Of a DNA stretch of 64,000 nucleotides, positions 1 to 64,000 are shown piece by piece. This DNA comes from Sipunculus nudus (lineage: Eukaryota; Annelida; Sipuncula; Golfingiida; Sipunculidae): NCBI GenBank assembly GCA_026874595.1, contig CM049312.1, forward strand, positions 30,445,456 through 30,509,455, read 5' to 3'. Both the position numbers and the translations under genes were made by a program. Each line of letters starts with the position of its first letter. Position 1 is the stretch's first letter. The notes beneath the pieces are model-generated. The model had not been told where the DNA came from. It made no database searches and saw only the letters and a program-made list of their open reading frames with translations.

Positions 1-119
1 TGAGAAAAACACAAACTTTTTTTAAACCTTGAGAAAAGAAATAAATGTTAAAGTTGTGTCAGAAGACTCCTGGTAGAAGAAAGCAAATCACCGTTGGGAA
101 GCAAATATTAAATGTATTA

Positions 120-2172
120 AAAAAAGTATGAAAGAACAGATTCACTTACAATAGCGATGTTAAAAATTTCATCTCAAGTAGCAATTTACACCGCCTGTCT
201 GAGGACGATGCTAACATATATACTTTCCCTGTAAGGATGGAGGAATTAAAAGATGTATATTAGAATATGAAGAACAATAAATCACCCGAGTATGTCTAAA
301 GCATATTTTTTAAACTTCCTTCAAGACATTGGAGCTGATGTGTTACTGTGTTTTGATTATTGTTTTGAATCTGATGAAAAGACTCAAAGCCAAAGCTGCA
401 ATAAATACAGTAATTGAAAAACCAGGCAAAGGTATTAGATTATTTAAATCAAGGCTTCCAATTAGCTTTTTCAACGTGAATGTTAAAATACTCAGTAAAA
501 TACAGTGTAACATTGTAAAAAAGCGTTTTGCCTTAATTAATAATAGGTGACCAGTGTGCTTTTATATCCGAGAGGTACATTATAAAACCACTAGGAATTA
601 TAAAAGATGTCATGAGATATACAGAAAATATTTCCGGTACAATGATGGATGCTGATTCTGAGGCTGCATTTGATTCAGTTGATTACGTGTTTTTGACTGC
701 AGTTCTAAATACGATTGGTTTCAATAACTCCTTTATAAGATGGATCAAGGTGTTACATAATAATCTAGAGAAAATGGGAAATATTCAGGATATTTTCCTT
801 TGAAACAAGAAACTAGGCAAGGAGACCGGATTGCTCTATGGTCCGCAAAGTAAAGCTTTAAAAGGACTTATGGTCGCAAGGAACGAAATAAAACAGTGTA
901 AATTTGCTGATGACGGTACATTTTTCTTTAATGACGAACACTCGCTTAAAATTCTCGTTAAAATCCTTTACAAATTCTCGTATTTGTCCCCTGTTAAAGT
1001 ATATTATAATAAATCTTAGCTTGCTTTGGTCGTTAAATGGAAACATAGAAAAGACAAATTAGGAAATTGCACATGGATTAATCTTTGTCAAGATTCCATT
1101 AAAATCCTTGGTATCCAATTTACCTAATACACGACACTGTTCAATACACTGAACTTTTTGAAAAGAGAACGATAATTTAAAGCCATTTTGAATATATAGT
1201 CAGGAAGACAGTTAACCATATTTGGAAGGATTATGGTCATTAGGTCTTTATTAAGTATATGTTTGGAATGTATGTTCTCCTCCAGAAGGATTCTTTGAAT
1301 TAATTCAGGAAGATTATAATAGTTTCATATGGAAAACAAAAAGACCTAAGGTTAAATACTTAACAGTAATAGGGGGAAAGAATCAAGGAGGCTAACATTA
1401 GATACGGAACGATTGAAAGCAATACCTTCTTCTTACTTCCTAAAATTGAAGTTCTCAGCTATAGGATATAATTTAGATATTAAAAGAACACCAAGCTCAC
1501 TTCCTACATTTTATATAAATTGTTAAAGGTCATATTCATCCACACATGAAAAAATGTCCAACTTCACTACATCAAGTTTAACAACCTTTATGGAATAACA
1601 AGTTCATTGTGATAAGAAAGAACTTTTATTGTATAAAAAGGCGTTTAAGGCGGGATTTAAATATATTTCAGACGTAGAAGATGTAAAAGGAAAAATCTTA
1701 AAATTAGAGCACGTTTTTAGAAAGGACACTGAAACGGATCAAATATTACTCGCTTTTCCAAAGGAGGGGCTGCATATAAATAAAGAAGTGCACAAACCGA
1801 CTGTAGAAGAGTTTGCTGATCTACTGGAGGTTAATTCCAAACAAGTATACAGAAATCGGATTGAAAAGAAATGTTCAATATCATCTGCATTTTACTGATG
1901 GAACACAAATCATAAAATTGATAAGGAGCTGTTTGTTAAATAACTATCTGTGTGTAAACGAGACACTCTATAGGTTGAAATTAAGATGTTCCTACTGTTT
2001 TATTAATGAAGAATCAACAGTGCACTTATCTTTTGATTTTGACACCGCTGCGAACTTATTCTTATGCATAAACAGACATTTAAAAGAGTCGCAATTAAAT
2101 ATTCTCTACTGGTCCAAAGCAGTTGCACCGTTTGGTAGTCTTCTTGTCACTGAAAGTAATCCTTTTAATTAA
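120..2172 (+). pseudogene. Decayed non-LTR retrotransposon (LINE) ORF2, copy A
   Basis: Broken reading frames encode pieces of a LINE reverse transcriptase. Frame 612-803 carries the finger/palm stretch (EAAFDSVDYVF, then FIRWIKVLHNN), where AAFDSVD corresponds to the motif with the first catalytic aspartate. Frame 831-1019 carries KQCKFADDGTFF, the FADD form of the YxDD box. The 1629-2172 frames carry the C-terminal region with a C..C-type end (LRCSYCFINEESTVHLSFD). Stops and frameshifts separate the pieces, so it cannot be expressed as one protein. The same element lies at 39850-42300 with different lesions, so it was present before the duplication. It is a different family from the LINEs at 21866-37567. 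The clade (Tx1/L1-like or CR1-like) is uncertain. Confidence 0.8.
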
Positions 2173-4449
2173 TCACATTTTGTTCATTTTTAGAATAACA
2201 CTATTTTAAAGCTGCGAGTTATTACACAGGAGTGAGGAATGAAAAGTACGTCAACTGTTACTGTTACGAAAAAAATTAATTTAGGTTTCATAATAAAAAT
2301 GGGGCCCAGTAACTTTATTTCTGTTCCATTTAAAGAAAATGGCAAATATGTATATATTAAACCATTTACAAAATGGTAACAAAAAGCTTTACGAGTGTTT
2401 TAGTTGAAAAAAAATTGTAGTAGTTTCTTTTGTACAGAACAAGTTTTTTTTTTTTTGGTTTTTTGCTTGCTGAAGTAAGAATAGGTGTCGGATCTTCATC
2501 TATCTACTCCGCTGTAAATAATAAACTGTCCCTTATATATTTCACAATTGCTACACAGAAAAAAGAGAATATAAAATACAAATGAGTTAAAGATTGATTT
2601 AGAAAGGTATGTTCTTTAGTGTAAATTGTGAATTGTCTTTGTATTTGTGTGAAACGTAACATGGTTGGTAGATAAAAGGAAATAGTAATTGTCCTGTTGT
2701 TAAAGTATTTTTAATGAATAACAACATGTATAATTAAAAAAACTTAAATCTCGTTATTTTATCGAAATAATACTCACGGTATTTAATAATTTTAGTCCAA
2801 AGTACACTCGCAAAAGAGCCTTTAATTGTATACAAAGTTTTAGCTAAATATGTAGTATGCTGGACTTATAGTGTTGTAACCTAGAAGTATAACTGAATGC
2901 CATGTACAGAAAATGGGCAGCGAAATTTATATTTACTCTGATGGTACTTGTAATTAATTAATACAAGATATCTTTCTTCTTGTAATAAAGAATGAAACAT
3001 TTTTTCACGGATTACACGTGATATGAGAAAACTGCAATGAAAACTCGATGCAAGAACGAAATTAAAATGACTAAACATCTCAGAGACAAAACAGTTCCGA
3101 AAGTATCACTGTGATATTTATATCACTTTTATCAGTGTGATATTAGGTGACATGTAAGTTCAAAAGATATGTTAAAATAACTGACACTAAATTCAGGACA
3201 TTAACGTCTCATAATGATTTTAACTAATGTGTAATACGATATAACGATAAAACAATTTAGGGGTTACAGTCATGGAAGACAATCAAGATAAGAAGAGACC
3301 TGTGATAATGAGTATTCAATTCATGATGTCATCTCCTGTATAATGGAATGAGATTTTCCCTAATCCCTTCTTCAGAGCACAGATTCAGTTTACCTTTTTA
3401 CAGAAATGTGCTACGAACATTTCTGCAAAAAAAATGTTTTAAACTCCTATATAAAGAAAAGGATAAGTTCATGGCAGCATGACAAAATATATATAATTGA
3501 GAAAAATTTTAGTGACAGTGCATACTATCAGAAAACTGTGGATTTATCAGGACAGCTTTGGAGAACATAAACATTTATCTCCGTCATTTCTACCTACATT
3601 TTAATAAATAACAGAGGCTGCATGGTGACTTTATTACCTGAGCAACTATTATTTTTATTCCGCATCCGAAATCTCTTGTAGCAGAAAGCTTTTAGTTAAT
3701 TAAGTAACTAAGAAGGTTTAGTAGAAATCTGTATGCCGGTTACAACGAAAACGGCAAATCTGTTGGTATTCAATCCGTCGGTGTTTGTAGAATTTTAACG
3801 GGAGAGCAAATAATTTCAGACAGTACATTTACAATGGTAAAATTCTAAGCAAGAAGAAAAAGGTGAAAATATTGAAAATAAACTTTAATGTCTACACAAT
3901 TGTTATCACAGTGACACCAGCCAGATCGGCTTATATATAAAATATTGTGAAGGTACTGAACTCCGCCCATTAACTTCTGATGATGGAGTTTATTAACTAC
4001 CAAAATAGTGTCCAGAATAGATAAAATTAACGATAGGTAGGGGCATTTCCTACCCAATGGAATGGGAACAAACGTGTTGGTCAAAATCATATATTGAGAT
4101 AACCTATATTAGAAATAGGATTACTACACGGCACCTTGAAAAATACGTTTTATTAATAGAACTTAAGAAGCAGGGAATTTTATAAAAAAAAATTCTTACT
4201 TTGTTATCAGAACAGCTGAGCAGATCATTAAAGTTTGATACCTTAAGTTATATGTACAGTTACACAGAACAAAGACCATGGAGGTAGGTTTTGCAAATCG
4301 GTTAAATATGAATCACTGGAGATCGCGTTGTAATTATTTTTTTCTACATTATTAAATATAAAATGATAAGCTTAATTACATTATCCATAACATTTAATGC
4401 CATTCAGAACGATTAGAGTTTTAATAAAAGAGATGCAGAACAGTATCAT

Positions 4450-4790
4450 AACATAAACAGCCAAACCAGGAGGAAGACTCCCAGTTCTCCGGATTCAGCA
4501 GATCTCTCAAAAGGGGGTACTTTTGTCAAGAACACGCCGCTTTGGTCTGGTTGTGTCAAGAGCAATTGTGCTATTCTTGGTTCCTTGATCTTAACGACAT
4601 CAAGTGGTGTCATTTCCGCTAGATATGATAAGATCGCCGACACTATCCATTCGCAGGTAGATTTCTTTCGTCATATTTTCCCATGACTCGATACATCTTT
4701 AGGTGCGTTCACCGGCAAGTTTCTCCCGATCCATATCTGAAACATAATGCAGAAGAATGCAGATCGCCATCAAAGATCATTCACGACATG
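4450..4790 (+). other. Better-conserved paralogous segment of unknown origin (copy A)
   Basis: This stretch is closer to its copy B partner (46400-46745) than its surroundings are. In B part of it is open for 76 codons (46402-46632). In A the matching frame has shifts and stops. The shared predicted residues include CQEHAALVWLCQE and IADTIHSQVDFF. I do not recognise the family. It may be a fragment of a gene or mobile element carried along in the duplication. Confidence 0.35.
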
Positions 4791-6230
4791 AAGTGATAAT
4801 TAAACATGCAGGTGTCTTATTTTATTTAACTCCGCTAGAAAACCATGTTTCTGAAAAATATGTCGTGACTTTGAAACTTGTGTGGTACAACGGAACCGGG
4901 TTTGAGACATGATTACCGGCATTTACCATACACTCTGCCATTTTGAACGGCTATTTCGTCATTTTCAAACTGGGGTAGTATGTGCTTTGGAAACAACAAC
5001 AAGCCGTGCAGGAAAAAGCAGACATTTAAGACCCAGCATTACTAGGTCGGTTTACAACTTTTACCAAATTAGGTCAACGCAATTGTGGGGGCTCTTAAAG
5101 CTTCCATCGCTGTGAACATTTTTGTAAAAATAAATGTTGTCATGCAGCAGCACGATATCTTTTGCAGTGTCAGGGTGACTTGCTAAAGGAGACAGGGACG
5201 GGTTTGCTCCCGTAACACATACATTCACATGTTTTCAACGGTTATTTATCTAACGTCATGATATTCGAAAGTACATTCTGGCCAAAAGCTAGATTACTTT
5301 CTACCCATAGTGAGACCTATAGTTAATCTCAGACTAAGATTTTGCTGATGATTCGGTACAACCTGTCCGGAAGACGCGTCATTCTAATACCGCTTCTTTA
5401 AATAAGAACTCCTAGAAAATAAAACTTTAGAAAGTTTAATGATAGTTAAATTAGTTTAAACTAAAAAAATAAGAATGATTACAACCAAAGCCTGTGCTAT
5501 GAGCTATATGTTCCACTTTGTCTGCCTGTCTGATTGGTTTTGGCGTGTCTGCCAAAAATATTTAAACTCACCAGCTAAAAAAAATAATAAAAATCATAAA
5601 TTTGTTTTCCTTTTCATAACCATAATTACGAGAAGTCGAGACATCTTCAAGGCACAATGAAACTTAAACACAGCCTGTATGACATGTGTAGACATCTTGA
5701 GGTGAAAATAAAAACTAAAACATTGATAAGGCAAGCATAAATAACAACAAGAGGCGGAAGCGAGGGACATAAATTCGGCGCATTTGCTTGTTAATGTTAT
5801 TAACTGTACAGATACATGCAACCAGTAGTATGTGTTCTATGACTATCACTTAAAGCCTGCTTCCGGGGACACCTGCACCTAAGGGATATTGGGGAATCAT
5901 CTATGGAGTGCGCGGTCTTAGGGGTAAGATGAAGGTTATATTAAATATCAGGTGTGCCAATCTATGATATTACTATAACTAATATTTTTGCCAAGATTTC
6001 AGCTGTTAATCATCAGCCATGTAGGATATCCAATGCAAAAAGAAAAAAAAAACCCAGAAGAAAGAAAACAAAACGTAATCTTAGGCGATGGCTTTCCTTT
6101 TTTTGGGTTCTTATTTGACCCATCCACAATATTGTTTACTCACATATTGATATAGAAATATATCTAACCTTTAAGCTCATTAAACTTGATGTTTTATCGT
6201 CTACCCTTAGAAATAAAATATGTGTGAGAA

Positions 6231-6281
<51 letters not shown>

Positions 6282-6312
6282 ATATATGTATATATAAATA
6301 TTATATATACAT
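6231..6312. repeat. (AT)n microsatellite
   Basis: A nearly pure TA dinucleotide run with a few interruptions at the right edge. A shorter counterpart is at 50789-50870 in copy B, so the locus predates the duplication. Confidence 0.95.
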
Positions 6313-7156
6313 ATATAAAATTATATATATTTAAACACCTAGTTAACCTTATTCATCATAGCAAAGACAGAATTTAAAGATTTTTACCCAGCAAAAAATT
6401 CATACCAGGATGGCGAGACTGAGCCCGTTTATACTTTCCAAAAACCTTAAGAATGGCACATCTCTTACTGAATAATTTATAAAATGAGTTTGGAGAATAA
6501 TTATACAAATCAACAGAACACGTGCTGAGGTTCCAATCATTTTTGCACAAAGTGATTGAAAATAAGCACGATTACCATTTTGACATTTAGAATTTCATGG
6601 AAATATTAAACTTGCTTTTGCTTTCGTTAATAATCTACAATATATCGTCCAATGGGGAGCGGAATTCAAGTGAATTTCTTTCCCTGATGGTTTTACTTTT
6701 CATTTCCCGCCCGAGTTCTGTTTTTTTCTTTCGTTGATAAAGGTTACTAGTGGCACATTGTACTAAATAAGCCAATTTGGCCAAATGAGCTCGATAATAT
6801 TTGTCGAGACCTTGGCTAAAATGTACTAGCGTCTAACACACCGTAGTGCCACTATCAAATCTTGTTACATTTGAAAAAAAAAAAAACAAATGAAGTAACT
6901 ACTGACATCGGTATTCAGTTCAGTCGTAATTTTGTGAGAACTGTTTCCTGCCAGATTCGTCAGCGTTAGTCTAGACGGTTTCCTTCACAACATTGTTTAC
7001 TGTAGACTTAAAATGCAGTGCACCTGCAACATAATTTTCTCAATTTTTTGTTGTCTCTGGAGAGTCCACTGTAGTGTTTATGCATTGAACGACAGTCCTT
7101 TTAAAATTATAAGGTGATAGGCCAAGAACGTTCAGGCTGTGTGATGAAAGAAGGAG

Positions 7157-7164
7157 TATATAAG
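7157..7164 (+). promoter_or_regulatory. TATA-like element, copy A
   Basis: TATATAAG lies in the block GGAGTATATAAGCT followed by ACGCGAGAG. The same block stands at 52060-52067 in copy B, about 1.5 kb before the galactosyltransferase start codon. It could be a core promoter for that gene's upstream exon or for an old LTR. Preservation in both copies is all that supports it. Confidence 0.3.
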
Positions 7165-7486
7165 CTTAAGACGCGAGAGTAAGTGCACAATCTCCAAGGT
7201 TAGCGCTAGATGAACTTTCTGTCTAGTGTACATTCAGAATAACTCAGGTCTCTGTTCATTTTTGTATTTATATAGACTCTATGGATTTTTGTACCATGTG
7301 CGTGGAACGCCTCCCCTGATTACTGTTAGGTATTTTTTTATACTTTATCATCTGTTGCGTTTATGTGAGTGTTTCAGCCGGTTTGGTCTGGTCCTCTCTT
7401 TAAAAGAACTTGTAAGTCCATCCATTTTGGGATGTGGTAATCGCAGACATGGAAATTTATTAGAAAATTGTTATAGATCCCGAAAC

Positions 7487-7501
7487 AATGAAACGATGAC
7501 A
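7487..7501 (+). repeat. 15-bp target-site duplication, left end of the 30 kb nested insertion
   Basis: AATGAAACGATGACA here is repeated exactly at 37568-37582, directly after an A-rich LINE tail. Copy B has the uninterrupted equivalent at about 52863-52882. This marks a LINE-type target-primed insertion into copy A after the duplication. Confidence 0.85.
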
Positions 7502-7807
7502 ATGAAACGTTCCGGTTTAACATGGCTGACTGTAGCCTACTTTGTAAGCCTCCCAGTCCCAGCGAGGCTTACGAGCACTCTATATAAAAAGTTGGTGTGC
7601 GAGCGAGGACACTATTTTTCACATGAATCATACAATAAGCTTACAACAAACAAACGCGGGTCCTTACCTGCGCATGCAAACCCTCCCAAATGATTTAAAA
7701 CAAGAAAATGTACTGGCAGCCACAGAGTCCGCTTGAGGCCATGTCAGGCACTAGATGGCGCTGTGTTGGGGAGCGGTCAGTAAATATTTTTGTTATGACT
7801 TGCACTC
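7502..7807 (+). other. 5' end of outer LINE and/or left flank of the helicase-bearing element
   Basis: This stretch lies between the target duplication and the helicase start codon. It has a perfect 9-bp inverted repeat (7544-7552 / 7564-7572, GTAAGCCTC and its complement) followed by a TATA-like TATATAAAAAG at 7581. The boundary between LINE 5' leader and DNA element must lie in or near this stretch, but I could not place it: no convincing terminal inverted repeat pairs it with 21390-21866. Confidence 0.35.
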
Positions 7808-8029
7808 ATGATGGATGTGCCAGGGCTGTTCGAACTGGTAGTGAAGGAGTATAATATACCCTTCACTTGCATGAAATCTGAACAGTGCAAGGTTGTTGAA
7901 CATGTGTTAAAAAAAGATAATGTTTTAGCTGTTCTGCCAACAGGTTTTGGGAAAAGTGCATGTTTGTATTTGCCACCTCTGCTTCTAGATCAGATGAGTT
8001 TAACATTTTCCTTTAAATGTAATATATGA

Positions 8030-9448
8030 ATATAAATAATTATATTAATATTATTAATAATAGTTATATTTTATTTATATCATACAAATGTATTGTAGGA
8101 ATTAATTTTTAGCAGTTACAAAAAAGACATATGATGAAAGAAGACTAATGATATTTATTGTTTGTTATGATGTTATATTCATGTAATATCATTTGAAAAT
8201 GATAATAAATTCATATAGGATGGTTAAATGTAGAAAAAAATGAGTTCCTGATATGAAATTGTGTAAAGTACACAACACACAATAAATAATAAAGCACCTG
8301 CTAATCTGGTTGAACAGTGTTAAGATTGTAAGTTAAATTCTTGCAATAGCACTTGGAACAGACAACATACCTACAAAATACCTGGAGTGGGTCAGTAAGG
8401 GTCTGAAACGTATGCCTAAACAAGCATTTAACACTGGAATAGCTGACCCTCTCATATAAAGGAATGTAAAAAATATTGTAATTTTAAAAGATCACTTAAG
8501 AAAAACCTCTTTACTAACATAAAAACATTAGAAATGAATGATTTACTGTTTAATAGTCAGTATGAAATTGTTACTTTATTCATTCATAGGAAAAATATAA
8601 TGCATGGGGTGTTTGTATGAGTCTGAACTAATCTAATCAATGTATCTAGTCAAAGGGTTAAAGTATAGAGCTACCATGTAAAGAAATTTTATGTATCACT
8701 GTTTGATATATGCACATATTGCTGTGATATAGATAGAGTATAAATAAAATATATATATTCTTATAAATGTATTTGAAAATCATTACCATAATTGTTAGGT
8801 CTTTTTTACTGCTACTGTGATGTTCATAAGGGATTGATTAAGTTATACTAAAGTATTAATATTTTATAGATGTAATGATATCCATATACCTTTAATAGCT
8901 GTGATAATATATTGACTGCCCAATATCTTGATCCCATACATAAGACCACTAAGGAAATAAGTTAATAAGTAAGCTTCTGTGTGCTATCCAAGGTGAATAT
9001 AGGAATGCATTTATGATATTACACACATGTAAACTGGTTTACCAATATAAAATTAAAAAATGAGTAATGGAAATATAAAATATGAAATAAATAAATATAC
9101 ACTCAGAAAATGCAAGTTGTTGTGGACTTAATAATAATGGCTAATATTTTGGTTAACACACTAAATACAAAAAAAAATAAGAATCCAATATGTTATGATA
9201 ACATGAAGCAAGGTAGTCTAACTGCCACTTTTCAGAAATAAACTGAAGACATATATTTACAGAGAACCTTTCATAAGGACAGAGTGCTAATTGACTGTTA
9301 TATACTTATTACAATAATTATTACTGTTATATCTTGTGTTCCTTTTTTTTTGGTACGTTGAAATATCCTATGTGAAATTTATGGTAGGTTATTTGTATTT
9401 AAAACCATCTGAGTATTACATAAAGTGCCTTATTGAATAAATAAATAG
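8030..9448 (+). other. Intron 1 of the helicase gene, no features
   Basis: AT-rich, without credible coding sequence or recognised mobile element. It ends in TCTTGTGCAG at 9520. The expected GT donor at its start is mutated (see the helicase entry). Confidence 0.55.
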
Positions 9449-10261
9449 ATGGTCTATAATAATTGTAATCATATAAAAAAAAAAACTCATACCAGTATTT
9501 ATCTGTCATGTCTTGTGCAGGCTGATCCTGAGTTTGCACCACACATTGTAATTGTGGTCAGTCCATTGCGATTGTTAATGTATGATCAGGCTGAACGCTG
9601 TCAACAAATGGGGATCAAAGCAGTTATGATTACAAGCAGACACGAAATGTCAGCACAGGAAATACAAGGTATGTAGTATGCTTTTGATATTTTTATTTTG
9701 CACTGGCAAATCAAACAGGTTGTGAACAAGTTGGTATAAAGGAGGTATAACTGAAAAAATGCCTATTACACTACTGAGTGTGGCATGTGATATTGCTCAT
9801 GCAATGCTTCAGATGAAAAGATAATTACTGCATGGTCTTGGGTAAGTGATGATAGCCTGATATAGGGTCTGAATAGCACAATGATGATTACTCTTCAATC
9901 TGTCAAGTTCAATTTGTAATAAAGTATGTTGTTGGGGGAGGGGGTTATCTGCATTGGTTGTGTAAGAGATGAGAGTAAATAATAGTGAAAGATTAATGTC
10001 ATATTGGCTGAGTCAGAATGGAACAATGATAGTTTGAAAATCTCATATATGAACAATATTAGAATATTACAGATGTCAAAGATGGCAATGCCCAAGTGAT
10101 ATAAACATCCCCCGAGGCTCTACAGGTTGGTGACTGGCTGAAATACATAAGGCGTAGCAGTCAAAGAGTTTGTCTAGTGGCATATGATGAGATACACTGT
10201 TTATCTGAATGGTAAGAACAATGAAATATAATCCATTTAATTTATTAAATAAAAAAATGTG

Positions 10262-10265
<4 letters not shown>

Positions 10266-10311
<46 letters not shown>
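10266..10311. repeat. (AT)n microsatellite
   Basis: Pure AT dinucleotide run in the third intron of the helicase gene. Confidence 0.95.
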
Positions 10312-10312
<1 letters not shown>

Positions 10313-11787
10313 GGTTTCAGAGGGGCCAAATCACCTATAAAGCATATTTAATTAACAAAAATGTTGCTTCCCTGTAAAATAAGTTAGTACCTGGCAAAAT
10401 GATTGCCTTGAAACCTTTTTTTGATGCCTGTAAGGAGTGTTAAGAACAGTGGATATGGCGCGATCACATATCAACAAAAACACAACGCATTTGCATTGTG
10501 GAGCCAGAACACATGTCGGTCAGGAGATGCTGTGACTGACTTGGCATGAAAAATGTAATACAAATTCCTGCTGGTTGACACACTGTTGTGGCTCACCAAC
10601 ATGAGTCTGCTAAACAGAGACATGGACTGTGTTCACCAATACACAGAGCTATAACAAAGTGTGAAACAGGTGTATGTCAGGTACTATGACTGTGTACTGG
10701 TATAGTTTGCAATGAAACATTTGTATACAGGAAAACTGAACTGATAGTGTAAATGAATCTGCATAACTTTGCACTGGATGATCCCGTAAGGATAGATGTA
10801 CAAAATAGTATGATGTTCTCAGGAAATAGTAAACATATAGAAGTGTGAAGGAGGGATAGATTCCAGATGAGAAGGTAAAATAGAATAAAGCTGATGACAT
10901 CATCATAATGTTACTATAATTTCAGGGGTGCAGATTTTCGACCAGACTACATAAAATCAGTGGAGCTAAGGAGTATCTTCACTGGTGTACCATGTTTGGG
11001 CCTATCAGCAACGGTAACTGAAAAAGTACTGACAGATGTAATGAACCATCTGCAGCTGAAGGATCACCAGGTAACAATTATATCTGTCCCACCAGATCGA
11101 CCAAATATATTCTTACAAGTTGTGCGCAAAACCTCCTATGATTATGAAGAGGATCTCAAATGGTTAGTTGATGAGCTAAATGAGCAGCAGGAGAAATATA
11201 AGAAAACATTAATTTTTGCCCAAACAGTGAGCCAAGTGTCGGATATATATGAGTACATAAAATCCACGTTGTGCAAGAAGGCATATGCTAAACAGGAATG
11301 TATTCCTGGACAGAGACTGGTCTCTATGTACCATGGACACATTGCCAATACCTTAAAAACCTTCACACTGGATGTTTTTCGTAAGAAGGAATCGAAACTG
11401 CGAGTACTGATATGTACAATTGCCTTTGGGATGGGAGTTGAAATCCCCGACATACGACAAGTTATACACTGGGGAAAGAGCAAATCTATTCTGTCTCACT
11501 GGCAGGAATTAGGAAGATGTGGGCGGGATGGGGAAGCAGCAACAGCAATTTGGTACCCAAAAACCACTGCAGGTGAAGATAAGGAATTGTTTGACAAATT
11601 AAAGAAAGATGAGGATATATGTATAAGGAAATGCATTATTGAATCCTTCATACTTCCAAACATGGACTTGTCTCCTATTGCAGTTATGGATTCTAGAATA
11701 CCCTGCTGTGATGATTGTCAACAGTGCGACTGTAATTTGTGTATTTGCTGTAGTAACTGCAGACAAAAATGTCCATGTAACACATAA

Positions 11788-12926
11788 TTGAAAATGCAAA
11801 CAGTTGTTTGTGTGCTAAAGTATTATATGTACTCGTGTGTTATTATGGAAAGTCTGAGGACATCAATGCACATTTACTTGGACACTGAAAACTATTGCAC
11901 AGTTGATATATTAAAGGATGAGGTTTATGTGTACTAGTGTAGATTAATATTGCATTTATATATCAGAATAATTGTGAACTGATGGATAAAAGTGCTCAGG
12001 GACTGTTGAAGGACTCTGATTAACAAGGAAAAATAACACCATTTGGAATTTTACCAACAATATATTTATGCAGATGTACAAATATAGAAAACAATATAAA
12101 ATGTCAATAAATGTTTGCATGTTGATCACCCATGTTGAGTAGTCAGAACTGAATTCATGTAACTAGTGTACTGAGTGAGACCAATGTAATTATGTACATA
12201 CAGCAATGATGACGTGCTACCTGACACACTGACAACACAACCTCCTGTCTTTAAATATACATGCATGTTTCAGTCTTACTGCTGTTCATTAATTGTGTCA
12301 TAATCTGTTAATATGCATCCAGCAGGGATGTCTGTCAGATGAAGGACATACACAATCAATCTAAATACATCTACAAAGACATTATGCTATCAATCAGGCC
12401 ACTGAAAGTGTGCTAGGTTTCCATGACGACAGACATGTTGACAATATGTCCTTCCAGAGGTTACTCAATAAATAAGAATATGTAGGTGGCATCATCTGTC
12501 CTGCATATTAGCTGAAGTTCATGAAGACCCATATGGAGTTTCAGCACACCAAATTAAATGAATATCCATCTAGTCAATTTTGAGGAATCTAATAATATGG
12601 GTGTCAATTGCTATATATCTTGGGTGCTGAAACATCCCCCTCAACTTAAAGAATATAGCTGACATTTAACTAATATAAGGTTTCAAAGGACATTTTTAAT
12701 GGACCTCTATGGTTTCACAGTTACAAGTTGCTATGTCCCGTGGTTACGATTTGTGTCATGTTAACAGACAGACCGATGACAGACAAAGTGTGATCAGTAT
12801 AGCTGATATGATTATCAGTCAGGCAAGCTAAAAATAGTAGAAAAAATCATCAGTAACTATATGATTCACCTGGACCCAAGTCACACAAGGGTTAGCAAAA
12901 TGTATGCTTGGATAAAGGATAGCTAT
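11788..12926. other. Intergenic space between convergent helicase and DUF6589-like genes
   Basis: No reading frame of note. It holds an AATAAA on the plus strand near 12105 (ATGTCAATAAATG), suitable as the helicase poly(A) signal. The DUF6589-like stop codon ends it at 12927. It presumably comprises the two 3' untranslated regions. Confidence 0.5.
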
Positions 12927-13966
12927 TTATAACTGAACCATTCTCCTCCTGTCAAGTTTTCTGCTATACTTGAGTAGTCTTGAATGTAGCTTGTCAGGCT
13001 TGGCTATTGCCATATCACACCTGAAACCTGGGAAGGAATCATGTTGCCTTCCCGGAGAGATGTCAAATAACTTATCAGCTTTGTATTCCTCCGCGAATGA
13101 GTTAATGTCCTTTTCATAATTAGCTCGTTTTCTGTAACTCTTGGCTATGGCAACACCAGCAACCTCTTCCCCAAAGATATTGTCAATGGCTTCTCCTAGC
13201 GCTCCCACAATCCTCCCTGCTCTCTGAACAGTCTCATCTGTATATTGGCCATGAGCATGTTTCAAGGTCTCTGAAATGAAGTAAATACTGTTCTGTAATC
13301 AGTGATACCTATGACTAAAAATAATTGGGGGTCAGTATGATTGGTATGTAAAATACAAGCACATCTAATTTACTTGATCAAAAATAGGTATGCAAAAGTA
13401 AATAGTCTGTGTATGTAAATATCAGATATGTAGATCTGTATGATCTATTCTGTCAAAATGTATCTTTGAGGTGCAGCTATAATTTTATGGCAATATGAGA
13501 TTGGATGTCAATATGCAACAGAAAATGGGTGGCATATACATAAATGTGACTTATTAGATTAATAAATATTTGAAGAAACCAATATTTATTGAAAATTAAA
13601 TAATATGTCAGCATCAGTAATGTAATGTAAACAAGCAGTTAATAATAATATCATGGCTGTACAGTAAAAGAAAACATAAGGGGTCATATGAAGACTGACT
13701 TTATGAGCAGACCATAACTGTATACCATTCATTGTTAAGACACACATGGTAAATGACATGGCACTGAAACAATGACTTACAAATTGCATTCATGTACAGT
13801 TACATTGCAGATGTGAGGAGAAAAGCAGATGTTGTGTGAAAAGAATAGGTATCCTCAACAATTGGTAACTCAAAACATGCAGCATGCTAACACTTATTTA
13901 TAACTGACTGAAATGCATGGATGGTAAAAAGGGAAGCCTAAGAACTAAGTGTAATATAATGATATA

Positions 13967-13973
<7 letters not shown>

Positions 13974-14059
<86 letters not shown>
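13974..14059. repeat. Compound (AT)n(AG)n microsatellite
   Basis: About 48 bases of TA followed by about 36 bases of GA, within the last intron of the DUF6589-like gene. Confidence 0.97.
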
Positions 14060-14061
<2 letters not shown>

Positions 14062-17000
14062 ATTAGACATTGTTGCAGGGATTCATGTATCACACAGTAA
14101 AAGAAATGTGAACCGACACCTTGACAGCAAAGCCTCAGTTAATACAGATATGATAGCACAGGCTGTCATTCCCAATACCATGCCTGTCAATCTACACGCT
14201 ACATCTTCATGCTACAGTTCTGGTTAATGAAATATTATGTTACCTTTTAATAAACCACTGCAACATGAAAAATGTTGTTCGGTGATGTACATACATAAAG
14301 AAGTCATTAATGATATATGAAGTTATCTGTCTTATCATCATTTTCATATGTCAACATTATATATAATGACTGATAAATATATATACATGTGTGATCTCTG
14401 CAGTATAGAATGCAGATACATTTTCCATGGTTCAGTTCTTCCTGTCATACAGGTTTACACTCATATATTGTTATATATCCTTGATCATTTCCAAGATACA
14501 TATTCAACTAGCTATTAAATATTAAATATTTCTCCTAGACCAAATACTATTTAAATTGTCATTTTATATATCCATTATGGATTACAACGAAAACATGAGA
14601 TGAACATGTTAGGTGTTTGATATGTTATACAAGTTATCAATGGTATCTGAAATGCCACATCACACATATTAGAATAATATTAAATGCATGATATATAATT
14701 GTAAATATATGTACCTTTAAATTCTGCATTTAGGAATTCACACACTCTGTCCATGGCAATGTTTTTCCCCTTTCCTCCCTTAAGGTTCACGGTCCTGTTG
14801 TGTATGATTTCCTCAATCAGCCGAGGGGGCAACCATCCTGACACCTCTGAAATATGTAACATAAACACAATCAGACAATAAATATATTGCGGACCTATCT
14901 AAACTAACGGTAATCTTCTGGACCTTTCATTACAACAGGCCAGTATATGTGGATATCACCACACACAGGCTGCTTGTTTTGTTTCTATCAACTTGTTTCA
15001 TGATAATATGTGGGGGCCAGCCAATACAATAAATAAAAATCAACAAGGGCATTTGGCAGTCAGTCAGTTGAGCCAGAGCTTTCCAATGGCATTCTGCAAC
15101 AAGTGACCTTACTACCTCCCAATATATTCACCCTACCACATTAGATTACATGTTTCACCCATATATCAACATTGCTGTTTTTACAGACATGTTGTTGATA
15201 AACAAATCCATACATCCTTTATGAAGGCATATCAGTACTTTCACAATCAATATTACCATTATATCATTAATATATACACAGAGAATGCCAGATATCCCAA
15301 GACAATCACATTTTCAAAGATAGGTGAATGGCCACCTTTAACTCACAATCGCCTTTATGACTCTGAGGCCTGTGCTATACCCATTGTTCACAGTTGCAGG
15401 TATCATCAAAAATATTATTGTATGAATAGGTTATAAACAGTTTAACAAACCTGATAATAGATGATGTGCAATGATCAGATACTTATAATGATTGCCACGC
15501 CAGAATCGTGGCACATTTATCTTCCACATAGAGATCATGGCAAGTCCATCTCCTTCCCGAATGGTGTCTCGATGACTGAGATCAAGCAATCCAAACCAGG
15601 TCACTGCTAAGGCATAGTTCCTCACATGGTCCAACTGTTAACCAGCAGATTCTGCACATTGCCTTGAACAATACCAGCTTTCATCTGAAATAGTCAAATC
15701 ATGATATGTGGAACCAGGCTCCATGGGGGCAATCACTGTAGGAGCATCTGACCATCGGCTCTTCTTTGTCTGTCAATTGACCAACACAATGTGTACAGTA
15801 ACTGCACGTTCTATTATTATGAACAGTAAACTAAACTTAATGTACATTTGCATGTGATTATAAGGTTTCCTGAAGTGTTTACTGAGCATATGTGATCACT
15901 GAAATTAATGCAATGACACTCTATCAGTACCAGGGTGAATATGAGCGATATTGTGCATGTTTACCATTTTTTTTATTTATGTTAATGTTTTGGGATATCC
16001 TGTATTACAGTTATTGCTCATATTGTCATCTATGACAGTAAAACGCTGCCTTCACCACAGAAGCTCCAGTCAGATGCATGATCATCTTCTTCTGCCTCAA
16101 GGACAGCCTGTATATCAGACTGTGGTGTCAACAGCCACACCTCACTCCCTATTCTTCGGCATATGCCACTGAGGAAATCTTTTCTGTCTTCTGCTGAGGC
16201 ATCTGGCATGGCACCATCTGGTACATCTGCGATGCTTTCCATTCCACACACTTTCATAGCCAAATATACAATATGAGCTTCTGTAATGAAACGGATGAAA
16301 TTGTCAACATAATTGAAGCAGTTCATCACATCCTTCGTCACATTTCGATGTTGGAACGAATTCTTCAACTGAGCCAAAGTCCCTCTTTCAGCAATGCTCT
16401 TTCCACTGAAGAGAATATTCATTGTTTCCTACAATTGAACAGAATTATCATATACTGACCCAAGGTGTTGACAAAAGGCAGGTATTAACACTTTTTTTCT
16501 ATTTCACTACCTTCAGGGAGCATTCATGTCAATTGTTTGGGGAAGGGGGGGGGGGAGTACTTGCAATTTGCTGGACTACTTCCTTGTCCCCCCACCCTTG
16601 CATTGGATGTGATCAGTTTCCTGCTCTCTTTGCCATACCCTTCAACTGCATTCAAGTGATGAGATTCTACATGAATAAATGGAATAGTGGGTTCATTCCA
16701 TATTGGAAGTAGCAGTCCACCTTTTCTGTGTATTTATGTTCTATCTCAAAATGCATGACCCAGCAAGGCTATTCATACAACTCTCTACATAACAGCTGTA
16801 GGGTTACATAACAGATTCGTATCCAAGATGTCCCTCTTTTTAATACCCCAGCATTAATAACTAATGGTTTCATAGTGAATCAATCAGTATCAATTAGCAG
16901 AACAGTTTAATGCTATTACTTGATGTTGAACATGTCAATGCACAACCTTAGTTTCACATTTACGAGATATTCATACCTGAAGCATGATGCCTCTGTGATG

Positions 17001-17311
17001 AAATTCCTGCGGTACAGGGTGAAGTCCTTCAAGGCGCTCACTCTCTGTCAGGTCAGCTGCCCTGGCCTTCCTCGCATCCCGCATTCTTTCTACTGACAGT
17101 GCATCACCATAAGTTGGTACTACCCGATACGACCCATCATTCCTTCTTGGTACATATCTTTGCAGTCCTTCTATAATGTTGATGACCCCTTCTGTTGAGG
17201 ATGGGTTGGCATCTATGATACCTATATTTATCTGCAAAAAAAGGTTCATATGTGTTCATTATGTGCTCTTCCGGTTGTGAGTTATTCTATACAGCTCATA
17301 CAGTGACATTT

Positions 17312-17314
<3 letters not shown>

Positions 17315-17348
<34 letters not shown>
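17315..17348. repeat. (AT)n microsatellite
   Basis: Pure AT run in the intron after exon 6 of the DUF6589-like gene. Confidence 0.95.
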
Positions 17349-17351
<3 letters not shown>

Positions 17352-19200
17352 TGCAAAGTTTATTTAATGATCTCACCATTTCAATCCTTTGGGATGCTTG
17401 TTCTTCATACATATGAGGAATATGCCATTGAACAATGTCTTGATATTGTTTGAAGTAGGGCATATTCTTCACAGGGATTCTTGACACAATAGTTTCCATT
17501 CTGGAACGAAGCATGTCTTCATCCTCCAGGTTTTGGAAGTATGCATGCAGAGGAATTTCTGATGCATTCAACTGTACATTCCGCTCCTCAAGATCCTCCA
17601 CATTGACCCTGTTCTTGGCAGCATAGCAATTTGCCCAGAGCTTCATCTCATTTTTTTTTGCCCTCTGCACTGATCTCTGGCCTGAATCATGATATGAGCA
17701 TTGTCCCAGACTAATGCATAGCCAGAACCTAGAGAACAATTTAAATAAATGATTTAGTATCATGTATTGCATCTACTCTATATACACTGTTCAATATACT
17801 AGGTGCTTAGGTGCACAGATGCACCATAAAACAGTTTTATGCATCCGCTGTATCACTGCAAGGTCCACAGAGTGCACCTGAGGCTTGTAACTAGGACAGA
17901 TCTGCAGGACTGTTAGGCACATGTCCAGATGATCAAACAATGACATATGAACACTGAAACATGATGTCACAATACACACTACTTATATACAGAATCAGTG
18001 ATCAGAGCTTTTGTTTAAATGGATATTATTCAAGGTCAAATTCCGATCAGGTTGAAACCCATAGCTTATTTTTTTACTGCACTGTAATATGTGTATAATT
18101 TATAATATAGCTGTAATAAAAATAAGTGTAATGACAATGTCTTAGTGCACCTTGAAATTACTTGTGCACAAAGTTGTATCAGGTGTGGTGCACAGCTGCA
18201 CCTTGCCATGAAAAAGTATTTTGTACTCAGATATAGATATATATCTTTCTTCTTGTTGTAAATTCTAAATGTTCAATTTGGCATAATATTTACCACACAT
18301 AATTTCCTGTTACATTATATCATTGTCATTTATTGGTTGGATTGCAGGAAATATGCAGACAACTTCTGAATTAGTCATACCTCTCCCACTTAAGGTTATG
18401 TCTTCTTCATACCACGTCGATTCCTCTGACTGCTCAATTCTGCATGAATCATCTACCGACTCATTTGTGGTGCTTGTTTCCTCCTGAAGTGGTATGTATT
18501 CCTCATCAGAGTCCTCCTCATCACTTAGGTCCTCCCATCCATCATCATCTGCATTGGATGTTGAAGGGTAGGATGTAGCAGTTGATGAAGCTGATGTTGC
18601 TGTTGTGGTTGTTGTGGTGTGCACCTCTGTGGAGCCAACTGACACAGATCCAGTAGTGTTGAAGTATGCTTCCTGTCAAATAACCAAAAACATGTGATTG
18701 TCATTATTTATAATCCCAATTATTATTGTTTTTTTATTTAAAACAATTTATTGTTATATTATACCATTCAATATCAACTTGGTTTTCATGATGTGTCATG
18801 ACATGGGTTATTCATGTTTACACAGGCCATATGTTGAACAGCCTGTTTTATCAGGATGATATTCTGAATTATCATACATTAAAAAATACATACTAGTGCC
18901 TGTTTCCACAGGTTCAACTTGTCATCTGGTTCCTGGCAGAACTTGTTGAGCCATCTTCTTGTTGACCATGAACTTTGGCAGATGCCAAGGTGATTGAAAC
19001 ACCTGATTAACTGTAGGCAAATAATTAAATATCACTTATTGTACATGAATAAATGCAACAGCCAATACCTAAAAAATAACAAGGGCCCATGGGTCACGCC
19101 ACTCAGCTGATTTTGACAGTTATGACTGCATCACCATAGATTTTTTAAAGTTGTAATTAAAATACTATCTTAAATGATCAGGAACTAGAGCTGAATGACT

Positions 19201-19220
19201 GGGGGGGGGGGGGGGGGGGG
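19201..19220 (+). repeat. 20-base poly-G run
   Basis: Twenty consecutive G in an intron of the DUF6589-like gene. Similar runs occur at about 44829, 49810 and 59870. On either strand such a run can form a G-quadruplex. Confidence 0.9.
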
Positions 19221-20739
19221 TTAAAACACCTATGGATATGAATACAGCATTGGGAATTATATTCAATAAGATTTAATAAAAATTGGAGGTTTTTCTTATT
19301 TTATCAAAGGAATGAAGTCGCAAAGACCCTGTTTTTAGCTAGGTGAGGGATCTTTGGGACATCTCACATTATGCAGATTTTTGGATTCCTAGGTCTTCAG
19401 ATATTAAAACTTGCCACATCTACGGGCGGCCCGACGACAGCCAATGGACCTCTCCTTTAGCTCAGATGACTTATAGTCAGCTGAGCTCATAATTGCTAAT
19501 TAAATGTGTTGATGTTCTGTACAATTATGTGCCTCACCTTCTCACTGCTTCCACAACGCCACATCTGCACACCATTCAGTGCCTGCAGGAAGCTGAACTT
19601 CTTGGCGTTGATTGTGTAAAGTGGCACAGAGAGCATGTAGCCGAGTCTTGGGAGGATGAACGACCTGATAAATATACAATGAATTATTATACGAGGAATG
19701 TGGTATTTTTTTCTATTATTACTTATTTTATATCAAATAAATATTAAAATATTCATATTAAGTATTACCTGTACTTTTCTTCATCCACGATGGGCATGGC
19801 TGCCTCAATGGCACCGACTAATGTTTTCACCTGACCTCTCATGTCACCCACCAGTTTAGTCCAGCTGAATTTACGTATAGAATCAGTCCCATCTATCTGC
19901 GGGTATGAGTTTTCCCTGACATATCCTCGCATTTCTTTTTTAATCCTGACAGACACTATTTTCATAAAGGCTTTCTCGCAGCTGGGCCACGGTTCAAGAT
20001 ATACCGTATTGCTGTATAGTATTTTGAGTTCTTCACTGCTTTGCTTATGTCATTAGCAGTCTGTACCCTTGTGATGTGGCGAGGAGGTGTGTGTGCACAA
20101 TGATAACTCTTGCGTGGTGAACTAGAACCAAGTGGTACCCACTCACTCTCTCCTTCTCCTGTTTTCTGTTTTTTTGTACAGCTGGATGATCTACCAGGGC
20201 TTTCTCTTTTCTTCTGCGGGGATCCTCTGTGACGTGGAGCAGGCATGCATTCAAATGTCTTGTAGCTTCTTTCTAGTTTGTTGAAGCATGTCCCACACAC
20301 ATGACCATCACTTGGACCCTACATGAAGAATAAGAAGTATATGCATCATTGTGTAGCATGTTTTACAGTATGGTTCTCTGTTTAATTTAGGGGAAATATA
20401 TGTCTTCACATTGCAGTTGTCAATATTTATTTGTCTTGATATCTCAATTATGATTAAACCTTCCATTTTTTTCAACCAACTGGTCATGATGTCTATGCAG
20501 GATTTCAATTGCATTTGTGCAGAAACGAATATTACATGTAATATTATTTTTACAGTTGACGGTGATGAGATTATGTTATTTCTTTTATTATTTTGTTAAG
20601 TATTTTACTTTGACATTATTATCTTTCAAGGTATGGGGCCTTTCTGTATATTAAAGGATAATATATTTGTACAGGTAATCTCATGCATTTGATTAAGAAT
20701 ATTTCAGAGCAGTTGTGTCAGACATACGGATTAGGGCCA

Positions 20740-21175
20740 CAGTAAGGCTTCGTCTAGACTAGCGTTAGATCGGCCCTCTGAGATTATAGCCAGATCACTG
20801 GCCTGCCAGTGTGCCTGGACATGTAACTCTGAGGATTGCATTCAAAGCCGTATGAGGATGCAATTAATTTCGTCATTTTTGACAACGCCTCATTGCTAAC
20901 ATGTATCTTGTCACTTCAAATAAACCCACTAGACCTTTTTAACAAGTTACATATCTCTCCAACTACCGGTACACCTAGACATGCCTGTGACATATTCCGT
21001 AATAACCGAATATATTTGTATATTGTTCTCCATGTATGGGAGATTTCTGCCTGCAGTCTGTCTGCTGACTGTATGCGCAGATACGGTTATGAAGCGTGGC
21101 CTTGACTTGCAGGGCGGTTCTCAGTTTGGGCCCTAACTGAGTCGTGTTTGTCACGGCTACGTCTAGACGGTCTAC
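20740..21175. mobile_element. Possible MITE-like insertion in intron 1 of the DUF6589-like gene
   Basis: The segment is less AT-rich than its surroundings. Both ends carry GGCTNCGTCTAGAC (left 20748, right about 21146), whose CGTCTAGACG-like core is palindromic, so the ends match in either orientation. Near the right end is the near-perfect palindrome CTCAGTTTGGGCCCTAACTGAG. I could not define a target duplication. Confidence 0.3.
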
Positions 21176-21399
21176 CCTGTAGGCTGTATATATTCATTTC
21201 GTTTCAATATATGACATTAAACTGACAGTAAATAAAACTTACCTGGTACATATACACTGCTTGCAAGGCAGAATACACAGACACTGGCAAGCATCTGAGC
21301 TTCCCTTGTATATTCCGCTTGTCCAGTCCTCTGCCATGTTTTTTCTGGCGGAGCTGATGTCCACACAGCCTGCAGCTATCTTCAGCCATGTTCAGTCAA

Positions 21400-21865
21400 T
21401 CAGTGGCGGGAAGTGTGAACGAGGCCAGTAACTGGGATGAGGCTCACTTCGTAGGGTGTTTCCTCCAATAACATGAGGGGATTCCCAAGAACTTACCAGC
21501 CAATCAGAAGATGGGATTTGCAATACTGACTGCTCCCTTGTGTCCTTGACCCTAACGAACATGGCGGTTCTGGCCAGGAGTCGCGGCTTGTCACTTCGTG
21601 ACTTTTCACAAGGATCATGATGGACCATTGTCTTACTTCAAGAAAGAAACTAGTAAGGTGCCTTAGTTATGTGTTTATTAACTATGTCATGTTTGTTTAT
21701 GTTGTCATAGACAGGACATTTTATATTTCTGCCAGGGCACCGACAAATAACACTGTGTGCTGTCCGTCTCTATATTAGTATTATATAGAGCGGATACTCT
21801 GTCTAGGCTGACTGAGGCAGCACGCGAGCCGAGCTCTCCACATCAAAGGTATTTTTAAGCGTGAT
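21400..21865. promoter_or_regulatory. Leader between the DUF6589-like start and LINE ORF1
   Basis: This is the divergent interval: upstream region of the minus-strand DUF6589-like gene and, on the plus strand, the 5' leader of LINE ORF1. It is relatively GC-rich and includes AACATGGCGG at 21559-21568, similar to the YY1-type motif found in some promoters. The right edge of the DNA element must lie here, but its terminus is not identifiable by eye. Confidence 0.35.
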
Positions 21866-22798
21866 ATGGCAGAAATTTCTACAATAAAGACACGCTCAAA
21901 AAGTAAAACAAACCGTGTTAACAAGGAAACAACAGAAACACCAGAAATGGATAAATACTTAGAGCAAACACAGAAAAGAAAAGGCAAGAAAGACGAGCAG
22001 GAGACCGAGTCACCAGAGGTCAGTGACCCCATTATGTCGACCATTGAAATCAAATGCACCCAACTGGAACAGTACTTGAAGACAGCGTTAGAGGAATTTA
22101 AAGAGTCACTGAAAGGGGACATACAAAAGATCAAACAAGACGTACAAGAGGTCCACAAAAAACATTCATGTCTTGAACAGAAAATAGATGACGTTACACA
22201 CAGTGTAGAATATTCCCAGGCCGAAATAGAGACATTGAAAACTAAATTGGCAAGCGCAGAAACTAGAAATGAAACACTGCATGCCGAGCTAGACACACTA
22301 AAGACGGAGAAAAGAGACACAGAAGACGAACTCATGAAAATAAAAACAAAACTCGCAGAAACAGAACGCCACAGCAGAGAATATAACCTAAGACTGTTGG
22401 GAGTTGTAGAAGAGAAAGATGAAAATTGTGAGCAAATTGTAGCCAAGGCGATCCGAGAGCAAGGGCTACTCGGGGAAAAACCAATAGAGGACATATTACA
22501 AACCATTGAGGTGGCGCACAGAACAGGAATGAAAAAACATGGAGTCAACAGGCACATAATTGTTAAATTTCTAAAACGGCCGGTGAGAAACAGTCTATTG
22601 AAAGCCCAAAAGCGCACAAGGAGAGCGATCGGGGAAAGCTTCTTTGTTGAGGACCTCACCAAAGAAGATTATCTTTTTAAAAAGAAAGCCGGCCCCCAGA
22701 TGAAAGTGGCCCATAGAGATCACCAGAAGGTCCGAGGACGCCTAATAATAAACGGCAAACAAGTGCCTATTGACAACTCCAGTCCGCAAGCCGATTGA
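21866..22798 (+). CDS. L1-type LINE ORF1 protein (RNA-binding, coiled coil)
   Basis: A 310-residue intact frame. Roughly the first 60 residues are Lys/Arg/Glu-rich. Residues ~60-165 form a long heptad-rich, coiled-coil stretch. Then comes the ORF1p-type core starting REYNLRLLGVVEE, with EVAHRTG and HIIVKFLKRPVRNSLL, and a C-terminal part with GPQMKVAHRDHQKVRG. In L1 elements such proteins trimerise through the coiled coil, bind the element RNA and accompany ORF2p. It is the only long undamaged frame in the nested insertion. The start ATG follows TGAT and no longer frame extends upstream. It belongs to the plus-strand LINE whose ORF2 starts at 27313; the two are unusually far apart. Confidence 0.85.
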   Translation: MAEISTIKTRSKSKTNRVNKETTETPEMDKYLEQTQKRKGKKDEQETESPEVSDPIMSTIEIKCTQLEQYLKTALEEFKESLKGDIQKIKQDVQEVHKKHSCLEQKIDDVTHSVEYSQAEIETLKTKLASAETRNETLHAELDTLKTEKRDTEDELMKIKTKLAETERHSREYNLRLLGVVEEKDENCEQIVAKAIREQGLLGEKPIEDILQTIEVAHRTGMKKHGVNRHIIVKFLKRPVRNSLLKAQKRTRRAIGESFFVEDLTKEDYLFKKKAGPQMKVAHRDHQKVRGRLIINGKQVPIDNSSPQAD

Positions 22799-25700
22799 TC
22801 CCACGAACTTTCCCGCCGAGGATAGGGCAACACGTTCAGGCCCATTTCGAATACCCCGCGTCGTCTTCGGGTGCTCCCAGTCGAGGAGTCCCGAATGGTC
22901 TGATGCAAGTAGCAAGCTTGGACATGAGAGACCTTGGTTAAGAGAGACTTTGTTGTATTATCGCCCACAGTGGAGCTTGTAGCATGGATGGTACCGCACG
23001 CTGTTTCATTTGATTTCCTGCAGAGCAGTGTTAAGTATATCTATTCAGACCACCCTCCCGTTATTTTGTTCAGTTAACGTAGTGGTAGACTTTTTTCTTC
23101 TTCTTAGGAACGTTGAGAGAAATTAATGCTAAACTGTCAAGACTAGATACCCTGATAGTATTGATCAGCCAGTGATCCTTCTCTGGGTCCTGCCATCCTG
23201 TGTTGGACCTGTTAGGCGGAAGTAACCTGCGTCCGTTCGGCGAGTCTGACATGGGGGGTGGGGTACGGGGACGGATTGCGGCACCAGACCGTTTAATTGT
23301 GATAATTAAAAAAATATATATAGTCTCAGTAAGCTGAATACGACTGAGCTGGACAATTTAAAAACAACAATATATTCACACAGTAGATACTATACTGCAT
23401 TGGAAAATCATTATTATATTAACCTGCCATTGGTTTAACAAATAATCGATCATGAGGATTGATATAGGCTTTTACACTTTTTATTGGTCTGGATGAGTGA
23501 TGATTCATAATGTTAACATATTTATAAGATAAGATCTTCATTTTTCAGATCGCTGCTATATGCGACAGCATATGCTATACCTATATGACTATCACTCTCA
23601 TTAACCTTTGTGATCATACTAGCGGAAAATAATTACCAGTATGTTAAACCATCAGCAGAGTTGATATTACTTTGTGAGGTGGATTATATATCTGAGAGTA
23701 TGAGATACAGTGTACAAGTATTTCATGCAAAGTATCATTTTTTTTTCTTTTAAATAATATACGCTTCAAATCATTGCATTCCTAAAATATATTATACAAC
23801 ACACATTTATATTTATAATTTGTGACGTACTGACTCAAAGGGAGCCAACACAGTTTGTATAGTGTCTCTACATGCAATATAGAATACATAGAATATTTAC
23901 AATTTAAGAAAAAAAAACTGTTTTGAGTTTAACCTGTTCAGCCTTCAGCCCACTCTGTCCAAAATAGATATACATCTATTGTAATAGTGTAAATTTTTCA
24001 ATATTAAAAAAATACACATTGATGAGCATAATAACAGAGTTAATATATTCTATAGTGAGTTAGTATATAAAAGTGGTCAGGCAGAATAGGCTACAAGATA
24101 TGCAGAAACATATTACCGGTACCGAGAGACTAATTGAATAAGGTACACAAGATAACAGATAATTAACTCTAAAATGAGAGGTAATGTGGATACGTTTTAT
24201 ACACTTGGCAATACAAAGATTCATTAATGAGTTTTTAACAATAGAATTTGATTTGCATTGCAACTTATGTGAATACATATTTAAAGATTGAAGGACAAAA
24301 GCCCACTTGCTAGACAGAGCTGAAGGCATTCTAGTGAGAAATCAAAATTAATTTTTTAAAGGTTATACTCGCAATCATAATTATCAGAGATCTTAAGTCT
24401 GTTCCACTACAAATTGAAACAGTAATAATATGTTACTTATGTCATTGTTTGATATATAGACCTGGAATTTTGCATAGATTGCTGTATATTTTTAATATTG
24501 TTGAATATATATGTAGATACCAGTAGTCTGCATATTGTAGGAATTCAAATAATCAATAACCGCAGATCCTTATGGACAGTGAATGTAATTTTTAAACATA
24601 AAAAAATGTATATATACTGCATAAGGTTACTATCTTTTTCACTGCACTAAATGGTATTTTACAGATATTATATAAAAAAGGGCTCACAATTACCATATGT
24701 ATTCACTTATGTTCATATCATATAATACCATTGGTAGAATGCTTGGCAAAACTTTCAAATACAACTCTGGATATACTTCAAATTGGTGGTTTTAAACCTC
24801 TCTTTAGAAGAACAAGAGTATGGTAATTTTTATCCAGTACAAAGAGGGTACCTGTGTAATGTCTGTTCTTTTTGCCACATCATACAATCATAAGGGGTTT
24901 ACATAATACATTTATAAATACCAATTATATTTAAGCCACTTGCTCTGGCATTCAGTTTAGAGGGCCAATCAGAATTGTTACAAAACCAATTAATATATAT
25001 CAGCAACATTTTCCAGTCTCTGTTTACCTGAAGAAATATGAAATTAAGAATAGCATCTGGATCTTTCTCTTTTCTTTTCCCAATTTTGCATCAAAACGTT
25101 TATAGAAACTGTCAATGAAGATGCTGGTAAATTTTTTTTATTTAAAGTAGGTAAACATACTTATTATGTAAGAACAGCTTAATTTTTGCTGAGCCCAATT
25201 TTATTAACAGAGAGATAGATACGTGTATCTAATCCCTAAGAAATGAAAAGTATTTTACCTCATGGAGATGATTGTGCTATATATACATATATGCTAATTT
25301 TGAGATAAATCTGAGATGGATTTAAATGGATTTTTTTTACAAATGAATTTATATACACAACCATCTTTGGTATCAAGTATGGGATATTGAATTTGTATGC
25401 CTTTTTTTTGCATGGTATGTTAAAATTAGATAGTTAATATTAGATGAGACGATATAATATCAGATGATATGTTAAAATTAGATGGGAATGCTTAACTTCT
25501 CTCTCAATAATTTCCACGATTATATTGTATAGTATATTGTATTAGAGATTCTGGTCAACCTTGAACCTTTATGTATGTACGTATATATATGTTTAAATAT
25601 TGCGTATACAGTTTAATGTATCCCAGTTATATACTATAGTGTATTACAGTTAAAATTATAATTCATAGCTCAATTTATACTCAACTTTACAAAATACCCC

Positions 25701-27312
25701 CCCCCCCAAAAAAAAAAAATTAGAAATAATATTTAATATATTGATAACCTGTATCACTACCATATTGATATTCCATATTACAAATCTACAACTTGTGATT
25801 CAGCTTTGTGCACTGTAGTGGAACAACATATCAGAATTATTAATATATGTATTTTAGTCTAAGCTTTACGATAAGATTACCGTTCAGGATGAGGCGTTAC
25901 AGTTTCAACAGGTTGAGAGAATTTAACTTAGACTAAGTTTTTTTTATTATTATTTCTGGATAAGTCTCATGCTGTAAGTTACAATACATACATGATAGTT
26001 ATAGAATATTAATATTCGTACTGGGCAAATGATGCAAACATTTTATAAAAGCACCTAAAAAGAGTGTAAACATAAATATTTACTTATAAATTACTTTATA
26101 TACACCTATAGTGTACCCATAGTCAGTTCTACTGTTAATTTTAGTGTTACAGTGATAATTTTATAGGGATCTGACAGATTTTTACAAAAATCATATCTTT
26201 TTACCAACAGATTTTCTTGCCTAGGTTTGATTATGGATGTAGTAAACTAATTCCTAATGAGGTCGGAGGACACCAAGCTACTTTGTGAGGCCATCGTGAT
26301 AACTTAATCGGAACGTGAAAAAATTTAATGAAAATCCTTGCACATAATGAGAGCAGAAGTCATTAGACTTCGGTGGCACTGAGATGCCTCACCAAATATC
26401 TGATTTTTTTTCATGCAAGTTATAAATGTTAACCAATAGTTTTCTGAATAAAATTCTCAGAAAATTTGTATATTTAATTAGGTCAGAGGACACTAGGCTA
26501 CTTCAAGGGCCTGTTTATCTTGTAATATCACAGTAATAATTTACTTGATTTGATAGAATTTCACAAACTCCATAACCTTTTACCAACAGATTATTATGCC
26601 CAAATCAACTATAGGCAAAAAATTCATACACAATTAATGAGACCAGAGGTGTAATTGCAATAAATTACCTGGAATACTGTAGACCTAAGTGAAACTCAAC
26701 TCTAATTGAACCAATATAACACCTTCCCTTGAATCTATGTTCATTAAATGAGGTCAGAGGTCAACAGAATTTGATGGCACCATGATGACGCCAAAATATG
26801 GTAGATTTATTCTATTTGAATCATAAATATTTACCAATACAAATTTCACTTGATCTAAAGTCTCAACAAAATGCATGTACAGATATATTAATTAGGTTAG
26901 AGGTCACAAGACATGACATATTATGCATCTTAATAGGACTGCTGCATATATTAGGTTTGTTCATATAATCTGCCATATAAGATAGAATATATTTTTTATA
27001 ACTTAAAATTTTGTTAGATTACCTTGTTTACTGTAGAAAGTAAGTTTTTTTTAACTACTACACACATAATAAAGAGCTCCGCTGATAAGTAGTCAGCATT
27101 TGATAGGTATTCTCTCTGTTGCAAGATGCATCAGAACTTATCATAACTTGGAAGCATGTTATCGCGTCACATATCTGTTATCTTAGTTACTTAGTAACTT
27201 TTGTTATTTTCTGTATGTTTGTCATATGTAATGTGGGTACATTAATGACCAAAATTGCATTAATATATATCTTTAAATCTTTTGTCAAAAAAATAATTAA
27301 CATAGTACATAT
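22799..27312 (+). other. Long non-coding interval between LINE ORF1 and ORF2
   Basis: The first ~480 bases have the base composition of ORF1 and probably belong to the LINE. From about 23290 the DNA turns strongly AT-rich with no credible frame to about 27100. A degenerate GGTCAGAGG repeat family lies at 26255-26905. A gap of 4.5 kb is far longer than the short ORF1-ORF2 spacing usual for L1-type elements, so a further insertion here is likely, but I found no clean edges. Confidence 0.5.
26255..26905 (+). repeat. Degenerate tandem repeat with AATKAGGTCAGAGGWCA core
   Basis: Imperfect units begin with variants of ATGAGGTCGGAGGACACC at about 26259, 26479, 26636, 26748 and 26890. Each is followed by phrases such as GGCACCATGATGACGCC and AATGTTAACCAATAG. 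Spacing is irregular (about 110-220 bases). No coding potential is visible. Confidence 0.6.
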
Positions 27313-30300
27313 ATGTCTAATACTAGTCAGATAGTATCATTGAATGCCAGAGGACTGGCCAGTTATTCTAAAAGAAAGGAAGTTTTTCATTGGTTAAACA
27401 AGAAAGAATGTCATATTGTATTTTTACAAGAGACTCATAGTACTTCAAAATGTGAAAATAAATGGAAATCAGAATGGGGACATCAGATATATTTTAGCCA
27501 GGGCACTAACCAAGCAAGAGGGGTATGTACATTAATTAAAAACAAAACTGCCTTAGGATAAAAGCTGTAAGACGGGATAATCATGGGAGATATTTAATTA
27601 TTAATACAATAATAGGTCAACATGAGATCTCCTTTGTTAACATATATGCACCAAATAAGGATGAACCCTGCTTCTTTGAGGAACTTATTAATGTTATCAG
27701 CACCAATTGTACAGGCAATTTAATAATAGGTGGAGATTTTAATTTAACTCTTAATCCAAAATTGGATAAAAAGGGCGGGCATTCTTAAATTCACATGAAA
27801 TCTAGAGAAGTGATAAGTCATTGGATAGAATTAGAACAGTTATCGGATATCTGGAGATTACAACATCCCAACCATTTAGAATATACGTGGCATAGATATC
27901 TTCCTAATCCAGTATTTTGCAGACTTGACTTCTTTCTAATTAATGATAGCCCAATAAGTTGTAAAAACCAATCTGATATTGAAGCTGGGTATAAAAGTGA
28001 CCACTCTTTAACTAAAATAAATATGGCAATAACAGAACATAAGAATGGACCAGGTTTCTGGAAATTGAATTGTTCATTATTAAAGGATCAAAGTTATATC
28101 TCCAAAATAAAAGAGTGTATAAAAGATACTATTAACAATAATAAAGGAACAAATCCATCATTAATGTGGGATACTTTAAAATGTCAGATAAGAGGAGAAA
28201 CAATAGCATATGTAGCCTACAAGAAAAAAGTAAAAAAACAACATTCAGAATGGTTAATACATCAACTACAGACGATATATAACACAACAGGTGATACTTA
28301 AGATAAAGAAAATTGGAAAGTAGCAGTTAATAATCATAAAGAGTTTGTTGAAGAGAAAACAAGAGGAGCAATTATAAGATGTAGAACCACCTGGTTTTCA
28401 GAGGGGGACAAACCGACTAAATATTTTCTTAACATAGAAAAAAGAAACTTTAATCGAAAATCCATAATAAAACTCAAAGATAAACGAGGTAGAATAATAA
28501 TAGAACCCAAAGAGATATTAAATGAGGAACTACAATTTTATACAAATTTATATACAGCACAAGCCAAGTCTGATAATGTTAATAGAGATTTCTTTTTACT
28601 AGAAAATAATAAAATGCTCAATGAAGAGGAAAGGACTTTGTGTGAAGAAGAATTTAAAATTGAAGAATTTAAAAACACTGTTGATTCAATGGCCCTTAAT
28701 AAGACTCCAGGCCCAGATGGGTTCCCAGTAGAATTTTATAAACGTTTTGGTCTGATTTAATAGAATATTTAATAAATGCTATAAGTCACTCATATAATAA
28801 AGACTGCCTTCCACTCACTATGCGTCAAGGGATAATATGTCTCATTCCTAAGAGAGGGAAGGACCAACTACTCTTGAAAAACTGGCGCCCCCTTTCTCTT
28901 CTTAATACCGATTATAAAATATTAGCAAAAACTTTAGCCAATAAACTTAAATTAGTCTTACCTTCAATAATATATTCAGATCAAACTGGTTTAATCAAAA
29001 ATCGATATATCGGAGAAAATATAATAAAAATTATAAGCATTATCTCTCATTTAAAAAATAAAATGATAGGAGGTTACCTGTTATCAGTTGATTTTGAAAA
29101 AGCATTTGATCAGTTAGAATGGCCTTGTATTCAAGATGTACTTCAAGCATTTACCTTTGGACCAATCCTTCGAAATTGGATTAAGATATTATATCATAAT
29201 ATTTTTAGCTGTGTTCTGAACAGAGGATGGGCCACTGATTCCTTCTCAGTAACAAGAGGTGTTAGACAGGGATGTCCCCTATCACCATACTTATTCATAT
29301 TGGCAGCAGAAATACTAGCAAATGAAATAAGGAATAACTGTAAAATAAAAGGAGTAATAGTTGATCAGAAGTATGCAGATGACACTGTTTTAACTCTTAC
29401 AGGAGGACCAATGTCAATCAAAGAAGTCTTGGACGTATTTAAAAGGTTTCAACAAATATCAGGTCTTAAAGTTAACATAGAAAAAACAGCAATAATGCTC
29501 AAACAAACAAGTTTTATAATCAGGCACAATTGAAAGACTTAGGTCTGTGTTGGTGTACTAATCCAGTTAAAATTTTAGGAATCTCAAATCATCCGGAATG
29601 GAAAAAAATGATAGAAACTAACTATAAAGAAATCCTTAGTAAAATTAAAACTATTATAAATATCTGGAGACACTGAATTATGTCCTTGTCTGGAAGGATA
29701 ACCATTGTGAAAACATGTATTATTTCACAACTCATATATTTATTCCTTGTACTTCCTAAGCCATCACAAACTTATATTAAAGAAGTGGAAAGATTAATAT
29801 TTAAATTTATATGGAATAACCATCCAGACAAGGTTAAGGGAAACACTTTAATAGCACCGAGAGATAAAGGAGGGTTAAATATGATTAATCTCCAAGCTAA
29901 GTTACAATCTTTAAAAATCTCATGGGTAAACGTTTTCTTAGCAGCTCCACTTAAAATGGTTGGAGACAGATTATTAATGTACAATTAAAAAATCTAGGTA
30001 CATATATATTTAAATGTAACTTGAGAGTGAACGACTTAAAAGATTTGAGTGTCACTTGTGATCCATTCTGGAAAGAAGTACTCCAATCCTGGTACAAATG
30101 CAATTACACTAAGATGGTTTCTATAAATGAAATTCAGTCACAAACTTTGTAGTTTAACTCTCACATAAAAATAAATAACACAGTAATATTTTATAATAAA
30201 TTATATAAGGCAGGGGTCAAAACAGTTTCAGACATTACTAAAAATGTGGGAAACAATGTAACATTTCTGACCTTTAAAGAATTAATAAGCAGGTACAAAG
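27313..30300 (+). pseudogene. LINE ORF2 (endonuclease + reverse transcriptase), outer element, 5' part
   Basis: The first 82 codons (27313-27561) are the start of an APE-type endonuclease: SLNARGLASYSKRKEVF, then FLQETHST. After a frameshift near 27560 the endonuclease continues (FVNIYAPNKDEP, then IGGDFNLTLNP) to about 27788, and a second shift leads into 27795-28301. The reverse transcriptase lies mainly in 28820-29533: LNTDYKILAKTLANKLK, SVDFEKAFDQLEW, GVRQGCPLSPYLF and KYADDTVL (YADD present). A further frame runs 29680-29988. The protein is cut at 30300 by the minus-strand LINE and resumes at 36595. In L1-type elements ORF2p nicks target DNA and copies the element RNA in place. Several frameshifts make this copy inactive. 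Confidence 0.9.
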
Positions 30301-30311
30301 TCACTATTAAC
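30301..30311 (+). repeat. Target-site duplication, left of the minus-strand LINE
   Basis: TCACTATTAAC is repeated at 36581-36591. Here it abuts a T8 run, the A-tail of the inserted minus-strand element. Confidence 0.88.
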
Positions 30312-30677
30312 TTTTTTTTATTGACTACATCACATGAAACAACATATAGACAGTACAAATAATGAACATGTAAAACAATATGTACACATACTAATACACT
30401 GCACAAAAACATACAATAACAATGCACAGAGATAATTTCAGTACGGGGATACTTATACAGTTCAGAGACAATTTTATGTAGAGGATTGATTATGGCCTGT
30501 GATAGTTTGTTTACCAGGTAATTTTAGCTTATATTCTTATATTCTTCTATTCTTCAGGGAGTATGAATCAAATATTTGACACTATAATGACAAATGCATA
30601 CTTAAGAACACATAAAAAAAAATCATAAGTATTTGCATATTCAGCAACAACAATATCTGTATCTAGAAACACAAAAC

Positions 30678-33600
30678 TTATATTTGATATATATATCTCA
30701 ATGTCAAATTGTATAAACAATAATATTTTTTAAGACACAAGTGAGCTCCACTTCTTATAATGTACAGATAAAGTTCCATTTCTGTGGGCAATGTTTCTTT
30801 CAATGGTGTATATCTGTTCCATATATAGTTTAAATTGATAAACGTTGGCATAATATTTTTGCATTTACACACATATATATATATATATCTTTTAGCTTGT
30901 AATATAAGTATATCTAACAGAGAATCATTTGTGTTGTTGAAGATAATAGTTGTTTTGCTAAAGCAGTTTTCTGTAAGAAGTATCTTTTGGCTAATCAGCC
31001 AGTTTTTTATTTGAGTAAAAATGTTTTGTGTTTCGTTACAGCTATAAAATAGATGCATAATAGTTTCTTTCTCTTTTTTACAAAGTGAACAAAGTTCACT
31101 GGTTGCTTTCCCTATAGTAAATAACAGAGGGTTTAGAGCTATGGTTCTATGAATTAGTTTAAACTGAAATATTCTTAATATTTCTGATATTGTTATGCTT
31201 TTTATATTGTTTAAGGCTTCATATATCAGGTCTCTGCAATCGCATTGCATGTCTCTATTCCATTTATCAATTACTTTGGAGGGTTCTGTGCAGACGTTCA
31301 TTATTAAATCTTTGTAAACTTTTTGTGAGATTTTCTTAGTATTCATTATAGTTTCTATATTCGGTTTACATGGATTGTTAATGTGTATATCACTATCTGA
31401 GCATGATTTTATTATTTTTTTCCAACATGCTGGAATAGCATCAATTAAACTCATATACTGCATTTGCCCTATTTTTAATTTATATCTACTAATGAGTTCT
31501 GCATGTAATAGAAAAGTATATTATTTGTTTTTATTTTTTAGGATATCATATACTTTTGTGACACCTGCATTGCACATTTCTTTGATATATACAGTTTTAT
31601 GATCAACTTTGATGTGCGAGTTATAAAATAATTCCTGATTAAAGATTTCCTCTGGAGAGTACACATTTTTAAAGTTATATTTACACCATGCATCAAAAAC
31701 TTCTCTCCAGAATGGGCTATATAGATGATCATTAAGATTTTTTATGTCAGATGACCTAAGATTACATTTAAAAAAATAAGAACCCATTCCTTTAAACTGT
31801 ATATCAACTATTTGTCTCCAGCCTCGGTCTAAGGTGCCAGATAAGAAACGTTTCACCCAAGCAATTTTTAATGCATCAATTTTGGATTTTAAATGTATCA
31901 TGTCTAGTCCCCCTTTTTCAATAGGTGCTATGAGTGTGGTTCGTTTAATCTTATCTTGTTTGTCCCATATAAATTTCCAAAGTAAAGATTCAATATCTTT
32001 TACGTAAGTTGGGGATGGATTGGGTAATACCTGTAGTGCACAATTGTGATAATACATGTGCTTTTATAATATTTATTTTTCCTGAAAGCGACATACCTCT
32101 ATTGGACCATATATTTATAATTGTTTTTATTTTACTCAGTATTTCTATATAGTTGATATCTTACATCTTTCTCCAGTCTGGATAAACAGATATACCCAAT
32201 ATTTTTACTGGTTCAGAGCTCCATTTTAAACCTAATCTTTCTATGTTTTCTTTTTCATTAGCAAAAGGTGTCATAGGAATAACTACAGTTTTTTCTACAT
32301 TAACTTTTAATCCCGATATTTTTTTTTAAATTCGTCAAAAGTTCCTAGAAGTTCTTTAAAAGATTTAGTGCCTCCAGTAAGGGTTACTGCTGTTTCATCT
32401 GCATACTGAATTAATTTATGTTCAGTACCTCCTATATTTACATCTTTAATTCTAGGATTATTCCTTATTTTAACAGCTAGTATTTCTGAAGCGAGTATAA
32501 ACAGATATGGTGACAATGGACAGCCTTGCCTAACACCTCGATTTATAGAAAAGTATGAAGTGGCCCATCCCCTATTTATAACACAGCTGTTAATACCTGA
32601 GTAAAGTATATGAATCCATTTTCTAAAATTTGGTCCAAAATTTAACATTTTTAGAGTATTGTGAATATGAGTCCATTCTAAAAAATCAAAAGCTTTTTCA
32701 AAATCTATTGATACCAGGTAACTTTTAACTTTATGTTTATATGAATATGCAAATATATCTGTAATTTTTATGTTTTCTCCAATATACCTATTTTCCATGA
32801 AACCAGTCTGATCAGAATGAATAATAGAGTCTAGGGTTGTCTTAAGTCTATTAGCTAAAGTTTTAGCAATTATTTTATAGTCCGTGTTTAAAAAAGAGAG
32901 ATGACGCAGTTCTTCAAATGAAGAGAATCTTTTCCTTTTTTGGGAATGAGACAGATAATACCTTGTCGCATTGAAAGTGGTCAAAATATTATTGGAAAAT
33001 GAATATTTCAGTGGGTTAATAAAATAATCTTTAATATCATCCCAAAATTTCTGATAAAATTCAGCTGGAAATCCATCAGATCCTGGTGTCTTATTTGTTT
33101 TAAGAGATTTCACAGTTTTATATAGCTCAGATGGAGAAAAATCTGCTTCACAGTTTTGTGCGTCTTCCTCTCTAAGTGTATATAAATCCTCTTTTGTAAT
33201 AAACTGGTTTGTGTAATCCTCTCTGAGTTCATTAGATGTATACAAATTCTTATAAAATGTTAATTGTTCCTGCAAAATTGTTTCTGTGTCAGTAATTATT
33301 TTTCCATTTTTGTCTTTTAATTTCAGGATTGATTTTTGTTCATAGTTTCTTTTTTCCAAATTTAAAAAATACTTTGTAGGTTTATCTCCTTCTGAAAACC
33401 ATCTGGATCTGCATCTGATTACTGCTCCTTTTGTCTCATTTTCAATTAAAAGTTTATGATTGTTCACTACAATCTCCCATTTACATTTATCTTCAAAGTT
33501 CTTAGTTTTATTATATTGACACTGGGCCTTATACATTTCTCTCTCTAATGCTATTATTAGTTTATTAGTGTACCTTCTCTTTTTGTTTGTTGAGAATGCT

Positions 33601-34489
33601 ATGCTTTCACCTCTAATTTGGCACTTGATTGTGTCCCATAAAAGTGAGGAATTAGCTTCTTTATTGTCTTTTACAGTGTTTCTTATACATTCTTTAATCT
33701 GCTTAATATATGTTTCATCTTCAAGTAATGAACAATTAAATTTCCAATATCCCGGACCTCGCGGATGTTCACTCAGCAATTAACTCATTGAAATAAGTGC
33801 ATGATCTGTTTTTTTATCCAGTTTCGATTCTAGTAGTGTCTGCGTACCTGCAAAGACTATCACTGATAAGAAAGTAGTCAAGACGACAAAATATAGGTTG
33901 GGGGTTGTATCTATGCCATGTGTATTTCAGGGTCGCTGGGTGTTGAGCCCTCCAAACATCTGTCAACTGTGACAGTTCCATCCAATGTAAAATAATTTGT
34001 CTAGATTTTTCCTGTATTTATTACCACTTTCTTTGTCTATTTCCGGGTTTAAAGTTACATTGAAATCACCAACAATTATTAATTTATCTACATGTAGATC
34101 TTTTAATATAGATATAAGATTTTAAAAAAATCTGGTTCATCTTTATTTGGAGCATATACATTTACTAGTGTAATGTTATGAATTCCTGCTATAATATTGA
34201 GAATAAGAAATCTACCACATTTATCTCGCTTTATATCTTTAACATGGATTCCTGATTTATTTTTAATAAGTACACTAACTCCCTTTGCTTGATTAGTTCC
34301 ATGACAAAAAAATATTTGGTTCCCCCACTCTGATCTCCATCTCATTTCATTTTCTGTACTACTATGTGTTTCTTGGAGGAGTATGATATCAATTTTTTTC
34401 CTATTCAACCAATAGAATATTTCTCTTCTTTTTGCATGACTACCCATACCTCTTACATTCATTGAAGCTATATTACATATGTCAGTCAC
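30678..34489 (-). pseudogene. LINE ORF2 of the minus-strand element (endonuclease + reverse transcriptase)
   Basis: Frames in order on the minus strand: 34489-34103 (APE endonuclease start, SMNVRGMGSHAKRREIF, then LLQETHSS and NVYAPNKDEP), a broken stretch, 33779-32307 (490 codons, reverse transcriptase), 32057-31521 and 31463-30678 (C-terminal region with LCSLCKKEKETIMHLFYSC, the CCHC-like end). RT motifs: SIDFEKAFDFLEW, GVRQGCPLSPYLF and QYADETAV. The active-site box is YADE where YADD is expected, so a catalytic aspartate is replaced. With the frame breaks this marks an inactive copy. It is close in sequence to the plus-strand ORF2 (27313-37331). Confidence 0.9.
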
Positions 34490-36580
34490 AACTACTTGTA
34501 ATTATCTTGGAAACAAGAAAAATATAACAAGTCTGAAATGTCTTGTATATTAGACTTCCTAGTCCTGACAAGCAGTAGGTTCTGCTATTATGGGATATAG
34601 CAGAAAGAGTGCCTGTCTGTTGGTGTTATAAATGAGTTATGTCACAGTCATGAGCTGTGTTACATAAATTCATGGCTCTATTAAATAACTATCTTTAAAT
34701 ATATTCCACTTATATTTAAAAAAAATGTGCATATCAAAGAACAAGAGGGTGGAAAGTGAATTATCATATCTTAAACATATGTCTTATGATGATAAAGCCA
34801 GTGTAATCTGACAATAATATTAAAATAAATCCCCACTAATATATATGCTTCAGTCTGAATTATACAGTATTAGGCAAAACTTAAAAGTATATAGTGTTCA
34901 ACTGACATAGTTGCTGGTTGATGAACCCACATTTGTGTCGAAAAAGCAAAAACATACAGTATCAAAGAATTACACAGTATAGACGGTACCAATGAAAATA
35001 TGATGACTGCGGACATGACCTATCTGGGCAACTGAGTGAAGCAGATGTTCCCCTGTGGCTCCATAACTCATAATGGCAATTATTGCACATGATAGTTAGT
35101 ATTTATAAATTTAAATTATATATATAAACTACACATGCATAATCTTTACAGATTATGTCAGTGTGCTACTGCTCTTGTTCTCAGGAAAAATATGTAAATT
35201 GGTAATGCTGTTATATCGTAATACAAAAATTTTTGCTGCTGGCACAGATATAGTTTTTTATTCTAATACAAGGGCACAGAAGCACAAAAAGTCCACCGCC
35301 CAATGCATAACTCAAATGTGTGATTTTTTTCTGTGACATGCTTTGCCCTGAAATTGTCTTAAATAGGATAGTTCATGATCCAACAGTGTCTTGTCTAATG
35401 AATGTAACTACACAAGAAGAGTAGACATACCAAATATTAAAATAATCCGTGATATAATTTATGAATATCCTGAACGGGACTTGATTGATATTAAAAAGGT
35501 CAACGTACCGAGCCTTAAAAGTACTGCAGCAATTGTGCATATTAAAGTGACGTGCTTATATTGCTTCAGGATAGATGCGACCAATGTACACGAATAATAT
35601 ATGTGACATTTCTATACTACTTCAGTAAAAACTAGAAAATACCATTCTACCTCATTTAGGAGAAACAACCAAAGGAGATGTCCTCTGTTGGTGAATTATC
35701 ATCAAGTGACAGTCATGTAATGATTGTGTCTATCTGACATAGTATTATTCTTTGCAGAAGCTCGCAAGACAAAAAGAAAAAAGAAAAAAAGCAGTTTCTG
35801 CACAATGCATGGTATTGTGAAAAGACTGAATTTAGTGATAAAAAAATTCAAATACATAAATTATTTTGAAAACAGTCATGCTCTATTTAGTTTTCAGTTA
35901 ATCCCCATTGCTCTAAGGGGTCTGCATATATAATTTGGAGACTTCAGCTTCTTATTTACTGAGTTATCCAGATTTAAAGGAAAAGCACAACTGTGGCCGG
36001 TAAAAAGGTCTAACTCAGAAAATGCCACAAGCAGAATCCACTGACATTTTTAATAAAATTGAATCGCGAAATCAGCAGAAGTTTTACTAACTTTTAGAGC
36101 AATCAAGCGGAAGAAGGGCGTGACGGCTACACAGACGCGGACCATTTTAGTAGTTCAAACCTGCTTAATTTTAACTGCTGATAGTAATCATATAATGTTC
36201 ATTGAATCATTTGTTTTATCTGTAAAAATTAAGGTAAAAAGCAAGAGAGATGTAAATTTGTGTAATTTAATGATCGTTAAAAGAGCATAAAATGGATAAT
36301 TGTATTAACCAATTATCATGAGGGGCGTTTAACTTACAAAATGTTGTAAGGTTCTGATGTCCAATTCCGATTTTCATCCTGTTTCATTAATCTGAAACAC
36401 TCAAGTCAGACGTGTCCAGCATCAACATCGAATCAACTGAGCGATAATGAGAACGGTAATGAATTTAGTCTCTTTGTCCACAAGTTGCTGTTATCCAGGT
36501 TTGTAGATTGGTTCCTGCAATATTATTAAAAAAACTCTAAATGTCCAATGGACAAGACTGCAGTTCTGGAGTGACTCTCT
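34490..36580 (-). other. 5' portion of the minus-strand LINE, no intact ORF1
   Basis: By position ORF1 would be expected here on the minus strand, but no frame resembling the 310-residue ORF1 at 21866-22798 is visible. ORF1 is either decayed or absent, and the copy may be truncated within an inter-ORF spacer. The sequence is AT-rich with a purine-rich stretch at about 35765-35790. Confidence 0.5.
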
Positions 36581-36591
36581 TCACTATTAAC
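36581..36591 (+). repeat. Target-site duplication, right of the minus-strand LINE
   Basis: TCACTATTAAC, exact repeat of 30301-30311. It is followed by TTTATGCAC, where the interrupted ORF2 resumes. Confidence 0.88.
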
Positions 36592-37331
36592 TTTATGCAC
36601 TACACAGGATTGCTGCATGCAGTCCCAGGAACTTGGAAAAAGAGATATAAAGAATAACCCAAAGGTCCAACTGCAAGAACATAGGGTTGAAAACATTTTA
36701 AGAATGAAAAATACTTCACGTTTCATCTACAGCGATTTAATAAATAACCTCTATATTTTGCCAGTCAAACCAATGGAAAAGTGGACCAGAGAGAATTACA
36801 AAACAATGAAATCATACTTAAAGCCTTCAAAAATATAACCAGTATTACCATTTCTGAGAAGCTAAGAACCTTTCAGTTTAAACTACTACATAGGATTCTA
36901 CCTTTGAATCCCTTCCTCTATAAATTGAAAAAAAGTGACACAGAATTGTGCACATTTTGCAAAAAAAGATAGAGAGACGCATTCTCATATATTTTATCAC
37001 TGTGAAATAACATACAGCTTAATATCTGATTTAAAAAAAATGGTTGAGAGACATAGTCTTAGATATACACATGAGCAATTTCACAAAAACCTTTATAATT
37101 ATGAACACTACCAACGACACCTTTCTAGATATTTTAATACTACTCTTTAAACATTTCGTATACACATGTAAGTGTAAAGAAAAATTTCCTACGTTCTGTA
37201 TGTATACAAACTACGTATTACAGATATATAAAATAGAAGACAATATAGCTAGAGCAAAATGTAAAATAGTAATACATGACCAGAAATGGAAACAATTTAA
37301 AAATAAATATTTTAAAGAAAATCATTGCTGA
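36592..37331 (+). pseudogene. LINE ORF2 3' part of the outer plus-strand element
   Basis: Continues the ORF2 interrupted at 30300. Residues include ITISEKLRTFQFKLLHRIL, then ELCTFCKKR followed by a break, then HIFYHCEITYS. Together these are the C-terminal cysteine/histidine region seen also in the minus-strand LINE (ITISEILRIFQFKLIHR, LCSLCKKEKE). Frames 36617-36838, 36781-36972, 36935-37150 and 37044-37331 overlap because of several small indels. Confidence 0.87.
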
Positions 37332-37567
37332 AATAATACCTATCTTAAAGCAAAAACAAAAAATATTCACCATGATTATTTCAATATGTTTATAATGTAC
37401 CCTGTCTGTATTTGTTGTTTATGTACATCCGGTTAGTGTGTATCAACCTGAGTGTGAATGTATACATGTATGCATGTTTTTGTTTTTATGTACATTGTAT
37501 GATGATGTAAGATCATGTGTACTGTTTGTTACTGTATCTGTATTATATGTTCAATTAATAAAAAAAA
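37332..37567 (+). other. 3' UTR and A-rich tail of the outer LINE
   Basis: A short non-coding tail ending TTCAATTAATAAAAAAAA, directly abutting the 15-bp target duplication at 37568-37582. The AATAAA within the tail can serve as poly(A) signal. The minus-strand LINE ends in the same style. Confidence 0.8.
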
Positions 37568-37582
37568 AATGAAACGATGACA
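37568..37582 (+). repeat. 15-bp target-site duplication, right end of the nested insertion
   Basis: AATGAAACGATGACA, identical to 7487-7501. Downstream sequence (ACTCTTTTCC, then CCCATTCAGTCTCACC) continues the alignment with copy B at about 52880. Confidence 0.85.
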
Positions 37583-38368
37583 CTCTTTTCCGTTATTGGA
37601 AATAATATTCCCATTCAGTCTCACCTAGAGAGCAAATGTATTGCAACACGTATAAAGGACCCATTGTTAAATATTGATCACGCATTGAGTGTTAGTATGC
37701 TTTGATCGAGAACCTTGTCCTCAAACCGGTGGCTTTCCGGAGGAGATTGAATAAGTGATATAAAACACCTTTTGATAAGACACTGTCTCAATGTGTTGTC
37801 AACATGGCTACCAATAGGCAGATCAATGACAGTTCATTTACTGGTAGCCATACTGTTCGATTCATGTGATAGAGAAGAAGATGTCTACAAAGATACATGG
37901 ATGCACAAGCCGGCAGGTGAGGAACATTTCTCATAAATGTATTTAAAATGTTCTATAATAGGGTTTACGAATACATTCTTTAATATTATGTATAAAAGCA
38001 AATACATGATGATACCATCTATTGGTGGGCCGTACAGTTATTTTGCCATTTTGCAATATAGAATTGCTTCACGATCAGACACAGATACATTACTTCCGCT
38101 CGTGAACCGTGAAAGAGGCTGCCAGCATCAACGCGAGTCTGGTTGCGGTTGCAGTTTCTGATCAGATTTCGCAAGTGATACGGCCCCTTGCATGAGCCAG
38201 TGAACGGTGTCTTGTAACAACGTATACTTCTTGGTTGTAGAGAACACTTGATGAAAGCATATTCGACGCATGAGGACAAGGTTGCTATGGTGACATGCTT
38301 TCCGGAGGAGATTGAATCAGTAATATAAAAATTCTTTGGATAAGGCACAGTCTCACTGTAATGCCAAC

Positions 38369-38511
38369 ATGGCTGTCAACAGGAAGACGCTGGTGCTACT
38401 GCTGATGGCAACTATTACATCCTCTTGTTTTACTCTTTGTTTTAGGATGAATATAAATCTAATTATTCTAGCATCCAGTTGGCTCCATATGTTTTAATGT
38501 ATCTGGAAAAG
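38369..38511 (+). pseudogene. Duplicated, broken exon 1 of beta-1,4-galactosyltransferase
   Basis: Starts ATG GCT GTC AAC AGG and encodes [19 protein letters not shown], matching [19 protein letters not shown] of the live exon at 53584. A 6-nt deletion follows the Ser-Cys codons, and a later frameshifting deletion relative to copy B leads to a stop (TAA) before the donor. The donor (AAAAG|GTAAG) is preserved. Without downstream exons of its own copy it could only splice onto the next gene copy. Confidence 0.85.
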
Positions 38512-38665
38512 GTAAGACCTGTCACTTAAAATACTGGTTTTCATGAGAGTAAAGATTTTAGGTAACTCGTCCACTTAGTTCCCCCTCCCCCCGAATGAAG
38601 AATGATCGAATTCAATTTTCTTCTTTTCTCTATTTTCCTTTAACAATATTTTCCGTTTGGGCAAG

Positions 38666-39438
38666 TGTTACGGAACCTAATAAAAACAGATCACGTATGC
38701 GTGATGAACACAAGTTTTGTAATGGAGATAAAAAAAACCAGATTCTGTAACACTAGGAAGCGGGAAATGTCTAGGGAATGAATAAAGAAGTAAGTGTTTT
38801 TTTGTTAACAAATAACTATAATTTATTCCTAAAACAACCCTAACAATACAATACACTAAATCAATACAATTATGCAGTAACACAGCGTCATAGCAACAAG
38901 TCAATACAATCACTCAGAAAGATAATGGTACAGTACCTCGATACCAACAGTGTCACCCAGATAAGTCCTTTGAATGTAAACTCTCGGAGAATGACAGTCC
39001 AGTGGAAAGTTCTTGCAACAACACAGAAAGTAAAATGAAGTCCAAAAGTATAACATCCAGGAAAGTTCTTGAAAAAATCTATAATTGCCGCATTCGTCGG
39101 ATAAGGTCTTAGTATCTGACACATGCTCCTGCGTCCGCTGGTATCTGCTCTGCTGTCTGCCCCACCGTTCTAAAGCACAGCCCCTTTATATACCTTCACA
39201 CCTCAAGCCGAGAATTTTCCATTTCTCGAACAGTCTATAAGATTTTGTTCAACACGCGTTTCAGGAATTCTCGAGAGGAACATAGCCGTGTGTATCCCCA
39301 CACACCAGGGTCATCACGTGACCCACGACCAGGCGTGAAAACCCAGGGATTACATGACAACGAGAGTTCAACCAGTACGGACTAAACATAGATACGCGGC
39401 CAGACACGAGTGCCACAACAGGAGTTACGCCCGTGTCA
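38666..39438 (-). mobile_element. LTR-like insertion (possible solo LTR), private to copy A
   Basis: Copy B lacks this ~770 bp. On the minus strand it would start TGACACGGGCG and end GGTTCCGTAACA (TG...CA), with a TATA-like GGTATATAAAGGGG at about 39186-39199 and AATAAA-like TTTTATTAGG on the plus side of its end. No clean 5-bp target duplication was found; the precise right edge could be up to 39455. No coding capacity, as expected of a solo LTR or a non-autonomous element. Confidence 0.4.
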
Positions 39439-39849
39439 AATAATAGAAAGAGCACCTGTAAATATGGCTGATTTTCAAAAGATAAAATTTGGGCACAGTA
39501 TTAGTCAGGTCACAGATATGTCCCTAGGGAATATTTATTTTTGACCTTGATCTTACTTATTCCCAAGACCTACACTCATATTGGATTCTTTATTATCGCC
39601 CACTTCTATCCCTGATTGCGCAAGATTTAAACCGGAGCCTAAGATGACAGTTTTATTTTAATGAATTTAGGCACCTCTTTCGGGATGGGGGTTTATGGTC
39701 GGTCATTCAAATTATTTAAATAATTTGATAATAAATAATTCAAATCAGTTAAGTCAATTCAAATATTACCTATTTATTAAACATAAATTGACACCAACAT
39801 TTATTTATTAACTGATTTTTTATCTTCATTTTCCTGGTTTTTATGTTTG

Positions 39850-42300
39850 CTTGTGCAAAGTACGAGTATATTCGATTTTACAACGACTTCATTGGATACA
39901 AAATGTCTCGGAGAATATAATAAACGAAAAATTTTGTTTTCCTCAATTTTCCTCAATTTTGCCTCAATTAATAAAAAGTGACTGGTGTGCATTTATATCT
40001 CGTAAGTATGTGGGAGAACCACTAGGAATTTTATCAGATTTCACGAGATATACAAAACAAGAAATTATTTCCGGTATAATGATGACTGCTAATTTTAAAG
40101 CTGCATTTGATTCAGTTGATCATGTATTTAATTGCAGCTTTAGAAAAGATAGGTTTCAATAATTCCTTAATAAGATGGATCAAGGTGTAACATAATAATC
40201 AAGAAAGCTGCATAATAAATAAAGGAACGTTTTCAGGATATTTTCCTCTGAAACATAGAACTAGGCAAGGAGACTCGATTTATCCCTTTCTATTTATATT
40301 GGTAATAGAGGTGATGGCCTGTATGGTCTGCCAAATTAATATTTAATAGGACTTATGGTCGCAAGGAACAAAATCAAACAATGATTTTTTCCTGATGACA
40401 TTACATATTTCCTTAATGACAATTTTTTTTTACGCTGGTGTCTCAGATTATGAAATAAGTTTCATCATTTCAAATATATTTTATTTCATCACAGACAACA
40501 ATTTTATTTTAAAGGAATAATTAATATATATACAAAAAGGCGATTTTCAGAATAAATTATTCCATTGTCTCTCCGTTTATGACAAATAAGTTCAAATTGA
40601 AAATATGATATTTACAAATAACAAACTTAAGGACTAACATTACAGAGGTATTGATTATTAACAGAAGTATTAAGTTTAGGTCTATGTTCTGATTTCTTAT
40701 AATATAACATATTATAAAAACTTATAATTACAATGGTAATGTGAGTACATTTCAAAAACAAATCATAGTACCTCGAAAAATGGATTCTACATTTTGCTCA
40801 TGAATACCATTTTTGTTTCTATTTTCTGCTATCTTTCTTTCCATTTGTTTTGTATTTTGAAGATGCATCATATACTTCTAAAGGCTGAGAGAAGTTGGAC
40901 TCTCAAGGGTTTTATATACCCCGGCTTTATATATCAGAAGCAGCGTGTTTATAAGATCATCGTTTTTTACACTTTAAACATCCATATAATTCTATTTCAT
41001 GTCCTTTACAAATTCTCGTAATTCTCCTCAGTTTAATATATTATAATATATTGAGCTTACTTTGTTCGCTAAATGGAAACACAGAAAAAAGACAAATTAG
41101 GAAATTGCTAATGGGTTTATCTTTGCCAATACTCGATTAGAATTCTAGGTATCCAATTTACCTATGACACGACACTGTTCAATACACTGAACTTTTTGAA
41201 AAGAGAACGAGAAGTAAAAGCCGTTTTGATTATATGGTCAGGAAGACAGTTAACCGTATTTTGAAGGATTATGAGGATTATGTCTTTAGAAATCTCAGAA
41301 CTTGTATATGTTTGAAATGTATGTTCTCCTCCAGATGGATTCATTGAATTAATTAAGCAAGAATATAATCGTTTCATATTGAAATCAAAATACCTAAAGG
41401 TAAATTCTTAACAGCAAATGGAGAATACAATAAAGGAGGCTTAAAAATACCTGATGTTAAATCAATGATACAAACACAGAAAATAATGTGGATGAAAAGC
41501 TGACTAACATTAGATAAGGAGCGATGGAAAGCAATACCTTCTTTCTACCTAATAAGAATTGGAGGTCTCTCTGCTATAGGATCTTATTTTAGTATAGAAA
41601 GAACACCAAGCCCATTCCCTACATTTTATGTAGAATGTTGAAGGCATATTCATCCACACATGAAAAATGTCCAACTTCATTACATCAAGATTTACAACAA
41701 GTTTATGGAATAACAAGTTCATTTTGATAAGAAATAAAGCTTATTGTATTAAAGGTTGTTTAGGGTAAGATTTAAGTATATTTCAGACGTAGAAGATGCA
41801 AAAGGAAAAATCTTAAAATTGGAGCAGATTTTAAGAAAGGACACTGAAATGGATCAAATTGATTATTTAAATTTTATAAAAATATATCACGCTTTTCCAA
41901 AGGAGGGGCTGCATATAAATAAAGAAGTGCACAAACCGACTGTGAAAAAATGTGCTGATCTACTTAAGATGAATTCCAAACAAGTATATAGAAATCTGAT
42001 GAAAAAAAAATTCAATATCATCTGCATTTCACTCATTGAACACAAATCATAATATTAATAAGGAAGTGTGGGTAGATTGCTGGAGGCCATTTACAAAGTC
42101 ACTATCGATACATATGCAAGAGAATTGCAGTTGGAATTGTTAAATAACTATCTGTGTGTAAACAAGACACTCTATAGGTTAATATTAAGATGTTCCTACT
42201 GTTTTATTAATGAAGAATCAACAGTGCACCTATTCTATGATTGTAACACTGCTACGAACTTATCCATATGCATAAACAGACATTTTTAAGAGTGACAATT
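39850..42300 (+). pseudogene. Decayed LINE ORF2, copy B
   Basis: Same element as at 120-2172. Readable pieces include SDWCAFISRKYVGEPLGIL, the AAFDSVD box in 39851-40162, then RTRQGDSIYPFLFILVIEV around 40260-40310. The C-terminal pieces are 41756-42052 (AFPKEGLHINKEVHKPTVK) and 42068-42289 (LRCSYCFINEESTVHLFYD). Lesions differ from those of copy A. A stretch of about 400 nt around 40440-41010 is absent from copy A, suggesting a further insertion at the position of the FADD box. Confidence 0.8.
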
Positions 42301-43345
42301 AAATATTCCCTATTGGTCCAAAGCAGGTGCATTGTTTGGTAGTCTTCCTGCCACTGAAAGTAACCTTTTAGTTAATCATATTATGCTTATTTTTAGAATA
42401 ACACTATTTCAAAGCCGCGAGTATAACACAGGAATGGGGAATGTATAATACGTCAACTGTTACATATTTTTTTTATATTGCTTAAAAAGTATCCATGATA
42501 TTGAACTTAAATAGCAACGAAAAAATCTATATGAGTGTTTTAGTTGAAAAAAAATGTGTAGTAGTTTCTATGGTAGAGAACAAGGTTTTTTGCTGAAATA
42601 AGAATAGCTGTCGGATTTGCAGCTATCCACTGTTTATAATAAACCGTCCCTTATATAAATCCCAAGTGGAACACACAAAAAATCAAATAAAGACGACATT
42701 ACATACAAATAAGTTAGATATTAAAAAAGAAAGGTTTGGTGCATTGGTGTAAAGTGTGCATTATCTTTAATTTTGTGTGTTACGTGACATGGTTGGTGGA
42801 TGAATGTAAATAGTAATTGTCTTGTTGTAATTGTATGTTTAATATTAACACTAGATGTCACTGATGATACTCAATCAAAAACTGAAATCTCCGAGACTTC
42901 TATTTAACAAAAAAAAAAAAATAAATAAATAAATAAAAATAAAAAAAAACAGACATTTTATCGAATTAATACTCACAGCATTTTATCATTTTAGTCCAAA
43001 GTACAAACAACATTAACTCGTAAAAGAGAATTTTATAAAAAAACATATACAAATTTTTTGCTAAATATGTAGTATGCTGGACTTGTAGTGTGGTAACCGA
43101 GTATTAAAACTGAATGACACGTATAGAAAATGGGCAGCTAAATTTATATTTACTTGTTATGGTACTTATAATATATTAATACAAGATATGTTTCTTCTTG
43201 TATTAAAAAGAATGTAACATTTGTGCGGATTACTCACTATATGAGACAACCACAATGAAAACTGTTAATAAAAGAAAGCGATCAAGAGACTGAACATCTA
43301 AGAGACAAAACAGTGCCAAAAGTCTCAATTGTCATATTTATATCA
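42301..43345. other. Non-coding part of copy B
   Basis: AT-rich, aligned with 2172-3125 of copy A. Includes a poly-A/AAAT-rich stretch at 42909-42950. No gene seen. Confidence 0.55.
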
Positions 43346-45005
43346 TTTTTAGCTATCACCCTTTGTCCGGCCGTCCGTCCGTTTACAGGGCACAAATCGT
43401 AACCGTTAGACCTAGAAACTTCTTACTGAACATCCAAGGGATCCTGGGCAAATCTCCTTGGAAACCCGAACTTACTTCATGGTGACCTATATTTTGTGAC
43501 CTAAGAGCCGAAAACATGATTTAGAGCACCCAGAAGGTCAGACGGGGCACAAATTGTATCAATTAGGCCTAGAAACCTCTTACTTGACATTGTGGGAGAT
43601 CTTAGGAAAATGTCCTCGGAAATCTGAAACTAGGTTACTGTGACTTAAATGTTGCGACCTATAGGGAAAAGATGTCATATGAGCACCCTGAATGTCAGAT
43701 TGGGAAAATCGTATCTGTGAGGCCTAGAAACTTCTTACACAATATCCTGGGAGTTTCTAGGCAAATCTCCTTGGAAACCTGAAATTAGGTCATGTTGAAC
43801 TATATTTTATCACTTTCGGGCCGAAAAAAGTTTTTTTAGCATCAGGCAGTCAGACGGGGCACAAATTGAATCGATTAGGCCTAGAATCCTCCAACGTGAC
43901 ATTTAAGGAAAACCTAGGCAAATGCCCTTAGAAACCTGAAATTAGGTAACTGTGGCCTATATTCTGTGACCTATAGGAAAAAGATGTCGTATGAACACCC
44001 TGATGGTCAGGTAGTGACAAATCGTGTCTGTTAGGCCTAAAAATCTTCGTACACAATTTCCTGGGAAGCTCTAGGCAAATCTCCTTGGAAACTTGAAATA
44101 AGGTCCTACATTTTGTGACCTATTGACCGAAAGCAGGATTTTGAGCACCCAGAAAGTCAGGCAGGGCACACAATATATTTGTTAGGCCTAGAATCTTCTA
44201 ATGTAACATTCTGAGACATCTTTGGCAAATGTCTGTGGAAAACTAAAATAAGGTCACCATAATCTATATTTTGCGACCTTTAGGAAAAAAGTCATATAAG
44301 CACCCAGACAGTCAGTCAGGGCACACATTCTATCTTTTAGGCCTTGGAACTTCTAATTTAACATTTTAAGACGTCCTTGGCCAGTGTTCATGGAAAACTG
44401 AAATAGGCCACCATGACCTATAATTATCAACCTATCAGAAAAGATGTCATTTAAGCACCCAGACAGTCAGACAGGTCACAAATTGTATCCATTCGGCCTA
44501 GAATCTTTTAACATAAAATTCAGGGAGGTCCTAGTCAATTGTCCTTGGAAGCCTGAAATATGGCCATGGTGACCTATATTGTGTGACCTATGGGCTGAAA
44601 ATGGTTTTTACGCACCCAGAGAGACAAGGCAAAAATGTATTCATTAGCCCTAGACTCTTCTAGCATGACATTCAGGGAAATCCTTGGCAATTCTCCATGG
44701 AAACCTGAAATTGGATCATGGTGACCTATATTCTGCTAACTATGGACCAGAAACATGCTTTTGAGCACCAAGACAGAGAGGGTACAAATTGTATCTATTT
44801 TCCTTGGAACCCTCTATTGTGAAATCCAGGGGGGGGGGGGGGGTCCTGGGCAGGTCTCCTATGAATCCTGAAATTTTCTGTCCATTTTTTCAACACTGTA
44901 ACTTTAGCCATAGGCTAATCTCACAGACAATATATAACATTAATCTTAAAATATGAGCACCCAGTCAAAATTAGCTGAGCGTCATGGCTCATGGGCCACT
45001 TGTTA
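43346..45005 (+). repeat. Tandem repeat array, ~155-bp units, about 10 copies
   Basis: Each unit contains variants of GGGCACAAATTGTATC, TTAGGCCTAGAAACCTC, GGCAAATCTCCTTGGAAACC and GACCTATATTTTGTGACC. GCACAAAT-like anchors recur about every 148-162 bases from 43389 to 44781. The array begins with GCTATCACCCTTTGTCCGGCC and CCGTCCGTTT and ends with GTCATGGCTCATGGGCCAC. It is absent at the matching point of copy A (about 3125). Confidence 0.85.
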
Positions 45006-46800
45006 TCAGTTTGAAATTACATGAGTTCATAAGATATGTTTAAGTTACTGAAATTTAATTGCGGACATGAACGTCTGATGATGAATTACTTAAATGTAAT
45101 TTTAAATACGTTATAACAATTTGAGGTCACTGTCATGGACGACAATTAAGATATGTAGATACCGGTGATAATAAGTAATCAATACGTGATGCCATCTCCT
45201 ATATCATGGAATGGGGTTTTTCCAATTCCTTTCTTAAGAGCACGGATTGCGTATACCGGTTTACAGAAGTGTGCCTCTAACAGTTCGGCAAAAATCTCAA
45301 TTTGTTTCAAACTCCTATATTAAGAAAAGAATAAGTACATGGCAGCATGACAAATAAATATAATTGAGAAAACTTTTAGTGACAGTGCATGCTCTCAGAA
45401 AACTGAGGATTTTATCAAAACAGCTTAAGAGAACATAAACATTTATCTTCGTCAGTTCTACTTGCATTTTAATAAAAAAAAACGAAGTCTGCATAGCGAC
45501 TTTATTTGCTGAGCCATATTTATTATTATCCCGCAATCGAAGACTCTTGTTGCTGAAAGCTTTGGTTAAATAATTAACAATGAAGGTTTAGTATGTATCT
45601 GAATGTGGGTTACAACCAAACGGCTACTCTGTCTGTATTCAATCCTTCGGTGTTTGAAAAATTGGGAAAAAAGGGATTTCAGTCCTTGTTATACAGAGGG
45701 CAACCAATTTCAGACAGTACAATTTCAATGGGAATATTTTAAGCATGCAGCAAAAAGCCGAAAATATAGGAAATAAAATGTAATGTCTAAAAATATGTCA
45801 TTATAGTGACACCGACCAGTTCGGCGGATATTAAAATATTTTAAAGATACTTAACTCCGCTCATTATCTTTTGATGCCCGGGCTTTGTTTCAGACCAAAA
45901 TATCGACCGAAACATATACAATTAATCATAAGTAGGGACATCGCCTACCCAATGGAATGAGAATAACCGTGTCCGTTCATGTACATGTATTTAGATATCC
46001 TATATTGAGAAAAGGATAACCACACGGTACCCTTACAAAATACGTTTAACTGAGAGAAGTTAAGAAGCAGTGTATTTTATAAAATAAATCTAAGTATTTA
46101 TTCAGAATGCTGAGGAGTTCATTAAAGATCGATTTCTTCAGTCATATATGCAATTGAAAAGATAACAAAGACTTCATGGAGGTAGGCTTTGCAAATCGGT
46201 CTAATCTGAATAACTTGAGATCGCATTGTAAGGTCACTACATCTGAAAAATTAATTTGTAATATAAAATGGGTGGCTTACTTACTTTATACATAATATTT
46301 ACTGCCGTTCAGACCGATTAAAGTTTCAATACAAGAGATGCAGAACAACAGCATACCATAAATACCATATAATTTATTTCTCATCAAATGAGCCAAACCC
46401 GATGGAGGACTCCCCGTTTTGGGGACTCAACAAATCTCTCAAAAGGGGGTACTTTTGTCAAGAACACGCCGCTTTGGTCTGGTTGTGTCAAGAGAAAATG
46501 GGCTATTCATGGTTCCTTGATCTTAACGACATAAAGTGGGTCATATCCGCCAAATATGATAATATCGCCGACACTATCCATTCGCAGGTAGATTTCTTCC
46601 GTTATATTTCCCTTGACTCGATGCATCTATAGGTTCGTTCACCAGCACTTTTCGCCCGCTCCATATCTGACACATAATGCAGAACAATGCAGATCGCTAC
46701 ATGAAGATATTGAAAGATCATTCTCGACATTTAGTGAGATTAAAACATACATGTGTCTTATTTTATTTAACTCCACTAGAAAACCATGTATCTGACGTAT
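45006..46800. other. Non-coding part of copy B
   Basis: Aligned with about 3130-4850 of copy A. Includes the better-conserved paralogous segment 46400-46745 (open for 76 codons in B), described at 4450-4790. No recognised gene. Confidence 0.5.
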
Positions 46801-47513
46801 TAGCCATGACAACATGACACTCAGGCCTTCGGAAATAAACTGATAGGGCCTGGAGTCATGATGGCAGTCACAACAGAACGCCCATTCTAAGCGTCGGATC
46901 AAAATATTTCCTGTCTGGTATTATTTGGCATCACAGGCTTATATAGTCGTATTATATGTGCTTAATATCGAAGAAAAAATGTTGTTACACAAAAATAATT
47001 ACATTTATTACCTCCATACATCACTGTAGCATCGATTCACGTGAAGCGGTACTTCTCATTCAAAACTAAATGTGTCATGGCGCGGTCGTGTATGTAAACT
47101 TGGAAGTCGGAAGCCGGAAGCTGGAAACCAACGAAAGCAGTTTAAAGCATATACAAAATGCTAACGCTTCAATACCGTTTTCTTTTTCCCCGATAGAATA
47201 AGATCTTTATTTTTCATTCTGTGAAGAATAATAGTTATCCATTGTTTAATCTGAACGTTATGGAAGATTTTGTGCTCGGAAGCCATCTCGGAAGTCAGTC
47301 AGAAATGCTTGGATGTTATCCAATGTGTATAACTCGGAAGTCACAGAGACGCACTGGTTAACTCGTGCCCAAATGCAGTTTCATTATAATTATAGTTGCA
47401 TGCATATATTAAAATTGCTTATGCATGATTCTGCTTTTAATGAGTGTATAATACAATACATGATACATAATCGGAAAACTATAAGTTTTTATTTTTTTTT
47501 TTATTTGTAAATT

Positions 47514-47514
<1 letters not shown>

Positions 47515-47560
<46 letters not shown>
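47515..47560. repeat. (AT)n microsatellite
   Basis: Pure AT run inside the foldback-type element. Confidence 0.95.
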
Positions 47561-47563
<3 letters not shown>

Positions 47564-48381
47564 ATTTTCACGTAATATATTTCACCCCATCTCATCTCAA
47601 GATTATGATTGATTTTCTGTTCCGCAACTATTCTCCTACATGTTTTTGAACAATGTATTCAAACTTTAGGTTGTTGGGCTTTAATATTTATATTTCTATA
47701 AAAATACGGTATAAACTGGAAAGTCCAAATATTCAAAAGTTCGTAACATATTAATGTCAATGATGAAATGCGCGTCTATACATTTATAACTGGCAAATGT
47801 CACTCCTAGTATTTAAATGTAGTACTCGTTGTAAAATAATTGATATGATTAAGTCTTATGACAATCTTTGCATTTTTTCCGACATTTGTGCTCTGTGAGC
47901 GCATAGGCTGGGACAGCAGAACACAGTGCGCGAGTCTGAGTATCAGCCGAGGAGTCGTGAGATTTTTCACGGTCGATCCCACCCCGAGCTCAGCTCTGTG
48001 GGGAGACCGTGCATGACTCACACGGTAATGCGATTGGGGGGGGGGGGATTCGTCGGTGTTATTATCGAGAAAAATGTGATAACGGAAATACTTCCTCTCT
48101 CATTATACTAGTATATATTTGGATGCTCTCTCAGTGGAGTAAATCACCAATTAATGAATTGGAAAATAATAAATAATTTCACTCCTGATGTTTCAACATC
48201 ACATTTCAACTTCAAATATATGGATATTTATTAATATATTAAAGTCTGTTTGCAACTGATTTCACTCTCAAACGTATATAATATGTGCATGATAAGGGCA
48301 TCTAACCAGAATGTGCTACCTTCAACTTCATATTACTGTACGATTACAAGGATCTCGATAAGAAATTACAATTTTGTTAAC

Positions 48382-48382
<1 letters not shown>

Positions 48383-48441
<59 letters not shown>

Positions 48442-48442
48442 A
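48383..48442. repeat. (AT)n microsatellite
   Basis: AT run inside the foldback-type element. Both strands give chance Ile-Tyr frames that should not be annotated as genes. Confidence 0.95.
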
Positions 48443-49510
48443 ATGTGTGCAACCGGACAAAGAAATGTAAAATATAATTTGGCATAAAAAGTATTACATA
48501 ATAGATAAGAGTCTAAGAGATTCATAATCCCGATGAAATTTTTTGGTCAGTGGAAGAGGAAAAGGTTTTTCAATTTATACATTAAAAATAAAATATTTTG
48601 TTCGAAACAACTTGTAAAAACATTAACTGGACTTTTTTGGTTCTGTCAAATTTTCTGTTTAAGTCTCTATGATATAATCAGGGTGATTTTTATAGGGGCA
48701 CATGTATAAAATATTATCAAAACCTTTTTTTTCATGTTTCCGCCAACATAAAATGCGGTAACAGCGTAAAATATTGATGAGTTAAAATAATCTTGTTATA
48801 AAAAAATGAAATAAAATATCAATATAATATATTATAAAAAAAAGCATCATGAATGTTACAAAACAGACTGAGTTTAAGAAAAATATATGATACTGAAGAA
48901 ACTGAAAATGCTTGACACGTTTGCTGACGATATGATGACCAGTGCATTTGCCTTTACTGGCTTCCGAGTTTTACACATTTGGACCATAACCGAGCATTTC
49001 CGAGCAAAAAATAGTCTATAACTTCGGATGGATAACTATTCTATCAATAAAAATAAAAAGGTACCTTCCATTGATGTAGTAGAATTTTAATTATTCTTCG
49101 ATCATTGCTTTAAAAAAAGTCCTTGCTTCCGACTTCGGACTTCCGAGTTTTACACATAGCCGTTTGGATATCCCCTACCGGAAGTTATGGTTCTCCCGCT
49201 GACAGACGTGGAGACGAGTTTTTCGAGTAAAAGCAGCCTCGGAATTAAAAACTGCTGCACGAATATACGTAAGTCAACCGTGGGTGTAATAATTATTATT
49301 TTCCTCAACAGAATAACGTCACTTTTTGTCTAAACTCAGGAAAATGACAGTTCGAGAAGTAGATAAAAATGAAAAAGCAGTGTCAGAAATGGCGTGCACA
49401 TCTGCACATACTAGTATGGATGCGAACCCAATAGCTTGTACTGTCACCCCATCGTCTTCAGTTCATCTAAAATCGACGTTTGGGGTGACAAGCTATCGCT
49501 ACTGACGTAT

Positions 49511-52500
49511 TTGTCTTGACTTTGAAACTTCCATGCTAAAAACGGAACCGGGTGTAAGGCAGGATATTCGGCATTTATCATAAAAGTTGCCATCATGTTG
49601 AACGGCTATTTCGTCATTTTCAAACTTGGTAAGTATGTGCTTGGAAAAACAACAACAAGCCGTGTAGAACAAAGAAACCTTTCAGACCTGGCACCATGCG
49701 GCCGGTTTACAACTTTCACCCAATTAGGTGAGGCAGATATGATGTCCCAACGGACCTTTCACGTGTCGTGAGTGCAAAACACTAGGTTTTATTTGTGTCC
49801 CGGGTGCAACGCACTTGGGGGGGGGGGGGAGGGGCTCTTTAAGCTTCCATCGCTGTGAAAATTATTCTAATAATAAATGTAGTCAGGCAGCAGCACGATT
49901 TCTTTTGCAGTGGAGGGTTACTTGCTAAAAAATTACAGGGACGGGTATGCTCAACCTAACACATACATTCACATTTTTCCAACGGTTATTTATCCAACGT
50001 CATGATATCAGACGTTGAACGTTAATCTCAGACTAAGGATTAGCAAGGATAATGGTTTTACTACAGTGACAGCCGTAATTTGTATTTTACGTATACTTTT
50101 GATTACCAACATTGACCATCTTTTGCAGATGATTCGATACCAACCGTCTGTAAGACGCATCATTCTAATACCGCTGCATTAAAATAAGAACTCTAAAAAA
50201 AATAAAACTTTATAAAGTTGACTATTTATTAAACTAGTTTAAACTAAAAATGATAATAATTACTACAACCAAAGCCTATGCTAAGAGCTAATTGTCACCC
50301 TCTTCCTCGGAATGGGGACATTGATGTGGTTTTGTCTGTCTGTCTGTTTGTTTGTCCGATTGGTTTTGGGGTGCCTGTTTAAAAATTTAATCTCATCAGC
50401 TCAAAAAAAAAAAATTTTTTTTTCTATTTCACAACCAAAATTTCGACATGTAGAGACATCTTCAGGGTACAATGAAACTAAAACTCAGCCTCGGCCTCGG
50501 GGATAAGGTTAAGGTCATATTAAATATCAGGTGTGCCAATCTATGACCTAAAACTTATATTGTGCGAGATTTCAGCTGTTGAACATCGATCAGCCATATA
50601 GGAGAAACAATGCAAACAGAAAATAGCAGAAGAAAGAAAACAAAACGTAATTAAAAGCGATGGCATTCTAAGGGTTCTTATTTAATCCACCCACAATATT
50701 GTTTACCCAATATGGATATAGAAATATATAAGCTTTTAGCCAAACTTTAAATTTTATCGTATACCCTAATGAAAAAAATGTGTGAGAATTAATATATATA
50801 TATATATACATTTATATATATATATGTATCTATAGGTAATTTATATATATTTATATATATTTATATATATATTTACACCTATTTTACCTTATTCACATAG
50901 TAGAGACAGAATTTAAAGACTTTTGTCCAGCATAAAATACATACCAGGACAGCACGTTTATACTTTCCTTAAAAAAATTAAGAATAACACGTCTCTTACT
51001 GGAAAATTTTGGGTCTCGAGTTTAATTATAAAAATCAACAGAATTTGTGCTGAGGTTCCCATCCAAAATCGATGATTCTAGATGAATTTAAAGGCAGTTG
51101 TCAATCACCCCTAATAAGCAATAATTGCCAAAAGAATTTGTCATAAATCAGAAACAATATTTAGCAAACAGACTTAGTGTAATTGTATATTAATTTTACA
51201 AACAAAAGTTTGTATCATGTTTGCACACAATGTTTGAAAAAAATCACGATCACGTGACCATTAAGCCTTCTATGGACTTAATACGCATTTGAAAATATTA
51301 AACTTGTTTTTGCTTTCATTAATAATCTACAATATTTCATGCAGGCTGAGCGAATTTCAAGTGAATTTCTTTCCCTGAAGGTTTTACTTTTTATTTCCCG
51401 CCCGAATTCGTTTTTTTCGCCGATAAAGGTTACTAGTGGGTACTTTACATTGGCACTCCCTCTAAAATCATCCGCTTGGTTGTACTCAATAAGTTAATAT
51501 GCCCAAATGAGCCCGATGCTATTTGTCGAGACCTTAGTAAAAAAATATACTAGCGGCTATCACACCGTTGCGCCGCTATCAAATCGTGGTACATTTGAAA
51601 TAACAACTTACATCGGTATTGACAGGAAATAGCATCGCTGTCACCAGAGAACTGTGACTTGATTATTTATAATCTTGGGTTTGCACATTTAAGTTAGCAT
51701 AGAATCACCAGATGATTGTTTCTATAAATTGTTGTATATTAATATGCCGTATCATGTATAGATGTTAGCGTGGGAACGTAGGTTTAGGAAACCCTGGTGT
51801 TTTATTTGACGTTGGTTTGAGTTCAGTCGTTATTCTGTGAGAATTGTTTCTTGCTAGATTCGTCAGCGTTAGTCTAGACGGTTTCCTTAATAACATTGAA
51901 TACTGTAGTCTTCATAGGCAATGCACCTGCAACATAATTTTCTCACACTTTTGTCTCTGGAGACGAGTCCACTTTAGTATACATGCATTCAACGACAGTC
52001 CTCATAATATTTTAAGGCGATAGGCCAAGAACGGCCAGACTGTATGAGGTGAGCAGGAGTATATAAGCTGGAGACGCGAGAGTTAAGCAGTTAAGGCACA
52101 ATCTCCAAGGTCAGCGCGCTAGATGGTGCAGTCTGGACATTTGTCGGTGAAGAGGAGGTGGTCTGTGAACTGATCAGCAGAGAGAAGTTTTCCCGGTGTA
52201 CTGTATGTCAGAGTGTGCGGGCGGCCGATGTAATCTGATTAAAAGACCTTTAAGTTGTTTTTACGGAAGGACTTGTAAACAGCCGATGTGTATTGGTGGT
52301 GGTTGAGCCCACACAACAGACTCAGAACAATTTTTATGACGATTTGTGTGTGTGGTACCGAATGTTGTCGTGAGTGGTGGCATATTCGGGTTCGGATATA
52401 TGGATTTTCCCAGGATAATACTGTAGTGTCAAACGTTATTTGTGTGATGCAACAGAGAAGCTGTGTTAAGCCAGTGATTTGTTGGACGGCGAAAAGCGCT

Positions 52501-53583
52501 TGCGTACCGTGTTTATTGTTTGTAAACTCAAAGATTATATTCCTATGTCACGTGCACGACGATCATGTGACCAGCGGCCTTGGTGTCAGGCGGACTTTCT
52601 GTCCAGTGTGCATTCAGGATTAGTCAGGTCTCTGTTCACCTGTGCATTTATATGGACTCTATGGATTTTTTTTGTATTATGTGCGTGGAACGCCTCCCCA
52701 GATAATTATAAGTTTATTTTTATTATACTTTATCCTCTTTGGGTGTATGTGAGTGTTTCAGCCGATTTGGTCCACCGTTTAAAAGAACTTGGAAAGTTCA
52801 TCCCTTCGGAGGTGAAGCATTCGCAGGGATTGAAAATCTATGAGAAATTTGTTGTAGCCCTTAAAAAAATTAAATGATAGCACTCTGTTTGCGTGATAGG
52901 AAATAATTTCCCCATTCAGTCTCACCGGAAGAGCAAATGTATTGCAACACGTGTAATTGACCCATATTGATTACGCAGAGAGTGTCAGTATGTAAGCCCT
53001 AATCTTGATGACGTGGAGTTATGCAGCCATTTTCTTTTCCGTAACGGCATGTTCGAATGATAATTTTTTACCGGTAGCCATACTGTTAGATTTATGTGAC
53101 AGAGAAGTGGCTGGTTACGAAAATACCTGAATGCACAAGCCGGCATGTGAAAGTACATTTCTCATCAATTTATTCAAATGTTATACGAAACATTCTTACA
53201 AATTATGCATAAAAATAGAGTGACTGTGTATACTTTTGATGAAATCATCTATTGCCAGCCAGGACAGGTGTAACGACTGAGATAGTTACTTTGAAGTTTT
53301 GCGATATGGAATTGCAGCAAGATCAGACACAGATACATAAATACCGGTTTTGACGCTGTCAGCGTCAAAGGGAGTCGGGTTTCAATAGTTGCAGTTTCTG
53401 ATAAGATTTCGCAAGTGATATGGCCCCTGACATGAGCCAGTGAACACAGCCTAGTACATAAATACTTCTTGGTCGTAGAGAACACTTGATATACACGTAT
53501 TGTGGTGACATGCTTTCCGGGGGAGATTGAATCAGTGATATAAAACACCTTTGGATAAGTCACTGTCTCACATTATTGCCAAC
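49511..53583. other. Copy B flank upstream of the galactosyltransferase
   Basis: Aligned with 4850-7501 and 37583-38368 of copy A. No coding sequence that I can support. Contains a T/A-rich microsatellite at 50789-50870 and the TATA-containing block at 52060. A ~460-bp block at about 52110-52600 is present in B and absent in A (A jumps from GCGCTAGATG to ACTTTCTGTC). The region between 52068 and 53583 could include 5' UTR exons of the gene. Confidence 0.45.
52060..52067 (+). promoter_or_regulatory. TATA-like element, copy B
   Basis: TATATAAG within GGAGTATATAAGCTGG followed by ACGCGAGAG. It is retained in both duplicate copies. It could drive a transcript reaching the galactosyltransferase exon 1.5 kb downstream; no transcript data are available. 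Confidence 0.3.
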
Positions 53584-56500
53584 ATGGCTATCATGAGGAA
53601 GACACTGGTGCTACTGCTGATTGCAACTATTACTTCTTCTTGTATTTATCTTGTGTTTTGTTTCAGGATGAATTTAAACCTTACTACTCTAGACTCCAGT
53701 GTGACACCGGCTCCATGTTACTTCAATGTATCTGGAAAAGGTAAGAACAGTCACTTTAAATATTGGTTTTCATGACAGTAAAGATGTTAGGTAACTCATC
53801 AGCTTAGTCCCCCCCCCACGAATGAAAAATTATATATTTCGTTTTTTTTTCTCCTTTTTTTTATTTTCCATTTCCGATATTTTCTGGTTGCGCTACATGT
53901 GAAATATGGCTGATTTTGAACAGATGAAATTCGGGCACTGTGTAAGTCAGGTCACATATTTAAACCTGCAGAATATTTATTTTTGACCTTGATCTTACTT
54001 AGTCCAAAGACCATACACTATTATTGGATTCTCCATTATCATCCACTTCTCTCCCTGTTTGCTTCAGATTTTAAAGTTCTAAACAGGAACCTAAAATAAT
54101 TATTTTTTTATGAATATTTTTATGAAAATATATCACAAGTTAAAATACTATATAACATGTAAATTCCAAGGTACCACTGTAAAAACAAATTGAGAAGTTG
54201 ATGCTAAAAAGCTAAAGAGAATATCCAACTACAATTGACAAGTTAACTTTAAAAGAATGCTACTCTAAAAAGGTCAGTTTTAAGGTTCTTTGCTTTTCGG
54301 AAATTTTCGATTTCGGCAAGCCTTTTTGTCAGTTCTGTATGTTTGTCTGCCGGAATCGCATGTTGGTCAGTTCCGTTTGTCTGTTTTTTTGTTTGTCCCG
54401 ACTCTACAGGCATCAATTTTGCAGTAATTGCTCTCACACGTATATGATCACTATATTATTGTCCACATAGAAGCCTATTATTTTTAGTCATCATGGGTCA
54501 AAAGTCAACCTCAGGGTCATCAAGAACCCTAAAAATGGAATTTTTCTTCACAACTTTGTCAAGAATGCTCGTAGCCGCATAAACTGTAGCCCTAAGGCCA
54601 CAGTGTTGCAGGAATCTTGTTTAAACTGGCATATCGTAAGTCTAACACTAGTATCTCGAAATTGTTTTTACATTTTTTTAATACAGCCGCTAGGGGCACT
54701 GGATGCAAACCTCCCTAACATATCATGTTTTGGCCATATCTCTAAATTAAAAGCCTCAATTTTATAAACTATTTCTTATTTTCTTCCTCTGAGTCTTCTC
54801 CATAACATGGTTTAGTCGATTGGCTTCAATCTTGTAATGCTGTGTCAGTATGTATGTCTGTTTGTCAGTTGCCGTCAATTTCGCATGTTTGCTGGTTCCT
54901 GCGTCCTACATTTAGCAATCTACAGGCCACAGTTTAGCAGGAATCCTTTTAAATTGTATATCTAATGTCTTACACTAATATCTAAAAAAAAAAGATCTTT
55001 CAATTTTAGGATATGGCCGCTAGGGGAGCTGCACTCAATTCTCCACAACATATGATATGTATGCCATATCTCCAAAACTATAAACCTCAATTACATAAAC
55101 TATTTCTAATTTTCTTCCTCTGAGTCTTCTCCATAACTTGGTTTTTTCGATTGGCTTCAATCTTGTGCTGATTTATCAGTATATATGTCTGTTTGTCAGC
55201 TGCCGTAAATTCCCCATGTATGCTGGTTCCTGCATCTTACATTAAGCAATCTACAGGCCACAGTTTAGCAGGCATCCTTTTGAAACTTGTACATCTTATG
55301 TCTTACACTAATATCTCGAAATGGAATTTTCATTTTCATGATATGGCTGTTAGGGAGCGCTGCACTTGATCCTCCATAACATATGATTTTTGGCCATGTT
55401 TCCAAAATTATTATCCTCAATTACATAAATTATAGCTTATTTTCTTTCTCTGGGACTCTGGTTTGATAACCTGGTCTCAATCTTGTGTCACATTTTCAGT
55501 ATATCTGTCTGTTCGTCAGTTATCTTCAATTTTGCCTTCTTGTTGCTTCTTGTTAATGCATATGGCCACAATTTAGCAGGACTATCTTTTTACACTTAAA
55601 CATATCGTACATCGGAACAATTTATGGAAACAGTATGTGTATTAATTATATAGGTCAAAGGTCAAGATCAAGGTTATCAAAACACGTCAAATGCTTGTTT
55701 CCTTCATAACTTTGTCAATATTGGTTCTATCTTAAAAAATATGGCTCATTCTCTATCTCTTTGTCATTCATTCGACTGTTTCCACATCATTTCCGGCAAG
55801 CGCTCGATCTCTGGTGGTCTAGTTTTAATTGGTGAGATGTTGTTGGCGGAAAGAATATCTTTAGGAATAGAATCCCAAAGTTTTGGAGCAGCATCTGCTA
55901 TATTAGTTCGCTGCGTAAAATAATCACACACCTTTATTCGAGATTGTTAACTGACTTCATTTCATGTTCCCTTGACACTAGGTAACAACATGCTTCTAGG
56001 AAAGGAAATACCAATTACAACGCGTTTCCCACTGGAAGTTGGCTATGGAGGCACATGGATGCCACGTGAATGTATTCCACGACAGAAAGTCGCAATCCTT
56101 GTACCGTACAGAGACAGAAAGAAGCATTTGAAGACGTTCCTTAGTTACATGCATAAGTTCTTACCTCGACAGCAGATAAGCTACACTATATACATAATAG
56201 AACAGGTATTGAAATGACCCGCTCATCCGGGCTTTTTTATATCACTATCCAATTTTTATAAGCAAATAATTGTTCCACGCGATTAACGTATCTTATTATT
56301 TATTCTTTTACGGAATAACTGAATGATCACCATATATTTGTAATACAAGTACTAACTGCTGCTGCCTAATCTTTCACTGAAATCAATAGTAATATTATTT
56401 ATACATTATTTAATTTTAAGCAAAGGCTTTGTTATTTGGTTCTTCTATATATTTTTTTTTAAATATCATCCAACTCAACAAATATATCATTTTTATTTGA

Positions 56501-59500
56501 TTAAATCCCATTAAAAGGATCCCTTTACTTCATGGAAAAGTAAACTTTAAAGGAAGGCACTGTGCCCAACGATCGGTTAAAAAAATGACGACGTAGCGTT
56601 ACTTAAGCGACCTCTGGTGGAGATTATTATGATCATTATGATATCATATATGAATAATTCATGTATTATTCTCACTTATGGTTTATACTTAGGACCCAGG
56701 AGCCCCTTTTAACCGTGGTATGCTGGTAAACATAGGATTTTCCGTGGTATCAGCAAGATCAACTTACGACTGCTTCATAGTGCATGACGTAGATTCACTC
56801 CCGGAAGATGACAGAATCGACTACACATGCACAGATCAACCACGTCATCTGTCAGTGGCCCAGAGCAAATACGGATACAAGTACGAATTGCAAAGGATCT
56901 TTTTATCACAATAAATGTAGGTTATTCCATAGACTCTAATGGTTAGGGTCCAATGTATGAACGACAACAAAATATTTTGTTTTATAAATCAGATTATTAA
57001 TCTCTATGAATCTGCCTATCAAATCTATTAACTATGGCTGACAGTTGGATATGAAATCAAACAATCTTTACCTTAAAGTTTTAGTGGGGATAGAGGATAC
57101 CAGTTAATAGACTCAATGTATAAAAAATCTTTTATTAAAAATAGTCACATGTGCTATGTAACAATACACATATTTTAATAGTTCGTATGTTCGCTTTGAT
57201 CTTTAGACATCAGAATCGATATATACGATACGATATTCATTTTTTACAGCATGCCGTATCGTTTGTATTTTGGTGGTGTGGTAGCCTTCACTGCAGAGCA
57301 GTTTAGCAACGTGAATGGTTTCTCTAATGGATATTTTGGATGGGGAAGGGAAGATGACGACTTATATAAGAGGTACATATATGTCTGTTCCAAACAAGGC
57401 ATCTACGTATATACATGATTGTCATACGTATCCACAGACGATTACGGATCTTGACATTTTGCTTTTGTATCCGACCAACATTTGAACTATTTTAAGTGTT
57501 TTTAATGCAGAAGTCAATATAATTTTACAAGGGAAAATATCAATTATAAAAAAAACATGTTATAAAACGTCACACTATGTTCAGCTACATTATTGTTCTA
57601 GACCATTCAACCCAAAACGTCAAAAAAAGTTTTATTTTCTCACTAAATGGGGTATGTGACATAAGAGAAAAAAGTTTGTAAAAGATCGAAAAACGGAAGT
57701 TTAAAATGACGAAATGGTTGACCGCTAATCCCGAAATATCAAATGTACATTTATCGAAGAGTTATAAATTTGGCATCTACCAAATACTAGGATTTTTTGA
57801 GTCAAGAAATCCATTGAAGCCAATGAAAGTATCGCAGGTGCTCACAAATCAAAGATGTAGTCAAAATGGCTACAAAGAACCTAAATGGGAACAAACCATT
57901 TATTTACCATCATGTGTCGAAGAATGGTAGTGAATCAAGCTTGAAGAAGCTGGTTATACATAAATCCAAGATAGCACCCATTATGGCCTCCGAAATGGTT
58001 TACTTAAACACGATTGTTATCAATATAATTGAGATTCTTATCTGCAAATAGGATGTATGATATACAAAGCCATAAATATGATCCCCCTGATTCAATTCAT
58101 TTCCATGAACGCTGCTTCCACCTTCCTCCCTCTGCTTCTGTTATGCAGTATCGGCTCTTTTCAAATACTTTTCAAAATCTTTTCTATAATGTGGGCACCT
58201 TTGAGACTGGGCCAAGCTCACCATTTTATAGAGATGCCCACTATATGGAGGTTATAGCTGTCACTTTCAGTGCTGCCACCTGCTTTGACATGTCTATAGT
58301 TACTCTGGTTTTAAGAGTACTTTTTTAAATTAATTTATGTTTTTCCTTCCTGTTTTAAAACATAAAGGTAAACAAGTAAAGATTTATAATTGTTTATATA
58401 AATATATACACACATATATGTACACTTAATATACACATATACACATATATTAATATATGGTTGTGTGATTTATAATATATATCGATGGACATAACCTACA
58501 AGTATTGGTCCTATTATTTAAATCTGCTAATATTTTGATAAGTTACCCAAGGCATCCTTAGATATTCCATACTGTTCTATAAAACTTTATCGCAGACAAG
58601 CCATTTTTGGAACAGTAAATATTTTAGGTCTATTCCTACCTTTGCTAGTATATTTCTGTTTGGGGGTTGACGTTTTATAAGTGGGCAATGCATGCGAATG
58701 ATCAGTGTCTGGTGTTGATACTAAGTAAGCATTGTAAGCATTGCTCTAGGCTGGGGGTGGGTGGGGAGTGCGGAACCTTAATCTGTTAGTTCATCTCAGA
58801 GTACCAATTAAGTAACTGGATGAATGAGCAGGGCGGCCACTCATTGTAATAACTACAGCATTTTCTTTACTTCGCTGACATAGGAAAAGTCTAGTGACTG
58901 TCAGATCAAAGTATGCTTATCAGTCCAATATGAATTGCTACTGAGTGGTGTTTTCGCTGTTGGGTGTAATCCATCAGTAGAACAATCAGTTCAGGAGCAA
59001 GTGCAGGCATTTAAAAGAAGTCTAATTAGTATGCATGTATCCAATACCTAGCCTTGAGTCAGGAGAATATTATTATGATTGTGTAATCAGACAGTAAGAA
59101 ATTAGACAGAAGAAAAAGAATTGGGACTGGCCAAACGTGCCCACTTTATAGAGGGTGCCCACTTAATGGAGGTGCCTACTCAGAGAGGGTTGACAGTACA
59201 TTTCTTTAATGTGGATTGCCTGCTACTAAGTACACGCCTATATGCTCTGACATGAAGTTGCTCTCTTATTAACTTCGGTTCGTATTTACAATTTTAATAG
59301 CGACTTTGATGCCTTATTAGTTTTATTTTTGCCTGAGATTAGTTCACGATATAGGAGTTTCTTGCCTTAAAGACCTGTTAAGGGATGTGCCTCAAAAGGG
59401 ATAAGGCTGGGTCAGGTTGACATAGTTTTCCGAGCGAAGATGAGCTTTTATACTCATTGCCTTGAAGACCTGTGCTAGACCACCCAAAAAAAAAGGGATA

Positions 59501-62277
59501 TGCCTCGGTCCGGTTGGTAGAATGTTGTTCTAGTGAGTTGTACAGGTAGATATCTTGGATAACAATCTACAGAACTGCATTTCAGTTAAGACACAAAGAG
59601 ATAGCACGCAATTATCCTGGCATTAACTGGGCTTGGTGTACCGTACCTGTTTTTTTTTCTGCATGTTTCATCACCTCCAAAAAGAATCCTCGAAAGGCGC
59701 ACTCGTTTGAGAGTGAACGGGCTATGTGTCAGTCATCCCATTTAGTGTGCAGATGGCTTACCTGGACGGGGGCCGACCATGACATATCTTATGCTCCTCG
59801 GCAAAGTCTCGAACTCACAGTCCTCGGCCTTATGCTGTGGGTAGCTTTCTCGGCCCATTTTAACAAGGAAGGGGGGGGGGGGGGGGGGGGGGTTCAAGTC
59901 TTTTGATAATACACCTCTTTGGGAATTGGTGGAAAATTTCTGTTATGATTTTGAAATGTCTGTTTATGAGTGCGTGAAAACATTATCTTCATTTCTTACA
60001 AATGGGATTATTCACTTTTCATAGTGTACCCTGGATTCAGTCCGTTATGGGCGACATGTCATTCGGAAAAGCTATTAAGGCCTTTACCATGAAAAATGAT
60101 TTGCCATTCTTACCAAACATTCCTGGCTGATTCTCATATCCTTTCTGAAAATAAAAAAACCTAACAACTGATTTTAAGTTTTATGTAGCATCCGTAGGGG
60201 GTCGGCGAGTTATCCAGGCAAATGGTTAGGAAACTGTTCGTTCAATTTATCAATTCTTAATGATGAATTATACAAGTGAACCTGAAAGTTCCCGTGGACA
60301 GTGTATGGTACACTGTAATGATCTCTCGTTCCAATGGATGGTCTTTCCTTCACTCCGCTTCTTAAAAGACTCTTTATATTATAGCTTTTTATATGTTCGA
60401 TTTTCTGGGAAGAACGTTTGTAATTGAAAGCTTGTACTCTAAAGTTGGGAACCATCGCGCCTCAGCCAAAAAAAAAAAAAAAAGAATGGTGGATCAGAAT
60501 ATCAATACGGAACTTATTTTAGGAGGCTCAACTAAAAAGTAAATAGAACTCCGATAAATCCGATATAAGTGACTGCGCCATTATATGTATTATTTTTTTT
60601 AGAATGAAGAACAGAAATTATACGGTTTTGAGGTATCCATCATCAATATCTCGATACAGAAATCTTGAACACGAGAATGCTCGCCCAAGTAAAACGAGGT
60701 AAGATATGTTCCTCTTGTTCTTACGGTCATAAAGTTTAAGAGCAACAATGGATTATTAGTTACGTATCTATTATATGTAAATGAACATTACAGTATATAA
60801 AAAGATAGACGAATGAGCATCCCGTTGCACTGACATTTCAATGAGAAGTAAACATATGGAAATTATATGTTAATATTTAGTCATCTGAATTTCAAATATA
60901 TAGTCAAAACATTTAAAACAACGAATCTGTGAAGATGTATCGAAACATTAGTCCTTTATGTCTAGGAAATTAAACATATTTGTCATCAGATGATGGACAA
61001 ACATGTTATCAAAGGTTTCCTACCTGAAATGGATTCATTTTTGATGTCTCAATGCAAACAAAAAAAACCTCACTTAATTCCAGCCTATGAAAATTGTTAG
61101 TTTCAGTCTGAATCCAAGATGGTTGCCGTTATTAGCAATGACATATTAAAGTTGTTATAATATTTGCTGAAAGGGCCATGTCTTCGATCTAAGCATAACC
61201 CCCTACCCCTTTTTTTCTCTCGAGCCACCTTGACGTCACTTCCTGATCAGCTAATTAATACCTAGCACTGATTCAGACAGACTCCAAGGAAATTTTTGTA
61301 GTCACTAAGTGCATAGTAAAACATTTAAGGATGAAAGGAATATTTTATGCTTGCAGGTCAAAATTTATACCTTATTGACCATTAGATGATATATTTTTGC
61401 GCAGAAGTGTAATTGAAGCAGATTAAAGTGTTATTTTCAATTTGCTCATTCATTCTGCCATAAGAAGTACATATCATGCATTTGGGTAAATATCAATGTC
61501 AAAGTCATCATGATATATCAATGGTTGCAGGGACAAGTTGATTGTCCTATCTATATGTCCCTGGTGTATTTTTATTTTATTCACTTACCATATAATGGCC
61601 GGATTAAAAGACTCGGGAATAAAATGTCAGCTGAAGCACGCCTAAGTCAGTGACCTTAGTTAGGGGCCGTGCATTTGCCCGAATAAGTCTTGTTCCTTAG
61701 GTTCCCAGAGATCAACATGTCGATGGTATCTATTGTCGCGTATACATATTATCGTTTCTGTAGTTTTCCTAGGGCCAGGCTGCTACCCACCTCGCTGAAG
61801 GTTCAATCATAACATACTAACAGCCATGCTGAACTAGAGCCATGGGCTTTTGTGAGGTAAAACCTGAATTCTGACCATGATAAAATATATTTTGCCTGCT
61901 ACGTGGCAAAAAAAAAAAAAAAAAAAAGAAAAGAAAAACAGATTTTGTTAGGAACCTTAGACATTCATATCCTTTTAAACTATCAATTTAAGAAATATAG
62001 GTCACACCAATATTATTTTTTTTTGTAATTGCAAGACTGTTTCATGAACAATTAAACATAGCCAATGTATAAACATGAATGAAAATGTTCCTTTACCATT
62101 ATTTGTAGGGATCAGTATTTCAAGATGTGGAAGAAACGTGCGGAGAAGGATGGATTAAACAGCCTTGAATATAGTCTTCTTGAATATTCAGAGAAGCCGT
62201 TATATACTTACTTGTACGTTTCCATTAACCAGACAATAGTAATGAAGCATGTCGACGCTTTAATACAGATGATGTAA
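53584..62277 (+). CDS. Beta-1,4-galactosyltransferase family protein (6 exons)
   Basis: Exons 53584-53740, 55982-56205, 56693-56880, 57250-57372, 60603-60698 and 62109-62277 sum to 957 nt (318 residues), all with GT-AG sites and consistent phase. Family role: a Golgi type II membrane enzyme transferring galactose (in some invertebrate members GalNAc) from UDP-sugar to GlcNAc, Mn-dependent. Seen: short cytosolic start, hydrophobic anchor at residues ~6-24, [11 protein letters not shown] at 88-98, [12 protein letters not shown] ending exon 2, [12 protein letters not shown], the DxD metal motif as DVD at 159-161, [22 protein letters not shown] at 196-204, FGWGREDDD at 219-227 and [12 protein letters not shown] near the C-terminus. 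The usual WGWGGEDDD is FGWGREDDD here, altering two acceptor-site positions. The stem is short (family members are often ~370-400 residues). No lesion seen. ATG 53584 is chosen because the frame upstream lacks another ATG. Confidence 0.9.
54290..55640 (+). repeat. ~325-bp tandem repeat in intron 1 of the galactosyltransferase
   Basis: Three clear units plus a diverged one. Anchors: GTCAGTATGTATGTCTGTTTG at 54844 and its variants at about 55174 and 55495; GCTAGGGG-type words at about 54690, 55020 and 55349; TTTAGCAGG variants in each unit; CTTCCTCTGAGTCTTCTCC at 54785 and 55115. It lies just beyond the duplicated segment. Confidence 0.75.
57373..60602 (+). other. Intron 4 of the galactosyltransferase (3.2 kb)
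   Basis: No gene supported. Two similar short phrases, GCCCACTATATGGAGGTTATAG (near 58228, shown in full only because short) and GCCCACTTAATGGAGGTGCC (near 59156), indicate remnants of a dispersed repeat. A poly-G run is at about 59870-59891. Confidence 0.5.
59870..59891 (+). repeat. Poly-G run
   Basis: A run of about 22 G with one preceding A-rich break, in intron 4 of the galactosyltransferase. A potential G-quadruplex and a likely site of assembly error. Confidence 0.85.
60699..62108 (+). other. Intron 5 of the galactosyltransferase
   Basis: AT-rich, with an A-rich run at 61910-61935. No frame or recognisable element. Confidence 0.55.
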
Positions 62278-64000
62278 ACTACTCAGTGACATGAACTGCT
62301 AAGTGGTATAAGAGTAGTATAGATTGAAATCTTCAACAAATTGTGTTGTGAGTGTTGTTGTTGACGTCAATACTTACAAAAGGATGAAATACATATAAAT
62401 CCTAACAAATGAGCACACGTTTACAATAGCCAAATCTGGTTTCGTTTCCCCTCTAAACGTAATCCTACTAGATCTTATGTAGAAAGAGTCTAATATCACA
62501 TCCACTAAGCAAGCAGTCCTGTTCAGTCAGCTTTATTTAGCCTTGCATCAATTTAATAATTATAGACCTTAGTTTTTCAACTCTGCCTCCTCTGACTTTA
62601 TCTTCGTTTGGCCTAATAGCTAGAAATGCAATTAGATATCATCTTTATCTTTGCTGAGTGTGCGGGGGTCCCCGAGTTCCTCAACTTCGGCGCTCGAGCG
62701 TCATCTTTCCCTTCTTTAGTTCAGTTGAGTTTTGTACCTTCTTTCTTCCGAGACAAAACGCCGGGTAACTTGAAAAAATATTATGATTGACAGTAGTGCC
62801 ACTTAACAATTGTAACGCAGCTCCTCAGTGACCAAATGTTGGGCTTGAAGTGCCAAAGTTATCCTGATTAAGGTATTTTTTCATATTTCATATATATCAT
62901 CGGGTATTCGATATTATTTCTCGACGGGTCTGTCGCAGCGCCGTCTATAAGAAACTACGCCAGTGAACTCATGTTAACTCGGCCGATAGAATACCCGTCT
63001 CCACTATCTCGGCTGATGTTAAGCGGATCTGTTCTAGGCATATATAACTGTTACTTTCCAATCGGCAAAAAATATGGATGAAATTACGCCAAATTTAGTA
63101 CGTAAGTGCTCCACTGATAATTATTCAAATATCTGTAATTGTTTACAGCTAATTGTGGTATGAAATGATGTATGGGTTCATGAGAGATATGATCTCCAAT
63201 ATGTTTATCCTTTAGCTGTTGGTGCAAGTTTCTCGCTGAGAAACTAATAAATCAAACTTTATACTTAATTTTGCATAAAACATACAGGCTAGACCGATCT
63301 AATTTACGAAAATGGTTATGGAAGATAAATCTAGTTAGTTAAAGATTAACTAACATACAAAGCTGTAACGAAATAATCCCTTCGCCCAACCTCTATGGGC
63401 CCTAAGTGTTCCACTGGCCAAATAATGCAAGGGTGTGCCATGTCTGTGCGTTGGACTCAAGTAATCTGTTGTTTACACACACAGCAGCATCTCGGGATTA
63501 GCTACGTCATTGCACATACAAACGCACATGAAGACGACGAAATAGCCGTTGAAAATGACGACGTATTATGCCTAAACAACTTATACTGTTATCACACCAG
63601 GTTATGCAAATAGCGTTCAGTTTGAACTGTCAAGACTTATATTTCGGATACAGGGTTAACCAGAGAATATGAACTAAACAAGATGGAAAAATACGCATGT
63701 GATGAGTAGAGCTGATTTGTAGGCAACTAGAAAATGGTTCTTTTAAGGCACGGCCGGCTAAACACGAAAAAGTGAAGCATAATTCCACGTGTAAATATTT
63801 ATGAAATCTTTTTTCATGTATAATGGTATCGGGTATAAAAATAGTTGAAAGGCAAGACTCGTATATAATTATACAGGCTACGTGAAAAGTAGGCCCGACA
63901 GAAGTTTGCTTTAGGAGAGAGATAGTATCAGGCCAAGATCTTGCATACTATTAAGAAAGCAAAACGTTAAATTAAAATACTTGTTCAAGATTGATTTCTT
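62278..64000. other. Region downstream of the galactosyltransferase
   Basis: No coding sequence supported. Contains a perfect 9-bp inverted repeat, CGGGTATTC at 62901-62909 against GAATACCCG at 62989-62997, enclosing a comparatively GC-rich ~80 bases, possibly a small foldback repeat. A motif shared with 4945 and 49600 (AACGGCTATTTCGTC) appears in reverse complement at about 63536-63550. No AATAAA was found close behind the stop. Confidence 0.45.

Follow-up and report, generated by a model that had tools for sequence, protein, structure and literature searches.

Facing one another within a 64,000-nucleotide stretch of DNA from Sipunculus nudus (GenBank assembly GCA_026874595.1, contig CM049312.1; the whole stretch is referred to here as the window, and all positions are counted from its first letter) are a RecQ-type helicase gene and a gene of the DUF6589 type. 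The arrangement raises the question of whether the two belong to one mobile element and, if so, what kind of transposon it is and which of the two products moves it. The original prediction, made from the letters of the window, held that these multi-exon genes, with 1.1 kb between their stops, form a single mobile unit at 7600..21700 that is embedded in a LINE.

Both genes lie within a single inserted transposon

The two genes are convergent, lie on opposite strands and are separated by 1,139 bp between their stops, in agreement with the predicted spacing. Both are contained in an inserted DNA transposon of 14,273 bp (7533-21805) with the termini TAG...CTA, so that the predicted extent stood as a unit while its bounds turned out to be slightly too narrow on both sides. 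These limits come from a second copy in the genome (C11), whose alignment to the window starts exactly at 7533 and stops exactly at 21805, giving it ends identical to those of the window element, and which is 93.1% identical over 9,734 aligned columns. The element is flanked by a 9-bp target duplication (TSD), GGCTGACTG, present on the forward strand at the left (7524..7532) and at the right (21806..21814). Taken alone, this repeat did not stand out from the numerous short repeats that chance would produce, and it was accepted once the C11 copy had given the same ends. In addition, the empty site is represented elsewhere in the genome by an unbroken copy of a LINE-like repeat that matches the joined flanks through the junction at 415 of 423 bases. 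The element was inserted 23 bp into this repeat, the first 23 bp of which occupy 7510..7532 on the forward strand (three genomic copies of the repeat begin at 7510); copy comparison and Pfam place the remainder at 21815..22798 on the same strand, including an ORF (21812-22798) for a coiled-coil, ORF1-like protein. The predicted embedding in a LINE was therefore right in substance, with an L1 signal that is weak (Pfam Transposase_22, E 0.042, below the cutoff).

The exact ends shared with a second copy, the 9-bp TSDs and the empty site together show that the window unit is a single mobile element. They also bear on the reading that two host genes, one of them a cellular RecQ, have become neighbours by chance. 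While the core of the helicase does resemble WRN and further RecQ proteins of the cell, that reading is refuted by the empty site and by the multiple copies with common ends and target duplications; it is further opposed by the pairing of the two genes at 25 of 34 loci and by the broken state of both genes here, and we give it practically no weight. What was found is thus the reverse of a single-copy locus without termini whose genes fail to co-occur elsewhere.

A comparison of 6900-8000 with 21200-22300 revealed no long terminal inverted repeat, and the two element ends have only the outer TAG in common. About 12 bases in from each tip, however, there is an inner palindrome: on the left GTAAGCCTC...GAGGCTTAC (7544..7572), which was recognised by sequence and is kept in most of the aligned short derivatives, and on the right CTCTATAT...ATATAGAG (21755..21791), for which most short derivatives have CCGTCTCT...AGAGACGG. 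These derivatives (~0.6 kb) are internally deleted, have no helicase, and are scattered over the genome with 9-bp duplications. Such duplications were found at three of the three full-length copies examined (with 0, 1 and 1 mismatch) and at the TAG/CTA ends of 9 of 13 short derivatives (seven perfect, two with one mismatch), as against 39 of 200,880 slid boundary pairs in the control; a clean, TAG/CTA-bounded TSD is missing in the other 4 of 13. These counts, like all genome-wide counts of loci, copies and pairs given below, are lower bounds.

Helitrons are not known to make a target duplication, and a Helitron is ruled out here by the 9-bp duplications and the empty site. The duplication sequences were varied, and no TTAA preference was seen among the insertion sites. 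This matters for a reading of the element as KolobokH, in which a Kolobok transposon carries a RecQ helicase. According to PMC9587614, KolobokH resembles the window element in having RecQ beside the transposase, but it was found only in fungi, has the helicase downstream of the transposase, and belongs to a group whose TSD is TTAA (4 bp). Since the length and sequence of the duplications described above refute it, we regard the probability of this assignment as negligible.

The helicase is a damaged RecQ-family gene

The exons of both genes were predicted by hand from splice signals and reading frames. On the forward strand, the helicase gene comprises exon 1 with motif I (7808..7993), exon 2 (9521..9668; splice signals and frame), exon 3 with the DEIH box (10073..10211), and exon 4 (10926..11787), with motifs III-VI and a Cys-rich tail that is like the RecQ zinc-binding region. 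Joined, these exons give a reading of 444 residues, as had been estimated, which passes the recQ_fam cutoff in a profile search (229.5 vs 219.8 bits) and whose best solved relative in a PDB search is WRN (3e-43). No winged helix was seen in the exon 4 product. The gene is damaged in the window copy by an in-frame TAA in exon 3, which is absent from C11, and by a non-GT donor after exon 1 (CAG/ATGAGT here vs CAG/GCGAGT in C11).

The partner is a DUF6589 protein and the probable transposase

A Pfam search confirmed the predicted identity of the partner, which matches DUF6589 (PF20231) over the cutoff in two parts (E 7e-20 and 6.8e-13) that cover positions 17-232 and 259-397 of the 410-position profile. 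All of its exons lie on the reverse strand. At the N terminus, exon 1 (21243..21389) supplies the first half of a Cys4-type zinc finger (a weak zf-AD match under the cutoff) and is followed by exon 2 (19769..20318), in which the frame is broken near 19.98 kb, and by exons 3 (19538..19664), 4 (18894..19010) and 5 (18381..18672), which were placed by splice signals and frame, the last of them encoding a low-complexity acidic linker. Exon 6 (17377..17728) contains VWDN, with the candidate first catalytic D, then a frame break at a run of A's, and then DUF6589. Exon 7 (16977..17231) has YGDALSVERM, with the candidate second D, and FHHR, and exon 8 (16056..16428; the ORF extends to 16030, with a putative donor at 16056) ends the first DUF6589 part. 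A zinc-finger exon with a broken frame (15635..15769) falls between profile positions 232 and 259, and probably forms one exon with the start of the second DUF6589 part (15451..15634). These are followed by an exon with GKGKNIAMDRVCEFLN, containing the candidate catalytic E (14715..14846), and by the last exon with the stop (12927..13270). The finger in the window protein is PHD-like by eye and was not called by Pfam; at two other loci it resembles the C2H2 type, in L006 by a match under the cutoff (E 1.6e-4) and in L001 by eye.

RNase H-like DDE transposases use an RNase H fold that carries three acidic residues for catalysis, and in AcademH a zinc finger is set between the catalytic residues. 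The candidate D, D and E of the window protein (VWDN, YGD, DxxxE) were picked by eye. A PDB search with an intact DUF6589 ORF gave no transposase match, and a direct search with a 301-residue DUF6589 piece returned no relatives in viral contigs and none in bacterial or archaeal contigs. One uninterrupted DUF6589 ORF, of 554 residues, lies at C3:42848257. Pfam gives PF20231 no function; in the literature searched, DUF6589 appeared in no paper, and PF20231 only in an unrelated physics paper. Since the protein is conserved in every paired family examined, and since two further DUF6589 loci bear an XPG-like ORF, we assign it, in line with the original prediction, as very probably the transposase, with a putative catalytic role.

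Neither gene is intact in the window copy. In the partner gene the frame is broken in exons 2 and 6 as well as around the zinc-finger exon. That the exon 6 break marks the window copy alone was ruled out, as the A-run differs in length between the window and C11 copies (9 vs 6 A's) and leaves both in the same phase. Because C11 shares this phase and a related family is open at the same place, the break is either a long-standing defect of the family or the result of slippage or of an intron that escaped notice.

The two genes occur together in more than one orientation

A RecQ gene was found within 20 kb of 25 of the 34 transposase loci in the genome, where 0.05 would be expected; this count includes four helicase tails (L002, L004, L015 and L022) that came to light only through a search next to transposase loci, and is otherwise 21 of 34. 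An earlier count from the hit lists alone had given 12 of 23. The adjacency of the two genes is therefore repeated well beyond the window. Their convergent layout, as seen in the window, holds in 18 of the 25 pairs but is not universal, six pairs being divergent and one tandem.

Nine of the 34 transposase loci have no RecQ match within this distance and the short derivatives have lost the helicase, both of which would suit a composite in which an ordinary DUF6589 transposon carries a captured RecQ gene that is idle in transposition. Against such a composite, the helicase has been kept, because it is present in diverged families, in both orientations, and in a related young family (family C) whose five copies are 99.2-99.8% identical. 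We therefore consider an idle passenger gene very unlikely.

Relationship to the Academ superfamily

The AcademH lineage of the Academ superfamily is reportedly treated by Kojima 2020 (Mob DNA 11:15). According to PMC10045372, AcademH elements encode a helicase and have TSDs of 9-10 bp, whereas AcademX elements encode an XPG-like nuclease and have TSDs of 3-4 bp; low copy number is reported for AcademH in fungi. Because it has a RecQ-family helicase and a TSD length within the published 9-10 bp, the window element is very probably a DNA transposon of the AcademH type, now defective, as had been proposed in kind, and is set with AcademH by description. The helicase and the 9-bp TSDs rule out AcademX for this element. 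The AcademX combination is instead resembled by two other loci in the genome, at which a DUF6589-like transposase is joined to an XPG-like ORF in place of the helicase; the XPG-like motifs were recognised by eye, and the ORFs had no match in Pfam or PDB (E up to 10 in each).

An alternative is that these helicase-bearing DNA transposons belong to a superfamily of their own, still without a name, in which the DUF6589 transposase differs from that of Academ. It is helped by the fact that the likeness to AcademH is known by description only and that the DUF6589 model gives the two XPG-type loci scores of 27.6 and 31.8, barely above the cutoff of 27. Nevertheless, a helicase and a 9-bp TSD are AcademH traits in print, and the same two loci pair DUF6589 with an XPG-like ORF as in AcademX, which makes a separate superfamily unlikely. 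There is about an even chance that DUF6589 serves all of Academ as its DDE transposase, and that the helicase branch is a two-gene mobility module of transposase and RecQ, whose partners have stayed together while their relative orientation changed (convergent, divergent, tandem). This would imply that the helicase is a dedicated transposition factor that helps to set the 9-bp staggered insertion.

Proposed mechanism and implications

In the mechanism we propose, the DUF6589 transposase would bind the element ends, with the inner palindromes as likely sites, and would cut through an RNase H-like D-D-E centre (VWDN, YGD, DxxxE) interrupted by the zinc finger. The element would then be joined to the two target strands at points 9 bp apart, and host repair of the gaps would generate the 9-bp target duplication. 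The opposite strand encodes the RecQ-type 3'-5' helicase, which may open the ends or unwind strand-transfer or gap intermediates, and the short derivatives would have moved in trans. Excision may be either cut-and-paste or replicative.

The window element is of a known kind, a helicase-carrying transposon having already been published; what it adds is the assignment of DUF6589, termini that read TAG and have palindromes further in, and genes whose relative order varies. PF20231, for which Pfam lists no function, thereby becomes a probable transposase family, and for helicase transposons of the animal type there are now precise ends, a TSD and an empty site. Should the helicase prove necessary, the element would be one of few transposons to supply a RecQ of their own, and the five nearly identical copies of family C provide a system in which the need for RecQ in DNA transposition could be tested.

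Ends, target duplications and insertion site

The original prediction held that the two convergent genes form one mobile unit embedded in a LINE, and comparison with other copies in the Sipunculus nudus genome bears this out. A copy on contig C11 aligns to the window element in four blocks, with 93.1% identity across 9,734 aligned columns and outer limits at exactly 7533 and 21805. The window element is flanked by GGCTGACTG at either side, the C11 copy by ATGTTGAAC/ATGTTGAAT, and a third copy (C17, 22070318 to 22085704) by GAAAACTCC/GAAAAATCC. When the two flanks of the window element are joined, they match straight through the junction at a site on C6 (99%; 415/423 bases when extended), at a site on C9 (89%) and, partially, at a site on C5. 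Since the three matches share one starting base, the window element sits 23 bp into a repeat beginning at 7510. The element is a single insertion. The ORF of the split repeat has a coiled-coil and a weak L1 ORF1 signal.

Inside the TAG and CTA ends, most copies retain a palindrome at the left (GTAAGCCTC...GAGGCTTAC) and at the right (CCGTCTCT...AGAGACGG), the C17 copy lacking one arm of the left one; a comparison of the two ends found no inverted-copy relation beyond TAG. Genome searches with the first 244 and last 246 bases of the element gave at least 40 matches (the best 40 of 338 candidates) and at least 26 matches, respectively. From these loci, 13 unique short elements of about 590-620 bp were taken for a check of target duplications. 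TAG and CTA ends with a 9-bp duplication were present in nine (seven perfect, two with one mismatch) and were not found in the remaining four (L063, L068, L078 and L080); with both boundaries slid off the ends as a control, comparable 9-bp matches arose in 39 of 200,880 trials (0.02%). A detailed comparison of one derivative resolved it into two pieces, the left with 80% and the right with 70% identity to the corresponding end of the window element, so the short elements are deletion derivatives of related elements.

Helicase and DUF6589 genes

As predicted, the plus-strand gene encodes a RecQ-type helicase: its four exons (7808-7993, 9521-9668, 10073-10211 and 10926-11787) join to a reading of 444 residues that passes the NCBI RecQ family cutoff (TIGR00614, 229.5 versus 219.8 bits) and matches cellular RecQ proteins in the PDB, with WRN at the top (3e-43). 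Pfam identified DEAD and Helicase_C domains in this protein but neither a RecQ zinc-binding nor a winged-helix domain; by eye, its tail has CxxC-type spacing as in the RecQ zinc-binding region, and the related locus L002 scores as RecQ_Zn_bind (1.7e-9).

The second gene comprises about twelve minus-strand exons between 21389 and 12927, and its assignment as DUF6589-like was confirmed by Pfam (PF20231) in two parts (profile 17-232, 7e-20; profile 259-397, 6.8e-13). Between them lies a PHD-like zinc finger, recognised by eye, on which Pfam makes no call. The type of finger varies, being PHD-like in the window family versus C2H2 at loci L006 (E 1.6e-4, slightly below the Pfam cutoff) and L001 (by eye). 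Inspection by eye also suggests three candidate catalytic residues, namely D in VWDN, D in YGD and E in DRVCEFLN, with equivalent motifs visible at L001, L003, L004 and the XPG-type locus L024.

Lesions in both genes indicate that the window copy is not autonomous. Helicase exon 3 carries an in-frame TAA that is absent from the C11 copy, and the exon-1 donor reads CAG/ATGAGT versus CAG/GCGAGT in C11. Transposase exon 2 has lost one base in the window copy and not in C11, which has a separate 4-base gap nearby. A break in exon 6 has a phase common to both copies, with related family B open at that spot, and the zinc-finger exon is broken too.

Pairing of the two genes across the genome

Genome searches returned at least 26 matches to the PF20231 profile, at least 64 to helicase exon 4 and at least 55 to the joined transposase. 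Among the matches listed, a helicase match lies within 20 kb of 12 of the 23 merged DUF6589 loci, convergent in every case, and at four further loci a RecQ tail was found within the fetched flank. With DUF6589 loci and joined-transposase matches combined, 25 of 34 transposase loci among the matches listed are paired with RecQ (21 without the four tails; 0.05 expected), so that the two genes do recur side by side elsewhere. The predicted convergent layout, seen in the window pair, holds for 18 of the 25; six pairs are divergent and one is tandem.

Family C, which bears RecQ, has five copies (C1:90.71, C5:42.17, C7:60.57, C9:23.02 and C2:86.93 Mb; L044-L048, L084) that are 99.2-99.8% identical across 3.3 kb. 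All start TAGTCCATACATGGACC at a common base, sharing one TAG end, in five different flanks, and the family looks recently mobile. Its helicase and transposase are divergent, with transposase exons found at four of the five copies and an N-terminal exon bearing weak likeness to that of the window (E 0.011). The gene pair is thus retained while its orientation is not fixed. Family B, on C2, C9 and C10 (95-99% identity across the 5.1 kb compared), has a left end with a TAG start and inner palindrome, as in the window element. Its first ~1.35 kb alone (L059 ~800-2146) occurs at 98-99% identity at five sites (C3:11733009, C13:45780757, C2:81363643, C12:68767722 and C7:10052072), perhaps as a young non-autonomous derivative.

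Nine of the 34 loci are unpaired. Two of these, L020 and L024, have a downstream ORF on the transposase strand with XPG-like motifs (by eye), and their transposase parts narrowly clear the DUF6589 cutoff (27.6 and 31.8 versus 27). The two XPG-like ORFs are related to each other at 29% and gave no match in Pfam and PDB searches at E up to 10. A genome query with one (L024:1-1224) returned at least 111 matches, which would make this an abundant AcademX-like group in the genome. Separately, C3:25942370-25945749 contains transposase exons 44-87% identical to those of the window, with no helicase match within 20 kb.

Classification and proposed mechanism

Taken with the anatomy of the element, what is established about DDE transposons suggests that the DUF6589 protein would bind and cut the element ends and would join them to the target with a 9-bp stagger. 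The RecQ helicase, we infer, would unwind DNA at the element ends or in the joined intermediate.

In the literature searched (Repbase and subscription papers lying outside its scope), there was no mention of DUF6589, or of PF20231 in a biological sense, so the transposon link may be unprinted there. According to citing papers, AcademH was published in 2020. As PMC10045372 describes them, AcademH elements combine a helicase with 9-10 bp duplications and AcademX elements a nuclease with 3-4 bp duplications, a difference that is linked there to the two enzymes. By that description, the window element resembles AcademH in its helicase and 9-bp duplication, and differs from AcademX in having a helicase rather than a nuclease and 9 bp rather than 3-4 bp. 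On the features testable here, it is a member of the AcademH kind, as was proposed.

Neighbouring repeats

A copy of the LINE-like repeat at C5:64315243-64317293 is split by about 1.8 kb shortly past its 5' end. The left flank of the window element (7000-7476) has ~80% identical relatives at 51903-52125 and 52594-52857, and LINE-like remnants with reverse transcriptase lie at 27789-29533 on the plus strand (RVT_1, 1.4e-36) and 30678-34501 on the minus strand (RVT_1, 1.6e-27). Long AT (and AT/AG) dinucleotide runs occur at 6234-6280, 10264-10310, 13962-14061 and 17315-17350, three of the four in introns or spacers of the window element.
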